From Pseudodesulfovibrio alkaliphilus (lineage in GTDB: Bacteria > Desulfobacterota > Desulfovibrionia > Desulfovibrionales > Desulfovibrionaceae), in NCBI RefSeq assembly GCF_009729555.1, contig NZ_WODC01000001.1, positions 620,001 to 684,000 on the forward strand: 64,000 nucleotides of DNA, in the 5' to 3' direction. The notes below the pieces were generated by a model that was not told where the DNA came from, did no database searches, and saw only the letters and a list, made by a program, of their open reading frames with translations. Within the stretch, counting starts at the first letter, position 1, and each line of letters starts with the position of its first letter. A program made the position numbers and the translations under genes. This document shows, piece by piece, positions 1 to 64,000 of this stretch.

Positions 1-275
1 TCTTCAACCTCATAGGCTATCTGGCCGGGCAGGCGCGCATGTACTGGATGCTCCAGGCAGGGGAGGAGGACAAGGTCAAGGCCCACCCCTACGTCAAGAA
101 GCTCAAGACCCAGGTGGCCCGGCGCCTCGGCCCCAAGGGCGTGGCCCGGATGATCGATCTGGCCCTGGAGTCCGAACTGAGCGTCAAGACCGGGGCGCGT
201 CACCACGAGGAAGTCCTCGACGTGCTTGTGGCCGGGCTCATCGACCTGTTCCGGCCGGACCGGACGGCACGGTGA
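1..275 (+). CDS. holA: DNA polymerase III delta subunit, C-terminal part (probable)
   Basis: The reading frame is open from base 3 of the window to the TGA at 273-275, giving the last 90 residues of a longer protein. The helical tail, with its ARMYWM segment near the start and the later LALESELSVKTG segment, resembles the C-terminal oligomerisation domain of the clamp-loader delta subunit, in which a run like LLxxELxLKTG is typical. Delta opens the sliding clamp during DNA replication. The start codon and the AAA+ part lie outside the window, so the call rests only on this tail. radC follows 56 bp downstream on the same strand. An unrelated helical protein is possible. Confidence 0.6.
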   Translation, partial: FNLIGYLAGQARMYWMLQAGEEDKVKAHPYVKKLKTQVARRLGPKGVARMIDLALESELSVKTGARHHEEVLDVLVAGLIDLFRPDRTAR

Positions 276-331
276 ATCCCGCCGCATTATAATCCGATCG
301 AAATAATACCCCGACGCTTGACACGGAAGCT

Positions 332-1015
332 ATGAAAGAGAAGGACAAACCGCACTACCTCGGGCATCGGCAGCGGCTCAGGGAAAAGCTCCTGCAAAAC
401 GGGCGCTCCCTGGCCGACTACGAACTGCTGGAGCTGACCCTGGCCGCAGTCCTCCCGCGCCGCGACACCAAGCCCCTGGCGAAGCTGATGATTACGCGGT
501 TCGGCTCCCTCAAGGATGCGCTCACGGCCCGGCCAGAACAGCTGGAGGCGGTCAGCGGCATCGGCCCGGCGGCAGTGGCCCACTGGGCGCTGCTCCAGGA
601 GCTTTTCGCCCGCATGGGCGAGGCCCGGGCCCGCAGCGGTGTCCCCCTGTCGGAACCTGCCGATGTGGCCCGTGCGGCCATGGCCCGCATCGGTTCCAAG
701 GGGGTCGAGGAGTTCTGGGCCGCGTTTCTGGATATCAGAAACCGGGTCATCGCCTGGGAGCAGGTCAGCAAGGGCACGGTGGACGCCACCCCGGTATTTC
801 CCCGGGAGATCATGGCCACTGCCCTGCGCCTGGAGGCCGCGGCCCTGATCCTGGCCCACAATCATCCGGGCGGCGACCCCACGCCGTCCATGGAGGACTT
901 GGCCCTGACCCAGCGCATCCGCGAGACGGCTCGCGGGCTCGACATCCGGGTGCTGGACCATATCATCGTCACGGACCACGACTACTACAGCTTCAACGAG
1001 CACGGACGGATGTAG
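332..1015 (+). CDS. radC: RadC family JAB/MPN-domain protein
   Basis: A 227-residue protein of normal RadC length. Residues about 10-90 form the helix-hairpin-helix-like N-terminal part (VSGIGPAA near 74-81). The C-terminal JAB/MPN domain carries the metal-binding motif HNHPGGDPTPS at 176-186 followed by D189, the usual JAMM arrangement. RadC was named for DNA repair, but its biochemical role is unsettled; it is often described as a putative metalloprotease or nuclease. The ATG at 332 is the first in frame. The stop codon is immediately followed by the ATG of the acylphosphatase gene, so the two are probably translationally coupled. Confidence 0.93.
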   Translation: MKEKDKPHYLGHRQRLREKLLQNGRSLADYELLELTLAAVLPRRDTKPLAKLMITRFGSLKDALTARPEQLEAVSGIGPAAVAHWALLQELFARMGEARARSGVPLSEPADVARAAMARIGSKGVEEFWAAFLDIRNRVIAWEQVSKGTVDATPVFPREIMATALRLEAAALILAHNHPGGDPTPSMEDLALTQRIRETARGLDIRVLDHIIVTDHDYYSFNEHGRM

Positions 1016-1288
1016 ATGAACGAGGCGCACAGCATCATACACGGCAAGGTCCAGGGGGTCTGGTTCCGCGCCTGGGCGGCGGACATGGCCCGCGAGCTGG
1101 GCCTCACCGGCTGGATGCGCAACCTGCCCGACGGCGGCGTGGAGACCCTGGCCCAGGGCGAAAAGGCCCCCCTTGAACGCTTTGTCGAGCGCCTGCTCGA
1201 CGGCCCGCCCCTGGCCCGGGTGACGCAGGTGGAAACCGACTGGCGCGAACCGGACAAACGCTTCGACCGTTTTTCGGTCACGGGCTGA
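1016..1288 (+). CDS. acyP: Acylphosphatase
   Basis: A 90-residue protein of typical length that hydrolyses the carboxyl-phosphate bond of acylphosphates. The family signature GKVQGVWFR lies at residues 10-18, with the phosphate-binding Arg18 and catalytic Asn36 (in GWMRNLPDG) both present. The ATG begins at the base after the radC stop codon, which suggests co-transcription and coupling. Nothing suggests a specific substrate; in bacteria these are small housekeeping enzymes. Confidence 0.93.
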   Translation: MNEAHSIIHGKVQGVWFRAWAADMARELGLTGWMRNLPDGGVETLAQGEKAPLERFVERLLDGPPLARVTQVETDWREPDKRFDRFSVTG

Positions 1289-1316
1289 GTCGCGGTTTTT
1301 TGCACAAAAAACGGCC

Positions 1317-1344
1317 TTGCCAAGCTGTTTTGACGACTTATCTG
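1317..1344 (+). promoter_or_regulatory. Possible sigma-70 type promoter for lon
   Basis: TTGCCA at 1317-1322 and TATCTG at 1339-1344 are separated by 16 bp and lie about 40 bp before the lon start. Both boxes are imperfect. No CIRCE element or clear sigma-32 promoter was seen, although lon is heat-inducible in many bacteria. Low confidence. Confidence 0.3.
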
Positions 1345-1383
1345 GGGTAACACACACATTTCATCAGACCAAAGGACACCCCC

Positions 1384-3909
<2,526 letters not shown>

Positions 3910-3938
3910 GGCCTAGGGCCGCTGGCATACAACGAGAG

Positions 3939-3975
3939 GGGGGCGCACCGGATATCCGGTGCGCCCCCTTGTTTT
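3939..3975. terminator. Rho-independent terminator after lon, probably bidirectional
   Basis: A perfect inverted repeat spans 3939-3968 (arms GGGGGCGCACCGG and its complement around ATAT), followed by a T-rich tract TTGTTTT. It lies between the convergent lon gene and the minus-strand TPR operon and can serve both. Confidence 0.85.
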
Positions 3976-4002
3976 CCCTGGAGAGGATCGGCAATGGCCG
4001 GG

Positions 4003-5037
4003 TCAGATGTCGAACTTCAATTCGTCGCGGGCCGCACCGCTGCCGGTCCTGACACGCCCGGCTTCCGGGCATCCATTCGCCCCCTGCTCCTCTTCGGCGG
4101 CGGGCTGCACCTCGGCCGGTGCGGGCAGCGCCTCGCGGTTCGGCCCGGAAGCGATGGCCGGTTGCGCCGGAGCGGTTGTCCGGGAACGAATGAAGGCCAC
4201 CAGCCGGGCCGCCACATCGTCAGGCACGGGCGGCTTGTTATACTGCTCGCGCAGGGCGTCGTTGTTGGCCAGCTCCACCAGCAGCTCCCCGAGCTGGCGG
4301 GCGGCCGTCAGCTCGGGGTTCAGGGCGTGGCTCCTGCCCAGCGCCTCCACGCATTCAGCCCAGCACCCGCGTTCGTAGTTGACTCGGGCGAGATTATAGA
4401 AAAGATTCTCGTCGTTCTCCACGAATTCCAGCCCCTTGGCGTAATAGTCGGCAGCCTCGTCATACATCCCGGCCTTGCGCAGGGCGATGCCGAATTCGTT
4501 AAACAGGTGCTGATCCCTGCCGGAGAAGGTGGACTTGATCTTGAGCAGTTCGCGCATCATTTCCCGCGCCTTGTCCTGGTCGTGCAGGGAAAGGGCGATA
4601 AGCCCGAGATTGAAGAGGGCGCGGACGTTGGCCTCGTCCATGCCCAGAGCCTGGCCAAAGCTGTCCTGGGCGCTGTAGAGCCTGCCCTGCTCGCGTTGCT
4701 CGCTGCCCTGGTCCAGATACTCCTGCAACAGTTCCATGGCGGGCACCGTGTTGCCCTCGAAGAACTCCACCTCCGGGATGTATCCCTCAATCAATTCACG
4801 AAGAGGAATGACCCGCTCCTCGCCCGTGGGCACATGGTGGGAATTGATCCGGCGCAGGGAGAAGCGGTCCTCGGAAAGCTGCTCAACATACCAGTATATT
4901 CGACTCACATGCTTGCGCGTGGTCATGCCCGTGCCCACTCGCATCTCATCGGCAGAGGAAAAAACGCACCTGATGTTGCCGCCTTTGCCCGCAAGGGCAA
5001 GATGGACCGAAGTGCCCGACTCGTTCAGGGAGTGCAT
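4003..5037 (-). CDS. TPR-repeat protein, paralogue C of a triplicated family
   Basis: A 344-residue protein without signal peptide. The N-terminal block (about 20-110) holds an unrecognised conserved region with the motifs IRCVFSS, YWYVEQ and RRINSHHVP. It is followed by helical TPR-like repeats (about 110-260) rich in A/F/L-N-L-G motifs such as [24 protein letters not shown] and [15 protein letters not shown]. After a short tail motif KPPVPDDVA comes a low-complexity Pro/Ala C-terminus. It is clearly homologous along its length to the proteins at 5079-6140 and 6773-7783. TPRs mediate protein contacts, so a scaffold or adaptor role is likely, but no function is known to me. The ATG at 5037 has GGAGAA before it. 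It is the last gene of a four-gene minus-strand operon. Confidence 0.85.
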
Positions 5038-5078
5038 GGTTCTCCGTTGTCATGCCGCCATGGCGGCTTTGATCGTTT

Positions 5079-6140
5079 TCATTTCCGTTCGCCGTCCCCG
5101 TCCTCCGGTGTGGAGCCAAGTCCGGTGCGTACACGCCCGCGCTCCACTGCCTGATCGGCCGTCATGTCCGGGCCGCGCCCCCAGTCGTGCTCCAGATCGC
5201 GCTCCAGATCAAGGACCAGGACTTCCTCGTCCAGCGGCAGGGCGCCGCTCTCGGCAACCAGCACATTCCTGGCCCGCCTGGCCACCTCGTCCGGCACCGG
5301 GGGCTTGCCGAAACGGGCCAACAGCCGCTCGTCCCCGGCCAGCCCCACGATGACCCGGAACAGGTCGTGGGCCACCCGCAGCGTGGGGTTGAGCCGGTTG
5401 GACATGATCAGGGCTTCAAGGCATCCTTCCCAATCGCCATTCTCATACCGCGTACGTGCAAGGTTGTAGAACAGGTTTTCGTCGTTCTTGACGAAGTCGA
5501 GGGCGCGTCGATAATAGGCCTCGGCCTCGCCATACAATTCGGACTTACGCAGACCGATGCCGAACTCATTGAACAAATGCTGGTTTTTCCCATCAAAGGC
5601 CGCCTTGACATCCACCAGTTCGGAGAGAACCGTCCTGGCCCGCAGATGCTCCCGGCGCTTCAAAAAGATGAGCCCCAGGCCGAACAAGGCCCGCACATTG
5701 CGCTCCTCAATGTTCCTGGCCCTGTTATACCCCAGTTCGGCACTGTAGAGCCGCCCGCGGACCCTATCCCGGTCCGCCCTGTCCAGTGTTTCCTCAAGGG
5801 AGTGCATGGCCGGGAGGACCACGTCCTCGTAGTAGGCGAGCCGGGGAGTGAACTCGTTGAGCAGCCGCCTCAGCGAAATGATCTCCGTATTGCCTGCGGG
5901 CACATGCCTGGAGTTGATGCGCCGCGCCTCGAACTCATCGTCCGCAATCTGCTCCACATACCAGTAGACCGTACTCTCGTGGCGCTGAGAGGTGGCACCC
6001 TGGCCGAGCATGACGATGGCCGTGGAGGAAAACACGCACCGTATGGCACCGTCTCCAGGCAGGAAATCCCAGCCGGAGACAGTCTTTCTCTCGACACCGG
6101 CCGCATCGGCCGGGCCAAAGCTCCGTGGTACGTCGTTCAT
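5079..6140 (-). CDS. TPR-repeat protein, paralogue B of a triplicated family
   Basis: A 353-residue protein with the same plan as its neighbours: an N-terminal conserved block (IRCVFSS, YWYVEQ, RRINSRHVP), three to four TPR-like helix pairs (including [24 protein letters not shown] and [15 protein letters not shown]), the short motif FGKPPVPDEVARR near residue 280-292, and a divergent acidic C-terminal tail. Conservation of the N-terminal block and of the KPPVP motif among otherwise diverged copies suggests both are functional. The ATG at 6140 is preceded by a GGAAAG ribosome binding site. It lies 41 bp upstream of paralogue C and 21 bp downstream of the unknown gene at 6162-6776. Confidence 0.85.
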   Translation of the reverse strand: MNDVPRSFGPADAAGVERKTVSGWDFLPGDGAIRCVFSSTAIVMLGQGATSQRHESTVYWYVEQIADDEFEARRINSRHVPAGNTEIISLRRLLNEFTPRLAYYEDVVLPAMHSLEETLDRADRDRVRGRLYSAELGYNRARNIEERNVRALFGLGLIFLKRREHLRARTVLSELVDVKAAFDGKNQHLFNEFGIGLRKSELYGEAEAYYRRALDFVKNDENLFYNLARTRYENGDWEGCLEALIMSNRLNPTLRVAHDLFRVIVGLAGDERLLARFGKPPVPDEVARRARNVLVAESGALPLDEEVLVLDLERDLEHDWGRGPDMTADQAVERGRVRTGLGSTPEDGDGERK

Positions 6141-6161
6141 GGCTTTCCATTGTGCGCCCTG

Positions 6162-6776
6162 TCATCCGGCAACATGAAAAACGTGCTCAAGGGGGGCGGC
6201 TCCCTTGCCGCCGCCCGGAAGCCTGCGTTTGCCTCGGGAGTCCCGCCAGACCACATCAAGCGCCAGATCGAAGGCGTGCCGCCTCGCCAGCAGCGGAGCC
6301 AGACTGTCGTAGGCCAGGGCCACCTCGGCCTGATCCCGGAAATCCGCCTCGTCCCAGCGGAAGTGCATTGCCCCCTCCCGTCTGGCCCAGAACACGGCGA
6401 GCATGTCTTTGAGCTTGTAGTCTTCCATCAGTCGTTGCGGGTGTAAAGTCCTATTTTTCGCCGCCAGCATGGAAAGCGGCACAGGCTCCCCGCCGTGGAA
6501 GACCTCAAGGCCGAAGCGGTTGTCGTGCATGGCCACTCCCTGTGCCCGATACACCTCGCGTACCGGATGCCCCAGAGTGTGGGCCACCTCGGCCATCTTG
6601 CGCCTGGCGTCGCGCCCCAGGGCCATGTCCCGGACAATGACGTTCCACTTGGCCGAGCCATAGGTTTTGATGGCGGCCTTGACCGCCTCCCGACTCAGAT
6701 GCAGGGCGCAAACGCTGACAAACGTGCCGAAGAGGACGACCTCAAGCCGCCTGCCCGCCCCGCGCCCGCCGATCAC
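6162..6776 (-). CDS. Conserved protein of unknown function in the TPR operon
   Basis: A 204-residue protein starting at GTG 6776, whose start overlaps the TGA of the upstream TPR gene (GTGA), so the two are probably translationally coupled. An N-terminal hydrophobic stretch (about 11-27, VVLFGTFVSVCALHLSR) could be a weak signal or membrane segment. The rest is charged and soluble, with no motif I can name. Its position between two copies of the same TPR family suggests it works with them. Confidence 0.7.
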   Translation of the reverse strand: MIGGRGAGRRLEVVLFGTFVSVCALHLSREAVKAAIKTYGSAKWNVIVRDMALGRDARRKMAEVAHTLGHPVREVYRAQGVAMHDNRFGLEVFHGGEPVPLSMLAAKNRTLHPQRLMEDYKLKDMLAVFWARREGAMHFRWDEADFRDQAEVALAYDSLAPLLARRHAFDLALDVVWRDSRGKRRLPGGGKGAAPLEHVFHVAG

Positions 6777-7783
6777 GAGCCCCTCTCCAGATCCCGGTCA
6801 AGATCTTTCATCAGGGCTGTGGCGGCCAGCCGGGAGTCCACCCCTTCCGTCGCGAGCCCCAAGGGAGTTTCGACACCTGGATCGTCCTCCCCGACCAGAC
6901 CGGCTGCGCGGCGGGCCACTTCTCCCGGCACCGGAGGTTTGCCAAAGCGGGTGCGCAGACTCTCGCTGCCAGCCAGGGCCACGGCCACCCGGCAAAGATT
7001 CAGGGCAGGATCGTGGTCGGGCTTGAGGGAGAGCGCCCGGGCCGAAAACTCAACGCTGTGCTCCCAGTCGTTCTTTTCATAAAAGGCCCGTGCCAGATTG
7101 TAGTGCAGGTTCTCATCCGCATCGGTCAGCTCCACGGCCCGCGAGTAGTACTGCACCGCCTCATCGAAAAGCCCTGCCTTGCGCAGCTCGATGCCGAACT
7201 CGTTGAAGAGGTGCTTGTGCTCCTCGGAAAAGGCCGCCCGCATGGCCAGCAACTGCTCGAACACCGTGCGCGAATTGCGCCTGTCGCCACGGCCCAGATA
7301 GACCAGACCCAGACCGAAGATGGCCCGCACGTTGGTTTCGTCCACGTCCAACGCCTTGGCGTACTCCATCTCGGCAGAGAGCGGCTCGCCGCCTTCGCGG
7401 TGTCGGTCCGCCTTGGCAATGGTCCGGGTCAGGGCGCGCATGGCAGGCTCCACATGAGTGTTGTGGATCTCGACCTCGGGAGTGTAATCGGCCAGCAGCA
7501 CCTCCCGGCCTATGCACTTCTCTTCGCCCACGGGAACGAACTGGGGGTTGATCTTGCGTACGCCGAACTCGTCGGCCTGACGCTGGCAGACGTACCACAA
7601 AAGTTTGCTGCGCTGTTTTTTTGCCGTGGTGCCGGTGCCCACCTTGATCTCGGTCACGGTGGAGAAGACGCAGCGCAGCGGCTCGTCCGGGTTGTCGAGC
7701 CCGGTGCAGCCGCGCCTGCCATCAGGGACGCGGTTGTCCGCGTCGGCATGTGTGCGCGCATCCGCCATGATCTTTTTTTGCAT
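6773..7783 (-). CDS. TPR-repeat protein, paralogue A of a triplicated family
   Basis: A 336-residue member of the same family as the genes at 4003-5037 and 5079-6140. The N-terminal block is recognisable but more diverged (LRCVFST, LWYVCQ, RKINPQFVP). The TPR region includes [29 protein letters not shown] and ENLHYNLARAFYEKN, and the tail has FGKPPVPGEVARR. It is the first gene of the operon. The ATG at 7783 has GAGGG immediately against it, which is too close for a good ribosome binding site; an in-frame ATG at 7768 is an alternative start five residues later. Function unknown. Confidence 0.83.
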   Translation of the reverse strand: MQKKIMADARTHADADNRVPDGRRGCTGLDNPDEPLRCVFSTVTEIKVGTGTTAKKQRSKLLWYVCQRQADEFGVRKINPQFVPVGEEKCIGREVLLADYTPEVEIHNTHVEPAMRALTRTIAKADRHREGGEPLSAEMEYAKALDVDETNVRAIFGLGLVYLGRGDRRNSRTVFEQLLAMRAAFSEEHKHLFNEFGIELRKAGLFDEAVQYYSRAVELTDADENLHYNLARAFYEKNDWEHSVEFSARALSLKPDHDPALNLCRVAVALAGSESLRTRFGKPPVPGEVARRAAGLVGEDDPGVETPLGLATEGVDSRLAATALMKDLDRDLERGS

Positions 7784-8081
7784 CCCTCGTCCATGGTGGC
7801 GTATTCATGAGAGATATAAAGCGCCCTGCGAGAAAAAGGCTTCCTGCATCCGCCCTTTGAAGTCTAGCCCAAACAATCGTTTCAGGCAATGCGAACCGGG
7901 CTGGAATCGCCGTGAGGTTTGTTTTTGACGGAAAGCTGGACATGGGCGCCACAGACATTATCTGATGGCCACGGCAAACACGGCCCGGCGTTGCCAGCCG
8001 GATTGTTTTCAGCTATGCAAACCTTCCCTCGGGACGATCCGGCAAGGCATTCCGGGCAAAAATCAGACATGGGAGCATGCC

Positions 8082-8324
8082 ATGCCCATTTTCGAATATC
8101 TTTGCGACGACTGCGGCACCGAGTTTGAAGAACTCGTCTTTGACAGGGAAGAGTGTCCTCCCTGCCCCAAATGCGCCTCGGCCAGGACCAGCAAGCTCAT
8201 GAGCGCCGTGCGCTCGCGTACGGGCGGAACCGGCCCGGACGCGGGCGGCGACACCCCGGCTCCGGCCGCATCCTCCAGCGGCTGCGCAGGCTGCTCGGGC
8301 GGAAACTGCTCAAGCTGCCACTGA
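8082..8324 (+). CDS. FmdB-type zinc-ribbon regulatory protein
   Basis: An 80-residue protein beginning MPIFEYLCDDCG, the hallmark of the FmdB/CxxC_CxxC_SSSS zinc-ribbon family. The ribbon is formed by CDDC (8-11) and CPKC (about 29-32). The C-terminus is Gly/Ser/Cys-rich and ends with CAGCSGGNCSSCH, which may add a second metal site. The family was named for a putative regulator of formamidase, but most members have no tested role. The ATG at 8082 is chosen because family members start exactly here and GGGAGC precedes it. The gene is 75 bp upstream of hemC. Confidence 0.88.
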   Translation: MPIFEYLCDDCGTEFEELVFDREECPPCPKCASARTSKLMSAVRSRTGGTGPDAGGDTPAPAASSSGCAGCSGGNCSSCH

Positions 8325-8399
8325 CCGGCGAACTTTTTTCATAACCCGACACAGCGGCCCGTCTCGGGCTTCACCACACCCAAAAAGGCTCAACTCCGC

Positions 8400-9332
8400 A
8401 TGAAACAACTGACCATCGCCACCCGGGGCAGCGCCCTGGCCCTCTGGCAGGCCAACCACATCAAGGCGCTGCTTGAGGCCGCCCACCCCGGTCTGACCGT
8501 GGACCTGCTCAAGATCAAGACCAAGGGAGACAAGATCCTCGACGTGCCGCTGGCCAAGGTGGGCGGCAAGGGACTCTTCGTCAAGGAGATAGAGGAAGCG
8601 CTGCTGGACAACCGCGCCGATCTGGCCGTGCATTCCATGAAGGACGTGCCAACCGAGCTTCCCGACGGGCTCGAGATCGGCGTGATCCCCGAACGCGAGG
8701 CGGCCACGGACTCGCTGCTCTCCGTCGATTACGACGGGCTGGCCGGGCTGCCCCAGGGCGCCCTGGTGGGCACGTCGAGCCTTCGCCGCCAGTCGCAGCT
8801 TGCCACCTTGCGGCCGGACCTGCGCATCGAGTCCCTGCGCGGCAACCTCGACACACGGGTGAAGAAACTGCTGGACGGCCAGTTCGATGCCATCGTGGTG
8901 GCCACGGCCGGACTCAACCGCCTCGGCCTCTCCGCGCCCAGGCAGGAGATTCTGGGGCCGCCGGATTTTCTGCCCGCCGTGGCCCAGGGCGCCCTGGGCA
9001 TAGAGTACCGCTCTGACAACGCCGAGGTGGCAGCCATGCTCGCCTTCCTCGACCACGCACCCACCCGCAGGCAGGTGCTGGCCGAACGCGGCTTTCTCAC
9101 CGGGCTGGACGGCGGCTGCCAGGTGCCCATCGCGGCCTGGTCGCGGCTTGAGGGCGACCGCGTCCACCTGACCGGCTTTGTGGCCGATGTGGACGGCTCG
9201 CGCCCCATCCGCCTGACCGCCGAAGGAATGGCGGACCATGCCTGGGACGTGGGCATGGATCTGGCGGCCAAGGTGCTTGCGGCAGGCGGCAAGGTTATCC
9301 TCGACGAAGTGTACGCCCGCCAGGGCGACTGA
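8400..9332 (+). CDS. hemC: Hydroxymethylbilane synthase (porphobilinogen deaminase)
   Basis: A 310-residue cytoplasmic enzyme that polymerises four porphobilinogens into hydroxymethylbilane for siroheme, heme and cobalamin. The N-terminal [13 protein letters not shown], the [12 protein letters not shown] block and the arginine-rich substrate site ([11 protein letters not shown]) are present. The cysteine carrying the dipyrromethane cofactor is Cys240 in LDGGCQVP. Length is normal for the family. Nearby corrinoid genes (cobT at 10 kb, cobD-cobQ at 55 kb) are consistent with a tetrapyrrole-rich metabolism. Confidence 0.97.
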
Positions 9333-9436
9333 TGCACACCGCCCCGGCTAAACACGGCCCCTCTGGAATGCTATGCAAAAAAAACAGGCAATAAGAGTGG
9401 TTGGCACCCAATCGACCAACGGAGAAACGAATTTCC

Positions 9437-9463
9437 TAAAGTTCCACCGATATGGGCCGATAA
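9437..9463 (+). promoter_or_regulatory. Sigma-28 (FliA) promoter, near-perfect consensus
   Basis: TAAAGTTC at 9437-9444, an 11-bp spacer and GCCGATAA at 9456-9463. The classical flagellar sigma-28 consensus is TAAAGTTT-N11-GCCGATAA, so this matches 15 of 16 positions with exact spacing. It lies 47 bp before the ATG of the 65-residue gene at 9511, which it presumably drives. Confidence 0.85.
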
Positions 9464-9510
9464 GAACTGCAAGAGTTCTTTTCAGCACCCCATGCAAGGA
9501 GGTTCGAATC

Positions 9511-9708
9511 ATGGATATCGGTGGACTCGGAGTACAGGGAGCAAGTTTCGCGGATCAGGTCAAAGACATCCGCAAGGTGAGACTGCAAAGACAGGTCATG
9601 GAGAACCCGGAGCTGGCCCGCGAGCTGGTCAAGGTCGAAGCCACAGGCACATACAACGCCAAGGGCGATGTCATCCAGGCGGTGTCCAGTGATCTTGGAG
9701 AGGCATAA
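9511..9708 (+). CDS. Small protein of unknown function under a sigma-28 promoter
   Basis: A 65-residue soluble protein starting MDIGGLGVQGASF, with a charged helical middle (VKDIRKVRLQRQVMENPELARELVK) and no Cys. The ATG at 9511 has an excellent AAGGAGG ribosome binding site at 9496-9502 and a sigma-28 promoter at 9437. The promoter implies late flagellar or chemotaxis expression, but no flagellar gene is adjacent, and I recognise no domain. Small size and helical charge would suit a regulator or chaperone; this is inference only. Confidence 0.75.
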   Translation: MDIGGLGVQGASFADQVKDIRKVRLQRQVMENPELARELVKVEATGTYNAKGDVIQAVSSDLGEA

Positions 9709-9726
9709 TCTGGCCGCAGATTGCGG

Positions 9727-9780
9727 CAGCCAAAAAAGATAGGCCGGGCGACCAATCGCCCGGCCTATCTTTTTTGGCTG
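9727..9780. terminator. Bidirectional rho-independent terminator
   Basis: A perfect inverted repeat of about 25 bp per arm (CAGCC, A6, GATAGGCCGGGCGA and the complement) with a 3-4 base loop, so each strand reads a GC-rich stem followed by T6. It separates the sigma-28 gene from the convergent cobT. Confidence 0.9.
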
Positions 9781-9799
9781 CCCGAAAGACGCCGGAAGG

Positions 9800-10897
9800 C
9801 TACTCGCCCGCCCCTGCCACACCGGCATCGGCAAAGGTCGCCATCCTGGTGTACATGTCGGCCGCGCTGCGCACCAGATACATGGCGCAAGCCGCGCCCG
9901 TCCCCTCGCCCAGGCGAAACCCCAAATCAAGCAGCGGCCAAAGGCCGAGAGCCTTGACCACAGCCCCATGCCCCGGTTCGGCCGAAGCATGGCTGATGAC
10001 GCAATAGTCGGCCACGGCCGGGCAGAGCTTCCAGGCCGCCACATAGGCCGCGGTGGAGATGAACCCGTCCACGCAGACCATCTGGCGGTTTCTGGCCCCG
10101 CCGAGAATCAGCCCGGCCAGGGTGGCGATCTCAAGACCACCCAAGGCTGCCAGCACGGCCAGAGGCTCGCCGGACTCCACGGCCTGCCGGTTGGCCGCAA
10201 GCCCGCGCCGGATCACTGCGGCCTTGCGGGCCATGCCCTCGGCGTCGAGCCCGGTGCCCGGCCCCGTGACAGCCACGGGATCGAGACCGAGGAATGCGCA
10301 ATAGAGAGCCGTGGACGGCGTGGTGTTGGAGATACCCATGTCGCCAGTGCCCAGTACGCGGACACCGTCGGCCAGGGCGCTATCGGCCAGGGACACCCCG
10401 AGCAGGAGGGCGCGAAGGCATTGCTCGCGGGTCATGGCCGGCCCCTTGGCCAGATTGGCCGTGCCCGGCGCGATCTTGGCCTGAATCAGGGCGGGGTGGT
10501 CATCGTATCCGCCGCCGCAGGAGCCCGCGTCCACCACATAGAGCTGCGCCCCGGCAGTGGCGGCCAGCACGTTGATACCCGCTCCGCCGCGCAGGAAGTT
10601 GAGAACCATCTGGCGCGTGACCTCCTGAGGGAACAGGCTCACTCCCTCCTCGTTGACGCCGTGGTCCCCGGCCACGGTATAGATACGCATGGGATCGGCG
10701 CAGGGCGGCTGCCCCCCCTGGATCAAGAAGAGCTGCAAGGCCAGGTCTTCAAGGCGGCCGAGGCTCCCCCGGGGCTTGGTCAGATTGTCGAGGTGGGCCT
10801 GGCCGCGGGGGGCCTGGGCACGATCCACCGGATGGATGGCGGCCAGCACCGCCTCAAGTTCGCAGGACAGGGTCTCGGGGGATGTGGTATGGGACAT
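9800..10897 (-). CDS. cobT: Nicotinate-nucleotide-dimethylbenzimidazole phosphoribosyltransferase
   Basis: A 365-residue CobT that makes alpha-ribazole phosphate, the lower-ligand nucleotide of cobalamin. The family blocks NLTKPRGSLGRLEDLALQL, AGDHGVNEEGVS, TGDMGISNTTPS and GFRLGEGTGAACA are present; the Glu in GEGTGA is the catalytic base in characterised enzymes. The start is set at ATG 10897 (MSHTTSPETL). The frame stays open further upstream but then overlaps the divergent gene at 11057, and the extra sequence is unlike CobT. The gene stands alone, with no other cob gene beside it. Confidence 0.95.
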   Translation of the reverse strand: MSHTTSPETLSCELEAVLAAIHPVDRAQAPRGQAHLDNLTKPRGSLGRLEDLALQLFLIQGGQPPCADPMRIYTVAGDHGVNEEGVSLFPQEVTRQMVLNFLRGGAGINVLAATAGAQLYVVDAGSCGGGYDDHPALIQAKIAPGTANLAKGPAMTREQCLRALLLGVSLADSALADGVRVLGTGDMGISNTTPSTALYCAFLGLDPVAVTGPGTGLDAEGMARKAAVIRRGLAANRQAVESGEPLAVLAALGGLEIATLAGLILGGARNRQMVCVDGFISTAAYVAAWKLCPAVADYCVISHASAEPGHGAVVKALGLWPLLDLGFRLGEGTGAACAMYLVRSAADMYTRMATFADAGVAGAGE

Positions 10898-11056
10898 GAA
10901 TTCCTCGCAGCGCAGTGTGTTTCGTTGGTTGGGGTGGATTACACCCTGGCCTTGCGCCTGTAAACCGTCCAGACGCCGCCCTTGTCTGGTCCGGGGATTC
11001 CGTGCTAGGGTCCGCCTACGGCCTTTTGCCGGAAAATCAATTGATTCCGGGGCGTC

Positions 11057-11890
11057 ATGAATAAAGAACTCTGCATCGTTCACGCCAACTGCCAGGGAGA
11101 GCCCCTCATCGAACGGCTCATGACCAGCCCGCAGTTCGCGGCCCGCTACCACTGCGAGTTGTACACCAACTACATCCGCCAGCCCGTCCCGCCCGAAAGG
11201 CTGGGCCGGTGCGCCCTCTTCCTCTATCAGCACCTCGGCCCCGAGTGGAACGAACTGGCTTCGGCCGCTCTGCTCGCGGCCCTGCCCGCCTCGGCCCAAC
11301 ACCTGTGCATACCGAACATGTTTCACCTGGGATACTGGCCTCTGTGGAGCGGCCGCCCCGGTTTCGACTACCGCTGCGACCACCTGGACGAGTTCCTCGC
11401 CCTCGGACGCTCTCCCGAGGAGACCATGATCCTTTTCCTGCGTTCCGATCCGGCTGCCAGATACGACCTGCCCGGCCTGATCGCCCGTAGCGTCGCCCTG
11501 GAAAGGAAAAAAGAAGAACGCACCCCGATCAAGTATCTGGACATGGTCCTGGAGCGATCACGCAGCGTCCGGCTCTTCCACACCATCAACCATCCCGGCC
11601 GGGAGCTGATGGACCACGCAGCCAGGGGCGTACTGGCTCAACTTGGGCTGGCCGCCCCCGACAAGGCGGCCCTGGCCCGGCTCGATGAACCGTTTCAGGA
11701 ATTCGAGCTGCCCATCAATCCCAAGGTGGCCCGGTTCTTCGGTTGGGACTTTGCCACGCCCGAAACCCAGTATCAGATTTACGGCAGACAGATGAACTTT
11801 GCCCGCTATGCGACCAACTACATCATGGCCGCACGGGCCGGAATCAGCGACTTCATCGGCTATCTCCAGGGGGTCCACAGTGCCATCTGA
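11057..11890 (+). CDS. WcbI-like polysaccharide biosynthesis protein
   Basis: A 277-residue soluble protein whose start, ELCIVHANCQGEPL, resembles the GNCQ-type N-terminus of the WcbI family of putative acetyltransferases in capsule biosynthesis. Later parts contain conserved-looking aromatic and histidine residues (IPNMFHLGYWP, LFHTINHPGRELM). The gene overlaps the following glycosyltransferase by 11 bp. Inference: the pair modifies a surface glycan. The WcbI assignment is from memory of the motif and is moderately sure. Confidence 0.65.
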   Translation: MNKELCIVHANCQGEPLIERLMTSPQFAARYHCELYTNYIRQPVPPERLGRCALFLYQHLGPEWNELASAALLAALPASAQHLCIPNMFHLGYWPLWSGRPGFDYRCDHLDEFLALGRSPEETMILFLRSDPAARYDLPGLIARSVALERKKEERTPIKYLDMVLERSRSVRLFHTINHPGRELMDHAARGVLAQLGLAAPDKAALARLDEPFQEFELPINPKVARFFGWDFATPETQYQIYGRQMNFARYATNYIMAARAGISDFIGYLQGVHSAI

Positions 11891-12872
11891 CGCCATCGCC
11901 TGGCTGGGCGGCTCGTATTTTCGAGACGAGTTCGCCGCCTTGGGCCACAGGGTGGTCCACATCCCCATGGCGGCCACCGAAATCCTCGACTGGAACACGC
12001 TGGTGGCCCGGACCGGGGGCGAACCCGCGGGCGTGATCTACGCCGATTGCAGCCTGCCGCCGCCCCTGGTGGGCATGGAGCGTTTCCCCTGCCCCACGGT
12101 CTTCTATGCCGTGGATTCGCACATCCACAGCTGGTACCCCATGTACGCCCAGGGATTCGATCTGGTGGCCGTGAGTCTGCGCGACCACCTGCCGCGCTTT
12201 CGCCAGCGTCTCGGCGAGGGGCGGATCATCTGGCTGCCCCCCTTTCCCCTGGGCGGGGAGCGCCCCCCGGACCGACCGCCGGTCAAGGAGTGGGACATTC
12301 TCTTCGCGGGCAAGGTGGACCCCGAACTGACGCCCGGCCGCCACGCCCTGCTGCGCGAGATACGAGCGCGATTCCCTGGCCTAGCCGTGCGGCAGGGAAA
12401 ATTTGGCGATCTCTTCCCCAGGGCTCGCGTGGTCCTGAACATCGCAGAGGCGGGCGACCTCAACTTCCGGGTCTTCGAAGCCATGGCCTGCGGCGCGTGC
12501 CTGCTCACGCCCGAGGTGGGCCACGGCCAATCCCTGCTTTTCTCCGAAGGGGTCCACATGACCACCTACCCGCCAAACGACCCGGATCAAGTGGTGGCCC
12601 GCGCCTGCGCCCTGCTTGATGCCCCGGACGTTCGCGAGGCCATGGGCCGGGCGGCCAGCGCGGAAATCGACGCCCGGCATCGGCCGCACCACCGCGCAGC
12701 GACCCTGGCCCAGGCCCTGGACGCACTGGCACCAAACACCGTGGCCGACCGGCTGGCCAAGGCCGGGGCAATCCACGCAAAATATCTGCGGCTGGTCTAC
12801 CTGCACTGGGCCGAAGCCAGCGACGATCCGGCGCGGCGGGCCGCCTTCCTGGCCGCAGGCGCTGTTCCCTGA
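11880..12872 (+). CDS. Glycosyltransferase, GT1/CgeB-like
   Basis: A 330-residue protein with a two-domain GT-B look. The N-terminal half has hydrophobic strands ending in acidic or aromatic residues (GVIYADCSLPPPLVGME, TVFYAVDSHIHSWY). The C-terminal half has the typical nucleotide-sugar binding segment ARVVLNIAEAGDLNFRVFEAMACGACLLTPEVG, where the Glu of FEAMACG is characteristic. The GTG at 11880 lies inside the end of the upstream WcbI-like gene. Sugar donor and acceptor are unknown. Confidence 0.75.
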   Translation: MPSDAIAWLGGSYFRDEFAALGHRVVHIPMAATEILDWNTLVARTGGEPAGVIYADCSLPPPLVGMERFPCPTVFYAVDSHIHSWYPMYAQGFDLVAVSLRDHLPRFRQRLGEGRIIWLPPFPLGGERPPDRPPVKEWDILFAGKVDPELTPGRHALLREIRARFPGLAVRQGKFGDLFPRARVVLNIAEAGDLNFRVFEAMACGACLLTPEVGHGQSLLFSEGVHMTTYPPNDPDQVVARACALLDAPDVREAMGRAASAEIDARHRPHHRAATLAQALDALAPNTVADRLAKAGAIHAKYLRLVYLHWAEASDDPARRAAFLAAGAVP

Positions 12873-12907
12873 TCCTTGTCCCCCCCCTTCAGCAACCGAC
12901 CTGATCG

Positions 12908-12915
12908 GCCGATAG
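12908..12915 (+). promoter_or_regulatory. Possible sigma-28 -10 element
   Basis: GCCGATAG differs from the sigma-28 -10 box GCCGATAA by one base and lies 26 bp before the start of the 135-residue gene. The sequence at the -35 position (TCAGCAAC) is a poor match, so this may be chance. It is listed because a near-perfect copy occurs at 9437. Confidence 0.25.
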
Positions 12916-12941
12916 GAAGTACGGATGCCAAGGAGGCCGCC

Positions 12942-13349
12942 GTGCACATCGACACAGATCATCCAACGCCGGACGGGTTCGCCCGCCAGACATCGACGGC
13001 CGAAACGCCCTCGCCCCAAACGCCGTTGGCCGGCGCAGACGCGGCCAGCACCGGGGAGAAGCACGAAGTCGGCCCTTTGCGGATTGGCGGCGATCTGGCG
13101 GCGTTCTCGCCCGAGGCGATCCGGGCTTTTCGCGAGAGCGCCATAGAGCCTATCAAAAACGGCACTTTTTCCCTGCGCCAGATAGAAAACCGCATCAACA
13201 CGGTCCGCGCCGAGATCGTCCAGGTCTGGAACTCCGCCCTGCCCGAAGACGAGAAATTCCGCATCATAAACGCCCGCGAGAACGAGATCTCCTTGCTCCA
13301 GGCCGGGCAATTCACCTTTGCCAAGGCCGGATTCTCCCGGACCGCCTGA
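12942..13349 (+). CDS. Small soluble protein of unknown function
   Basis: A 135-residue protein beginning at GTG 12942, chosen because AAGGAGG lies 6 bases before it. The first 60 residues are Thr/Pro/Ala-rich and probably disordered. The last 70 are a helical charged domain (FRESAIEPIKNGTFSLRQIE onward) that looks compact and conserved in style. No known domain was recognised. A strong terminator follows. A weak sigma-28-like -10 element upstream hints at a flagellar link, unproven. Confidence 0.7.
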   Translation: MHIDTDHPTPDGFARQTSTAETPSPQTPLAGADAASTGEKHEVGPLRIGGDLAAFSPEAIRAFRESAIEPIKNGTFSLRQIENRINTVRAEIVQVWNSALPEDEKFRIINARENEISLLQAGQFTFAKAGFSRTA

Positions 13350-13360
13350 CGCCTCTGAAA

Positions 13361-13411
13361 CCCCACGCCAAAAGGCCGCCCGAATGTATCGGGCGGCCTT
13401 TTGGCGTGGGG
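13361..13411. terminator. Bidirectional rho-independent terminator
   Basis: Arms of 23 bp (CCCCACGCCAAAAGGCCGCC plus CGA and the complement) around a 5-base loop. It separates the gene ending at 13349 from the convergent gene ending at 13426. Confidence 0.85.
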
Positions 13412-13425
13412 CGCGACCAGAACGC

Positions 13426-14040
13426 TTACTTGAGTCTGGGAGGGCCGAGCACGATCATCTCGGCGATGGTATGGTCCACCTTGGGCAGACGGCGCAGATT
13501 GGCACCCACGAACCGCATCTCCAAAGCGGCCAGTTCCTTGTAGAGCGGTGTCCGGTCCACCACCGGAACAGCATGGCCCCCGGCCCGAAGCCCTTCCGTC
13601 AGCCCCTGACAGCGCTGGCAGCCGGGAAAGGAGACCCGACGGCCGTCAGGCCGGACAAGCTCGTTGGGCACGCCGTGCATGCGGCAGATCATCAGGCGAT
13701 GGTCATACAGCCCGCACAGCCCCTGCTCGCGGTCGAGGTTGAGAGGGCACATGACCCGTGGACGCAGACCACGGCTCAGGGCCTCGCGGGCCTGCTCCAC
13801 ATATTCGTGGGCACGTTGGCGCACGGCCTCCAGCCGTTCGGGCGGCAAAGCGGCGAGCCCTTCCCAAAGATAGGCCCATTCCACATACGTGTGGTGCTGA
13901 AAAAACGTCAGGCAACAGTTTTCGGCACAGTCGTCGCAAGTCAGTCCGATGACCTGGGCGCTCTCGACATAGCGGGACACCATGGCGTCATAGATGGCGG
14001 CAAGTTTGCGAAAAGCGCCATTGGGAGTCAATTTTTTCAT
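13426..14040 (-). CDS. Cysteine-cluster protein (YkgJ-like), unknown function
   Basis: A 204-residue soluble protein with a cysteine pattern typical of CxxxCxxCC-type metal or Fe-S cluster proteins: CDDCAENCC near residues 35-43, then C97, C108, CRMHG near 119-123 and CQRCQ near 140-144. This suits binding of zinc or an iron-sulfur cluster, but no reaction can be inferred. Its ATG (14040) overlaps the stop of the upstream kinase gene by 4 bp, so it is part of a pyrR-kinase-cysteine protein operon. Confidence 0.7.
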   Translation of the reverse strand: MKKLTPNGAFRKLAAIYDAMVSRYVESAQVIGLTCDDCAENCCLTFFQHHTYVEWAYLWEGLAALPPERLEAVRQRAHEYVEQAREALSRGLRPRVMCPLNLDREQGLCGLYDHRLMICRMHGVPNELVRPDGRRVSFPGCQRCQGLTEGLRAGGHAVPVVDRTPLYKELAALEMRFVGANLRRLPKVDHTIAEMIVLGPPRLK

Positions 14041-14573
14041 GCGAAGTCGATCTGTTGAAGAATTGTGTCAACACAGGCCCCAGGAGCCTCGCGGTCGGTG
14101 CGGACCACGATGTCGGCTGCGGCGCGATACAACGGCTGCCGACGGGCAAAAAGGCCGCACAGGGTTTCTCCCGGAGCGATGGCCAGCCCCCTGTCGCGGC
14201 CGTCGCCCACCCGGTCGAGAAAGGTCCGCTCGTCTATGTCAAGAAGGACCACCGGCCCAAGCTCCTTGAGCCGGGCCATGGCCGACTCGCTGTAGATGAC
14301 GCTGCCGCCCGTGGAGATGATGGTCCTGGTCAGGGAAAGCTGGCTGACCAGATGCCCCTCGATACGCAGGAACTCGGCCAGGCCGAAATGGTCCATGATT
14401 CCTTGCAGCGACATGCCGTAGTAAGCCTCCAGGTGGCGGTCCGTGTCCAGCTGGCCCCAGCCCAGCCGCGCTGCCAGCGCCTGACCCAGGGTGGACTTGC
14501 CCGCCCCGGCCATGCCCACCAGGGTGATGCACGGCTTGAGCACCGCATCCCGCTCTATGGCCGAAAAACCCAT
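14037..14573 (-). CDS. Shikimate-kinase-like P-loop kinase
   Basis: A 178-residue P-loop kinase with Walker A GMAGAGKST (20-28) and the shikimate-kinase-style acid DTDRHLE. Two features differ from true AroK: the usual GEAxFRxxE is replaced by FGLAEFLRIEG, and the substrate-site GGG after ISTGG is GGS. These changes may alter the substrate. I recall that some sulfate reducers use a shikimate-kinase relative as homoserine kinase; this protein could be such an enzyme, but that is inference. The start is set at ATG 14573, with GGAG about 12 bases upstream; a GTG at 14603 would add ten residues inside pyrR. Downstream it overlaps the cysteine-cluster gene. Confidence 0.78.
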   Translation of the reverse strand: MGFSAIERDAVLKPCITLVGMAGAGKSTLGQALAARLGWGQLDTDRHLEAYYGMSLQGIMDHFGLAEFLRIEGHLVSQLSLTRTIISTGGSVIYSESAMARLKELGPVVLLDIDERTFLDRVGDGRDRGLAIAPGETLCGLFARRQPLYRAAADIVVRTDREAPGACVDTILQQIDFA

Positions 14574-14580
14574 GGGCGGC

Positions 14581-15120
14581 TCAACTCCGCACGAGGCAGA
14601 CACGGTCCTCGTCGTCGCGTTCCGTCACCAGGACGTTGACGTGTTCATGCCCCAGGGTATCGAGCTTTTTGCCCACGTAATCGGCCTGGATGGGCAGCTC
14701 GCGGTGGCCACGGTCCACCAGCACCAACAGCTCCACGCGCCGGGGGCGACCATAATCGAGGATGGCCTCAAGGGCGGCACGAATCGTGCGGCCCGAGTAG
14801 AGCACGTCGTCCACCAGCACGATGGAAGCCCCCTCGATGTCGAAACCGATCTCGGAACAATTGATTGTCGGGGCAAGCTCCAGGTTGGTGGTCCAGTCGT
14901 CGCGGTACAGGTTGATGTCGAGCTTGCCAAGAGGGATTTTGCGCCCCAGCCGTTCGTCAAGACGCACCTTGATCCGCTCGGCCAGATCCGCGCCGCGCCG
15001 CTGGATGCCGATGATGGAAAGCCGCTCGTCATCGCCCCTGCGCTCGAAGATCTCAAGGGCGAGCCGTTCGATGGTCCTCGCCATCTCACGGGCACTGAGG
15101 ATGGTTCCACATTCTTTCAT
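14581..15120 (-). CDS. pyrR: PyrR bifunctional protein / phosphoribosyltransferase
   Basis: A 179-residue type I phosphoribosyltransferase. The PRPP loop VLVDDVLYSGRTIRAA is at 102-117 and the N-terminal IGIQRRGADLA at 37-46 fits PyrR, which has uracil phosphoribosyltransferase activity and, in Gram-positives, attenuates pyrimidine operons. Length is as expected. No pyr gene or obvious PyrR-binding leader is adjacent, so its regulatory role here is uncertain. It is the first gene of a three-gene minus-strand operon. Confidence 0.9.
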   Translation of the reverse strand: MKECGTILSAREMARTIERLALEIFERRGDDERLSIIGIQRRGADLAERIKVRLDERLGRKIPLGKLDINLYRDDWTTNLELAPTINCSEIGFDIEGASIVLVDDVLYSGRTIRAALEAILDYGRPRRVELLVLVDRGHRELPIQADYVGKKLDTLGHEHVNVLVTERDDEDRVCLVRS

Positions 15121-15225
15121 CTGCTTTGCCTCGCTTGCCCCGGGGGGGGCGGTTGCACCGTCAGGAATTATCCCATAGCTCCCGGGTGGTCAACAGCCAC
15201 GCCGCCCGCGCTCTCCGTTTTGCGT

Positions 15226-15254
15226 TTGACAAAGCGCATCTTTGATCTTACCTG
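15226..15254 (+). promoter_or_regulatory. Possible promoter of the HesB-like selenoprotein gene
   Basis: A perfect -35 box TTGACA at 15226-15231, with TTACCT/TACCTG 16-17 bp downstream as a weak -10. It lies about 55 bp before the ATG at 15286 in the divergent gap from pyrR. Confidence 0.4.
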
Positions 15255-15285
15255 TCTACTTCCCACCATTGAACAGGAGGCAACA

Positions 15286-15609
15286 ATGCTTGATGTCACA
15301 GACGCCGCGAAGAAGCAGCTTGAGGGCTACTTCAGCGGCAAAACCCCCTCCCCCATCCGCGTGTATCTTGCGGAAGGCGGTTGAGCAGGCCCTCGCCTGA
15401 CCCTGGCTCTGGATGAGCCTAACGAAAAAGACGAAGTTTTCGAGGCGGCCGGATTCACCTTCCTCGTCGAAAAGGGGCTCCAGGCCCGAGTCGGCGCGGT
15501 GAAGATCGACATGACCTACTACGGGTTTGTCGTGGAATCCGAAAATCCTGTTGGCGGCGGCGGAAGCTGCAGCACCAGCGGATGCAGCAGCGGCTCCTGC
15601 TCCTGCTGA
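15286..15609 (+). CDS. HesB/IscA-like selenoprotein (UGA at codon 33 read as Sec)
   Basis: The frame from ATG 15286 (ribosome binding site CAGGAGG) meets TGA at 15382-15384 and then continues without interruption to TGA 15607-15609, giving 107 residues. The part after the TGA aligns throughout with the next gene: LAEGG-UGA-AGPRLTLALDE here against LADGGCSGPRLSLALDQ there, so the UGA replaces a conserved Cys. A SECIS-like hairpin follows at 15405-15419. The tail is Gly/Ser/Cys-rich (SCSTSGCSSGSCSC). HesB-like selenoproteins are an established class. The family binds iron or Fe-S clusters or acts as a thiol/selenol redox protein; the role of this one is unknown. Annotation pipelines would truncate it at residue 32. 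Confidence 0.9.
15405..15419 (+). promoter_or_regulatory. Candidate bacterial SECIS hairpin
   Basis: GGCTC-TGGAT-GAGCC forms a perfect 5-bp stem with a 5-base loop. The loop starts 26 bases after the UGA at 15382-15384 and has G at its second and third positions. Bacterial SECIS elements typically place the apical loop about 16-37 bases after UGA with a G among the first two loop bases, so this fits. Confidence 0.75.
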
Positions 15610-15632
15610 TATACCGGCCGACTGTTTTCGAT

Positions 15633-15665
15633 GCGGCGTCTCCTCGTGGGACGCCGCTTTTTTTC
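15633..15665 (+). terminator. Rho-independent terminator between the two HesB-like genes
   Basis: Stem GCGGCGTC/GACGCCGC (15633-15640 with 15650-15657) followed by a run of eight T. It suggests that the Sec and Cys genes are separately transcribed. Confidence 0.85.
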
Positions 15666-15733
15666 CACCAGCCTCTGGACAGCGAACAATTATTACTTAT
15701 CCTCCAAAGCAAACCCATAACCCAGGAGACCCA

Positions 15734-16063
15734 ATGATCACCATCACCGAATCCGCCCGCCAGGAACTGGCCAAATACTTCGAGGACAAGACCATCGAGC
15801 CCATCCGCGTCCATCTGGCCGACGGCGGCTGCTCCGGCCCCCGCCTCTCGCTGGCCCTCGACCAATTGCGCGACGGGGACACGAGCGTCGAACAGGGCGA
15901 CTTCACCTTCCTCATCCAGACCGAACTGGCCGAGACCACAGGGGCCGTGACCATCGACATGACCGAGTTCGGTTTCCAGATCGCCTCGGAAAACCTCGTG
16001 GGCGGCGGTGGCTGCGGCTGCTCGTCCTCCAGCGGCTGCTCCTCTGGAAGCTGCGGCTGCTAG
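15734..16063 (+). CDS. HesB/IscA-like protein, Cys paralogue of the selenoprotein
   Basis: A 109-residue HesB/IscA-like protein with Cys33 (LADGGCSGPRLSLA) exactly where the upstream gene has UGA. The C-terminus is a Gly/Ser/Cys tail (GGGGCGCSSSSGCSSGSCGC). Classical IscA proteins have three conserved cysteines with a CGC tail; this tail contains CGC but is longer and repetitive. The start ATG 15734 has CAGGAG ahead. It is flanked by its own terminators. Likely an iron-sulfur carrier or thiol protein; a tandem duplication of the selenoprotein gene is the simplest origin. Confidence 0.9.
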   Translation: MITITESARQELAKYFEDKTIEPIRVHLADGGCSGPRLSLALDQLRDGDTSVEQGDFTFLIQTELAETTGAVTIDMTEFGFQIASENLVGGGGCGCSSSSGCSSGSCGC

Positions 16064-16083
16064 GCAGCCTGACCGCAAGACCC

Positions 16084-16130
16084 AAAGACACACGGCCGAC
16101 AGGGAAATTCCCTGTCGGCCGTGTGTCTTT
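16084..16130. terminator. Bidirectional rho-independent terminator
   Basis: Near-perfect 22-bp arms beginning AAAGACACACGGCCGACAGG around a 3-base loop, placed between the HesB-like gene and the convergent paaK-like gene. Both strands show a GC stem followed by a T-rich run. Confidence 0.85.
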
Positions 16131-16202
16131 CCAAATCAAAAGGGGCGGCGCTCCTGGCACCGCCCCATCCGATGAGGACCGCAATCCCGGAACAAGCCGG
16201 GC

Positions 16203-17441
16203 TCAACCGAAAGTCCTTTCGTCCACCAGTCTCGGCGCATCCGCCGGAAGTGTTCCCGGCGCCACAAGCTCGACCTGGGGCCTGAGTTTCAGCATATTCT
16301 GGAAATCCGCGGCAAATGCCGCCATATCAATCTCCATCGCCGTCTCCAGTAACACAACCAGGGCGTCTCGTCCACCCGGATTCTTCACTCTGATCTGCCA
16401 TGCGGAAACATCGGGATACCGGGCGCAGACCGCACCGGCCTGGGCCGGATAAATGAACTGGCCCTTGACCTTGGCCGTGTCGTCGGCGCGCCCCTTCCAG
16501 CCCGTCAGTTTTCGGGCCGTCCGGCCGCACACGCACTCGGAGAGGTCGATGGACGACAAATCCCCCGTGGCCAGACGGACCAGCGGATAATCGGTGAAAA
16601 ACGGGGTGACCACCACCTCGCCCAACTCGCCGTCGGGCAGCGGCACCCCTGTGGCCGGATCGCAGATCTCCACATGCCGGAAATTCGAAAGGTGCATCCC
16701 CCCAAGCTCCATACACTCATACGCAATGCAACCCACATCCGCCGTGCCGTACCCCTGGCGCACCGTGATGCCAAACATCCCCTCCACTTCGCGGCGCAGG
16801 CTCTCGGGCAGCGGCTCGGCCGCCACATACGCCTTCTTGATCTGAAAGTCCCGGGCCAGATCATGGCCCATGGTCATGGCCTTCTCACCGATCACCTTGA
16901 GATAGCTGGCCATGCCCACAAAGGCTGTCACCGGCAGCCGGGTCATGAACTCTATCTGCTTCTCGGTGTTGCCAGGCCCGGCCGGAATCACCCCGCACCC
17001 GATGGCCCGCAGCGGCTGCTCCAGCATCAGCCCGGCCGGAGTCATGTGATAGGAAAAAGTCATCTGCGCCAGATCGCCGGGCCTGAATCCGGCCGCAAAG
17101 AACCCCTCGGACCACGCCCAATAGTCCGGGTCCGTTCCCTCGGGGTCGAAGATGGGGCCGGGCGACTGATAAATGCGCCCCAGCCGCCCCGGCTCGCAGC
17201 CCAAAAACCACTGAAGCCCGTGCTCTGCCTGCAACCCGATGATCTCGCGCTTCCTGAGCACCGGAATCTGACCGAAATCATCAAAGCTCTTGAAATCCTT
17301 TGCACAGGCCCCAAGACGCTCCAGCCGAGCCCGAAACTCGCCCGACGATCGCTCGGCCTCAAGCAGCACCTCACGCACCGCCTTCCACTTGCGCTTCATC
17401 CGCTTCTCGCGCGGCTCGGTCTCATATTCGTGGTAATACAT
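16203..17441 (-). CDS. Phenylacetate-CoA ligase family protein (PaaK-like)
   Basis: A 412-residue adenylate-forming ligase of the PaaK group, which activates aryl or related carboxylates with ATP and CoA. Family features are visible: the N-terminal MYYHEYETEPREK, the nucleotide-binding segment QSPGPIFDP in place of the usual SSGTTG, VRQGYGTADVG, GELGEVVVTPF, LVRLATGDLS and GRADDTAKVKGQFIYP. The start is ATG 17441; the open frame extends upstream, but that part is translated repeat DNA. It is the last gene of the liv operon, so its substrate is probably what that transporter imports. The ribosome binding site is provided by the intergenic repeat at 17450-17534. Confidence 0.88.
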   Translation of the reverse strand: MYYHEYETEPREKRMKRKWKAVREVLLEAERSSGEFRARLERLGACAKDFKSFDDFGQIPVLRKREIIGLQAEHGLQWFLGCEPGRLGRIYQSPGPIFDPEGTDPDYWAWSEGFFAAGFRPGDLAQMTFSYHMTPAGLMLEQPLRAIGCGVIPAGPGNTEKQIEFMTRLPVTAFVGMASYLKVIGEKAMTMGHDLARDFQIKKAYVAAEPLPESLRREVEGMFGITVRQGYGTADVGCIAYECMELGGMHLSNFRHVEICDPATGVPLPDGELGEVVVTPFFTDYPLVRLATGDLSSIDLSECVCGRTARKLTGWKGRADDTAKVKGQFIYPAQAGAVCARYPDVSAWQIRVKNPGGRDALVVLLETAMEIDMAAFAADFQNMLKLRPQVELVAPGTLPADAPRLVDERTFG

Positions 17442-17449
17442 TGAAGCTT

Positions 17450-17534
17450 GCCTCCGGCGGCCAGAGAACCTTTTGAAAAAGGTTCTCTGGCCTCTCCAAA
17501 ACTTTTTGTCGCTCCGCCTGCGGCGGAGAAGGCG
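17450..17534 (-). repeat. Intergenic repeat, copy A (before paaK-like gene)
   Basis: About 85 bp nearly identical to 18558-18641. It contains the palindrome AGAGAACCTTTT/AAAAGGTTCTCT, the string CTCCAAAACTTT and a terminal CCGCCTGCGGCGG-type inverted repeat. Read on the minus strand, its end CCGCCGGAGGC lies 8 bases before the paaK start and supplies the ribosome binding site. Confidence 0.85.
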
Positions 17535-17677
17535 CAGATCCTCAGCCGTCACTCCCAGCGTACGACAACTCCAGAAAAAGCTCTACCACGACCGTCTTAA
17601 TTTCATCCAGGCACAGGCCCCTGGCTCTCCCTGCCCCCACCCCACAAAACGTTTAGGGGAAAGGAGGGGTTGGGGGT

Positions 17678-17737
17678 CCGGGGGAAGGGGAGGAAAACCC
17701 CCTTTTCGCAAAGGGGGTTTTCCTCCCCTTCCCCCGG
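17678..17737. terminator. Long perfect hairpin after livF
   Basis: Two 25-bp arms, perfectly complementary (CCGGGGGAAGGGGAGG onward), around a 10-base loop that can itself pair. It begins about 16 bp after the livF stop on the minus strand. It lacks a clean T run outside the stem, so it may act as an mRNA stabiliser or attenuator between livF and paaK instead of a terminator. Confidence 0.6.
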
Positions 17738-17753
17738 CCGCCGGAGGCATCCC

Positions 17754-18554
17754 CTACCCCAGCCAGCGCTTCCTGCGGCGGTAGTGTTTGACATCGCGGT
17801 AGCTGCGCCGGTCTCCGGCGTGTCCCATGCCGAGGTAGAATTCCTGGACATCGGGGTTGTTGAGCAGGTCCGAGGCGTTGCCGTCCATGACCACCCGGCC
17901 GTTTTCCATGATGTAGCCGCGTGTGGCCACAGAGAGGGCGGCCCTGGCGTTCTGCTCGACCAGGAGAACGCTCACCCCTTCCTCGGCGTTGATGCGCTTG
18001 ATGATGTCGAAGATTTCCTCGACCAACAGCGGAGCCAGCCCCAGGGACGGCTCGTCGAGGAGCAGCAGTTGCGGTCTGGCCATGATGGCGCGGCCAATGG
18101 CGCACATCTGCTGCTCGCCGCCGGACATGTAGCCCGCCAGTTGTTTGCGTCGTTCCTTGAGCCGGGGGAAATAGGTATAGACCTTTTCAAGGCCTCCGGG
18201 AATTTCGGAGCGCGGCCGGGTGAACGCGCCACAACGCAGGTTTTCCTCCACGGTCAAATCCTCGAAGATGCGGCGGCCCTCCATGACCTGGAAGATGCCC
18301 TTGCGCACGATCTTTTCGGGAATCAGGCGCTGGATGGGTTCGCCCTGATAAATGACCGAGCCGTCCGTGACCTCGCCATGCTCGCCCTCAAGCAGTCCCG
18401 AGACAGCCTTGAGGGTGGTGGACTTGCCCGCGCCGTTGGCCCCGAGCAGGGCCGTGATCTCACCACGCGGACAGGCCAGGGAGAGCCCCTTGAGCACCAG
18501 GACCACGTCGTTGTAGACCACTTCGAGGTTCTCGACCTTCAATATCTCGTTCAC
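17754..18554 (-). CDS. livF: Branched-chain-type ABC transporter ATP-binding protein LivF
   Basis: A 266-residue ABC ATPase at the cytoplasmic face of a Liv/HAAT transporter. Walker A GANGAGKST (about 38-46), Q-loop region FQVMEGRRIF, signature YMSGGEQQM and Walker B LLLLDEPSLGLAP are intact. The C-terminus has an extra basic tail (SYRDVKHYRRRKRWLG). The start is GTG 18554, three bases inside the end of repeat copy B, whose GGAGG is the ribosome binding site. Cargo is likely an amino acid or a carboxylic acid, given the two CoA ligases in the operon. Confidence 0.95.
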   Translation of the reverse strand: MNEILKVENLEVVYNDVVLVLKGLSLACPRGEITALLGANGAGKSTTLKAVSGLLEGEHGEVTDGSVIYQGEPIQRLIPEKIVRKGIFQVMEGRRIFEDLTVEENLRCGAFTRPRSEIPGGLEKVYTYFPRLKERRKQLAGYMSGGEQQMCAIGRAIMARPQLLLLDEPSLGLAPLLVEEIFDIIKRINAEEGVSVLLVEQNARAALSVATRGYIMENGRVVMDGNASDLLNNPDVQEFYLGMGHAGDRRSYRDVKHYRRRKRWLG

Positions 18555-18557
18555 AGT

Positions 18558-18641
18558 GCCTCCGGCGGCCAGAGAACCTTTTGAAAAAGGTTCTCCAGAC
18601 TCTCCAAAACTTTGTTCGCTCCGCCGTCGGCGGAGAGGGCG
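18558..18641 (-). repeat. Intergenic repeat, copy B (before livF)
   Basis: About 84 bp closely matching 17450-17534, including GCCTCCGGCGGCCAGAGAAC, the AACCTTTTGAAAAAGGTT palindrome and CTCCAAAACTTT. As with copy A, the minus-strand CCGCCGGAGGC sits 3 bases before the start codon (GTG 18554). Confidence 0.85.
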
Positions 18642-18755
18642 TGGATGAGCGGACAGGCAGTCTTCCCTTTCGCACAAGAGGCTCGTCCAATGCGCCTGTG
18701 CGCCACTCTACGCCGCCATCAAATTATCCCAAACCCCTTGTCTTTCCGGCGGCGT

Positions 18756-18820
18756 AACTCCAAAAAGTTTGTAGGGGGGGGGGCCGGGGGGAAACTTTTT
18801 CAGAAGTTTTCCCCCGGCTC
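18756..18820. repeat. G-rich inverted-repeat region before the repeat copy B
   Basis: CTCCAAAAAGTTT is followed by a run of nine G, then GGGGGAAACTTTTTC and GAAGTTTTCCCCC form an imperfect hairpin. It shares the CTCCAAAA word with the repeat copies and follows the stop side of the binding-protein gene. It could terminate or stabilise the transcript. Confidence 0.45.
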
Positions 18821-18832
18821 TTCACTCAATCT

Positions 18833-20065
18833 TCAATGTCCCAGCCAGTCGGCGCGGCGGTCGAGGATTTCCTCGGCCACGAAGGTGAGCTGGCCATCCT
18901 TGATGGTGTAGAGGAGTACGGCCATGTTGGGGCGGTGGTCATCCGGAAAGTAGGAGATGAGCGGCGCCAGCCCCATGGGATCGTAGTCGCGCAGGGTTTC
19001 GGCTGCGTCCTTGATGCTTTCGCCTGTGACAGCGCCCTTGTCCGCGGCGCGTTTCATGGCCTCGGCCATGGTCAGGATGGAGACGAAGCCCCGGACATAG
19101 TGGGTCATCTGGGGCTTGCCGCCGGTAATCTGCTCGATGATCTTCATCCCCGGCACATCCTTGCCGTAGACGGCGGCGGCCTGATTGGAGAAGGAGCCGT
19201 TGGCGTCGGCCCCGGCAAGGGCCGGAAGGGTTTCGTCCGTGCCCCATATGTTGGTGAAGAACACGCTGGTCATGCCGATGTTCTTGGCCGACTTGAGGAT
19301 GACAGAGGTGGACGGCGTGGTTCCGCCGACCCAGCAGAAATCCGGGGCCTTGTTCTTGAGGGGCAGCAGTTCGGTGGTGGCATCGATGGCATTGAGGGCC
19401 ACATTGGTCTCGCCCACGATCTCGTAGCCCAGTTCGGTGGCATATGCCCGGCCGGCCGGGATGGGCGCCAGTCCGTAGGGGTGGTCGGGATAGATGAAGG
19501 CCACCTTGGGAGCGCGGGCCTCGGTCCATTGCGAACGGAAGTACTTGAGGGCGGCTCGCAGCTGGGTCGAGTAGTCGGCGGAGATGAAGAAGTTGTAGGG
19601 CGCGGTTCTCGGATCGGTCAGATGGGCCGAATACGAGGCCGAAAAGTTGGGAACCTGATCCTTGGCCTGGGTGCGGACCAGGGCCTCGGTCACTGCCGAG
19701 CCGAACCCCTGGATGCAGACGACCTTGTCGGTGTTGACCATCTTCTTGTAGAGCGAGAGGCCCTGCTGGACGTTATAGGCCGTGTCCTGGAGATCAAAGA
19801 CGATGGGGCGACCGCCTATGCCGCCGTTGTCGTTGATGTAGCGCACGGCGGCCCTGAGGCCGTCGGCATAGGGCACCCCCACCGAGGAGGTGGGGCCTGA
19901 GAGGTCGATGAGCCCGCCCACCCTGATGGGCGAGGTGTCGGCCTGGGATTCGGAGCCGGTGGTTGCGGTTTGCGCCGGTTTGTCGCCTTCGCCTCCGCAG
20001 CCCATGAGCATCAGCCCGGCGAGGAGCATGGTGCATGCTGCGGTTATGATTTGTCCTGCCCTCAT
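18833..20065 (-). CDS. Liv-type substrate-binding lipoprotein
   Basis: A 410-residue periplasmic binding protein of the LivJ/LivK class. A signal peptide ends in lipobox LMGC with Cys23 as lipid anchor, followed by a disordered linker and a two-lobe type I fold beginning IRVGGLIDLSGPTSSVGVPYADG. It captures the substrate for LivHMFG. Conserved GIGGRPIVF and GFGSAVTEA segments fit the family. The start ATG 20065 has AGGAG upstream. The cargo cannot be read from sequence; homologues beside PaaK-like ligases may bind aromatic or fatty acids. Confidence 0.92.
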   Translation of the reverse strand: MRAGQIITAACTMLLAGLMLMGCGGEGDKPAQTATTGSESQADTSPIRVGGLIDLSGPTSSVGVPYADGLRAAVRYINDNGGIGGRPIVFDLQDTAYNVQQGLSLYKKMVNTDKVVCIQGFGSAVTEALVRTQAKDQVPNFSASYSAHLTDPRTAPYNFFISADYSTQLRAALKYFRSQWTEARAPKVAFIYPDHPYGLAPIPAGRAYATELGYEIVGETNVALNAIDATTELLPLKNKAPDFCWVGGTTPSTSVILKSAKNIGMTSVFFTNIWGTDETLPALAGADANGSFSNQAAAVYGKDVPGMKIIEQITGGKPQMTHYVRGFVSILTMAEAMKRAADKGAVTGESIKDAAETLRDYDPMGLAPLISYFPDDHRPNMAVLLYTIKDGQLTFVAEEILDRRADWLGH

Positions 20066-20154
20066 GTCGTGAACTCCTAAGGGATTTGAGGTTGTCGCGC
20101 CCTGCCCCATCCCGGGTCGGCCGCGGACGCTATGTTCACCCGCGCAGTGCGGGG

Positions 20155-21201
20155 TTAATGGGCAAAGGGGTAGAGCTTCCAATACGCCTTGACCAGTCGC
20201 CAACGGTTGACCAGCCCCTCGGGCTCGAAGATGAGGAACAGGATGAGCACCAGGCCGAAGACGCCTTCGCGCAGGGCCACCAGCGACTGGGATATGCCGG
20301 GAAAGGCAGCGCTCAAGCTGTTGGCCAGCGCGTTAAGGGCCTCGGGCATCAGAACCACGAACACGGCCCCGAAGACCGAGCCCAGCACGCTTCCCATCCC
20401 GCCGATGATGATCATGGCCAGATACGAGATGGACAGGCCGATGTTGAACTGTTCGGCCGAGATGTAGCCGGTGTAGTGCGCCCACAGCCCGCCAGCCACC
20501 CCTGCCAGGAACGAGCTGACGCCAAAGGCCACGAGCTTGAACCAGAAAAGGTTGACCCCCACGATCTCGGCAGAGAGATAGTAGTCGCGGATGGCGACAA
20601 AGGCGCGGCCGTAGCGGGAGCGCATGATGTTGGCCACCATGAGCAGCGCGGCGGCGGCAAAAAAGAGAAGCAGGTAGTACATCCTGGCCTCGGTGTCGAA
20701 GACAAAGCCGAGGATGGTCGGCGGGTCGAGGAGCAGGCCGCTTGAGCCCCCGGTGAGTGCGCCGCCGTGCAGAAAGACGAACTCCAGCACCAGCTGGGCG
20801 GCCAGGGTGGCGATGGCCAGATAGATGCCCTTGAGCCGCAGCGAGGGGACGCCGAAGACCATGCCGACCATGGCTGTGATCAGCCCGGCTGTGAGAATGG
20901 CCAGGGGAAAGGGCACGCCGTGAAGAGTGCACTGCCCGGCAGCGTAGGCTCCCACGCCGATGAAGGCTCCATGACCCAGCGATATCTGGCCGCACACCCC
21001 GGTAAGCAGGTTGAGGGCCACTGCGCCGATGACCGCGATGAACACGAGGTTCATGACCGAGGTTTCGTGAATGTTCAGGGCCAGGGGGGCTGCCAGCAGG
21101 GCGAGGATGAAGAGACCCACCATGAGCTTTTGGAAGCCGCTTCGGAATATCCGGGCCTCGCCGCGATAGGAGGTGAAGAAGAGTCCGCATTTACCCTGCA
21201 T
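20155..21201 (-). CDS. livM: Liv-type ABC transporter permease LivM
   Basis: A 348-residue inner-membrane permease with about ten hydrophobic segments. The LivM landmarks NLLTGVCGQISLGHGAFIGVGAYAA (N-terminal third) and the EAA-like coupling region with RSRYGRAFVAIRDYYLSAEIVGVN are present. It pairs with LivH to form the channel. The gene lies 2 bp after the livH stop codon. ATG 21201 is the natural start. Confidence 0.94.
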   Translation of the reverse strand: MQGKCGLFFTSYRGEARIFRSGFQKLMVGLFILALLAAPLALNIHETSVMNLVFIAVIGAVALNLLTGVCGQISLGHGAFIGVGAYAAGQCTLHGVPFPLAILTAGLITAMVGMVFGVPSLRLKGIYLAIATLAAQLVLEFVFLHGGALTGGSSGLLLDPPTILGFVFDTEARMYYLLLFFAAAALLMVANIMRSRYGRAFVAIRDYYLSAEIVGVNLFWFKLVAFGVSSFLAGVAGGLWAHYTGYISAEQFNIGLSISYLAMIIIGGMGSVLGSVFGAVFVVLMPEALNALANSLSAAFPGISQSLVALREGVFGLVLILFLIFEPEGLVNRWRLVKAYWKLYPFAH

Positions 21202-21203
21202 GG

Positions 21204-22091
21204 CTAGACCCTCTCGATTTCCTTGGTTCCGAACAGGCCGTAGGGCTTGATCATCAGGATGACCACCAGGATGATGAAGGCCGCCACCTCGCGGAAACCG
21301 CCCAGGCCGAAGAACTGGCGGGCCGCGCCGTCGCAGAGGTTTTCAAGTACGCCGATGATCAGGCCGCCCAGGGCCGCGCCCAGCAGCGAGTCAAGCCCGC
21401 CGAGGATGACCGCCGGGAAGACCTTGAGGCCGAGATGGCCGAGGTGGGCGTTGATGCCGTTGATGTTGCCAAGGATCACGCCGCCCACGGCAGAGACCAC
21501 GCAGGCGATGCACCAGCTCATGGCGAAGATGTTCTTGATGCCGATGCCCATGGACTGGGCGGCCTGCTGGTCAAAGGCCGTGGCCCGCATGGCGATGCCC
21601 GTGCGCGAATACTTGAAGAAGACCGAGAACACGGCAAAGAGCACCGCCGACAGGGCAAAGGCTGCCAGGTAGACCGGGGCCACGGGCAGCCCGGCAATGA
21701 CCACGGGCTCGCTGGGCAGCACGGGCGGATAGACCCGGATCTGGGTTCCCCAGAAGAGCTGAACCAGCGACTTGAGCACCGAGCTCATGCCCACGGTGAC
21801 CATGATCACCGAGATGTGCTCCTCGCCGATGAGCGGACGCAGGACCACCCGCTCGATGGCCAGCCCGAGCAGCACGGAAAAGGCAAGGGTAAGGAGAAAC
21901 GCCCAGAGAAACGGGATGCTGAACTCCACTGTCAGGGCGAAGCAGACATAGGCCCCGGCCATGACCAGCTCACCCTGGGCGAAATTGACCACCTTGGTGG
22001 CCTTGTAGATGACCACGAACCCGAGCGCCACCAGCGAGTAGATACCGCCGACCACAAGCCCGTTGATGACCAATTGCAGATAGTATTCCAC
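21204..22091 (-). CDS. livH: Liv-type ABC transporter permease LivH
   Basis: A 295-residue permease with the LivH N-terminal pattern LVVGGIYSLVALGFVVIYKATKVVNFAQGEL and the coupling region SRTGIAMRATAFDQQAAQSMGIG. About eight membrane segments. It starts directly (no gap) after the stop of the acyl-CoA ligase gene and is followed 2 bp later by livM. Confidence 0.94.
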   Translation of the reverse strand: MEYYLQLVINGLVVGGIYSLVALGFVVIYKATKVVNFAQGELVMAGAYVCFALTVEFSIPFLWAFLLTLAFSVLLGLAIERVVLRPLIGEEHISVIMVTVGMSSVLKSLVQLFWGTQIRVYPPVLPSEPVVIAGLPVAPVYLAAFALSAVLFAVFSVFFKYSRTGIAMRATAFDQQAAQSMGIGIKNIFAMSWCIACVVSAVGGVILGNINGINAHLGHLGLKVFPAVILGGLDSLLGAALGGLIIGVLENLCDGAARQFFGLGGFREVAAFIILVVILMIKPYGLFGTKEIERV

Positions 22092-24002
22092 TTACGCCTC
22101 CATGTCCTCGATGCGGATGGTGCCGCACATCTCGCGCACCCGGCCGTCCTGATAGGTTATCTCTGTTTGCAGGTTCAGGGCGCAGGCGTCGGTGTAGAGC
22201 GCCTCGATGAGCTGCCCGTAGCGCTCGCCGATGGTGGATCGGCGCACCTTGCGGGTGCGCGTCAGTTCGCCGTCGTCGGCGTCCAGTTCCTTGTAGAGCA
22301 GGCAGAAGCGGCGGATGCGCGTCTCCCTGGGCAGCATCTCGTTGGTCCTGGCCACCTCCTCGCGGATGAGGGCGTACACCTCATCCTTGGCCGCGAGATC
22401 CTGATACGTAGTATAGGTGAGCATCCGGCTCTCTGCCCAGTGGCCGACAATGTCCATGTCGATGCACAGGATGGCGGTGATGAAGTCGCGCCCGTTGCCG
22501 AGCACCACGGCTTCGCGCAGATAGGGAGAGAACTTGACCTTGTTCTCCAGGAACTGGGGCGAGAAGCGGGTGCCGTCGGTCAGCAGCATGACATCCTTGA
22601 GCCGGTCGATGACCACCAGCCGTCCGGCTTCGTCGAAATATCCGGCATCGCCCGAAAGGAGCCAGCCGTCGCGCAGGGTTTCGCGGGTGGCTTCCTCATT
22701 GCGGTAGTAGCCGATAAACACCGCCGGGCTGCGGGAGATGATCTCGCCCGCCTCGGTGATGCGTACCTCGGTCTCGGGGATGGGGGCTCCCACGGAGGTG
22801 AAGTCCACCTGCCCGTCCTGATGGATGCAGGAGATGCCCGCGATCTCGGTCTGGCCGTAGATCTGCTTGAGCTTGACGCCCAGGGCGTGGAAGAAACGGA
22901 AGGTGTCCGGCCCCAGGGCGGCCCCGCCAGTGGTGGCGCTGCGCATGCGCGAGAAGCCCAGCCGGTCGCGCAGGGCGCGGAAAAGCCCCTGGTCGGCGAG
23001 GAAGTACTTGAACTTCAGCCACACGCCTGGCTCGCGCCCCTCGAACAGGGCGTCGGCGTACTCGTAGCCGATGGGCAAAAGCCGATTGTAGAGCCAGCGC
23101 TTCAGCGGCGTGGTCTCCATGATGTCCCCGCGCACCTTGGCCGCGATGGACTCCCATACCCGCGGCGGGGAGAAGACCAGATGCGGGCCTATCTCGCGGG
23201 AATCGGCCCGCGCCGTGTCCGGCTCCTCGGGAAAGTTGACGCAGAACCCGAACATCAACGCCGAAGCCACGGCCATCATCTGCTCGCCCATCCAGGCCAG
23301 GGGCAGAAAGGAAACGAATTCGTCCGTGGGATGTTTGGGGTCCACCTGGCCGAGGTTGTGGGCCATGGAGAGCAGGTTGACGTGGGAGAGCATGGCCAGC
23401 TTGGGCCGTCCGGTTGTGCCCGAGGTGGTGGCGATGATCGCGGGATCGCAGTCGCGGGTGGCCTTGGCCCAGAGGGCGTAGCGGTCTTCGGTGTCCTTGT
23501 GCTTCTCGCGACCCAGGCGGCGCACGGCCGCGAAGTCGATCAGGCCGGGAACGCTCTCCTCGTAGGCGGCCAGCCCGCGGGTGTCGTGGTAGACGATGTG
23601 CTCAAGGCGGGGAAGGTTGTGGCGAAAGGAGAGGATCTTGTCCACCTGCTCCTGATCCTCGGCCACCACCAGGCGGCATTCGGTCAGGGCGAAGACGTAC
23701 TCGATCTCGTCGGCCGGGGAGTCCTGATAGAGTCCGAGCGCCATGCCGCCCAGGCCCTGGATGGCCAGCTCTGCCCAGATCCACTCGGGCCGGTTGTCGC
23801 CGATGAGGATGACGGTGTCGCCCCGGCCCAGGCCCAGGGCGTCGAGCCCGCAGGCGAACTCCGCAGTGATGCGCAGGCTCTCGCGCCAGGAGACGGCCTG
23901 CCAGACGCCCCATTCCTTTTCGCGCAGGGCTGGCCTGTCGGCGCGTTCTGCGGCCTGGCGCAGCAGCAGCCGGGGCAGCGTGGTCTTGTATGGCTTTGTC
24001 AT
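22092..24002 (-). CDS. Long-chain acyl-CoA synthetase (AMP-forming)
   Basis: A 636-residue adenylate-forming enzyme of the FadD/ACSL type. It carries the ATP-binding motif TSGTTGRPK (near residue 193), the A4/A5 region LKQIYGQTEIAG, the LLSGDAGYFDEAGRLVVIDRLKD hinge and a full C-terminal domain (KVRRSTIGERY). It activates a carboxylic acid to its CoA thioester. The location between livG and livH strongly suggests the transporter's cargo is a carboxylate that is trapped as CoA ester after import. A second, different ligase (PaaK-like) ends the same operon. Confidence 0.92.
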   Translation of the reverse strand: MTKPYKTTLPRLLLRQAAERADRPALREKEWGVWQAVSWRESLRITAEFACGLDALGLGRGDTVILIGDNRPEWIWAELAIQGLGGMALGLYQDSPADEIEYVFALTECRLVVAEDQEQVDKILSFRHNLPRLEHIVYHDTRGLAAYEESVPGLIDFAAVRRLGREKHKDTEDRYALWAKATRDCDPAIIATTSGTTGRPKLAMLSHVNLLSMAHNLGQVDPKHPTDEFVSFLPLAWMGEQMMAVASALMFGFCVNFPEEPDTARADSREIGPHLVFSPPRVWESIAAKVRGDIMETTPLKRWLYNRLLPIGYEYADALFEGREPGVWLKFKYFLADQGLFRALRDRLGFSRMRSATTGGAALGPDTFRFFHALGVKLKQIYGQTEIAGISCIHQDGQVDFTSVGAPIPETEVRITEAGEIISRSPAVFIGYYRNEEATRETLRDGWLLSGDAGYFDEAGRLVVIDRLKDVMLLTDGTRFSPQFLENKVKFSPYLREAVVLGNGRDFITAILCIDMDIVGHWAESRMLTYTTYQDLAAKDEVYALIREEVARTNEMLPRETRIRRFCLLYKELDADDGELTRTRKVRRSTIGERYGQLIEALYTDACALNLQTEITYQDGRVREMCGTIRIEDMEA

Positions 24003-24059
24003 GAAATATCCGTGTGTGTATGCGTCTTGGTACCCGAAAGGGGGAACCGGCCTTCCCGT

Positions 24060-24857
24060 CTATCTCCCGCTGAAGGTCGCCTGCTCGGTCCCCAGGTAGG
24101 CGGCGATCACGTTCTTGTCGGCCTGTACCTCGTCCGGCGTCCCCTCAGCCAGCTTGCTCCCGAAGTCGAGGACGATCACCTTGTCGGAGATGTCCATGAC
24201 CACACCCATGTCGTGTTCCACGAGCAGGACGGTGACGCCCCATTCCTCTGCTATGTCGAGGATGTAGCGGGCCATGTCCTCGGTTTCTTCGAGGTTCATG
24301 CCTGCCATGGGTTCGTCGAGCAAGATAAGCTTGGGTTCCGCGGCGAGGGCTCGCCCGAGTTCCACCCGTTTCTGCACCCCGTAGGGAAGGCGTCCCGCGT
24401 GCTGGTGCCGGTAGGGGGAAAGATTGAGGAAGTCGATCACGTCTTCGACGCGACGGCGGTGCCTGTCCTCAAGCCTCGCGGCCCGGCCCCAGTACATGAT
24501 GGAGGCGAGCAGCCCGTACTCCATCCGGCTGTGGCGGCCGACCATGAGGTTGTCCAGCACCGAGAGCCCTTTGAACAGGGCGATGTTCTGAAAGGTGCGG
24601 GAGAGTCCCAGTTCCGTGCGTTTGTGGGCGGGAAGGGACAGGAGGCATTCGCCGTCGAGTGAGATGGCGCATGGGCCGGCAGCGCCCCCGTCGGGGGTGT
24701 AGCGGCCGCTGACACAGTTGAGCATGGAGGTTTTCCCCGCACCGTTGGGACCGATCAGGGACGCGATGGTACCCTGCTCGACGGTGAAGGAGACTCCCAT
24801 GAGGGCGGCGATACCCTTGAAGGTCAGGGTCACGTCGCGAACGTCAAGGTAGGCCAT
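24060..24857 (-). CDS. livG: Branched-chain-type ABC transporter ATP-binding protein LivG
   Basis: A 265-residue ABC ATPase. Walker A LIGPNGAGKTS, the Liv signature region LPYGVQKRVELGRALA and Walker B LILLDEPMAGMN are present, with the extra loop typical of LivG. The start ATG 24857 has AGGA upstream. First transporter gene in the operon, 57 bp upstream of the acyl-CoA ligase. Confidence 0.94.
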   Translation of the reverse strand: MAYLDVRDVTLTFKGIAALMGVSFTVEQGTIASLIGPNGAGKTSMLNCVSGRYTPDGGAAGPCAISLDGECLLSLPAHKRTELGLSRTFQNIALFKGLSVLDNLMVGRHSRMEYGLLASIMYWGRAARLEDRHRRRVEDVIDFLNLSPYRHQHAGRLPYGVQKRVELGRALAAEPKLILLDEPMAGMNLEETEDMARYILDIAEEWGVTVLLVEHDMGVVMDISDKVIVLDFGSKLAEGTPDEVQADKNVIAAYLGTEQATFSGR

Positions 24858-24971
24858 AATCCTGCAATTATGGTATGGAGCGTACCCGGTGGGCACTACG
24901 GTCATGGGGCGGGGCGGCGAATACCGTCTAACTCCGACCAGCCCGCATGTGTGGTGATTGCGGGTAGACCC

Positions 24972-25628
24972 TTAGGTCCATTCTCCCCGGAAATCCTCGG
25001 GAGCGACCAGTTTGTAGCCCCGTTCCCGAAGCGCGGCGGCCACGGGGGAGGGGTCTTCGGTATCTATTCGGACGACCACGATCCTGCGTCCGTTATAAAA
25101 GAATGTCCCGGTGGAGATGATGGATATCTTCATGTTGGCGATGACACCGGCGACTTCGTAAAGCACGCCGGAGCGGTCCTCCACCTCAAGGGTCAGGCGG
25201 CTGCCGCCCTCGCGGTATCCCATCTCCTCGGCCAGCACGTCGAGCATGACGTTGCGGTTGATGTACCCGATCAGCTCTCCGGCGTCGTCCACCACGGCCA
25301 GTCCGGCCAGGTTCATTTCGTACATCATGTCGGCCGCGCCCTCGATTTCCGTTTCCGGGCTGACGGTCTTGATGTCCGTGCGGTAGATCTTCTCCACCGT
25401 GAGCTTGCTCATCAGGTAGTTGAGTTCGTGTTTCTCAAGAGAGGTCATGATGCTCGGCATGGCCGCGGAGATATCCTCCTTGCGCACATAGCCGACCAGC
25501 CTGCCCTCTTCGTTGACCACCAGAAGCATCCACAAGGTGCTGGTGTCCAGCATCTTCTGGGCGTCCTTTACCAGGGTCTGGGGGGTGACCTTCACGAAGT
25601 CGCGCAGCATCTTCAGTCCGACGTACAT
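24972..25628 (-). CDS. Tandem CBS domain plus ACT domain protein
   Basis: A 218-residue cytoplasmic protein with two CBS domains (about 1-60 and 75-135; motifs LWMLLVVNEEGRLVGYVRKED and LAGLAVVDDAGELIGYINR) followed by an ACT domain (about 145-215; LTLEVEDRSGVLYEVAGVIA). CBS pairs sense adenine nucleotides and ACT domains sense amino acids or related ligands, so this looks like a small-molecule sensor, AcuB-like. The start ATG 25628 has AAGGAG. Its place 114 bp upstream of livG suggests it senses something linked to the liv and CoA-ligase pathway. Confidence 0.85.
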   Translation of the reverse strand: MYVGLKMLRDFVKVTPQTLVKDAQKMLDTSTLWMLLVVNEEGRLVGYVRKEDISAAMPSIMTSLEKHELNYLMSKLTVEKIYRTDIKTVSPETEIEGAADMMYEMNLAGLAVVDDAGELIGYINRNVMLDVLAEEMGYREGGSRLTLEVEDRSGVLYEVAGVIANMKISIISTGTFFYNGRRIVVVRIDTEDPSPVAAALRERGYKLVAPEDFRGEWT

Positions 25629-25779
25629 GACACTCTCCTTGGAAACATGGACCCAGGGTTCGCGCCTCACCCGAAGCAAGGTCGGGTTGCGCACGAGTCT
25701 GTCCAGTTCCGGTGCTTACAACCCGATTCGTGCCGTCAAGTCAAGCGGAATCCGGTCGATTAGACAATTGTTGCCCGCA

Positions 25780-26814
25780 TCAGGACGAGGCAGGAACGGT
25801 CACGGACTCACGGTCCGCCCGCACCATGTCGCACATGGCCTTGGACCGCTTGCCGTACAGGATGATGGCGTCCCAGTCCGGCTCCCTGGGCGTTTTCTGC
25901 ATGACCAGCCCGTCGGCGCCGAACCAGTGGGGCAGCAGCCCGCCAAAGAAATAGCCCCGCTCGCGCAACAGGTCCACGGCCTGATCCACGGCCGGGTCGC
26001 CCAGGTTGAGAAATATCTGTATGGTTTCGGCCCGTTCCTCCGCCCCGGCCGTCACCGCATCGAAATCGGCCCCGGCCCGGGGCACGGTCAGACGGCACAA
26101 CCCGGCCTCGGGCAGGAGGAATTCGCTCCACTGCGTGTCACCGGCCAAGGGCTGGGGGGCGAGGGTTTCGCGCACAAGGCCGAATCTATCCCAAAGCCCC
26201 CGGAGGAACCCGCCATACGGCTCGGGAGCCCTCGCGGCGCACGGGCTCGGCTTGAGCACGGCAAACATGAGCAAAAGAGAGACGTTGCGGGATACGCCGC
26301 CCTCGACCTCGTAGGTCTTGGCGGGCATGCACTCCAGCGCGAGGCCGGTGCAGTCCAGGCCGTCCTGAAAGGCGACCCGCTGCGATGCCGGATGATTGCA
26401 CACCGCCTCGCAGAAGACCACGGGCAGCCCGAGCCTTCTGGCCTGGACCTGCATGACCTCGCGGGAGATGTCCCTTGCCACGTGGCTGCGACGATACTGC
26501 TTGAGGACCATGAACTGGCCCCCCTCGTATACGTCCGGGTTGGGCGCGTGGCGGAAGAGCCCGGCCAGCCCCACCACCTCGCCGCGCGGGGTGCGGGCCA
26601 CGATGGTGTACTGGTCGTCGGTGGCGTTGCGCCGGACCACTTCGTCCGGGTCATAGACATGCCCGATGGGAAAGGCGTCCCCATACACTTCGAGATAAGC
26701 GAGGCTGACGCCCAGGGCGTCCTCGGGCCTAAACAGCCCCACCTCCACCTCCTGGCCCGGCTCGATCTCGCGCCGCGCCTCGCGCAACCTGGCTATCAAC
26801 GCCTCCCGGTTCAT
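25780..26814 (-). CDS. GNAT-like acyltransferase family protein
   Basis: A 344-residue soluble protein. The region about 25-170 resembles a GNAT fold: DALGVSLAYLEVYGDAFPIGHVYDP, YTIVARTPRGEVVGLAGLF and RSHVARDISREVMQVQARRLG, though the acetyl-CoA loop is not the classical R/QxxGxG/A. The C-terminal half has a second alpha/beta part (IQIFLNLGDPAVDQAVDLLRERGYFFGGLLPHWFG) that looks like another diverged GNAT domain. It overlaps the SGNH hydrolase gene by 4 bp and is the last gene of a five-gene operon. Substrate unknown. Confidence 0.65.
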   Translation of the reverse strand: MNREALIARLREARREIEPGQEVEVGLFRPEDALGVSLAYLEVYGDAFPIGHVYDPDEVVRRNATDDQYTIVARTPRGEVVGLAGLFRHAPNPDVYEGGQFMVLKQYRRSHVARDISREVMQVQARRLGLPVVFCEAVCNHPASQRVAFQDGLDCTGLALECMPAKTYEVEGGVSRNVSLLLMFAVLKPSPCAARAPEPYGGFLRGLWDRFGLVRETLAPQPLAGDTQWSEFLLPEAGLCRLTVPRAGADFDAVTAGAEERAETIQIFLNLGDPAVDQAVDLLRERGYFFGGLLPHWFGADGLVMQKTPREPDWDAIILYGKRSKAMCDMVRADRESVTVPASS

Positions 26815-27878
26815 GCGGATTCTCCTTCCAGCAGGTCGTTTTTTTGCAATTCGTCAAACAGGGCCTGGGCCAGTGCCTCGTGGCCCTCTGCCGAGAAATG
26901 CATGAGGTCGAGATAGAAATGGAAACGGCGCGGGTGGCCCCAGAGGCGGGGCGCGGTGCGCAGGATCGGCAGGTCGCGCGGCCCGGCCACGTCGGCCGTG
27001 ACCTGTTCCACCAGATGGAACTGCCCGGCGCTCCACTCGCCCACGAAGTTGCGCCAGTTGGACTGGAGGGCTGACAGGCCGCCCTCGTCGCCGTCCGGAG
27101 ACTGTGGCGTGTAAGCCGGAACGAAATCGAGCATGACCACCCGCGCCCCACGCGACTCGGCGAACTGCACCATGCGCTCAAGGTTCTCCCTCGCGTACTC
27201 CTTGAGCCGCTCCGCCGCAAAACCGGGCTTGGCCACAAACTGCCCGCCACGGGCGCCAAGGCCCAGGCGGCGGCGCAGAAGCCAACCCAGGCAGGTCTGA
27301 TCCATGAACCGGATGTACCATGGCGTGCGCCGCTCCAGCTTGCGGACAAAGCCCATGGGCCACGGCGTGCCCGGCACCCAGTCCGCGCCGCTGATCCGGG
27401 CGATGGTCTCGTCGTTGAGGTTGGGCCGCAGGACCAGGATATCGCCCTTGGCCAGGGGCAGCGCACAGACCGCCTCGGCGGTCTGAAGGCCGTTGTAGCC
27501 GATGATGGACCCGTTCATCACCTGATAGTCGGCCCCGGCCTCGTCCAGTCTCTTTTGCAGGGCCTTGAACCAGATGTGCTCCTCGTCCGCGAGCTTGGCC
27601 CCGAACAGCTCGGACTCGCCCACGACCCAGATGCGCCGTCTGCCGGGCTGCGGCTCCGGGCCGCGCTGGCCCGGGCTGTTGATGTGCACCCGGGGCGAGG
27701 CGTAGCCGGGCGCAAGCCGCCAGAACAGCGGCGGGCCGCACTCCTGCAGGAATTCACCGTAGGGATATTCGCCGATCCGCCGGGGCCGGAACGGCAGGCC
27801 GTGGGTCTTCAGACAGCGTTTCCTGGCCTTGATCTCGGCCAGGGCGAGAAGCAGGACGGCGAGCAGCAGATAGATCAC
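26811..27878 (-). CDS. SGNH/GDSL-like hydrolase with N-terminal membrane anchor
   Basis: A 355-residue protein with an N-terminal hydrophobic anchor (MIYLLLAVLLLALAE, 1-15) and an SGNH-type fold: block I GESELFG in place of GDSL, a block III-like LRPNLND, and the catalytic D-x-x-H in DLMHFSAEGH near the C-terminus. Such enzymes remove or transfer acyl groups on glycans, lipids or metabolites. GTG 27878 with TAAGGA upstream is the start. Downstream it overlaps the GNAT-like gene by 4 bp. Confidence 0.7.
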   Translation of the reverse strand: MIYLLLAVLLLALAEIKARKRCLKTHGLPFRPRRIGEYPYGEFLQECGPPLFWRLAPGYASPRVHINSPGQRGPEPQPGRRRIWVVGESELFGAKLADEEHIWFKALQKRLDEAGADYQVMNGSIIGYNGLQTAEAVCALPLAKGDILVLRPNLNDETIARISGADWVPGTPWPMGFVRKLERRTPWYIRFMDQTCLGWLLRRRLGLGARGGQFVAKPGFAAERLKEYARENLERMVQFAESRGARVVMLDFVPAYTPQSPDGDEGGLSALQSNWRNFVGEWSAGQFHLVEQVTADVAGPRDLPILRTAPRLWGHPRRFHFYLDLMHFSAEGHEALAQALFDELQKNDLLEGESA

Positions 27879-27906
27879 GATATTTCCTTAGATGCGGTTT
27901 GCGGCT

Positions 27907-28434
27907 TCAGCCTCGGCAGGCCGGGCAGCGTTTGAAGGATTCGTCCACGATGCGCAGCCCCTCGTCCTCGAAGTACGGCCCCTGCACGACCATGGGGGTG
28001 CTCATATACCGGGCGCACTCGCGGCTGGTGAGGAATATCCTCGGCCAAGTGGCGGAAACCGCATGGGCCGAATACAGACGCTCGGCGCTCAGGCCGAAGA
28101 CCAGCCGCCCAATCCCGGCCTTGAACATGGCGAACATGCACATGGCGCACGGCTCCACGCTCGAATAGAGAGTGGACCCGGCCCGAAACTCTGGATCGTC
28201 GTAGTAGGCGTGGCAAAACCGCGAAGCCAGCACGGCTTCGACGTGCCGGGTGCGATCCCGTGCGCCAATGGCTTCGGCCTGTTGGGTCATGACGACCACG
28301 CCATCAGGTCCGGCCACCACGGCCCCGAAGGGTCCCTCGCCCGAAAGGGCCGATGCCCAGGCCGCGTCCAGGGCTGCCTTGAGATTCCTTCTGTCCGCGG
28401 ACGACAGCGGGACGGATGTATCGTGTCTGGCCAT
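27907..28434 (-). CDS. Nucleoside/guanine deaminase-like zinc enzyme
   Basis: A 175-residue cytidine-deaminase-superfamily protein. The zinc site is HVEAVLASR (His64, Glu66) and PCAMC (Cys96, Cys99), the tRNA/guanine-deaminase type arrangement; the usual HAE is HVE here. It would hydrolyse an amino group from a base or related amino-pyrimidine. A C-terminal CPAC pair may add metal binding or be structural. In the same operon are an aminotransferase and acyltransferase-like proteins, suggesting a small-molecule pathway. Confidence 0.8.
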   Translation of the reverse strand: MARHDTSVPLSSADRRNLKAALDAAWASALSGEGPFGAVVAGPDGVVVMTQQAEAIGARDRTRHVEAVLASRFCHAYYDDPEFRAGSTLYSSVEPCAMCMFAMFKAGIGRLVFGLSAERLYSAHAVSATWPRIFLTSRECARYMSTPMVVQGPYFEDEGLRIVDESFKRCPACRG

Positions 28435-28467
28435 GACTCCCCCCTGTTCCCGACCTGTCCAAGCAGG

Positions 28468-29586
28468 TCATGCGGTTTTGTCCAGCACCCGACGGAAGGC
28501 CCGGCAAAAATCCTCCATCACCGGCCCCTGCACCAGACTGACCCGAATCCAGTTGGGAAACCGGAACCCGGTCATGGTCCTGACCATGATCCCCTCGCGC
28601 ATCAGCTTGCGGTACATGAGCGTGTCGGGCATGGGCACGCGGACCATCAGGTAGTTCCCCTCGTTGGCAATGTATTCAAGCCCCATGGCGTCGAACATGG
28701 GACAGAGCCGTTCGCGAGCCTCCCGCACCATGGTCCGGGTCGCCGCGATGAACGGGGCGTCGTCGCGCAAGGCGGCCTCGGCGCAACGCTGGGCCAGGGT
28801 ATTGACCGAATAGACCACATGGGTGCGCCGGACCATGTCCACCACAGCGGCCGAGCCGCACAGGTAGCCCACGCGCAGGGCAGCCAGGGCATACATCTTG
28901 GAGAAGGTCCGAAAGACGATGACATTGGGGTGGCGCTCCATCAACGCCATGCCGTCCGGGTAGTCCTCCCTGTCCACATACTCGAAGTACGCCTCGTCGA
29001 TGACCACCACGGCCCGGCCGTCCACCTCGTCCAGGAAGGCGTCCATGGTCGCCCGGTCCCAGTAGGTGCCGGTGGGATTGTTGGGATTGCAGACAAAGAG
29101 GATCTTGGTCCGCTCGTCCATGGCATCAAGCATGCCCCGCGGATCAAACGCCATGTCCCGAAGCGGGATCAGCCGCGCCTTGATGCCCGAGAACTCGGCA
29201 ACCCACTCGTAGACCGCAAAGGTGCGGTCCGCGGTGACGATGTTGTCGCCCTCCCCGCAAAAAGCCTTGATCACGCTGGCGATGACCTCGCAGGAACCGT
29301 TGCCCACCAGGAACCGTTCGGGGTCCTTGCCGAAACGCCCGGCCAGACTGTGACGCAGGTCAAAACAATCGCCGTTGGGATAGACCGTCACGACCCCGGA
29401 CGGGAAGGATTCCACCGCCTCGCGCACTGCTGGCGGCGGCCCCAGAGCGTTTTCGTTGTTGTTGAGGCGGTGGAGATGGTCCACGCCGTACAGGCGCATC
29501 AGCTCCCTGTCAGGGTTGCTCGGCCGGTAGGACTCGAAGCTTCGGACATGAGCCGGAACCAGTCGCCGCAGGTCGAGGTCAGCCAT
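28468..29586 (-). CDS. HisC-like PLP-dependent aminotransferase
   Basis: A 372-residue fold-type I aminotransferase of the histidinol-phosphate/aromatic branch. Landmarks: [34 protein letters not shown], and the Schiff-base Lys in FRTFSKMYALAALRVGY, followed by an Arg-containing C-terminal substrate region (WIRVSLV). It may be a true histidinol-phosphate transaminase, but its operon (ATPase/acyltransferase fusion, deaminase, SGNH hydrolase) is not a his operon, so another amino substrate is likely. Start ATG 29586 lies 8 bp inside the upstream gene. Confidence 0.85.
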   Translation of the reverse strand: MADLDLRRLVPAHVRSFESYRPSNPDRELMRLYGVDHLHRLNNNENALGPPPAVREAVESFPSGVVTVYPNGDCFDLRHSLAGRFGKDPERFLVGNGSCEVIASVIKAFCGEGDNIVTADRTFAVYEWVAEFSGIKARLIPLRDMAFDPRGMLDAMDERTKILFVCNPNNPTGTYWDRATMDAFLDEVDGRAVVVIDEAYFEYVDREDYPDGMALMERHPNVIVFRTFSKMYALAALRVGYLCGSAAVVDMVRRTHVVYSVNTLAQRCAEAALRDDAPFIAATRTMVREARERLCPMFDAMGLEYIANEGNYLMVRVPMPDTLMYRKLMREGIMVRTMTGFRFPNWIRVSLVQGPVMEDFCRAFRRVLDKTA

Positions 29587-30907
29587 GCAGGAACACCACC
29601 ATGTCCGACTTGCCCGCGTCAGGCAGCACCAGCCTGGGCGCGAATCCGCCCCGGACAAGGGAACCGGCCAGGGCCGCCTGCCAGCCATGGGCGAGGTCGA
29701 GCCGGAAAAGAATACTGCGATAGCCGTCGTGGGTCAGGGTGCGCACATGATCGGCCACGGCCTGATCCGCGTCCCGGCCCGCCACCATGGGGGCCAGGGT
29801 GGCTATGCCCAGCTCGGGCCGCAGCCGGGCCGAAAAGACGCTGCGCTCAGGCAGGTCCGCTCCCGCGTGGTCCACCTCGCGGATATCGCGCATGAGCACC
29901 AGCTGGTCGTAGGCCGCCTCCAGAAAGGGGCGCAAGGCCGGATGGGTCCAGACCGCCCGGCCCGAATCCTCGCGAAGATGGCGGAACAGGATGTCCAGCT
30001 CGACACCCTCCTGCCCGGCCCCGTCAGCCGGCATGGCGCCCCGAAGCCCCGGCCGCCCCAGGGGGAGCCGCCCCAGGAGTTCATAATTCTCAGCCGTCAG
30101 GTCGGCGGTGGCCAGCTCGCTGAACAGGCTCACCGCCCTGGTCCGCGCCACCGCGGCAAACATCCACTCCTCCAGCTTCCCGGCCGTGCCCCCGCCGCGG
30201 ACAAAGACATACGGCCCGCAGAATCCAACGCTACGCTCGGAGGGCGAGCGCCAGGTCATGAGCCCGGCCGGGGCACCCGTGCCGTCCACGGCCAGGGCCA
30301 CGGTCATGTCCCCCCGGTCCGCCATCTGGACGGCCTTGCCCGGAGTGAAAAAAGTCTCGTTGACCAGGTGGGCGGGATAATGGTCCACGGCCAGGGCGCA
30401 CGCCTCGCGAATCAGGGCGGGCTCCGGGTCGTCCACCACGCGGACCTCGCCCCTGGCGTCCGCAGCCCGGACCGGACGCGGCGTCACCGCCTCATAGGCA
30501 TGGTCCTGACGCAGCTCCAGGTGCACCACGCGGCCGTCGAGCCTGATCTCGAAGCCGTCGGACATGCGCGCGGCCAGAAGCAGCCCCAGGCGGTCCATGG
30601 ACCTGCCCGGCCCTATGTCCTCGCGGGCCGCAAGGTTCATGGCCCACAGATCGGACGGATCGGCGACAAAGGAGAAATCGGCGCGGACGCACCAGCCGCC
30701 AGGGGTCAGGGTCAGGTCCACGGCAACCCCGGCCGAGGTCTCGGCCAGATGGGAAAGAAGCTCCTCGGCGGCCATGGTCAGCCGCAGCGCCTTGCCTCTA
30801 TCAAGACCAAAGGCAGCCGCCCCCTGCTCCACCACCCCCTGGACCAGGAGAATGAACCGGGCCTCTGCGGCCAGCCTGAGCGACACGGAATGATCTCGGA
30901 CCTGCAT
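29579..30907 (-). CDS. Anti-sigma-type ATPase domain fused to acyltransferase-like domain
   Basis: A 442-residue cytoplasmic protein. Residues about 1-125 resemble the RsbW-like HATPase of serine kinases/anti-sigma factors (LRLTMAAEELLSHLAE for the N-box region, then DRLGLLLAARMSDGFEI). Residues about 145-440 look like one or two diverged GNAT folds (YPAHLVNETFFTPGKAVQM; MTVALAVDGTGAPAGLMTW; VSLFSELATADLTAENYELLGRLPLG), as in proteins pairing an ATPase with a GNAT-like domain. It could sense a ligand and regulate the operon. It is the first gene of the five-gene operon and overlaps the aminotransferase by 8 bp. The domain calls are by pattern only. Confidence 0.6.
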   Translation of the reverse strand: MQVRDHSVSLRLAAEARFILLVQGVVEQGAAAFGLDRGKALRLTMAAEELLSHLAETSAGVAVDLTLTPGGWCVRADFSFVADPSDLWAMNLAAREDIGPGRSMDRLGLLLAARMSDGFEIRLDGRVVHLELRQDHAYEAVTPRPVRAADARGEVRVVDDPEPALIREACALAVDHYPAHLVNETFFTPGKAVQMADRGDMTVALAVDGTGAPAGLMTWRSPSERSVGFCGPYVFVRGGGTAGKLEEWMFAAVARTRAVSLFSELATADLTAENYELLGRLPLGRPGLRGAMPADGAGQEGVELDILFRHLREDSGRAVWTHPALRPFLEAAYDQLVLMRDIREVDHAGADLPERSVFSARLRPELGIATLAPMVAGRDADQAVADHVRTLTHDGYRSILFRLDLAHGWQAALAGSLVRGGFAPRLVLPDAGKSDMVVFLHG

Positions 30908-31045
30908 GAAACCCCCGGGATTTGATCTTCCCAGCGTGTTACACGCCCCGGCCCAGCAATTCAAGAGGCCCGGTAAGAGCGACGCAGCGCAAACGCACCT
31001 GCTCAACCCAGCGCCTTGAGGAGAAACCGGGTTCCCATCCCACGC

Positions 31046-32407
31046 TCATGGTTGGCGGAATTCGTCGGGATCGATGTCGAAGCGGGCGAGCATGTTCTGC
31101 ACCGCCACCCGGGAGAGGCCGGAGAGCCGGGCCGCCTGGGAGATATTGCCGCCGCTCTGGCGCAGGGCCTCGCGCACGTAGTTGGCCGTGAAACCGTCAA
31201 CCATCCCGGCCTTGGCCTCCTTGAAGGGCGGCAACTCGGCCCCGGCCGAGGACGGCGCAGCAGGATCTCCAGCCGGACCAAACACGGCCAGCTTGCGCAT
31301 GGCGTTTTGCAGCTCGCGGACGTTTCCGGGCCATTCCTGGGCTGCGAGGCGGCCCAGCGTGGCCGGGTCCAACTCCTTGTCGGGAAGCCCCAGTTCGCTG
31401 CACGCCTTGAGCAAAAAGTAACGCGCCAGGAGCGCGATGTCGCCCTGGCGCTCCCGCAGGGGGGGCAGGGTCAGACAGAGAACATTGATACGATGATACA
31501 GGTCGCTGCGGAACGAACCCGCTGCGATACGCGCCTGCAGGTCCTGATTGGTGGAGGCGATGACCCGGACATCGACCTTGCGGGCGCGGTCCGAGCCAAC
31601 GGGGCGCACCTCGCCTTCCTGGAGTACCCGCAGCAACTTGGCCTGGGTCTCCAGCGGGATGTCGCCGATCTCGTCAAGGAGGATGGTGCCGGTGTGGGCT
31701 TTGACGAAGAGTCCCTCGCGGTCCTTGTCCGCACCGCTGAAGGCGCCCCTGACATGGCCGAAGAGCTCGCTTTCGAGCAGGTTCTCCGGGATGGCCGTGC
31801 AGTTGACGGTGACAAAGGGCTTGTGGGCGCGGGCGCTCAGGTCGCGAACCATGCCCGCCACCACCTCCTTGCCCGTGCCCGATTCGCCGAGAATGAGCAC
31901 GGTATAGTCGGTTGCGGCCACGGCGGCCAGGGACTGCTTGAGCTGCTCCATGGCCGGGCTATCGCCGATGAGCCTGTCCTTGTGCAACTCCAGCCGGTTT
32001 CTCAGGCGACGGTTTTCGCGCAGCAACTGGCTGCGCTCAAGCCCCTTGGCCACCACGCGGAAGAGCGCGTCCGGCTCGATGGGCTTGGTCACGAAATCGT
32101 AGGCCCCGGCCTTGAGCGCGTCCACCGCCGTCTCGATGGAACCGTGGGCCGTGAGCATGACCACGGACAGGGCGGGGGATTCGGACAGGGCCTTGCGGAT
32201 CAGGTCGATCCCGCACATGCCGGGCATCTGAAGATCGGTGATCATCAGGTCCACCGGCCCGCGCCCGAGCCGGGCCAGGGCCTGATCGCCCGACAGGGCC
32301 AGATGCACACGGACATCGGCGAAATGGCCTTCAATGAGCCGTTTGAGTCCCCTGGCGAAGTCCGCCTGATCGTCCACCACCAGTATCTCGGGCACGGGAG
32401 TATCCAT
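31046..32407 (-). CDS. Sigma-54-dependent response regulator (NtrC family)
   Basis: A 453-residue regulator with a receiver domain (phospho-acceptor Asp58; conserved D12-D13 and K108 in VTKP), an AAA+ module with Walker A GESGTGKE at 174-181 and a C-terminal Fis-type HTH (GGNISQAARLSGLSRVAVQNML). The sigma-54 contact loop reads GAFSGA (221-226) where most family members have GAFTGA; Ser variants exist naturally. It activates sigma-54 promoters when phosphorylated by the kinase encoded immediately upstream, which it overlaps by a few bases (ATGA). Targets are not in view. Confidence 0.93.
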   Translation of the reverse strand: MDTPVPEILVVDDQADFARGLKRLIEGHFADVRVHLALSGDQALARLGRGPVDLMITDLQMPGMCGIDLIRKALSESPALSVVMLTAHGSIETAVDALKAGAYDFVTKPIEPDALFRVVAKGLERSQLLRENRRLRNRLELHKDRLIGDSPAMEQLKQSLAAVAATDYTVLILGESGTGKEVVAGMVRDLSARAHKPFVTVNCTAIPENLLESELFGHVRGAFSGADKDREGLFVKAHTGTILLDEIGDIPLETQAKLLRVLQEGEVRPVGSDRARKVDVRVIASTNQDLQARIAAGSFRSDLYHRINVLCLTLPPLRERQGDIALLARYFLLKACSELGLPDKELDPATLGRLAAQEWPGNVRELQNAMRKLAVFGPAGDPAAPSSAGAELPPFKEAKAGMVDGFTANYVREALRQSGGNISQAARLSGLSRVAVQNMLARFDIDPDEFRQP

Positions 32408-34872
32408 CACGCCTCCTCCTGCGGTTGCGAAGCGGCGGGAAAACGCAGGGTGAACACGGCCCCTGCCGGGCTGCCCTCGCGCCCGGGGTCCTCCTCGGGA
32501 TGGAGGTTGCCGGCCACGATGGAGCCGCCCAGATCGCTCATGAAGCCGAAGACCACGGCCAGCCCCAGGCCCGATCCCTTGTTGACCTCCTTGGTGGTGT
32601 AGAAGGGGTCGAAAATGAATGGCTGGTGATCGGCCGCAATACCCGCTCCGTTGTCCGAGACCTTGAGCACCACGTCTGACGCACCGGGATCGTGGCCGAG
32701 CTCGATGAAAACCTGACCGCCGCTCTCGGGCACCATGTCCAGGGCATTGAGCAACAGGTTGGCCATGATGTGCTCCACGGCCTGGGGCTCGGCGTTGACC
32801 GGGGGCACGGGGCCGTCCACGGCCACCTCGATACGCACCCCCTGCTTCTCGGCCTGGATGCGGAAGACATCGACCACCGAGCGGACCACCGGGACCATGT
32901 CCACGGCCTTGTCCGTAGCCACCTTGGGGCGGGCGAAATTGAGCAGATTCCTGAGGACGCTCTGGGCCTGGCGGGTGTGCTTGAGGATGACCTCCACATC
33001 GTCCGAGGGCTGTCCCTGGGGGACGCTGGTGCGCAGCAGCTCGCCGTAGCACAGGATGACGCCCAGGGGATTGTTGATCTCGTGGGCCAGACCCGAGGCG
33101 AGCTTGCCCACGGTGGCCATCTTCTCTGCCTGGTTCATCTGGGCCAGAAGCCTTTTCTGGCGCGTGGTCTCATGCACGTAGACCACGGCCCGGCCGCTTT
33201 CGTCCGCCCCGTTGGCGAGAACGGGATAGATGCTCAGGGAGAAGCTTCGGCCGCCGGGCAGCGCCACCTCCCGCGAGAGCACCTGATCCATGCCGATGGA
33301 GCGGGATATGTCGCAATCGCCGGTCTGCCCGCCCATGCCGCACAAAAGCCCGATGATGTTGCCGCTGTCAGACGCCCCCCCGGAGAGATCACGCGAGAGG
33401 GCGCGGGCAGCCTCGTTGACCACAATGGGCGAGCCGGAGCTGTCTGCCAGCAGCAGCGGCTCGGTGATGCCCTCGAATACGGCCTGAAGGTTGGCGTTAT
33501 GCCGCATGATGCTGTCCAGGGCCGCGAAGTTTTCGGCAGCGATGCCGAGCTGGCGGCCGATGGCGATGAGCACGGCCCGGTCCTGGGCGCAGAAGGAGCG
33601 GCCGGGCTTGTGGTAGAGGCAGAGCAGCCCCTCGGCGCTGCCGGGCGAGGATTCTTCCGGAATGAAGGCGCGATCCGCCTCAATGAGCGGACGCGACTCC
33701 GAAAGCAGCGAAACCCAATCCTCGGGCAGGGCCGGCGGCTCGTCGGATTCGGGCCATGAGTAATGGCGGTTGGTGGACAGGGCGCAGAGGTGGACAGTGC
33801 GTTCAAGGTCGAAACGCTCGGCAATGAGGGGCAGGGTGGCCCGCCAAAGCTCCCGCCGCGACTGGCTGCGGCTTGAGCCCGCCAGGAGCCGGGCGAACAT
33901 CTCCACGTCCGACTGCCGGGCCTGGGCCAGCCGGGCCAGCTCGCTGGTGCGCTCCTCGACCATGGTTTCGAGGTTGGTGGCGTAGTTCTGGAGCTTCTGG
34001 CGCGTCTCGTAAAGGTAGTCGCTCAACCGCTCGATGCCTGCGGTTATCTTGTGAATCTCGTCGCCCCGCTCCACCTCGCGATACAGGGCCATGCTCGTGT
34101 CGTCCTGGAAATTGCGGCGAAAGCTGGTGGTCAGGGTGCGTACGCTGTTGGCCACGATGCGCTTGAAAATGATGTTGGTGGCAACGAAATAGAAGAGAGC
34201 GGCCAAGGCGAAGACAATGGCATAGGTGGTGATGGCCCCGTGGATGCGGGCCACGGAGGCGGTCACCGGCAGCCCCACGAAATCCACCCCGCCCACGGTA
34301 TCCGCCTCATGGCCAAATCCCCGGTCGCCGTAGCGCTCCACCAGTTCCACAGGGGCGTCCTCCACGGTCCCGTGGCAGCGCAGGCATTCCTCCCTGAAAA
34401 CCACGGGCCTGGCCATGACAAAGTGGCGCACACCGTCGATATTCTCGTAACCGTGCCAGATCTGCGCGGCCCTGTCCTTCTGGAATCGGGCCACCAGACT
34501 GCGCTCGAGTTCGTTGGCTTCGAAATCCTCATTGCGCGCCCCGATGGCCACACGGCGATAGACATGGTGCGTGGAACCGTCCGAAATGCGGCTCATGACC
34601 CGCCGCGAGATATAGGAACTGGACATGGCCTCGATGACGAAGGCATCCGGCAGCTTGACGTACATGGCGGGGCGCAGGACGTGGCGCACATAGCTCTGGA
34701 CCGAGTCCACCTGGGCCAAAACCATGCTCGCCTTGGCGTGGACCTCGCCTTCGAGCAGCTTGCCCATGTAGTAGGAGAACACGGCGTAGAGAATCCCGCC
34801 GATGACCAGAGAGGTCGCAATCAGCCCGATGAGAAATTTGCTTTGCAGGGAGTGGGGTCTGGGAAATCGCAT
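32407..34872 (-). CDS. Sensor histidine kinase with c-heme (DUF3365/Tll0287-type) domain
   Basis: An 821-residue membrane kinase. TM1 is about 13-33; a periplasmic DUF3365-like domain follows with a single c-type heme motif CLRCH (Cys163, Cys166, His167); TM2 is near 215-235, then a HAMP-like/coiled-coil linker with VEERTSELARLAQ, a GAF-like region, a PAS domain, and HisKA with phospho-acceptor His597 (LASGLAHEINNPLG) plus HATPase_c (VSDNGAGIA, GSGLGLAVV). The heme suggests sensing of redox state, oxygen, NO or CO. It is encoded directly upstream of, and overlapping, its NtrC-type regulator. Confidence 0.9.
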   Translation of the reverse strand: MRFPRPHSLQSKFLIGLIATSLVIGGILYAVFSYYMGKLLEGEVHAKASMVLAQVDSVQSYVRHVLRPAMYVKLPDAFVIEAMSSSYISRRVMSRISDGSTHHVYRRVAIGARNEDFEANELERSLVARFQKDRAAQIWHGYENIDGVRHFVMARPVVFREECLRCHGTVEDAPVELVERYGDRGFGHEADTVGGVDFVGLPVTASVARIHGAITTYAIVFALAALFYFVATNIIFKRIVANSVRTLTTSFRRNFQDDTSMALYREVERGDEIHKITAGIERLSDYLYETRQKLQNYATNLETMVEERTSELARLAQARQSDVEMFARLLAGSSRSQSRRELWRATLPLIAERFDLERTVHLCALSTNRHYSWPESDEPPALPEDWVSLLSESRPLIEADRAFIPEESSPGSAEGLLCLYHKPGRSFCAQDRAVLIAIGRQLGIAAENFAALDSIMRHNANLQAVFEGITEPLLLADSSGSPIVVNEAARALSRDLSGGASDSGNIIGLLCGMGGQTGDCDISRSIGMDQVLSREVALPGGRSFSLSIYPVLANGADESGRAVVYVHETTRQKRLLAQMNQAEKMATVGKLASGLAHEINNPLGVILCYGELLRTSVPQGQPSDDVEVILKHTRQAQSVLRNLLNFARPKVATDKAVDMVPVVRSVVDVFRIQAEKQGVRIEVAVDGPVPPVNAEPQAVEHIMANLLLNALDMVPESGGQVFIELGHDPGASDVVLKVSDNGAGIAADHQPFIFDPFYTTKEVNKGSGLGLAVVFGFMSDLGGSIVAGNLHPEEDPGREGSPAGAVFTLRFPAASQPQEEA

Positions 34873-34994
34873 CTGGTCGCCTCGGCGCTCTGTAGAACCA
34901 GAACACGGGCCACGTCAAGCCCGACTTGACGCCGCCGCTTCAATAAACGTAAGCTCCATGCAAGAGGTGGAAACGTATCCGCCGGGGAGCGCCT

Positions 34995-35345
34995 ATGTCA
35001 GAGCTCGTCCTTGCGCTGCTGGTGTCCGGCATGGTCGGTGTCGCCACAGCCGACGCCTTTGTCCAGTCCTGGACCGGGGTGCTGCGATCGGCAGCGGCCA
35101 TCGTCCTGCGTCTGCGCGGGCGCATAGACGGCCGGGCGCTTCTCTCCCGCATCGCCACCGCCCTGCCCCTTGCAATGCTCTTCGCTCTGGCCATGTTCCT
35201 TTTTTTCGCCCTCTATTCGCACGCGGGCCTTGGCCAGACCGAGGGCGAGCAGTTCGCCTTCTTTCTCGGGGTCGTGCCCCGGACCATCCTCTTTCTGACC
35301 GGAGCCTCGCGCCTCATAGAGACCATGTTCGATCCGGCCGATTGA
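34995..35345 (+). CDS. Small membrane protein of unknown function
   Basis: A 116-residue protein with hydrophobic segments at about 3-22 and 52-75 (LPLAMLFALAMFLFFALYSHAG) and a shorter one near 88-103. ATG 34995 has GGGGAGC upstream. It is divergent from the c-heme kinase and convergent with the small membrane gene at 35356. No domain recognised. Confidence 0.65.
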   Translation: MSELVLALLVSGMVGVATADAFVQSWTGVLRSAAAIVLRLRGRIDGRALLSRIATALPLAMLFALAMFLFFALYSHAGLGQTEGEQFAFFLGVVPRTILFLTGASRLIETMFDPAD

Positions 35346-35355
35346 GCCCGGCGGG

Positions 35356-35646
35356 CTACTCCGGCCCCGGACCGTGGGGTTGATACTCGATGGTGCTGCG
35401 CGCATTGTGGTCGGCGTGGCCCACTATCTCGACGCTGGTGTAGTAGTAGGCGCCCGTCTCGATACCCGTCTCATTGACAAAGGCGGCCAAGCTACCCAGG
35501 GCAGGCACGCTCGCGGCCAGCCGCGGTCCGGCCACAAACATGAACCCCCAGACCAACGCCGCCACCAGGGCCAGCGCGGCCCATCTGACGCCAAGGCTGT
35601 GGTCCGCCATCAGGCCGCTTCCGGTCGTTTCCGTCACTGTTGTCAT
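35356..35646 (-). CDS. Small single-span membrane protein, partner of YeiH-type transporter
   Basis: A 96-residue protein with one clear membrane segment (about 20-42, VRWAALALVAALVWGFMFVAG) and a soluble C-terminus rich in Tyr/His (ETGAYYYTSVEIVGHADHN). ATG 35646 has GGGAG. It lies 120 bp downstream of the YeiH-family gene on the same strand and may be its accessory subunit; I know of no tested function. Confidence 0.7.
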   Translation of the reverse strand: MTTVTETTGSGLMADHSLGVRWAALALVAALVWGFMFVAGPRLAASVPALGSLAAFVNETGIETGAYYYTSVEIVGHADHNARSTIEYQPHGPGPE

Positions 35647-35766
35647 CGCGCTTCTCCCTGCATCCGCCCGCCCTTCCCGCTTCCCCGCCATGGCGGGGAA
35701 ACGGGTGGCCGGAAGGATTTCGCGAACCCCTCCGGCCTGTGGGGTGAGGGCAGTAGGTTCTATGGA

Positions 35767-37518
35767 TTAGATGCTGGCCGTGATGTCCGGGAACACCAGG
35801 TAGAACATGATGTAGGCCATCAGCAGCGTCAGGCACAGGTTGAAGCCCTGGCCGCATGCGTACAGGATCAGCGGCTTGCCGCCCTTGAAGTAGGGGCGCA
35901 GCTCGCGGAAGTTGGTGGCCAGTCCGATGGCGGCAAAGGACAGGCAGAAGAACCAGCCGCGCAGCGGGCCGGAGAAGCCGCGCAGCACGCCCTGGTCAAC
36001 CATGGTGAAGCCCACATCCGAACCCATCACGCTGTAAACCATCGAAAAGACGATGGATGCGGTCAAAAAGCCCAGCACGAACTTGGGGAAGCGGTGCCAG
36101 ATTTCCATGGCGCTGACGCGCTGGCCCTCGACGCACTCGACCTTGGTGCACCAATACACGGCCACACCGAAGGCAGTCATGCCGATGAGCACGTTCTGGA
36201 TCATCTTGATGGTAGCGGCCACATACAAAGCTTTCTCGGAGAGGAAGGCTCCGGCAGCGGCCACCGCGCCGGTTGCGTCGATGGTGCCGCCCATCCAGGC
36301 GCCGCCCAGAATGTAGGGCATGCCGGTGGCCTTGATGATGATGGGCATGACCACCATCATGATGGCGGTGAAGACCAGGGACAGGCCGATGGCCAGGGTC
36401 AGCTCCTCCTTCTTGGCCTTGCAGGCTGCGGCTGTGGCGATGGCCGCCGAAGTGCCGCACACGGACATGTCGGCGGAGATGACCATGTTCAGGGTCTTGG
36501 ATTTGATCTTGAGCACCTTCTGGCCGAAGATGAAGGTGGTGATGAGCACCACCGGGGTGACCACCCAGGCCACAAAGATGCCGGGGATGCCGATGGCCAC
36601 GATCTTGTTGAAGAGCACCTCGGCGCCAAGCAGCACCAGACCGGCCTTGATGAAGAACTCGACCTGCAAAGCCTTCTTGGCCCAGTTGGGCGTGCCCACG
36701 GTGTTGGAGATGATCATGCCAAGGGCGATGGCCCAGGCAGCGTCGCCGATGCCGTAGTAGGCCATGGTCTTCTGCCCCGCCAGCACATAGGCGATGAACG
36801 CAATGCCGAAAACGAAGCCGAACCCCTTGAAGAAGGCAGCGCCCGAGCCGTCGATAAACTGCATGCCCACGGCGAAGACCGCGCCAAAGACCACCAGGAG
36901 CAGAAGCAGGCCGGGGATCAGGTTGTACGGCTTGTTTGTGGTCTTGCCCTTGGCCGAGGAGGCCTTGGTCCGCAGCTTGAGCCACTCCTCAATCTGGGAC
37001 GAAGCCTTGGCGTTGAGGGCCGCGTCCTTGAATCCGGCCTGCCCGGCAGCGGCCTGGGCGGCCAGGGCCGTGGTCTTGGCCTGCACGGCCGCTGCAGCCG
37101 CGGCCTCGTACGCAGGCATGGCCGCGGCGTTCATGGCGTCGGCCTGCTCTTTGGAAAGGATCAGGGAATCCAAAGGATTGCTGGACCACTTCTTGGGTTT
37201 TGCCAGATAGGCCGAGATGCTCTTTGCCAGAGCGCCGTCCCTGGCCTTGATCCGCTCCTTGGCCGTCTGGGCCTCATACCAGGCCACGGTCTTGAAGGGC
37301 GCCTTGGCCGCTTCGGCCTCCATGATGGCGTTGGCCTCGGCGAATTTATCCCGCATCCCGGCCGGTTCGTTATTGAAATAGATGACGGAACCGATGATCA
37401 GGATCAAAAAGCCCAGCCAGATGGCCCAGTAATCCTCTTTCTTCCAGAGGTCGGACCACGAGCTGGTAGCCTTGTCCACCACCACATCGTCTCTTTCTTG
37501 CGCAACATTCTCTGCCAT
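35767..37518 (-). CDS. YeiH-family (putative sulfate exporter) transporter with N-terminal extension
   Basis: A 583-residue inner-membrane protein. The C-terminal ~350 residues match the YeiH/Cons_hypoth698 family (about ten TMs; landmarks KAGLVLLGAEVLFNKI, SADMSVCGTSAAIATAAACKAK and AWMGGTIDATGAVAAAG). YeiH proteins are annotated as putative sulfate exporters without firm proof. The N-terminal ~230 residues add one TM (35-48) and a long Ala/Lys-rich helical soluble region (about 55-190), making it much longer than the ~350-residue family norm. ATG 37518 has GAGGAG. Divergent to bacterioferritin. Confidence 0.82.
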   Translation of the reverse strand: MAENVAQERDDVVVDKATSSWSDLWKKEDYWAIWLGFLILIIGSVIYFNNEPAGMRDKFAEANAIMEAEAAKAPFKTVAWYEAQTAKERIKARDGALAKSISAYLAKPKKWSSNPLDSLILSKEQADAMNAAAMPAYEAAAAAAVQAKTTALAAQAAAGQAGFKDAALNAKASSQIEEWLKLRTKASSAKGKTTNKPYNLIPGLLLLLVVFGAVFAVGMQFIDGSGAAFFKGFGFVFGIAFIAYVLAGQKTMAYYGIGDAAWAIALGMIISNTVGTPNWAKKALQVEFFIKAGLVLLGAEVLFNKIVAIGIPGIFVAWVVTPVVLITTFIFGQKVLKIKSKTLNMVISADMSVCGTSAAIATAAACKAKKEELTLAIGLSLVFTAIMMVVMPIIIKATGMPYILGGAWMGGTIDATGAVAAAGAFLSEKALYVAATIKMIQNVLIGMTAFGVAVYWCTKVECVEGQRVSAMEIWHRFPKFVLGFLTASIVFSMVYSVMGSDVGFTMVDQGVLRGFSGPLRGWFFCLSFAAIGLATNFRELRPYFKGGKPLILYACGQGFNLCLTLLMAYIMFYLVFPDITASI

Positions 37519-37843
37519 AGCCGTTCTCCTCAAAGTGATTTTTTCGCCGAAGGCCGCCTGCCCGCAGGCACGGTCCGCCGCCGACATGCCGCCTTGAGCA
37601 AATGCCGGGCCACTTTGGCTGCGACCATGCACCTGCCCGAAATCACAGGAAGATGTCACAAGCAGCACCTCACGGACCGTAAAGCTCCCTTTGCACCGCC
37701 CCCCCCGCAGACCGACATCCCGGCTTTGCACCCGGCCGCGTGGCGTGGCGGAGGCGGCGGCACATTGCGCCCCTGGCCCCGACCATGGTATCGGTGGTCC
37801 CAGAGCATCCCCAAACCATAATCGACAACCAAGGACGGGAATC
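37519..37843. other. Divergent intergenic region, 325 bp
   Basis: Lies between the YeiH-type gene and bacterioferritin. It contains a run of eight C and GC-rich inverted repeats but no clear Fur box, promoter or gene that I can support. Confidence 0.5.
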
Positions 37844-38377
37844 ATGACCAAAGACAAGGAAACCAGACGCGGAAAGGTGATCGAGGTACTGAACAAGGCC
37901 AGGGCCATGGAGCTGACCGCCATCTCGCAGTACATGAACCAGCACTATGGCCTGGACGCCATGGACTACGGCGATCTGGCCAAGAATCTGAAGCTCATCG
38001 CCATCGACGAGATGCGTCATGCCGAGATGCTCGCCGAGCGGGTCAAGGAGCTGGGCGGCGAGCCGGTGAGCGAAGCGGACGCCAAGACGGTCCGCAATCA
38101 GGCGGTCCAGGAAATCTTCGGATTCTCCGCCGACCTGGAAGATGTGACCATCGACGTATACAACCAGTTCCTGCTGACCTGTAGGGAAAACGGCGACAGC
38201 ATCAGCGTCAAGCTCTTCGAGACCCTCATTGAAGAGGAGCAGGAGCACTTCAACTACTTCGACGGCGTCAGCGAGCACATCACCAAGCTGGGAGACAACT
38301 TCCTGGCCCGCATCGCCGGCACCCCCGCCTCCACCGGCCTTCAGCCCCAGGGCTTCGCCGTGGCCAAGGACGCATAG
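37844..38377 (+). CDS. bfr: Bacterioferritin
   Basis: A 177-residue four-helix ferritin-like protein for iron storage. Ferroxidase ligands are visible: Glu23 (AMELTAISQY), Glu56 and His59 (DEMRHAE), and a later E/E-H pair in ETLIEEEQEHF. Met57, between Glu56 and His59, is at the position of the heme-ligating Met in bacterioferritins. Desulfovibrio bacterioferritins are known to bind an iron-coproporphyrin. ATG 37844 follows AAGGACGG. It is monocistronic, with a strong terminator after it. Confidence 0.93.
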   Translation: MTKDKETRRGKVIEVLNKARAMELTAISQYMNQHYGLDAMDYGDLAKNLKLIAIDEMRHAEMLAERVKELGGEPVSEADAKTVRNQAVQEIFGFSADLEDVTIDVYNQFLLTCRENGDSISVKLFETLIEEEQEHFNYFDGVSEHITKLGDNFLARIAGTPASTGLQPQGFAVAKDA

Positions 38378-38403
38378 CCTTCCCTGCCGACACGCCAAAA
38401 AAG

Positions 38404-38435
38404 CAAAAGGCCCTTCGTGCGCGAAGGGCCTTTTG
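38404..38435. terminator. Bidirectional rho-independent terminator
   Basis: Perfect 14-bp arms CAAAAGGCCCTTCG and complement with a TGCG loop; both strands end in T4. Separates bfr from convergent glnA. Confidence 0.88.
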
Positions 38436-38457
38436 TCATGCAATGGCGCGGATAGAA

Positions 38458-39801
38458 TCAGAGAATGGGAAGGTATTTGTCCAGTTCATACTCTGTGACC
38501 TGGGTGCGGTATTCGTCCCATTCGGCCAGCTTGTTCTCCACCAGAGCGGTATGCAGGTGCTCGCCGAGCACCTCCTTCATGAAGGCGGATTTACGCAGAA
38601 CCGTGGCGGCCTCGTACAGGGAGCCTGGCAGGGCCTTGATTTTGTTACGCTTGAGGGTCCGGTCGTTCATGGCGAAGATGTCCTCCTCCACCGGATCGGG
38701 CAGCACATAATTCTCCTCGATGCCCTTGAGGCCCGAGGCGAGCTGCACGGCAAAGCAGAGATAGGGATTTGCCGCCGGGTCCGGGCAGCGCAGCTCCATG
38801 CGGGTGGCCGCCTCCTTGCCCGGTTTGTACATGGGCACCCTGACCAGGGCGGAGCGGTTGCGCCTGGCCCAGGCGATGTAGACCGGGGCCTCGTAGCCGG
38901 GAACCAGCCGCTTGTAGGAGTTGACCCACTGGTTGGTCACGGCCACGAACTCGGGCGCGTGCTTGAGGATGCCTGCGATGTAGGACTTGCCCTCGGGCGA
39001 GAGATTGTACTCGTCGCTTGCGTCGTAGAAGACGTTGCGACCGTTCTTGAACAGGGACTGGTGGACATGCATGCCCGAACCGTTTTCGCCGAAGATGGGC
39101 TTGGGCATGAAGGTGGCGTAGCAGCCGTGTTTGCGGGCGGTCTCCTTGACCACCACCCGATAGGTCATGGCCGTGTCCGCCATGATCATCCCGTCCTGGT
39201 AGCGCAGATCGATCTCGTGCTGGGACGGAGCCACCTCGTGATGGGAATACTCCACCTGAATGCCCATGGCCCCCAGGGCGAAGATGATGTCGCGGCGGAT
39301 GTTGTTGCCCAGATCCAGGGGCGGGGCGTCGAAGTAGCCGCCCGAGTCCAGCACCTGGGTGTCCTGATCATCGGCAAAGAGGAAGAATTCAAGTTCCGGG
39401 CCGACGTAGAAGGTGTAGCCCTTTTCCGCCGCCATGCCCATGACCCGCTTGAGCACATAGCGGGAGTCGGCGGCAAAGGGCGAGCCGTCGGGATTGACCA
39501 CGTCGCAGAACATGCGCGCCACCGGGCGTTCCGCGGGCCGCCAGGAGCATATCTGGAAGGTGGTCGGATCGGGCATGGCAACCATGTCCGACTCATCGAT
39601 GCGGCAAAATCCGAGGATGGACGAACCGTCGAACCCCATGCCCTCCTCAAAGGACGCCTCAAGCTCGCTTGGCGTGAGCTGGAAGCTCTTCAGCGTGCCC
39701 AGGATGTCCACGAACCAATACTGGATGAAGCTCACGTCATAATCGCTGACCGCCTTCATCACGTCGTCCGCGTTCTTGCAGTTGAATACCGGGATGCTCA
39801 T
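38458..39801 (-). CDS. glnA: Glutamine synthetase, type I (alpha-like)
   Basis: A 447-residue type I glutamine synthetase that makes glutamine from glutamate, ammonia and ATP. The GSI landmarks are present: FDGSSILGF, PELEFFLF, the NEN-like GENGSGMHVHQS and VPMYKPGKEAATRMELRCPDP. The region equivalent to the adenylylation loop (EEDIFAMNDRTLKRNKIKALP) lacks the Tyr found in GSI-beta, so it is probably not adenylylated, like Gram-positive/archaeal GSI-alpha. ATG 39801 has GGAGGAAAG. No sigma-54 promoter was found upstream. Confidence 0.96.
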   Translation of the reverse strand: MSIPVFNCKNADDVMKAVSDYDVSFIQYWFVDILGTLKSFQLTPSELEASFEEGMGFDGSSILGFCRIDESDMVAMPDPTTFQICSWRPAERPVARMFCDVVNPDGSPFAADSRYVLKRVMGMAAEKGYTFYVGPELEFFLFADDQDTQVLDSGGYFDAPPLDLGNNIRRDIIFALGAMGIQVEYSHHEVAPSQHEIDLRYQDGMIMADTAMTYRVVVKETARKHGCYATFMPKPIFGENGSGMHVHQSLFKNGRNVFYDASDEYNLSPEGKSYIAGILKHAPEFVAVTNQWVNSYKRLVPGYEAPVYIAWARRNRSALVRVPMYKPGKEAATRMELRCPDPAANPYLCFAVQLASGLKGIEENYVLPDPVEEDIFAMNDRTLKRNKIKALPGSLYEAATVLRKSAFMKEVLGEHLHTALVENKLAEWDEYRTQVTEYELDKYLPIL

Positions 39802-40058
39802 ACCTTTCCTCCGTCTGGGGTTTCCGGCAGCGGGCCGGTTCTGCCGCCTGGGGCCGGGGCCGGAATTCAGCCCGATGCTACTCGGCGTAAAAGGCGAGGC
39901 GGCGCCATGGGTCCGTGTTACCCGCTTACCTGGGGCGTGATCAACACAAATGTCCAGATACTTGATGCCCGTCCGCCCGTCAGACGGATGCGGTCCCGGT
40001 CCGGCGGTCCAGGCGGCGGAGCCCGTGCCTCCTGGCCCCGCCCAGGGCGGCGGCGAAC

Positions 40059-40481
40059 CTACTTGACCACCAGTACGGGGCAGTGGGCGATATTGAGTAC
40101 CTTGTGAGTGACCGAGCCGAGGATGAGTCCTTCAAGGTTGGACTTGCCCTTGGAGCCCATGACCACGAGGTCGCACTTCTCCACCTCGGCCACGTTGGCG
40201 ATGACATCGGCGACACCGCCTCCGACGACCAGATCGATGTAGTCGATCCTGGCGTTGTCCAGCCTGCCGCGATAATGGGCCATGACCACCTCGGCGTTTT
40301 TGGTCAGGTACTCCAGGAGTTCGTCGGCATTGGGCTGGCCCAGGCCGGTGGGCACGGTCTTGCGCACATGCAGGAGCACGACGGACGCGTTGAAGCTGGC
40401 GGCCATGTCCATGGCCATGTCCGCGGCAGCGTCAGAAAAACGCGAGCCGTCCACGGGCAGCAGGATGCGGGTGATGTTCAT
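40059..40481 (-). CDS. Universal stress protein (UspA family)
   Basis: A 140-residue single-domain USP with an N-terminal ITRILLPVDGSRFSD and the ATP-binding motif G-x2-G-x9-GS (GSKGKSNLEGLILGSV) near residues 112-126. USPs bind ATP and modulate stress survival. Its start ATG overlaps the stop of the upstream sugar transferase by 4 bp, suggesting co-expression with the glycan genes. Confidence 0.92.
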   Translation of the reverse strand: MNITRILLPVDGSRFSDAAADMAMDMAASFNASVVLLHVRKTVPTGLGQPNADELLEYLTKNAEVVMAHYRGRLDNARIDYIDLVVGGGVADVIANVAEVEKCDLVVMGSKGKSNLEGLILGSVTHKVLNIAHCPVLVVK

Positions 40482-41098
40482 CGGTGTCCCTCCTTGTCTT
40501 CGGGCTTGTCGGCGTTGCCCATGAATTCCTCCGTAGTGGCGTGGCCCGGCTGGCAGACCCCATCGGCCCTGAAGACCGATCCCAGCGTCATCCAGAGGAT
40601 TTTCAGGTCCAGTGCCAGGGAACGGTTGTCCACATACCACACATCGTACTCCAATTTCTCTTCCCAGGAAATGGCATTGCGCCCGTTGACCTGGGCCCAG
40701 CCGGTGATGCCGGGCCGCACCTCGTGGCGACGCGCCTGCCGCGGCGAATAGCGGTCGAGATAAGCCATGAGCAGCGGCCTGGGTCCCACCAGGGACATGT
40801 CGCCGCGCAGGACGTTGATCAACTCGGGCAGCTCGTCCAGCGAGGTGGCCCGCAGAAAACGGCCAAACCGGGTCAGCCGCTCGCAGTCGGGCAGCGGCTT
40901 GCCGTCGCGCCCCTCGGCATGGCGCATGGTGCGGAATTTGATGATGGTGAAGGGGCTGCCGTGCAGGCCGGGCCGGACCTGGCGGAAGAATACCGGGGAC
41001 CCCAGAGCGAGACGAACGACCAAGGCCAGGACGGCCAGCACCGGCCAGAGGAGGAGCAGGGCCGCGCCTGCCGCGACCAGATCGAAAAGCCTCTTCAT
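40478..41098 (-). CDS. Bacterial sugar transferase (PglC-type monotopic)
   Basis: A 206-residue phosphoglycosyl transferase of the PglC/WcaJ C-terminal type. It has a re-entrant hydrophobic N-terminus (KRLFDLVAAGAALLLLWPVLA), the catalytic SLDELPELINVLRGDMSLVGPRP block with the Asp-Glu dyad, and the substrate region GWAQVNGRN. It attaches the first sugar phosphate to undecaprenyl phosphate in glycan biosynthesis. Overlaps the GT4 gene by 4 bp. Confidence 0.9.
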   Translation of the reverse strand: MKRLFDLVAAGAALLLLWPVLAVLALVVRLALGSPVFFRQVRPGLHGSPFTIIKFRTMRHAEGRDGKPLPDCERLTRFGRFLRATSLDELPELINVLRGDMSLVGPRPLLMAYLDRYSPRQARRHEVRPGITGWAQVNGRNAISWEEKLEYDVWYVDNRSLALDLKILWMTLGSVFRADGVCQPGHATTEEFMGNADKPEDKEGHR

Positions 41099-42279
41099 GC
41101 CTCGGCCCCGGCTCCGGCCTCGCGACCGGGTTCCGCTCCCGGCCCGCCAGGGAGCAGGCCCATGAAAGCCAGGATGGCGTCGTTGACCCGGTTGACGTCA
41201 AAACGCGCTTCGGCCCTGGCCCGGCTGGCGGCGCCCAGGGTCCGGGCCAGGGCAGGATCGAGGATGAACCGCTCCATGGCTTGGGTCAGGGATTCTACGT
41301 CCCTGGGCGGCACAAGAAATCCGTTTAGGCCTGGCTCAACGGTCTCCCGGCAGCCCGGCGCATCGGTGGTGACAACAGCCCGGCCCATGCTCATGGCCTC
41401 AAGAATGGAGCGGGGCACGCCCTCGCGGTAGTGGCTGGGCAGCACGTACACGGATGCCCCGGCCAGGAGCGGGCGCACGTCGTCCACCGGGTCCAGCACT
41501 TCCAGGGCTCCGTCGCGCCGCCAGGCAGCGATCTCGTCCGGGGTGACGGCATCGCCCCCGCTCTCAAGAGGCCCGGCCAGCCGGAACACGGCTCCGGGAT
41601 GTCGCGCCTTGAGCCGGGCGGCCGCCTCGGCGAACAAACCGACGCCCTTGGATTTGAGGAGCCTGGAGAGACACAGAAACACCGTCTCCTGGGGCAATGG
41701 GGCCACGGCATAATGGTCCAGATCCACGCCCGAGCCGCCCACCACCGTGGTGGCCACCCGCTCCGGCACGACCCCGAGCCTTTGAAAAAAATTCTCATCA
41801 TCTGGATTCTGGAAGATGATCCCGTCGCAGGCGTTGATGCCCGAGCGGTACATGCCCTTGGCCACGTTGAAGAGAATGCGCCGCCTGAGCCCGGCCGGCT
41901 CCTCGGTGAAGGCGTAGCCCAGGCCGGTGATCATGGCGTAGACGCGCTTTCTCTCTCCCACCCAGACCATGCGCGCCGCCAGGGAGCCGTAGACAACGGG
42001 CTTGAAGGTGTAGGAGAGGACCATGTCCGGCCGGATACGTTGAAGCGCCTGCTTGATATGGAGCAAGGCCCCGATGTCGGCCAGGGGATTCATGCCGCGG
42101 CGGGAAAGCGGGATACGGTGATAGTCCGCTCCCAGGGCCTCAAGCTGCGGCCCCACATCCGGGACATGGGCCGGAGCCAGCCCGTGGACCTCATGGCCCA
42201 AGGCCACCATCCGGGCCAGCAGAGGCCCGCGAAAATTGATCAGAGACGGCGCGTACCCGCCGATGACGGCTATCCTCAT
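41095..42279 (-). CDS. Glycosyltransferase family 4 (PglA/WbpH-like)
   Basis: A 394-residue GT-B glycosyltransferase. The N-terminal domain contains MRIAVIGGYAPSLINFRGPLLARMVALGHEV; the C-terminal donor-binding domain has LSRLLKSKGVGLFAEAA and the E-x7-E motif in REGVPRSILEAMSMGRAVV. It probably adds the second sugar to the lipid-linked product of the PglC-type enzyme downstream. The last 20 residues are low complexity Gly/Ala/Glu. Start ATG 42279. Confidence 0.9.
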   Translation of the reverse strand: MRIAVIGGYAPSLINFRGPLLARMVALGHEVHGLAPAHVPDVGPQLEALGADYHRIPLSRRGMNPLADIGALLHIKQALQRIRPDMVLSYTFKPVVYGSLAARMVWVGERKRVYAMITGLGYAFTEEPAGLRRRILFNVAKGMYRSGINACDGIIFQNPDDENFFQRLGVVPERVATTVVGGSGVDLDHYAVAPLPQETVFLCLSRLLKSKGVGLFAEAAARLKARHPGAVFRLAGPLESGGDAVTPDEIAAWRRDGALEVLDPVDDVRPLLAGASVYVLPSHYREGVPRSILEAMSMGRAVVTTDAPGCRETVEPGLNGFLVPPRDVESLTQAMERFILDPALARTLGAASRARAEARFDVNRVNDAILAFMGLLPGGPGAEPGREAGAGAEA

Positions 42280-42488
42280 TGCTCTCCCCGTTTTCAGCCC
42301 GGCCGCGCCCGACGGCGGCCGATCGTCACTCCCTATCAAAAGCGCGGGCCTTTGGAAACAGCGATGGCCCGGCACACTCCGCCGGAGACGCGGGCGTCGA
42401 CACAGCATTGGCAGTTGATTTTTATGACGGACACTCTATACATGCAACATAGAGGGATGCCAGTCCGGGTCAAACCAAGGAGCTGTGG

Positions 42489-42695
42489 ATGCCAGAATAC
42501 GTCTTGAACACCAACGCCCAGCGCACCGGAGAACGTGAGGTCCACGAGACAACATGCCAATTTGCCCCGCAGCCGAGGAACCGGATACCCCTGGGCTGGC
42601 ATCGGGACTGCTTTGACGCGGTGGCCGAAGCGAGGAGGGTCTTCGTCAACGTGGACGGCTGCAAATACTGCTGCAGGGCCTGCCATACACGGTAG
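42489..42695 (+). CDS. Small Cys/His-rich protein of unknown function
   Basis: A 68-residue protein with a Cys/His pattern suited to metal binding: H20 and C23 in HETTCQF, C41 in HRDCFDA, then CKYCCRACH at the C-terminus (58-66). ATG 42489 has CAAGGAG. A hairpin terminator follows. Zinc-finger-like regulators of this size exist, but I cannot name the family. Confidence 0.65.
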   Translation: MPEYVLNTNAQRTGEREVHETTCQFAPQPRNRIPLGWHRDCFDAVAEARRVFVNVDGCKYCCRACHTR

Positions 42696-42724
42696 ACCGG
42701 CGGGTTGCCTGGGCCCGGAACGAG

Positions 42725-42752
42725 CGGACCCGCCTCGCGGCGGGTCCGTTGT
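42725..42752 (+). terminator. Hairpin terminator
   Basis: Perfect 10-bp stem CGGACCCGCC/GGCGGGTCCG with a TCGC loop, followed by TTGTTA. Lies between the Cys-rich gene and convergent chemoreceptor. Confidence 0.7.
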
Positions 42753-42758
42753 TAGTGC

Positions 42759-44351
42759 TCAGTAGCGCTCGAATTCCGCTTCCCGCTCCCTGGCCGGGGC
42801 AGCGGGCAGGGCGCGGACCGGCATCCGGCCCTGGGCCGTGCGCCTCCTGGACGCCACGGCGTCCAGGCGGAAGAAGCTCATGATTTCGATGAGCTGCTCG
42901 GCCTGGGCAGCCAGCTCCTCGCTGGTGGAAGCCAGCTCTTCGGAGGCCGAGGCGTTCTGCTGGATGAGCCCGTCGAGCTGATGCAGGGCCTCGCTGATCT
43001 GTCGCGCCCCGGAGTCCATCTCCGCGCTGGCCGAGGCGATCTCGTCCACCAACTCGGCCGTCTGGTTGATGGCCGGAACGATTTCATCAAGGAGCGACCC
43101 GGCCTCCTCGGCAACGCGTACGCTCGAACCCGAAAGTTCGCCGATCTCGGCTGCGGCCGAACCGCTGCGCTCGGCCAGCTTGCGCACCTCGGCAGCCACC
43201 ACGGCAAACCCTTTGCCGTGCTCCCCGGCCCTGGCCGCCTCGATGGCCGCGTTGAGCGCCAGCAGGTTGGTCTGGCGGGCGATCTCCTCAATGATGGATA
43301 TTTTCTCGGCAATGTCGCGCATGGCCGTCACCGTGTCCCTGACAGCCTCGCCACCCCTGGCGGCCTTGTCCGCCGCCTGACCGGCGATCTCGCGGGTGCG
43401 CCGGGCGCCGTCGGTGTTGGCAGCGATGTTGGTGGCCATCTGCTCCATGCTGGAGGAGACCTCTTCCACATTGGCCGCCTGATGCGACGCGCCTTGGGCC
43501 AGGGCTTGGCTGGCCGAAGACACTTCCTCGCTGCCGGTGGTGACGTTCTCGGCCCCGTGGTTGACCTTATCAATAATTTCCGTAAGTGTGCCGTGCATTT
43601 CCTTGAGGGATCTGAACACGCCGGACTCGGTCTTCCGATCCGTGCGCAGATCCACGGTCAGGTCGCCCCGGGCGATGGTTCCCACATATCCGGCGATGAC
43701 ATCCGGCTCGCCCCCGAGTTGGGCCAGCAAACGGGAGATGATCAGTACGGCCAGCCCCAGCGAAATGAGTACTGCCAGGATGACGACGATGGCGGAAACC
43801 GTCCTGCTCAGTTCATAGTCGGCACGGTTTTCCCCGTACACCTCGGCGGCCACCTTGAGTTGCAGACTGATCAGTCTGCCGTATTCCACGGTAAGCGGGT
43901 CGATGACCTGATAGAGCCGCCTGTCCGCCAGCTCGCCCAGGGCACCCCTGTCCTGCCGGGCCAGAATGGATTCCAGTTCGGCCACCAGCGCATCGGCCGG
44001 AGCCATGCGGGCCTTGAGGGCGTCCACCAGCCGCGCCTCCTCTGCGGTCAGCCGGGTGGAGAGATAGGCCGAGAGTTGCCGATCGATCTCGCGCCGGGCC
44101 TCGCGCACGGCCTCGACGCCCTGGTTCCAGGGCAACATGCCCCCGCGCACCTTGTGGGTGATGTCCACGATATTCACGGCGTACATATCCGAAATGATCT
44201 TGAGCTGCTCAAGGGGCAGCACACGGTCCTCATAGACCTCGCGCAGCCCTTCCACCGCGTTGCCCGCGACGCGGGACTCGTAATAGGTCAGCGCCACCAG
44301 CGCAAACGCCATGACCCCCGCCATCAAATACAACCTCGTTCCGACTTTCAA
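42759..44351 (-). CDS. Methyl-accepting chemotaxis protein
   Basis: A 530-residue chemoreceptor: TM1 about 7-24, a periplasmic helical domain (about 25-185), TM2 about 190-210, HAMP, and a signalling domain with the hairpin tip [48 protein letters not shown]. The C-terminus ends EFERY, matching the CheR-tethering pentapeptide rule x-[HFYW]-x-x-[HFYW]. The start is set at TTG 44351 because AGGAGG lies 7 bases upstream and the MCP begins there; more upstream ATGs lack a ribosome binding site and add a charged, non-homologous segment. Confidence 0.9.
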
Positions 44352-44707
44352 GCGATTCCTCCTGCTCGACTTGCGTTGCGTCTCCGTCCTTCCCGATCGG
44401 GAGCGCCTCTGTGTTGACCGGCCGGATGCCGAAACCTGGCCGTCCCCCAGGTCTTCATCTGAATCCATTATAATCGGGAGGGCCCAGTCTTGACCAATAT
44501 CCGAATATTTACAAAAATACTTTGAAAATGCAAGGAGATCTGTTGCAATGACCGACAGGCGCACGGCACGATCTTCACCGGACCGCCGCCGATCCGTCAC
44601 ATGGCTCCTCCGGCCTGACCTCTGAGGGAACGTCCAAAGAGGTTGACAGCCGCCAGCGTTGGCGGTGAAGTAGCCGTCCGCATTTCGACCAACGAAGGAG
44701 TCACCCC
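44352..44707. other. Divergent intergenic region, 356 bp
   Basis: Contains the chemoreceptor leader with a TATAAT-type -10 on the minus strand (44467-44472), and a TTGACA (44643-44648) with a weak -10 for ilvD. AT-rich stretch 44490-44540. No gene is supported. Confidence 0.5.
44467..44472 (-). promoter_or_regulatory. Possible -10 box for the chemoreceptor
   Basis: Perfect TATAAT on the minus strand about 115 bp before the TTG start; TTGGTC lies 19 bp upstream as a poor -35. Confidence 0.35.
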
Positions 44708-46369
44708 ATGCGCAGCAAGATTATGACCGCCGGGCTGGAAAAAGCCCCGCACCGTTCGCTTCTCCACGCCAGCGGCCTGACCAGGGAGGAGCTGGCCCGC
44801 CCCCTCATCGGCGTGTGCAACAGCGCCAACGAGATTATCCCGGGTCATGTCCATCTCCACACCATAGCCAAAGCCGTCAAGGACGGCGTCCGCATGGCAG
44901 GCGGCACCCCCCTGGAATTTCCGGCCATCGGCGTGTGCGACGGGCTGGCCATGAACCACGAGGGAATGCGCATGTCCCTGCCCAGCCGCGAGATCATCGC
45001 CGACTCGGTGGAAATCATGGCCACGGCCCATCCCTTCGACGCCCTGGTCTGCATCACCAACTGCGACAAGATCGTGCCCGGCATGCTCATGGCCATCCTG
45101 CGCCTGAACATACCGGCCGTCATCGTCTCGGGCGGCCCCATGCTGGCGGGCCGCAGGAAGAGCGCGGACCTGATCACGGTCTTCGAGGGCGTGGGGCGTG
45201 TCAGAACCGGGGCCATGGACGAGGCAGAACTGGCCGCCCTGGAGGAGACCGCCTGCCCCACCTGCGGCTCGTGCGCAGGCATGTTCACGGCCAACTCCAT
45301 GAACTGTCTGTCCGAGTCCATCGGTCTGGCCCTGCCGGGCAACGGCACCATTCCGGCAGTGATGTCGGCCAGGGTTCGGCTGGCCAAGCGGAGCGGAATG
45401 CAGGTCATGGAAATGCTCGAGCGCAACATCCGTCCACGCGACATCGTCACGGAAAAATCCGTGCATAACGCCGTGACCATGGACATGGCCCTTGGCTGCT
45501 CCACCAACACCACCCTGCACCTGCCCGCCCTCTTTGCCGAGGCAGGACTGGATTTGCACCTTGAAATGTTCAACGAGATCAGCAAGAAGACGCCCAACCT
45601 CTGCAAGCTCTCCCCGGCCGGGCCGCACTACATAGAGGATCTCAACGAGGCGGGCGGCATCCCCGGCGTCATGAGCGAGCTGGTCAAGCGCGACCTGCTC
45701 CACCTCGACGTGATGACCGTCACCGGCAAGACCCTGGGCGAGAACCTCAAGGAGCTTGATGCCAAGGTCCTCAACCATGACATTGTCCGGTCCGTGGACG
45801 CCCCTTATTCCGAAGAGGGCGGCATCGCCATCCTCTACGGCAACATCGCGCCCGAGGGGTGCTGCGTGAAGCAGTCGGCCGTGGCCCCGGAGATGATGGT
45901 CAACACCGGCACTGCCAGGGTCTTCCACTCCGAGGAGGAAAGCGTGCAGGCCATTATGGGCGGCGAGATCAAGGCTGGAGACGTGGTGGTGGTTCTTTAC
46001 GAAGGTCCAAGGGGCGGGCCGGGCATGCGCGAGATGCTCACGCCCACCTCGGCCATTGCGGGCATGGGCCTTGGCGAGTCCGTGGCATTGATCACTGACG
46101 GCAGGTTTTCGGGCGGCACCCGTGGCGCGGCCATCGGCCATGTCTCGCCCGAAGCGGCCGCAGGCGGCCCGGTGGGCCTGATCCGCGACGGCGACAAAAT
46201 CGCCATCGACATTCCGGCCCGGTCCATCACCCTGCTGGTGGACGACGCAGAGCTTGAGAAGCGACGCAGCACCTTCAAGCCCGTGGTCAAGGAGATCGCC
46301 TCCCCCTTCCTGCGCCGTTACGCAAAGCTCGTCACATCTGCCTCGCGGGGCGCGGTCTTCGAGCGCTGA
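44708..46369 (+). CDS. ilvD: Dihydroxy-acid dehydratase
   Basis: A 553-residue Fe-S dehydratase for branched-chain amino acid synthesis. The cluster-ligand motifs [12 protein letters not shown] and [19 protein letters not shown] are present, as are [13 protein letters not shown] and the C-terminal [25 protein letters not shown]. Length is normal. ATG 44708 with GAAGGAG upstream. Monocistronic with a strong terminator. The upstream TTGACA may be its promoter; no leader peptide or attenuator was seen. Confidence 0.97.
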
Positions 46370-46393
46370 CCCTGCGCAGACGAACTCTCAAAG

Positions 46394-46427
46394 ACCGGCC
46401 GGAGCCACGCCCCGGCCGGTTTTTTTT
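46394..46427 (+). terminator. Rho-independent terminator of ilvD
   Basis: Stem ACCGGCCGG/CCGGCCGGT (46394-46402 with 46412-46420) followed by seven to eight T. Confidence 0.88.
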
Positions 46428-46429
46428 CG

Positions 46430-47116
46430 TCATGCGGCCAGGGAACCGGCCTCGCAGCCCACCAGGGGCTCAAGCCTCGGGGCAGCCGACCGGAACGCCT
46501 CCACCACACGCGGATCGAACTGGGCGCCCGAACAACGGATGATTTCGTCGTGGGCCCGGTCGAAGCTGCGCGACTTGCGGTAGGGACGATCCTGGAGCAT
46601 GGCCGACAGCGAGTCGGCCAGGGCGATGATACGCGCCCCCAACGGGATGGCAACGCCCTTGAGGCCATAGGGGTATCCTGCCCCGTCGTATCGCTCGTGG
46701 TGATGCAGGACCATGTCCACCACCCCGAGATTGTTCAGGGAAAGCACCGGGCGCAGGATGTCTGCCCCGGCCTGGGGATGTCTGCGGATGGCCTGCCACT
46801 CGCAGGGTGTCAGAACTCCGCGCTTTCCGAGCACTGCATCAGGCACGCCGATCTTGCCTATGTCGTGCAGATGTCCTGCCACATGGATGATCCCGGCCTG
46901 CGACACCGACAGCCCCAGCTCCAGGGCCAGCTCCTGGGAAACCCGCGCAACCTCGTCGGAGTGGCGCCGGGTGGTCTGGTCCTTGGCGTCGATGGCAAAT
47001 CCCAGCGATTCTGCAAACTGATGCAGCACCGTGGTCACGAAATGGGCAGAGCACCCACAACCGGCATCCAGCGCCTTGGGTCCGCTGCCGCCGGGATACC
47101 TGGCGGGTTCACGCAT
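46430..47116 (-). CDS. HD-GYP domain protein (putative c-di-GMP phosphodiesterase)
   Basis: A 228-residue stand-alone HD-GYP protein: His52, HDIGK at 84-88, a His cluster HHHERYDGAGYPYGLKG (138-154) containing the GYP signature, and the ADxxxxMxxDRPYR motif near 167-180. HD-GYP enzymes hydrolyse cyclic di-GMP or related cyclic dinucleotides. No sensor domain is attached; the first 30 residues contain three Cys. ATG 47116 with AGGAGG. A Fur-like box lies 93 bp upstream, which would make it iron-regulated. Confidence 0.9.
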   Translation of the reverse strand: MREPARYPGGSGPKALDAGCGCSAHFVTTVLHQFAESLGFAIDAKDQTTRRHSDEVARVSQELALELGLSVSQAGIIHVAGHLHDIGKIGVPDAVLGKRGVLTPCEWQAIRRHPQAGADILRPVLSLNNLGVVDMVLHHHERYDGAGYPYGLKGVAIPLGARIIALADSLSAMLQDRPYRKSRSFDRAHDEIIRCSGAQFDPRVVEAFRSAAPRLEPLVGCEAGSLAA

Positions 47117-47208
47117 TGATACCTCCTGAAGCGATCTGGAAAAACAGAGCAACCACACTTGGCGCGGACCCCATCCTCCGGATTCCGCACCAGGGCACTA
47201 TATTGATT

Positions 47209-47225
47209 ATGAAAATCAATTTCAA
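47209..47225. promoter_or_regulatory. Candidate Fur box upstream of the HD-GYP gene
   Basis: ATGAAAATCAATTTCAA matches the Desulfovibrio Fur-box consensus I recall (WTGAAAATNATTTTCAW) with one mismatch. It lies in an AT-rich patch 93 bp before the HD-GYP start. Confidence 0.6.
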
Positions 47226-47259
47226 CAAATTTCTGGCACGTTTTTTGGCCGTACACAGC

Positions 47260-47296
47260 AAAAGCCGACCCGCCCGGCCAATGCGGGCGGATCGGC
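47260..47296 (-). terminator. Terminator of the phoR-pit-DUF47 operon
   Basis: Stem of about 13 bp with one mismatch (GCCGACCCGCCCG against CGGGCGGATCGGC); on the minus strand it is followed by TTTT. Lies 24 bp after the DUF47 stop. Confidence 0.7.
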
Positions 47297-47319
47297 AAGA
47301 GCCGGGATGTCTCGCGGGG

Positions 47320-47994
47320 CTACCGGGCGATCATGGACCGCAGAAAGTCGGCACAATTTTCAGTATTGTGCGCCATGTCGTCCAGGCAGCCAATGAAGTG
47401 CAGGATCTGGTAGATGTCCTTGAACGGGATGTCCTTGGCGTAGACGGATTTCTGAAGCTCGTTCTTGAGGGTGCGGACATTCTCGCGCTCGCGGCGCACC
47501 TTGCAATAGAGGTTCTTGGTGCCGTCGCGATCCAGCGACTCGCCGTTGACCAGGGCGATGGTGGCCTCCAGCGCCGGGCCGAGCAGAATGGTGGTCCGCT
47601 CCACGGCGTCGAGCAGATAGATGAGATCCTTCTGAATATCCTCGGGAATATCCACCTTGCGCATGGCCAGCCAGTGCAGGGCCTCCTGGGCCGAGTCCAG
47701 GATGTTGTCCTGGCTTTTGGTGTAGCTCAGGAACAGGGGTTTTTCCACGGGCATGAACAGTCCCCGAGGCAGGTGGTTACGGATGTTGCGCTTGATGACA
47801 TCGGCGTGGTTCTCGATCTCGTCAATGGTCCGCGTGAGTTCCTCGAACTCCCGGCACACCCCGCCGCCCACATAGCATTCCAGCGACTCGTCGATGGTGG
47901 CGATGCACTCGGCGATCTTGTTGTAATGTTCGACCAGCCCTTCCATGGGGTCCCTCTTGGCGAGAAGACCGAAAAACGGCAACCTGATGGACAT
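47320..47994 (-). CDS. DUF47/PhoU-like protein paired with Pit transporter
   Basis: A 224-residue helical PhoU-like protein of the DUF47 family (TIGR00153). DUF47 genes are typically adjacent to Pit phosphate transporters and are thought to modulate them. The N-terminal FFGLLAKRDPMEGLVEHYNKIAEC and EIENHADVIKRNIRNHLP segments are characteristic. ATG 47994 has GAGGG. It lies 41 bp after the pit gene. Confidence 0.92.
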   Translation of the reverse strand: MSIRLPFFGLLAKRDPMEGLVEHYNKIAECIATIDESLECYVGGGVCREFEELTRTIDEIENHADVIKRNIRNHLPRGLFMPVEKPLFLSYTKSQDNILDSAQEALHWLAMRKVDIPEDIQKDLIYLLDAVERTTILLGPALEATIALVNGESLDRDGTKNLYCKVRRERENVRTLKNELQKSVYAKDIPFKDIYQILHFIGCLDDMAHNTENCADFLRSMIAR

Positions 47995-48035
47995 ATTTCT
48001 ACCCTCGTGAAAGTTTGTTCAAAAATTAGTGTGGC

Positions 48036-49274
48036 CTAGCTGTAACACAACCACTTGAGCAGCACAAAGAAAATGATACTGGTCAGGGCGGCGATGGGCA
48101 CGGTAGCCACCCAGTAGGCCACGATGCGCAGCAGCACCCGGAAATCCACGGCCTTGAAACCGCGGGCCAGCCCCACACCGACCACGCCGCCCACGGCCGC
48201 ATGGGTGGTGGAGACCGGCAGGCCGAGGTTCGAGGCCACCAGCACGGTGGAGGCCGCCCCAAAGTCCACGGCAAAGCCGCGGGTGTTGGTCAGGGTGGTG
48301 ATCTTCTGGCCCACGGTCGCCATGACCTTGTGCCCGAGGATGCTGATGCCAAAGGCGATGCCAAACCCGCCGAGCACCAGCATGGAGGTGGGGATTTCCG
48401 CCTGGGCGAAAAGCGCATGTTCCTTGGCTATCAGATAGATGACCGCCACGGGACCTATGGCGTTGGCCACGTCGTTGGCCCCCTGTGCCAGGGCCACGTA
48501 ACAGGAAGTGCCCACCTGCATCCGGCGAAAGACCAACTCCACGCCCTCGGCCCCCTCCTCTTCGTCCATGACCATCCTGCCCACCGCCAGCCTGCCCAGG
48601 AACCATGTCACCATGGACAGGGCCGCGGCCAGGGTCAGGGCGGTCAGCCAATGCAGTTCGAGCGATTTGCCCGCCGGGGTTTTGTAGAGAAAGGAGAGCG
48701 CGATGAGGGAGACGGTAAAGGCGGCCCAGATGGGAGCCCATCGCTTGGCCTGCCGGATGAACTGTTTTTTGTAGAGGATGTATTTTCGAATGTGGGAGAA
48801 GACGCAGAAGGCGATGGTGGCGGCGAAGAACGGCGAAATGATCCAGGAGAGAACGATGCCGCCTATCTTGAGCCAGTTGACCACATCGGGGCCGCCCACC
48901 ACCAGCCCGAACCCCATTATCGCCCCGACGATGGAATGGGTGGACGAGACGGGCAGCGATGTGAGCGTGGCGATGAGCATCCATGTCGCTGCCGCGAGCA
49001 GGGCCGCGAACATGCCGATCATCATCAGCTTCGGGTCCGAGATGGCCGAAGCGTTGATAATGCCCTTGCTCACGGTGGCCGTGACGTGGGAGCCCATGAA
49101 CACGGCCCCGACGAAGTTGAGGATGCTGGCGATGAACACTGCCTGACGCACGGTGATGGCGCGTGCGCCCACGGCCGAGGCCATGGAGTTGGCCACGTCG
49201 TTGGCCCCCAGGTTGAAGGCCATGAGAAAGCCCGCGCCCAGCGACAGGTAGAAGAAAAGATCGTAGATATCCAT
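48036..49274 (-). CDS. pit: Low-affinity phosphate transporter, Pit family
   Basis: A 412-residue inner-membrane symporter with about ten TM segments and the duplicated Pit signatures GANDVANSMASAVG and GANDVANAIGPVAV. Also conserved are LPVSSTHSIVG and LPVSTTHAAVG. It carries metal-phosphate with protons. The adjacent DUF47 and PhoR genes fit a phosphate locus. ATG 49274. Confidence 0.95.
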   Translation of the reverse strand: MDIYDLFFYLSLGAGFLMAFNLGANDVANSMASAVGARAITVRQAVFIASILNFVGAVFMGSHVTATVSKGIINASAISDPKLMMIGMFAALLAAATWMLIATLTSLPVSSTHSIVGAIMGFGLVVGGPDVVNWLKIGGIVLSWIISPFFAATIAFCVFSHIRKYILYKKQFIRQAKRWAPIWAAFTVSLIALSFLYKTPAGKSLELHWLTALTLAAALSMVTWFLGRLAVGRMVMDEEEGAEGVELVFRRMQVGTSCYVALAQGANDVANAIGPVAVIYLIAKEHALFAQAEIPTSMLVLGGFGIAFGISILGHKVMATVGQKITTLTNTRGFAVDFGAASTVLVASNLGLPVSTTHAAVGGVVGVGLARGFKAVDFRVLLRIVAYWVATVPIAALTSIIFFVLLKWLCYS

Positions 49275-49302
49275 TGTATGGCCCCTCTTGCGAGGGTGTT
49301 GG

Positions 49303-51117
49303 TTAGACGTTGACCGGCCGATCCATGGCTGGCTTGTTCAGACGAAAGCAGAACCTGGCTCCCCGGGTGTCCTCCCCGTAGCCGTCATGCCAGATTTCGC
49401 CCTCGAAATTCCGCACGATGCGGCGGCAGATGGCCAGCCCCAGGCCCGAGCTGCCGGCACCGTCGATTGTGTTCTCGTCCACACGGTAAAAACGCTCGAA
49501 GACCTTGAAGCTGTGCTCCCGCGAGATGCCCGGCCCCTGGTCCTCGACGCAGAAGACGATGGATTCGCCGTCGTCCTCGGCACTCAGAGTGATCACCCCG
49601 CCCTCGGGGCTGTACTTGACCGCGTTATTGAGCAGATTGTGAAAGACGTGCAGCAGCCCGTCGGCCTCGGCCATGACGAACATCTCGTCCTCGGGGGTGC
49701 GGCTTCTCAATGCAATGGAACGCTCGGCGGCCCAGGGGGTGACATCGGCCACGGCCCGTCCCATGCTCTCGCGCCCGGAAACCGGCGAGAGCGCAAACGC
49801 CTCGCCCACCTGCTCGGACCGAGCCAGGGCGAGCATGCTGGAGATGACCTTGTCCATGTGGTCGGCGTTCTTGAGGATGATTTCGAGAAACTGGCGGCCG
49901 CCCTCGGGGTTGGCGGGCGGATTGTCGAGGAGGGTTTCGGAGTAGCCTTTGATGGATGTCAGCGGTGTTCGCAATTGGTGGGAGGCGTTGGCCACGAAAT
50001 CCTTGAGGCTCTTCTCGCTGCGCTTCATCTGGGTGATGTCGTAAAAGACCAGGATGACCTTGCGCACTCCCTTGTGATCGAAAAAGGGCACCCCGCTGAC
50101 CTCCACGGTGCGCGAATCCATCAGGTCGATCTGGACCGTGGCCTCGTTCACGCCTGCGTCAGGCCCCTGCTCGGCCAGCAGCCGGTCGGCCAGATCCTGA
50201 ATCTCGAAGCGGCGTGTGACCTCGATGGGGGTGCGCCCCACGGTGCTGGCGGGCAGGTTGAACATCTCGTCAAGCGCCCCGTTGAAGGACTCGATGCGGC
50301 CAGCGGCGTCAAGGGTCATGACCCCTTCGCGCATGCCGTCGAACACGGCCTGGAGCTGACCCTTTTGATCCTCGATGATACGCACGTTGCGCTCGATGGA
50401 CTGGGCCATGGCGTTGACCGACTGGGCCAGGGGCTTGAACTCGCCGCCCGGCAGGGCGCGCAGGCGCTTGGCATAGTCGCCGTCGCCGATGGCCCTGGCC
50501 AGCTCGGAAAACGCCGTGATGTCCCGGCTCATGTTCCGCGACATGACCGCGCTCACGACTCCTGCGAAAATCAGGGTGATGAAGAATATCCAGGAAAAGT
50601 TCTCGCGCAGTGAGCCGAGCCGGGCGTTGACCGTGGAGATGGGCACGGCCAGGCGCAGCACTCCGGGCGCAATGCCCGGAACGTCCTCGGCCCGAACAGC
50701 CACGTAGAGCATGTCCTTGTGCACGGTGCCCGAGTAGCGAACATCGGTTCCTCGCTCGCCCTCCATCGCCGCCGCCACCTCGGGCCGCGCACTGTGGTCG
50801 TCCACCGACCCAAGCTCGGCGTACGGCACGTCCGAGTCGGCCGCCACCCTTCCCTCCACGATGTAGGTGAGCCGAACGCCCAGCTTGAGCCCCAGCGCCT
50901 CCACCAGCCCGGCGAACTCCCGCTCAGAGCCAAAGGGCGGGTGGTTCTCCACCAGCCACTTGAGGGCATCGAGTTCGTGAAGGGAACGGCGCTCGGTCTC
51001 GCGCACCAGATCGCTGCCCACGATGCTGGTGGTGTAAAAAAAGACCACGGCCAGGACCACGAGCAGCAGCGCCCAGGTCCACAGCAGGATGCGCATTTGA
51101 AAGGAACGAAGCTTCAT
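49303..51117 (-). CDS. phoR: PhoR-like sensor histidine kinase
   Basis: A 604-residue membrane histidine kinase: TM1 about 9-29, a periplasmic domain to about 160, TM2 about 165-185, HAMP, a PAS domain (about 245-360), HisKA with His380 (FVANASHQLRTPLTSIKGY) and HATPase_c with FERFYRVDENT and GSSGLGLAICRRIV, typical of PhoR. No phoB-like regulator is adjacent. The start is set at ATG 51117; MSPPNDK at 51153 is an alternative. Downstream are pit and DUF47, and upstream are Pho-box-like repeats, so autoregulation by PhoB is likely. Confidence 0.85.
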   Translation of the reverse strand: MKLRSFQMRILLWTWALLLVVLAVVFFYTTSIVGSDLVRETERRSLHELDALKWLVENHPPFGSEREFAGLVEALGLKLGVRLTYIVEGRVAADSDVPYAELGSVDDHSARPEVAAAMEGERGTDVRYSGTVHKDMLYVAVRAEDVPGIAPGVLRLAVPISTVNARLGSLRENFSWIFFITLIFAGVVSAVMSRNMSRDITAFSELARAIGDGDYAKRLRALPGGEFKPLAQSVNAMAQSIERNVRIIEDQKGQLQAVFDGMREGVMTLDAAGRIESFNGALDEMFNLPASTVGRTPIEVTRRFEIQDLADRLLAEQGPDAGVNEATVQIDLMDSRTVEVSGVPFFDHKGVRKVILVFYDITQMKRSEKSLKDFVANASHQLRTPLTSIKGYSETLLDNPPANPEGGRQFLEIILKNADHMDKVISSMLALARSEQVGEAFALSPVSGRESMGRAVADVTPWAAERSIALRSRTPEDEMFVMAEADGLLHVFHNLLNNAVKYSPEGGVITLSAEDDGESIVFCVEDQGPGISREHSFKVFERFYRVDENTIDGAGSSGLGLAICRRIVRNFEGEIWHDGYGEDTRGARFCFRLNKPAMDRPVNV

Positions 51118-51191
51118 CCATCTTGCTCCGGGTTTGTCGTTTGGCGGGGACATCGACGCTCCGGCTGATCCCGCCGCACGACGCCCGCGCT

Positions 51192-51220
51192 CTGTAACAC
51201 AATCGTCACTGAAATGTAAT
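51192..51220 (+). promoter_or_regulatory. Pho-box-like direct repeats
   Basis: CTGTAAC, TCGTCAC and ATGTAAT repeat at exact 11-bp intervals. The E. coli PhoB box is CTGTCAT repeated every 11 bp. Confidence 0.5.
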
Positions 51221-51230
51221 GTCTTATCGC

Positions 51231-51248
51231 GTTACAGTTCTGTGACAA
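51231..51248 (-). promoter_or_regulatory. Pho-box-like direct repeat before phoR
   Basis: On the minus strand TTGTCAC-AGAA-CTGTAAC, two half-sites with 11-bp spacing facing phoR, 114 bp before its start. Confidence 0.55.
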
Positions 51249-51274
51249 GAAGTTTTGCCAACCATACCGGAATA

Positions 51275-51314
51275 TTGTCGCAATCTTGTGACGCTGTGCG
51301 CCAGTTTTTGTCAC
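51275..51314 (+). promoter_or_regulatory. Pho-box-like repeats before the chemoreceptor
   Basis: TTGTCGC (51275), TTGTGAC (51286) and TTGTCAC (51308) are spaced 11 and 22 bp; the array ends 20 bp before TATAAT at 51335. Confidence 0.5.
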
Positions 51315-51334
51315 GCTCTCCGGTTGGCTCTTTT

Positions 51335-51340
51335 TATAAT
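51335..51340 (+). promoter_or_regulatory. Candidate -10 box of the chemoreceptor
   Basis: TATAAT in an AT-rich patch about 95 bp before the ATG, with the Pho-like array upstream in place of a good -35. Confidence 0.5.
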
Positions 51341-51434
51341 TCCCCTCACGCATTCACGGGAGTATCTGCGAGGAATAAACCGGGAAAAGACCTTTGTCCC
51401 GCCAAACCATCACCATGCTTTGCAGGAGGGTACC

Positions 51435-53105
51435 ATGCGCCTCAGGGACATAAGAATCGGCTTGAAACTCTCGCTCATCTTCAGCCTTCTGGCCGTGTTG
51501 CTCGTGGCCGCAGGCATTGTCGGCGTCATGGGCAACCGCGCCATCCATGGCGACCTTGAGGACGTTTTCGAAATCCGGCTGCCCGGCATGAACCTGCTCC
51601 TTGAGGCGGATCGCGACCTGCACCAGCTGCTAGTGGCCGAGCGTTCCCTGGCCTACGCAGCGCCGGGCTCACCCGAGTATGCCCGGCTGATGAAGGAATA
51701 CGAGGAAAACCTCGAGCAGACCGTCCGACGCTTCGGCATGTACGCGGCCAAGGCCACCTCGCCCGGGGAGCAGGCCATCATCCCGCAGTTCCATGCCGCC
51801 ATACGCGAATGGGAGCCCATCTCCCGCCGCGTACTGGCCGGATTTGCCGCAGGAACTCCCGAGAGCCAGGCCGCGGCCGTAACCCTCACCCTGGGCGAGG
51901 CATCGGTCAAGTTCGAGGCCATGCGCGGCCACATCGACAAGCTCACGGACATCATCCTCGACCTCGCGGAAGAGGACAGCAACAGCGCGGCCGAAGTCTA
52001 CGAGAGCAACCTGATCATCCTGATCTGTACCATCCTCTTCGGCCTGATCGCGGGCGGGCTGATGACCTTTGTCATCGCCCGCACCATCACCGGGCCGGTG
52101 ACCCGGAGCATGGCCCTGGCCTCGGCCATGGCCGAGGGCGACATGACCCGCGATATCGACATTGACCAGAAGGACGAGGTGGGCAACCTCGCCGCCGCCC
52201 TCAACCGCATGGTCTCGCGCCTGCGCACCGTGGTTCTGGACGTGCAGGAGGCCTCGGCCAACGTCACTGCCGGGTCCGAGGAGTTGTCGTCCTCCTCCCA
52301 GACCCTGTCTCATGGGGCCACCCAGCAGGCAGCCGGGGTTGAGGAAATCTCCTCGTCCATGGAACAGATGGCCTCCAACATCCGCCAAAACGCGGAAAAC
52401 GCCACGGAAACGGAAAAAATCGCCCGCTCGGTGTCCGTGGACGCCGAGGAAGGCGGCAAGGCCGTGGCCCAGACCGTCAGCGCCATGAAGCTCATCGCCG
52501 AGAAGATTTCCATCATTGAGGAGATAGCCCGTCAGACCAACCTGCTGGCACTCAACGCGGCCATCGAGGCGGCACGCGCCGGGGAACATGGCAAGGGATT
52601 CGCCGTGGTGGCCGCGGAGGTGCGCAAGCTGGCCGAGCGCAGCGGCGCGGCCGCAGGAGAGATCAGCGAGCTGTCCTCAACCAGCGTGCAGGTGGCGGAA
52701 AAGGCCGGGACCATGCTCGGCAAGATGGTGCCCGACATACAGCGCACGGCAGGGCTGATACAGGAGATTTCCGCCGCCAGCCACGAACAGGACGCTGGCG
52801 CGGCCCAGATCAATCGCGCCATTCAGGACCTGGACAGCGTCATCCAGCAAAACGCCTCTGTCTCGGAAGAGACCGCTTCCAGCGCCGAGGAGATGAGCGC
52901 CCAGGCCGAACAGTTGCAGCAGGCCATCTCCTTCTTCAGGCTCTCAGGCAGTGCAAAGACGCGCCCCGCCCGCACGGCGCAACGCTCCCGGCCGACCCCC
53001 GAGCTACCGGCCAGCGCACCCGCCGCCGCGGCAGACCGGACCAGGAACGCGGGCATGGCCCTGAACATGGGCGCGGACAAGGACGAAGACTTCGAGCGGT
53101 TCTGA
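51435..53105 (+). CDS. Methyl-accepting chemotaxis protein (4HB type)
   Basis: A 556-residue chemoreceptor: TM1 about 11-33, a four-helix-bundle sensory domain (about 35-190) rich in helical charged segments, TM2 about 193-215, HAMP (about 215-270), and a signalling domain with tip [48 protein letters not shown]. The C-terminus DFERF matches the CheR-tether pattern. ATG 51435 has CAGGAGGG. Its upstream region holds Pho-box-like repeats, so it may be a phosphate-starvation-induced receptor. Signalling domain nearly identical in the tip to the receptor at 42759. Confidence 0.93.
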
Positions 53106-53179
53106 GCGGACCGGACCGGGCAGGAAGCCCATGGGCGGGGGCTATCGCCAAACAGCGGCGGCCCTTGCCCCCGGCCCGG

Positions 53180-54262
53180 TCATTCGACACCCGAAACGAC
53201 GACCCCGTCCTTATCGGCTCCTTGCTCCAGCACCACCCGCCGCCTGGGCAGGGCCTGGGGATGATTGGCCCTGAGATACGCGATGAGCCCCTCGCGGACC
53301 AGGCAGCGAAGGTCCCAGGCCCGCGAGGCGTCCGAGGCGCTGACCAGGGCCCGGACGGTCATGGTCTCTGGTCCGGCCTCTGTCACCTGGAGCACGCAGG
53401 TCTTGCCGTTCCACAGCTCCCCCGCCTCCCGGCACAGCCTGAGCAGCTCCTCGCGCAGCGGACCCAGCGGCGTGGCATAATCCACATGCAGAAAGACCGG
53501 GCCGAGAATCTCGGCGCTTTTGCGCGTCCAGTTCTGGAACGGGGTATCGAGAAAGTAGGTGATGGGCACCACCAGCCGACGCATGTCCCATATCCTGACC
53601 ACCACATAGGTGAAAGTGATCTCCTCGATGCGGCCCCACTCCCCTTCGACGATGACCACGTCGTCAAGGTTGATGGGATGGGTCAGGGCTATCTGGATGC
53701 CCGCGATGACAGACCCGAAGGTCTTTTGGGCCGAAAGGCCGAGCACGATGGAAAGCACCCCCGCAGAAGCCAGCAGCGTCCCGCCGAGCATGCGGAAGCG
53801 CTCGAACTGCATGAGCACCCCGGCCAGCGCCCCCAGCCAGATGAGAACCACCACGATGCGCTGGAGCACCTTGACCTTGGTGTGCACCTGCCGCGCACCC
53901 AGGTTGTCGGCCACGGACACATCGTATTTCCAGTCCACCAGCACGGCGAGTCCCCGGCAAACAAGGGTCATGGCCCAGGCCGCGAGCAGCACCCATGCGC
54001 CGCCGATGAGCGAAAGGGCCAGGGAGGCGACCCCCGGTTCCAACGCGCCCATCGGAACCAGGGCGGACAGGGCGGCCAGAGCGGCCACCGCCAGGGCAAG
54101 AGGGGCGACCTTGGGCGTCATCTCCGTGGCCAGCATGGTCCAGAGGCGGTCGCTGCCGCCCCGCTTGGCCCGAAGCCAACGCATGGCCGCGACGCACCCG
54201 GCCAGCACGGCGGCCGCAGCCGCAGCCCTCAGGGCCCAGCCCAGGATGTTCAGCGGTTCCAT
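53180..54262 (-). CDS. MscS-family mechanosensitive channel
   Basis: A 360-residue inner-membrane protein with four to five TM segments, a pore-lining helix region (LASAGVLSIVLGLSAQKTFGSVIAGIQIALTHPINLDDVVIVEGEWGRIEEITFTYVVVRIWD) that is the MscS signature, then the beta and alpha/beta domains. It releases solutes on membrane tension. ATG 54262 with GGAGG. Convergent with the chemoreceptor gene. Confidence 0.92.
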   Translation of the reverse strand: MEPLNILGWALRAAAAAAVLAGCVAAMRWLRAKRGGSDRLWTMLATEMTPKVAPLALAVAALAALSALVPMGALEPGVASLALSLIGGAWVLLAAWAMTLVCRGLAVLVDWKYDVSVADNLGARQVHTKVKVLQRIVVVLIWLGALAGVLMQFERFRMLGGTLLASAGVLSIVLGLSAQKTFGSVIAGIQIALTHPINLDDVVIVEGEWGRIEEITFTYVVVRIWDMRRLVVPITYFLDTPFQNWTRKSAEILGPVFLHVDYATPLGPLREELLRLCREAGELWNGKTCVLQVTEAGPETMTVRALVSASDASRAWDLRCLVREGLIAYLRANHPQALPRRRVVLEQGADKDGVVVSGVE

Positions 54263-54370
54263 GGTTCCTCCGTGGGTTTGGCCCGCCCGCAGTCTTGCGG
54301 GCAAGGGCACGGCGCCTCAAGCATACCAGACATGCCCGCCCTGTCCAGCCGGACCCATACATGACGAAAC

Positions 54371-54397
54371 GCCCGCCTCCCTTGTCGGGGGGCGGGC
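54371..54397 (-). terminator. Possible terminator after the RRM gene
   Basis: Inverted repeat GCCCGCC...GGCGGGC (arms of 7-8 bp) with a short, weakly T-rich tail on the minus strand. Confidence 0.4.
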
Positions 54398-54430
54398 GCC
54401 GTATATCAGGACGGATCCTTATCTACGGAA

Positions 54431-54694
54431 CTACCAGCGGGGACGTTCTTCGCGAGCCTTGGCTTCGTTGACCTTGATGTTGCGGCCGCCGAACTCCTTG
54501 CCGTCCAGAGCGGCAATGGCTTCGCGGGCGCCGGCATCGTCCATCTCAACGAAACCGAAGCCGCGGGGGCGTCCGGTTTCACGATCCTCGATGAGGTTGA
54601 CAGAGGTCACTTCGCCGTAGGCTTCGAAAGCGGCGCGGACGTCGTCTTCAGTGGAGGACCAGGACAGATTGCCGACATACAGTTTTTTGGACAT
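54431..54694 (-). CDS. RRM-type RNA-binding protein
   Basis: An 87-residue single RNA recognition motif: RNP2 LYVGNL at 5-10 and RNP1 RGFGFVEM at 44-51. Bacterial stand-alone RRM proteins bind single-stranded RNA, and cyanobacterial Rbp homologues are cold-induced. ATG 54694 has AGGAG. The tail is short and basic/acidic, without a glycine-rich extension. Confidence 0.94.
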   Translation of the reverse strand: MSKKLYVGNLSWSSTEDDVRAAFEAYGEVTSVNLIEDRETGRPRGFGFVEMDDAGAREAIAALDGKEFGGRNIKVNEAKAREERPRW

Positions 54695-54958
54695 TCGATT
54701 TTTTCTCCTGAGAAAATGGGGTTGCTGTGGCGCACATGCGCCTATATCAAAAAAGGCAACGTACCAGATGTGCACGCTGCCTCCCGATATTCCTGTTCGC
54801 TTTCAACCAGCCCGGGCCACAGGGGGCCACGCCTCCGCGGGCGTTGCTGGCGTTTGAGCGCCACCTATTTGTCATCTGGCGAAGAAAGTCAACACTTATT
54901 TTCACCCACCCGATAAAAAATCCACGAATCAGGCAAACGGCGTCCGCTGCGCCGGGAA
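54695..54958. other. Intergenic region, 264 bp
   Basis: Leader of the RRM gene and the 3' flank of cobD-cobQ. It contains the inverted repeat GGCGCACATGCGCC at about 54733-54747 and AT-rich runs, but no supported gene. Confidence 0.4.
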
Positions 54959-57637
54959 TCATCCGCCCGCGACGCGGAACAGGCTGGCCTGGGTGCAGCA
55001 GCCGCTGAAGCCGAGCGCCTTGTATATCTTCTCCATGCACACCGCCTCACGGACCACCCCGGCCAGGTGATCCAGAGCGTCCTCCAGATCAAAGCGCACC
55101 TGCACCGCGCCCAGGGGGGGCAGCCCCTTGTCGGTGCGCAGTTGGTCGATGAACCAGCGCCGGAACTCGTCGGCGTCGAAGAGGCCGTGCAGATAGGTGC
55201 CCCAGACCCTCCCGTCGGCACGGGAAAACCCCAGAGGCTGGCCCGCGTTGTCGCGCAGGGCCACACGCAGGGAGTCGGCCAGGGGCTTGGTCAGACCGTG
55301 GTGAATCTCGTAGCCGTGGACCGGCAGGCTTGAGCGGGAGTGGGTGCCCCAGGTGCGGGTCAGGGTCTTCTCGGGCACCAGGGTGGTCTGCACCGGCAGC
55401 AGGCCGAAGCCGTCCATGCGGGTTGTTTCGGACTCCAGCCCGTAGGGATCGTCCACCACCTCGCCGAGCATCTGAAAGCCGCCGCAGATGCCGATGATCC
55501 TGGTGCGGCCGCCCTCGGCGGCCAGGGAGCGCAGCGCCGCGGCCATGCCCGCCCCGCGCAGGGCCTTCATGTCCGGCACCGTGGACTTGGAGCCGGGAAT
55601 GATCACCGCATCGGGCGTGCCCAGCTGGTGGGCGTCGGACACCACGCGCACACGCACGTCCGGCTCGGCGTGGAGCGGATCGATGTCGTTGAAATTGGAG
55701 ATGCGCGGCAGGTCGATGACCGCGATGTCCACGCACTGGCCGGGCGGCAGCTTGCGCGCCTCGGGCCGGAAGCCCTCCTTGAAGGAGACCGAATCCTCCT
55801 CGGGCAACCCCAGGGAGTGGATGTAGGGGACGGTGCCCAGCACCGGCCTGCCCGTGTGCTCGAACATCTGGCCAAAGGCGGGTTCGAGCAGCGTCTCGTC
55901 GCCCCGGAAGCGGTTGATGAGAAATCCCTCGACCATGTCGCGCTCGGCCGGGGTAAGCAGGTGCATGGTCCCGACCATGGAGGCGAAGACGCCCCCCCGG
56001 TCGATGTCGCCCGCCAGGAGCACCCGTGCGGCGGCGTGGCGGGCCATGGCCATATTGACGATGTCGTGGTGCTTGAGGTTGACCTCGGCCGGGCTGCCCG
56101 CGCCTTCGATGACCATGATGTCGTGCTCGTTGGCCAGGGAATCGTAGGCGGCCTTGACCGCCTCCCAGGCGCGGGGCTTGTAGCGCACGTATTCGCCCAC
56201 GCTCATGTTGCCCACCGGGCGTCCCATGACGATGACCTGGGAGCCGGTGTCCGATCCGGGCTTGAGCAGCACCGGGTTCATACGCACGTCTGGCCGCTGG
56301 CGGCAGGCCATGGCCTGGGTCACTTGGGCGCGGCCCATCTCGCACCCCTCGTCGGTGACAAAGGAGTTGAGGGACATGTTCTGCGCCTTGAACGGGGCCA
56401 CGTTGTAGCCATCCTGGAGAAAGATGCGGCAGAAGGCGGCTGCCAGGACGGACTTGCCCGCGTTGGAGCTGGTGCCCTGCAGCATCAGGGCCGGGGTGCG
56501 CTTGGTGCGCCGGACCACCGGGCCGCGCCCGGTGCCGCTGACCGCCTCCATGGCCCGGATCAGGCGCTCGTTGTCCTCGCCGCTGCGCACGGCCACACGA
56601 AACCAGTTGTTGTCCAGCCCCTCGTAGTTGCCGCACAGCCGGATGGCGATGCGGTGCTCCATGAGCAGCCTGTCCCGCAGGGGCGCCGCGTCCTGGCCTA
56701 CGCGTTCGACCCGGCAGAGCAGATAATTGGCCGAGCCGGGGCACACCCGGATGCCCGGCACATGGCGCAGGCCCGAGGCCAGGCTCTCGCGCAGCAGCGC
56801 TGTCTGCTCGCGAGTGCGGGCCGCATAGGCCGTATCGCGCAGACAACGCGCCCCCACCTTCTGGGCCAGGGTGTTCACCGACCATGCGGGCATGGCCTGC
56901 TTGAGGCGCAGGATCACCTCGGGATCGGCAAAGGCCAGTCCGAGCCGGATGCCCGGAATGGCGAAAAACTTGGTCATGGAGATGACGGTGACGACGTTGG
57001 ACGGCCTGTCGCGTACCAGACGGTCGGCTCCCTCGGGCAGGAACTCGGCAAAGGACTCGTCCACCACGAAGCGCGAGCGGGGGAACATGGCCGCCACCTC
57101 GCGCAGGTCGGCCGGAGAGAAAAGCGCACCCGTCGGGTTGTTGGGATTGCACAAAAAGACCAGCGAGGGCGTGGTCAACAACCGCCCCATGGCCGGAAAG
57201 TTGACGGTCCGGTCGTCCCCGAGCGGGACCTCGAGCACCTTGAGCCGGTGCGCCTTGCAGGCCCGCGCATAATCCACGTAGGTGGGCGAAGGAATGACCG
57301 CCTGTCCGAAACCGCCCAGGGAGGCGATGGCGAAAAGCAGCTCGGACGCTCCGTTGCCCGCCAGGACCTGGGTGGGCCAGACCTTGTATGCCTCGGCCGC
57401 GGCCATGAGCAGGTCATGACTGTCCGGGTCCGGGTAGGCGTCAACGGACTGGAGCGCCTGCCCCACCACCTGACCCAGCCACGGGGGCGGGCCCAGCGGA
57501 TTGACGTTGGCGGAAAAGTCGAGAATCTCCTCGGCACGGCACCCGGCCTGCTCGGCCAGACGGCGCAGATTGCCCCCATGGGCGAACCGCTGTTCGTCCA
57601 ACACATCGGGAATTCCCGCCAGAACGCGCTGCTTCAC
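54959..57637 (-). CDS. cobD-cobQ: Fused threonine-phosphate decarboxylase (CobD) and cobyric acid synthase (CobQ)
   Basis: An 892-residue bifunctional cobalamin enzyme. Residues about 1-370 are a PLP-dependent fold-type I decarboxylase like CobD ([55 protein letters not shown] with the PLP Lys). Residues about 385-892 are CobQ: the P-loop-like [19 protein letters not shown], the DIDRGGVFA motif and a class I glutamine amidotransferase domain with nucleophile Cys in [10 protein letters not shown] and HGYEIHHG. CobD makes aminopropanol phosphate; CobQ amidates adenosyl-cobyrinate a,c-diamide. The start GTG 57637 has GGAGG. One continuous frame, no sign of frameshift. Confidence 0.9.
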
Positions 57638-57903
57638 CGTGCCTCCACCGTCCGGGTCGAAGCGGGGGGCCACTCCGCCCGAAGTCTAGATTTTATCGAG
57701 ACTTCACGCCGTTCTACGCTGAAAGCGCTTCCGAGACAAGGGTGAAATGTTCGTGGCCCACGGTCCGCGAATCGCCGAAGCGGGAATATTTCCCCTCCCG
57801 TCCGCACGTGACAAGGCCCCTGCCGGGGGCGGTGGCAGGGGTCTTGTGCGGGGTGAGGCGGCCCGGTCGGGCACGGGCTGACCGGGCCGGTGGTGCTACA
57901 GGG
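57638..57903. other. Intergenic region between catalase and cobD-cobQ
   Basis: Contains two hairpins, 57811-57847 and 57860-57886. No cobalamin riboswitch B12-box was recognised. Confidence 0.5.
57811..57847 (-). terminator. Hairpin after catalase
   Basis: Stem ACAAGGCCCCTGCC/GGCAGGGGTCTTGT with one G-T pair; a second hairpin with arms GGCCCGGTC/GACCGGGCC at 57860-57886 lies closer to the gene. Lacks a strong T run. Confidence 0.5.
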
Positions 57904-59421
57904 TTATTTGACGGGCGTTGCGGCCACCCGCTCCTCCTGGCTCATGGCGGTAAGCTTCCTGACCTTGGCCAGGTCAAGGCCGAGCCCCTTGGCCACACGG
58001 CTTCCGTAGTCCTCGTCGGCCTTGTAGAACAGGGCGCACTGACGCAGCTGGATCGGCTTTGGCACCTGGCCCAGGCTGCCCAGAATGTTGCTGACCAGAT
58101 TGGCCCGGTCCTGCTCGGTCATGACGCGGCGATACAGGTTGCCCGGCTGCACGAAATCGTCGTTCTCATGGGCGAACTCATGGCGGCCTCCGTGACCCTC
58201 CAGGGGGATGGGCGGCTCGACAAAGGAGGTGTCCGGGGCCGGAGCGCCGAAGCTGTTGGGCCAGTAGTTGGGCCCGCCTCCGCCGTTGTTGTCCGTACGC
58301 ATGGCGCCGTCGCGCTGGTAGCTCTTCTCGGGCGCGTTCTTGGGCTGGTTGACCGGAATCAGATGATAGTTGGGTCCAAGCCGGTGCAGATGGGTGTCGT
58401 GGTAGGAGAACAGGCGCCCCTGGAGCATCTTGTCTGGCGAGACGCCGATGCCGGGCACCAAGTTGCTCGGGTTGAAGGCGGCCTGCTCCACCTCGGCAAA
58501 ATAGTTCTCCGGGTTGCGGTTAAGCACCAGTCTGCCGACCTTGACGGGCGGCACTTCCTTGTGGGGCCAGACCTTGGTGATGTCGAAGATGTCCCAGCCG
58601 AACTTCTCGGCCTGCCTGGGCGTGAGAATCTGCATCTCCAGGGTCCATGAGGGGTATTCGCCGCGGGCGATGGCATCGTGAAGATCGCGGGTGGCATGGT
58701 CCGGGTCCTTGCCGCACATCCCGGCCGCCTCGGGGCCGGTCAGGTTCCTGATCCCCTGATCGGTCTTGAAATGGTACTGGACCCAGAAATAGTCGCCCTT
58801 GGCATTATACCATTTATAGGTGTGGCTGGAGTAGCCGTTCATGTTCCGATACGTGGCCGGGGTGCCGCGATCCGAAAAGAGAATGGTCACCTGATGGATG
58901 GACTCGGGCGTCAGCGACCAGAAATCCCAGGCCATGGTCGGACTTTTCAGGTTGGTGACCGGGTCGCGCTTCTGGGTGTGGATGAAATCCGGGAACTTGA
59001 GGGGATCGCGGATGAAGAAGACCGGGGTGTTGTTGCCGGTCATGTCGTAGTTGCCTTCCTCGGTGTAGAACTTGATGGCAAAGCCGCGTGGATCGCGCTC
59101 TGCGTCGGCACTGCCCTTCTCGCCGCCCACGGTGGAAAAGCGGGCGAACACGTCGGTTTTCTTGCCCACCTTGGAGAGGAAGGCGGCCCGGGTGTACTTG
59201 GTCACATCGGCCGTGACCTCGAAATAGCCGTAGGCGCCCGCCCCCTTGGCATGGACCACCCGCTCCGGGATGCGTTCGCGGTCGAAATGGGAGAGTTTTT
59301 CCAGCAGATGAACGTCCTGCATCAGCACCGGCCCGCGAGGCCCGGCAGTGGCAGAGTTCAGGTCATTGCCCACCGGATGTCCAAAGGCAGTGGTCATCGT
59401 CTCTTTTTTCTTCTTTGTCAT
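57904..59421 (-). CDS. katA: Heme catalase (clade 3 type)
   Basis: A 505-residue monofunctional catalase. The distal His is in [12 protein letters not shown], the Asn in [16 protein letters not shown], and the heme-ligand region is [15 protein letters not shown], matching the F-S-Y-x-D-T-x-x-x-R-L-G motif. It disproportionates hydrogen peroxide in the cytoplasm. ATG 59421 has GGAGG. An inverted repeat 94-116 bp upstream may bind a peroxide or iron regulator. Catalase is common in oxygen-tolerant sulfate reducers. Confidence 0.96.
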
Positions 59422-59514
59422 GACATTTCCTCCATAGATTCTTGGCTCATTTATCGGTCACGCCACACCCATCGGCGTGGGAACACTCCCACTTGCCGCC
59501 AGTGTTATCACGTC

Positions 59515-59537
59515 AAAATAGTAATGGCTACTATTTT
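59515..59537. promoter_or_regulatory. AT-rich perfect inverted repeat before katA
   Basis: AAAATAGTA-ATGGC-TACTATTTT: a perfect 9-bp dyad with a 5-bp spacer, 94-116 bp upstream of katA. It resembles a binding site for a Fur/PerR-type regulator, but matches no exact consensus known to me. Confidence 0.45.
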
Positions 59538-59688
59538 CGTATTTCCCTGCATCATACCCCATGCCCAGGCCAAGAGGAAGCGTCGGACGCGAAAAATCAT
59601 GTCCCGTCCGATGCGAAGGTGCCACGATCGGTGCCAGCATCGGCGTGATCCGCCCGGACAGACCGGACTGGCATGTTTTTCAGTGACA

Positions 59689-59705
59689 TTGAAACCCATT
59701 TTCAT
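59689..59705. promoter_or_regulatory. Candidate Fur box before the ferrosome-like operon
   Basis: TTGAAACCCATTTTCAT matches the recalled Desulfovibrio Fur-box WTGAAAATNATTTTCAW with two mismatches (AT replaced by CC). It lies about 137 bp before the ATPase start. Confidence 0.5.
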
Positions 59706-59841
59706 TATCACCGATAAGCATGGATGGTACATGTGGAGGCGGTCGGCCCCGCAGCAATACCCCGACGAAACCAACCGACCGATGCGCGGCAACAAATGAG
59801 ACCCGCTTTCATAATCAGAATTTGCCGCTTCAGGTGAACGT

Positions 59842-62070
59842 ATGTATATGGATTCAAGCATGAAAGACATCATCTCCACCCGACACGCCATCACGGGGCG
59901 GGTCCGCTTCCGCGTCCGTCCCATGCTCCGCGACCACGCCCTGGCCAGACGCATCGGAACGGGACTCGAGGCACTTCCCTTCGTGGAAACGGTCCGGCCC
60001 AACGTGGCCTGCGCCAGCCTCGTGGTCCGATACCAACCGGGCGAAGCGCATCTGGCAGCCATTGAGGACGCCCTGTATCGGCTGGCGTCCGCCCGGGACA
60101 CCGACACACTTGCCTGCATCGCGCACGATGCCCCTGATTGCGCCACCCCGCTGTGCCAGTGCCGGGCCTGCGATGCCACGCGCACGGGCTGCAACCCGGT
60201 CAAACCCGCCCTGCGCCGATTTGTGGCCATCAGCGCTGTGCTGGGAGGAGTGCTCGTCTCTGGCCCGCTTTTGGGCATCGGCCTGGCCCAGACAGCCTTC
60301 AGTCCCGTGGGCATCGCGGCTGCGGCTTTTTCCCTGCCCCTGTTCAAGCAGGCGTGGCAGCAACTGCGCGACCGCCGCTTCACCCTGGAGATGTTTCTCG
60401 GGGCGAGCTGCATGGCCGCCGTGTTTGCGGGAGAAGCCCTGACCGCCTTTGAAATCCTGTGGATCACCGCAGGCGCGGAACTGCTCAAGGCATGGATAAC
60501 CGAACGCTCCCGCAAATCCATCAGCCGCATCCTCGAAGTCTCCTCCCACCATACCTTCATCCTGGTGGACGGGGTGGAGATGGAAAAGGAAGTGGCCGAC
60601 CTGCGTCCGGGAGATGTGGTGGTCCTGCACACCAGCGAGAAAGTGTGCGTGGATGGCGTGATCGTGGACGGCGAGGCGCTCATGGACGAGGCATCCATCA
60701 CCGGCCGGGCCGATTTCGTGCCCAAACGGGCGGGCGACGAGGTGCTGGCCGGAACCTTCGTGCGCCAGGGGGTCATCTATGTCCGGGCGCAACGGGTGGG
60801 CGACCGCACCTATCTGGCCCGCATATTGAAAATGGTGGAGGACTCCCTTGAGAACCGGGCACCCATCGAGGGCGTGGCCGACCGGCTGGCCTCCACCCTG
60901 GTCAAGCTCGGGTTCGCGGCCACGGCCGGGACCTGGCTGCTGACCGGCTCCCTGTGGCGGGCATTCACTGTCATGCTGGTCATGGCCTGCCCCTGCGCCA
61001 CGGTGCTGGCGGCCTCCACGGCCGTGAGCGCCGCCCTGAGCGCTGCGGCCAGAAGGAACATCCTGATCAAGGGCGGCCGTTACCTTGAAGCAGTGGGCAC
61101 CACCGACACCGTGTGTTTTGACAAGACCGGCACCCTGACCACCTCCGAGCCGGTCCTGGCCCGGATCGTTCCCCTAAGCGGCAGCGACACGGAGCGTCTC
61201 CTGGCCCGCGCCGTGTCGGTTGAGATGCACAATCATCATCCGCTGGCCCAGGCCATCAAGCAGGAGGCGGATCGGCGCGGGGTCGCCCCCGAGCCGCACA
61301 CGGTCTGCGAATATTTCCTTGGCATGGGTATGCGCGCCGAGGTCGGCGGCAGCGAAATCCTGGTGGGCAACGCCCGGCTCATGGAACGCCACGGGGTAGA
61401 CGTGGCCCCGGCCGGACGCAGGGCAGCGCCGCTGCGCCGCCAAGGGCGCACGGTGCTCTATGTGGCCGAAGACAAAGCCCTGCTCGGCCTGCTCGCCTTT
61501 GACAACCTCACCCGGCCTGAAAGCCGTCAGGTGGTCGACAGGCTGCGCCAGGGCGGCATCCGCGAGGTGGTCCTGATTACCGGCGACGAGCCCAACACCG
61601 CCAAAGAGCTGGCCCGCAAGCTCGGTATCGCCACGGTCCACGCATCGGTCATGCCCGAAGACAAGGCGCATATCGTGGATGCGATGCAGACCCGCGGGGC
61701 ATCGGTGATCATGGTCGGCGACGGCGTCAACGACGCCCTGGCCCTGACCCGCGCCGATGTGGGCGTGGCCATGGGGGCGGGCGGATCGGAGGTGGCCATT
61801 GAGGCTGCTGACATTGCCCTGGTTACCGACGACCTGGGCGGGCTGGTCTATGTCCAGTCCCTGAGCCAGGCCACCATGAAGGTGGTCCATCAAAACTTCT
61901 GGATTGCCACCGGCTCCAATGTGGCCGGAGTGATCCTGGGCGCAAGCGGACTGCTCTCGCCGGTCATGGCCGGGCTGCTGCACATCGTCCACTCGCTGGG
62001 CGTCCTGGCGAACTCGTCGCGCCTGTTGCGCCACCAACCCCCGGCTCTGGCGGCCGGAACCGAGGACTAA
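59842..62070 (+). CDS. P1B-type metal-transporting ATPase (FezB-like candidate)
   Basis: A 742-residue P-type ATPase. The N-terminus (about 10-90) is an HMA-like domain without CxxC but with arginine-rich GRVRFRVRP; then Cys-rich CQCRACDATRTGC (about 108-120), several TMs, the metal-site motif CPC at 383-385, phosphorylation Asp427 in DKTGT, an HP-type HHP in the N domain, and GDGVND at 626-631. The enzyme would pump a transition metal across a membrane. Ferrosome loci encode a P1B-6 ATPase (FezB); the operon here, with HMA-like and hydrophobic small proteins, looks similar, so iron loading of a compartment is my inference. The ATG at 59842 has AGGTGA; 59848 and 59863 are alternatives. Confidence 0.85.
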   Translation: MYMDSSMKDIISTRHAITGRVRFRVRPMLRDHALARRIGTGLEALPFVETVRPNVACASLVVRYQPGEAHLAAIEDALYRLASARDTDTLACIAHDAPDCATPLCQCRACDATRTGCNPVKPALRRFVAISAVLGGVLVSGPLLGIGLAQTAFSPVGIAAAAFSLPLFKQAWQQLRDRRFTLEMFLGASCMAAVFAGEALTAFEILWITAGAELLKAWITERSRKSISRILEVSSHHTFILVDGVEMEKEVADLRPGDVVVLHTSEKVCVDGVIVDGEALMDEASITGRADFVPKRAGDEVLAGTFVRQGVIYVRAQRVGDRTYLARILKMVEDSLENRAPIEGVADRLASTLVKLGFAATAGTWLLTGSLWRAFTVMLVMACPCATVLAASTAVSAALSAAARRNILIKGGRYLEAVGTTDTVCFDKTGTLTTSEPVLARIVPLSGSDTERLLARAVSVEMHNHHPLAQAIKQEADRRGVAPEPHTVCEYFLGMGMRAEVGGSEILVGNARLMERHGVDVAPAGRRAAPLRRQGRTVLYVAEDKALLGLLAFDNLTRPESRQVVDRLRQGGIREVVLITGDEPNTAKELARKLGIATVHASVMPEDKAHIVDAMQTRGASVIMVGDGVNDALALTRADVGVAMGAGGSEVAIEAADIALVTDDLGGLVYVQSLSQATMKVVHQNFWIATGSNVAGVILGASGLLSPVMAGLLHIVHSLGVLANSSRLLRHQPPALAAGTED

Positions 62071-62072
62071 CC

Positions 62073-62372
62073 GTGAACCTTTCGACCCTGATGACCCTGC
62101 GCGACCACCTGAAGATCCAGCACCATGTGCCCGGACGCATCCGCATCAAGTTCACCCCGGCCCTGCTGGCCGATCCACGGGCCATGGCCCTCAGGGACAA
62201 GACCACTGATCTTCCCGCCTTTGTGCGCGAGGTGCGGGTCAATGTCTTCACCCGCGACATCGTCATTGAATACGATCCCAAGGCCGTGGTGCCGGAAGCG
62301 CTGCACGAGGCGCTGACCACCGCGGACCAAGAGAGATTGAGCGAACTGGCCGCACAGTTCGAGACCGTCTGA
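62073..62372 (+). CDS. HMA-like small protein (FezC-like candidate)
   Basis: A 99-residue protein that looks like an HMA-2 ferredoxin-like domain without CxxC: VPGRIRIKF near residues 19-27 parallels GRVRFRV in the ATPase, and AFVREVRVNVFTRDIVIEYDPKAV gives the second beta-alpha-beta unit. The GTG at 62073 is 3 bases after the ATPase stop, with GAGGA upstream, so the two are coupled. Metal chaperone or assembly role in the operon is inference; a true FezC in other loci has a heavy-metal-associated domain. Confidence 0.75.
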   Translation: MNLSTLMTLRDHLKIQHHVPGRIRIKFTPALLADPRAMALRDKTTDLPAFVREVRVNVFTRDIVIEYDPKAVVPEALHEALTTADQERLSELAAQFETV

Positions 62373-62404
62373 CACGACAGAAAGCAACCCGAAGGAGGAG
62401 CGAC

Positions 62405-62959
62405 ATGGATTATTCGAATCAGGCGCAGTACGGCCCGGCAGCGGGCGCTGCCGAACCCCAGGGAGCCCAGCCGCAGCCCGGCGGACTCTACCAGTTTCAA
62501 CCCGGCGTGGGCTTCGTGCCCGTGCAGGGACAGCCCGCCCAAGCCCAGGCCGCGGGCATGGAAGGCCAGGCCGCGGGCGCTCAGGCCGCCGGGCAGAGCA
62601 TGGGTACGCAGGGCATGGGAAGCCAGACCATGGGCGGATCGGCCGCCTTCAGCCAAGGCATGTATGGCCAGGGCATGCCCGAGGGCGCACAACCCAAGTT
62701 CGATCAGAACAAGCTCGGCCAGATGTACGGCGTCATGACCGATGTCATGAACGGCGAGGCCGAGCCGACCAAGCTGCTGGGCCTGCTCGACGGCACGGGC
62801 GGCGAATTTTGGAAGGGGGCCCTGGTGGGCGCGGCCGCCGTGGTCCTGCTCAACAACGACGCCGTCAAGGGTGCGCTGGCCGGTCTGGCCGCCTCGGCCG
62901 GGTCCATGTTCCGCGAGGCCGACCCCGAGGGCGAACAGGTTACCGTGGGCTCCAAGTAG
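62405..62959 (+). CDS. Low-complexity protein with one membrane segment
   Basis: A 184-residue protein: residues 1-100 are Gln/Gly/Ala/Met-rich (repeats such as AGMEGQAAGAQAAGQSMG) and likely disordered; residues about 138-165 (KGALVGAAAVVLLNNDAVKGALAGLAAS) form a hydrophobic, Gly/Ala-rich segment. The same segment design recurs in the 125-residue gene at 63548. ATG 62405 has GAAGGAGGAG. It may anchor to or shape an internal membrane. No family I can name. Confidence 0.75.
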   Translation: MDYSNQAQYGPAAGAAEPQGAQPQPGGLYQFQPGVGFVPVQGQPAQAQAAGMEGQAAGAQAAGQSMGTQGMGSQTMGGSAAFSQGMYGQGMPEGAQPKFDQNKLGQMYGVMTDVMNGEAEPTKLLGLLDGTGGEFWKGALVGAAAVVLLNNDAVKGALAGLAASAGSMFREADPEGEQVTVGSK

Positions 62960-62986
62960 CCCGACACACTTGCCAAGGAGCAAAAC

Positions 62987-63526
62987 ATGACCAAGCAATA
63001 TACTACTGCGGCCAGGGCTGTGCCCCTGAGTGGCGCCGTTCTGGGCGCGGCCGTATTCGGCGCCGTGATCGGCGCCACGGCAGCCGCGGCCCGAGGCATT
63101 CGACAGGTGAAAAACGGCGAGGCCACAAAACAGGACGTGGCCATGGATGTGGCCCGCGAGAGCGGCTCCACCGCCGTGGCCGCAGGAGCGGGCGTGGCCG
63201 TGGCCTCGGCCCTCGGCCTTGGCCCGATCCTCTCCGCCGTGGGCGTGGTGGCCGTGGCCGTGGGCACCAAGTACGCCATCGATTCCGTTCTCAGCCCCTC
63301 CCGCCCCAAACCCGCAGCCAAAGCCGCGGTCCCTGCCGCGTCAGCGACCGAAAAGACGGCACCCAAAAAAACCGCAGCAATCAAAACCCCGAGCTCCGCA
63401 GCCAAAAAAAGCGCGGCTCCCCAAAAGACCGTCAAAAAGGCTGCGCCCAAAAAAGCTGCGCCCAAAAAAGCGGCCACGACCACGAAACAGACCGCCAAAA
63501 CCACCGAAACCCCAGACAAGGCATAA
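62987..63526 (+). CDS. Gly/Ala-rich membrane protein with histone-like lysine-rich tail
   Basis: A 179-residue protein with two hydrophobic Gly/Ala-rich parts (about 13-35, LSGAVLGAAVFGAVIGATAAAA, and 62-92, TAVAAGAGVAVASALGLGPILSAVGVVAVAVG) joined by a charged linker. The C-terminal ~75 residues are Lys/Ala/Pro-rich (KKAAPKKAAPKKAAT), similar in composition to histone H1-like tails. ATG 62987 has AAGGAGC. Operon position suggests a structural or membrane-bending role; the basic tail could bind phosphate, polyphosphate or nucleic acid. Confidence 0.75.
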   Translation: MTKQYTTAARAVPLSGAVLGAAVFGAVIGATAAAARGIRQVKNGEATKQDVAMDVARESGSTAVAAGAGVAVASALGLGPILSAVGVVAVAVGTKYAIDSVLSPSRPKPAAKAAVPAASATEKTAPKKTAAIKTPSSAAKKSAAPQKTVKKAAPKKAAPKKAATTTKQTAKTTETPDKA

Positions 63527-63547
63527 GCGCCTCAAGAGGAACAGAGC

Positions 63548-63925
63548 ATGAGCGATCACAGCACACAGTGGCCCCAGCCCGGCGCCTCCTCTGCCGAGGG
63601 CGCGTACTCCAGGGACCCGCAGAACCCCACCCACTACTTCCAGGACGCCAACCAGTTCGGCGCCGCCATGCAGTCGGTCCCGGCCTCGCGGCCTGCCGTT
63701 GCCCAGGCTCCCTCTCCTGTGGCCTCCTGGTTCGCCTTCACCAACGCCGACTACCTCAAGGGACTGGCCCTGGGTGTGGGCGCGGCCCTGGTGGTGACGA
63801 ACCCCACGGTGCAAAAGGCCGTGGTCTCCGGCGCGGTCAAGGCATGGGCGGCCATCCAGGGCGGCGTTGAAGAACTCAAGGAACAGGTCCAGGACGCAAA
63901 GGCCGAACTGAGCCAAAAGGACTAG
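63548..63925 (+). CDS. Small protein with hydrophobic segment like the 62405 gene
   Basis: A 125-residue protein: residues 1-60 are polar and low complexity; about 69-100 (YLKGLALGVGAALVVTNPTVQKAVVSGAVKAW) is the hydrophobic segment; the C-terminus is a charged helix (VEELKEQVQDAKAELSQKD). The pattern (W/L)-K-G-x-x-x-G-x-x-A-x-V-V-x-x-N-x-x-V matches the protein at 62405, so the two are probably paralogues. ATG 63548 has AAGAGGAA. Coupled to the next gene by a 3-bp gap. Confidence 0.75.
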   Translation: MSDHSTQWPQPGASSAEGAYSRDPQNPTHYFQDANQFGAAMQSVPASRPAVAQAPSPVASWFAFTNADYLKGLALGVGAALVVTNPTVQKAVVSGAVKAWAAIQGGVEELKEQVQDAKAELSQKD

Positions 63926-63928
63926 ACC

Positions 63929-64000
63929 ATGTCAGGCAAAAACGCCACGGGCCTGTCCCGTCCCACGGGAATGTCCACCACCACCAAGCGGACCCTGGCC
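63929..64000 (+). CDS. Partial gene cut by the window end
   Basis: ATG 63929, 3 bases after the previous stop, with AAAAGGACT as ribosome binding site, opens a frame to the window edge (24 codons, MSGKNATGLSRPTGMSTTTK...). The rest lies outside. It continues the ferrosome-like operon; no function can be inferred. Confidence 0.6.
   Translation, partial: MSGKNATGLSRPTGMSTTTKRTLA

What the first reader, a model, noticed from the sequence alone, without database searches (positions are those of the whole stretch)
59842..64000. Ferrosome-like (fez) operon at the window end
Seen: a P1B-type ATPase with a CPC metal motif, an HMA-like small protein 3 bp after it, then three small proteins with hydrophobic Gly/Ala segments, all tightly packed, preceded by a Fur-like box. 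Known: ferrosomes are lipid-bounded iron compartments of Desulfovibrio magneticus and others, built by fez operons encoding a P1B-6 ATPase (FezB) and small associated proteins. Inference: this locus may build such a compartment, with extra low-complexity and lysine-rich proteins that may be lineage-specific. The operon continues past the window.
Basis: partly seen in the sequence, partly recalled or inferred. Interest (0 to 1): 0.88.

Follow-up and report, generated by a model that had tools for sequence, protein, structure and literature searches.

The report
Expanded ferrosome-type iron-storage operon
The genes at the end of this window begin a larger operon that probably builds a small membrane-bound iron store inside the cell, an enlarged version of the known ferrosome gene set with two or three metal pumps and a protein related to one from magnetic bacteria.

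Summary
In detail: a CPC P1B-ATPase (59842-62070), an HMA_2-like protein 2 nt later and three small Gly/Ala-rich membrane proteins lie in one tight run. The operon continues past the window (L009) with a FezC-like cytochrome, an SCA-motif ATPase inside the FezB clade, a triple-FeoA protein and an ACA-motif ATPase duplicated from the second. The CPC ATPase forms its own clade, away from E. coli CopA and ZntA, but has a Cys-rich linker, so its metal is open. One small protein matches the magnetosome MamC model below its cut-off, as do 29 of 29 homologues. Partial versions of the cassette occur in Vibrio, Arcobacter and others. In 247 class genomes, 38 carry this type, 103 a compact FezB locus like that of probable D. 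magneticus RS-1, and one both, suggesting alternatives. Reading: a ferrosome-type iron compartment, new variant. Granules, pumped metal and Fur control are untested; the two founding ferrosome papers were not readable here.

The parts
59691..59709 (.). Fur-box-like site, 151 nt before the first gene (14 of 19)
   Evidence: not shown to be functional
59842..62070 (+). A1: P1B-ATPase; HMA_2-like N-terminal domain without CxxC, then a Cys-rich linker (residues 92-117, with a CxCxxC run); CPC in TM4, HxxH in TM6; own clade, not FezB
62073..62372 (+). HMA_2-like small protein
   Evidence: 29.9 bits, cut-off 30; homologues in other FezB loci
62405..62959 (+). GQ protein: Gly/Gln/Met-rich repeats plus one Gly/Ala membrane segment; FWxG core invariant in the 23 aligned of 26 gathered (L070, L082, L087 left out)
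   Evidence: no convincing Pfam family
62987..63526 (+). MamC-like membrane protein with Lys/Ala-rich tail
63548..63925 (+). sml: small membrane protein with a conserved charged tail (GVEELKEQVQDAKAE)
   Evidence: weak DUF5132 or YtxH matches in 5 and 4 of 31
63929..64000 (+). Start of a FezC-like gene (79 aa, cut by the window end; whole as L009:5930-6169); two invariant His
   Evidence: Beyond the window, in L009: FezB-like ATPase A2 6173-8320; triple FeoA 8304-9035; ATPase A3 9032-11146; convergent FezA-like 11248-11505 and HMA-like 11530-11955

Best explanation
The locus is an expanded ferrosome-type (fez) operon. Shown by sequence: three related P1B pumps (CPC, SCA, ACA motifs), a FezC-like di-His membrane protein, a triple-FeoA protein, a MamC-like membrane protein, two other small Gly/Ala membrane proteins, HMA_2-like proteins and a convergent, possibly FezA-like gene. 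Inferred mechanism: under iron limitation, relieved through a Fur-like site, the operon is expressed; the small membrane proteins gather and shape membrane into vesicles; the FezB-like pump A2, perhaps with A3, pumps Fe(II) into the vesicle with ATP; the FezC-like cytochrome moves electrons across the membrane to set the iron redox state; FeoA domains regulate the pumps from the cytosol; the CPC pump A1 supplies a second transport step (another metal, a second iron step, or release); the MamC-like and repeat proteins organise the stored mineral. Everything in this mechanism is inference from kinship; none of it was measured.
For: A2 lies in one clade with the FezB of the probable D. magneticus genome, Bacillota, Azospirillum, Rhodobacter and others (SH-aLRT 95; 99 for the part with Pseudomonadota and Campylobacterota). 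SCA in TM4 in 24 of 27 window-type A2 (others GCA, SCT, SCV), HN in TM6 in the 5 of 5 window-type A2 aligned. FezC-like protein: both His invariant in 22 of 22. FeoA family E 1.8e-20 with three stretches (limit E 1). Order A1, GQ, sml, A2 kept on one strand in 17 of 20 loci chosen by FezC; 2 of the other 3 are contig-end fragments. Related cassettes without A1 or triple FeoA in Vibrio, Arcobacter, Cereibacter, Hahella and others, some with a single FeoA-like frame nearby. Near-exclusive with compact FezB loci: 1 of 247 genomes has both, about 16 expected. Fur-like site in 12 of 23 upstreams. PMC11334425 (passages): FezC binds heme b.
Against: No granules, iron content or expression data. The FezC-like protein is below the Pfam cut-off (17.7 against 26.7 bits), and only 9 of 22 members match DUF4405 at E 0.01. 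The FezA-like gene is convergent, and its DUF6110 match is chance level (E 0.15). The Fur-like site is weak; 11 of 23 upstreams lack one at 14 of 19. A Cys-rich linker in A1 (CxC or CxxC in 19 of 23) could point to a softer metal than iron. Exclusivity is not corrected for phylogeny. The founding papers (Grant 2022, Pi 2023) could not be read, so what they say of such clusters is unknown to me. Metal specificity rests on kinship alone.
Confidence: 0.75

Rival explanations
1. A metal-efflux platform at the cell membrane, like mycobacterial CtpC with PacL scaffolds: the pumps expel excess metal and the small proteins cluster them in the plasma membrane; no organelle forms.
For: A1 is in a superclade (98, branching inside it open) with Mycobacteriaceae and Rhodococcus pumps, the latter beside a DUF1490 gene, and has CPC. 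PMC9374683 (passages) ties DUF6110 proteins to P1B6 pumps and suggests membrane platforms; it calls CtpC P1B6-like.
Against: A1 has HxxH, not HN, in TM6, 23 of 23. No DUF1490 match among the ten proteins scanned. FezB, FezC and FeoA kin point to iron, and the type replaces compact fez loci.
Confidence: 0.15
2. Two functions in one operon: A2, FezC and the small proteins form a ferrosome while A1 is an exporter or loader for another metal (Zn, Cu, Mn). This is compatible with the core of the best explanation and overlaps it.
For: A1 was not called in the compact and non-phylum FezB loci examined, and P0004 found only 27-38% matches, best 7.8e-95, in 12 of 12 genomes or plasmid records with other FezB loci. 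CPC is typical of P1B1 and P1B2 (PMC9374683 passage), which are Cu and Zn pumps (recalled). A Cys-rich linker after the HMA-like domain, with CxC or CxxC in 19 of 23 A1 and in none of the three FezB-type rows checked (CxxC only), suits a soft metal.
Against: A1 co-occurs with window-type A2 in 36 of 38 genomes, none without A2, and is the first gene in 16 of 17 complete loci. Not in the CopA or ZntA clades.
Confidence: 0.35
3. Ordinary copper or zinc exporter operon.
For: CPC motif; Cys-rich linker in A1; generic ATPase-IB_hvy family match.
Against: The HMA-like domain itself has no CxxC, A1 is outside the CopA and ZntA clades, FezC and FeoA neighbours.
Confidence: 0.04

Closest known systems
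Compact fez locus of Desulfovibrio magneticus RS-1 (G168, L089; identity inferred from replicon sizes 5248049, 58704 and 8867, recalled)
   Same: FezB-clade ATPase, FezC-like protein, small FezA-like membrane protein; same taxonomic family
   Different: Three such genes; FezC fused to an HMA-like part; no CPC ATPase, and no MamC-like, GQ or triple-FeoA gene called in L089
Multi-gene FezB loci of Azospirillum, Vibrio, Arcobacter, Cereibacter, Hahella (R. palustris RPA2333-2338 is reported as six fez genes in PMC12016538, passage; not fetched)
   Same: Parts of HMA, GQ, MamC-like, sml, FezB, sometimes FezC, in the same or similar order
   Different: One FezB-type ATPase; no A1, triple FeoA or A3 in the stretches examined
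CtpC and PacL1 zinc efflux platform (PMC9374683, passages)
   Same: CPC P1B pump with a small membrane partner; P1B6-like kinship
   Different: HN in CtpC against HxxH in A1; DUF1490 not found here; Actinobacteria
Magnetosome protein MamC (NCBIfam NF038051)
   Same: 29 of 29 homologues match the model at E 0.01 or better, best 1.7e-16
   Different: Below the curated cut-off of 100: 43.4 bits for the window protein, 62.1 at best in 247 genomes; the other operon genes were not compared with magnetosome genes

Membership tests
Ferrosome (fez) gene cluster | P1B-6 ATPase FezB (FezB clade, HN in TM6) | tested here: met
   A2, starting 172 bp beyond the window end (L009:6173-8320):
   Own clade, SH-aLRT 100, 12 of 12 rows
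Ferrosome (fez) gene cluster | FezC, DUF4405-like di-His cytochrome | tested here: met
   Two His invariant in 22 of 22; its profile hits the L089 FezC at 36 bits; Pfam match below cut-off. Heme binding not testable here
Ferrosome (fez) gene cluster | FezA, small DUF6110-like membrane protein | tested here: inconclusive
   Convergent gene L009:11248-11505: its profile hits the genes before FezB in five Bacillota loci at 18.7-27.3 bits and in L089 at 10.3; DUF6110 E 0.15
Ferrosome (fez) gene cluster | Fur control | tested here: inconclusive
   14 of 19 site; 12 of 23 homologous upstreams at 14 or more
Ferrosome (fez) gene cluster | Iron-rich membrane-bound granules after iron re-feeding, lost on deletion | not testable with these tools
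   needs microscopy
CtpC/PacL efflux platform | CPC with HN in TM6, DUF1490 partner | tested here: not met
   HxxH in 23 of 23; no DUF1490 match in the ten proteins scanned
CopA or ZntA exporters | Clusters with E. coli CopA or ZntA | tested here: not met
   a Cys-rich linker is nevertheless present
MamC (magnetosome) | Score over the NF038051 cut-off | tested here: not met
   43.4 bits for the window protein; 0 of 247 genomes over the cut-off

The most novel reading that the evidence does not exclude
A two- or three-pump iron organelle intermediate between ferrosomes and magnetosomes: a CPC/HxxH pump with a Cys-rich linker (a P1B group of its own) and FezB-type pumps load one compartment, a three-FeoA protein gates them, and MamC-like proteins plus repeat proteins control the mineral, as MamC does in magnetosomes. 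MamC-like proteins would then be older than magnetosomes and shared by both organelles.
Probability: 0.3. Interest if true: 0.85.

Novelty: new variant of a known kind. Interest (0 to 1): 0.62.

Why it matters
Ferrosomes are among the few lipid-bounded organelles of bacteria. This locus shows a conserved, larger gene set that seems to stand in for the compact one, with a pump group of unknown metal, FeoA domains attached to an iron store, and a sequence link to a magnetosome mineral protein. It makes three questions testable by deletion: what the second pump moves, what FeoA does outside Feo transport, and whether MamC-like proteins shape minerals outside magnetosomes.

Tried and rejected
A1 as FezB: rejected by the tree. 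MamC match as mere Ala/Gly composition: disfavoured, since the model rings in 0 of 14 control genomes, and of 38 of 247 genomes hit, 36 hit at 1e-7 or better, all 36 carrying window-type A2; the two weak hits are G028 and G175. Promoter-like sites were no more than shuffles give (1 against 1.0), terminator-like sites about one sd more (8 against 5.7, sd 2.4) and none placed at an operon end. Structure prediction was not used. Papers: Grant 2022 and Pi 2023 are not held; searches for ferrosome with FeoA (1 paper, on another topic by its listing), fez gene cluster or operon or fezB (8 papers, 7 listed), and MamC outside magnetotactic bacteria (13 papers) listed none whose title or abstract start describes such an operon (listings only). 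This does not show that it is unpublished.
Full report
Observation. The five genes exist as described. The window is G000:C1:620001-684000, so I fetched the neighbouring DNA as L009 (L009 position = window position minus 57999). The run continues: FezC-like 5930-6169, ATPase A2 6173-8320, triple-FeoA protein 8304-9035, ATPase A3 9032-11146, and convergent on the other strand a FezA-like (11248-11505) and an HMA-like gene (11530-11955).

Families. A1: HMA_2 (34.4 bits, over cut-off) plus the P-type ATPase domains. The 99 aa protein: HMA_2 at 29.9 bits, cut-off 30. FezC-like: DUF4405 at E 0.005, below cut-off. The 243 aa protein: FeoA, 73.2 bits, three matched stretches at the limit used, E 1. 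The 179 aa protein: NCBIfam MamC, 3.1e-11, 43.4 bits, cut-off 100. The GQ and sml proteins have no convincing family.

Tree. 66 P1B ATPases, picked by hand from the 154 sequences gathered (count), quick IQ-TREE, SH-aLRT support alone, rooted on the distant KdpB. A1: 12 of 12 rows in one clade (100), inside a superclade (98) with CtpC-like pumps of Mycobacteriaceae and Rhodococcus and with the FezB side; how these three join is open. The 12 window-type A2, 5 A3 and 12 other FezB rows form a clade at 95. Within it A2 plus A3 form a clade at 97, next to the FezB of Pseudomonadota and Campylobacterota. A3 (5 rows, 100) is nested in A2, so it looks like a duplicate. E. coli CopA and ZntA fall elsewhere. 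Motifs: A1 CPC and HxxH in 23 of 23; window-type A2 SCA in 24 of 27; A3 ACA in 7 of 9, the others VCS and ACS. A1 also has, after its HMA-like domain, a Cys-rich linker: CxC or CxxC before the first membrane segments in 19 of 23; in the window protein Cys at 92, 100, 105, 107, 110 and 117. The window A2 and A3 and the L089 FezB have no CxxC in their first 150 residues. This speaks for a soft metal, or for a metal sensor site, in A1.

Conservation. Among 78 genomes of relatives, own included, the FezC-like protein occurs in 9 (7 in the own genus, own included), so the operon is patchy. I then looked at 20 loci picked from the FezC hits (47 of 247 class genomes and 14 of 297 phylum genomes; some genomes are in both). 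In 17 of 20, A1, GQ, sml and A2 stand in this order on one strand; MamC lies between GQ and sml in 16 and before A1 in one (L080); triple FeoA follows A2 in 14; HMA was not called in L071, L073, L074, L076, L087, nor FezC in L076, L077, L079, L082 (my simple caller drops overlapping ORFs). Two loci are contig ends (L078, L085). L088 is another kind. Because FezC chose the loci, its presence is by construction.

Outside the phylum. Plasmid and named-genome loci with a FezB-type ATPase carry parts of the same cassette by my profiles: Vibrio pTHAF190c (HMA, GQ, MamC-like, sml, FezB), Arcobacter (HMA, a weak GQ-like tail at 13 bits, MamC-like at 24, sml, FezB, FezC), Cereibacter (GQ, sml, FezB, HMA-like), Azospirillum (HMA, sml, FezB), a Hahella MAG (GQ, MamC-like, sml, FezB), Rhodobacter capsulatus (GQ, sml, FezB), a gammaproteobacterial MAG (all six, GQ weak at 16 bits). 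Five Bacillota loci show a FezA-like gene before FezB, one of them (L112) also a FeoA-like frame. Single FeoA-like frames lie within the stretches of L097, L111 and L120 too. None of these FezB loci had A1, A3 or a triple-FeoA protein in the stretch seen; a search of 12 such genomes or plasmid records with A1 gave only 27-38% matches. A triple-FeoA search of plasmids gave no match at E 0.01.

D. magneticus. G168 has contigs of 8867, 5248049 and 58704 bases, sizes that I recall for RS-1. Its locus L089 holds a FezA-like gene, FezB and a FezC with an HMA-like N-terminus. The identity is recalled, not looked up.

Exclusivity. In the same 247 class genomes: A1 (E 1e-150) in 36, MamC model at 1e-7 or better in 36, window-type A2 (652 bits or more to P0002) in 38, compact FezB (508 bits or more to L089 FezB) in 103. 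Window-type and compact together: 1 (G082), about 16 expected, Fisher p 5e-9; in the own genus 6 compact, 4 window-type, none both, of the 30 members listed (further members without a match may be unlisted). The bit limits were set by me at gaps in the listings, and phylogeny is not corrected for. Six compact loci of the own genus hold HMA, FezB, a weak sml-like gene and a weak MamC-like gene (14-31 bits), with a FezA-like gene called in 3 of 6, so even there the parts overlap.

Regulation. Fur-like 19-mers of 14 or more matches stand in 12 of 23 upstream regions, so Fur control is likely but not shown.

Literature. PMC11334425 and its preprint (passages): FezC is a heme b cytochrome, proposed to modulate iron redox in ferrosomes. 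PMC12574912 (passages): C. difficile FezA and FezB are required for ferrosomes and repressed by Fur. PMC12016538 (passages): R. palustris CGA009 makes ferrosomes from six fez genes. PMC12748827 (passages): RS-1 accumulates ferrosomes on going from low to replete iron. PMC9374683 (passages): DUF6110 proteins are typically encoded with P1B6 pumps, marked by HN in TM6.

Verdict. A ferrosome-type operon of an expanded kind, likely at 0.75. It works like a fez cluster; as membership, FezB and FezC are met by sequence, FezA and Fur are open, granules untested. Not seen in the other FezB loci that I examined are the CPC/HxxH pump clade, the A2 duplicate and the triple-FeoA protein; the MamC-like member is wider. 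Their roles I infer only.

Noticed in passing
window 57904-59421 (-) and 59515-59537: A catalase gene (by eye) lies divergent to the operon; before it sits a perfect 9-bp inverted repeat with a 5-bp spacer (AAAATAGTA-ATGGC-TACTATTTT), which looks like a peroxide or redox regulator site.
   Followed up: no
window 54959-57673 (-): One 904 aa frame reads as a CobD/HisC-like aminotransferase fused to a cobyric acid synthase (by eye, no family search).
   Followed up: no
L088:8200-9107 (G114): FezA-like and FezC-like genes stand close together, with FezB between them reduced to a 70-codon remnant, unlike its relatives.
   Followed up: partly
L090:9854-10216 (-) and L217:7824-8156: FezC-like genes with no FezB called beside them, one next to a large unidentified protein in the probable D. 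magneticus genome.
   Followed up: no
G546 contig 61 (L232-L235): A gammaproteobacterial MAG with a fez cassette has eight scattered P1B-like ATPases (27-32% to A1) on one 144-kb contig; the seven I fetched show none of the TM4 motifs of my pattern. Its fez cassette lies next to FeoB-like and FeoA-like genes (L236; FeoB by eye).
   Followed up: partly
L009:11248-11955 (-); L023, L025, L026, L081, L083, L213, L214: A convergent or separate set (HMA-like genes, second MamC-like, FezA-like) goes with the operon; in the window genome the MamC-like member of this set is missing.
   Followed up: partly
window 59842-62070 (A1, residues 92-117): Cys-rich linker after the HMA-like domain, CxC or CxxC in 19 of 23 A1 homologues; its metal is unknown.
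   Followed up: partly
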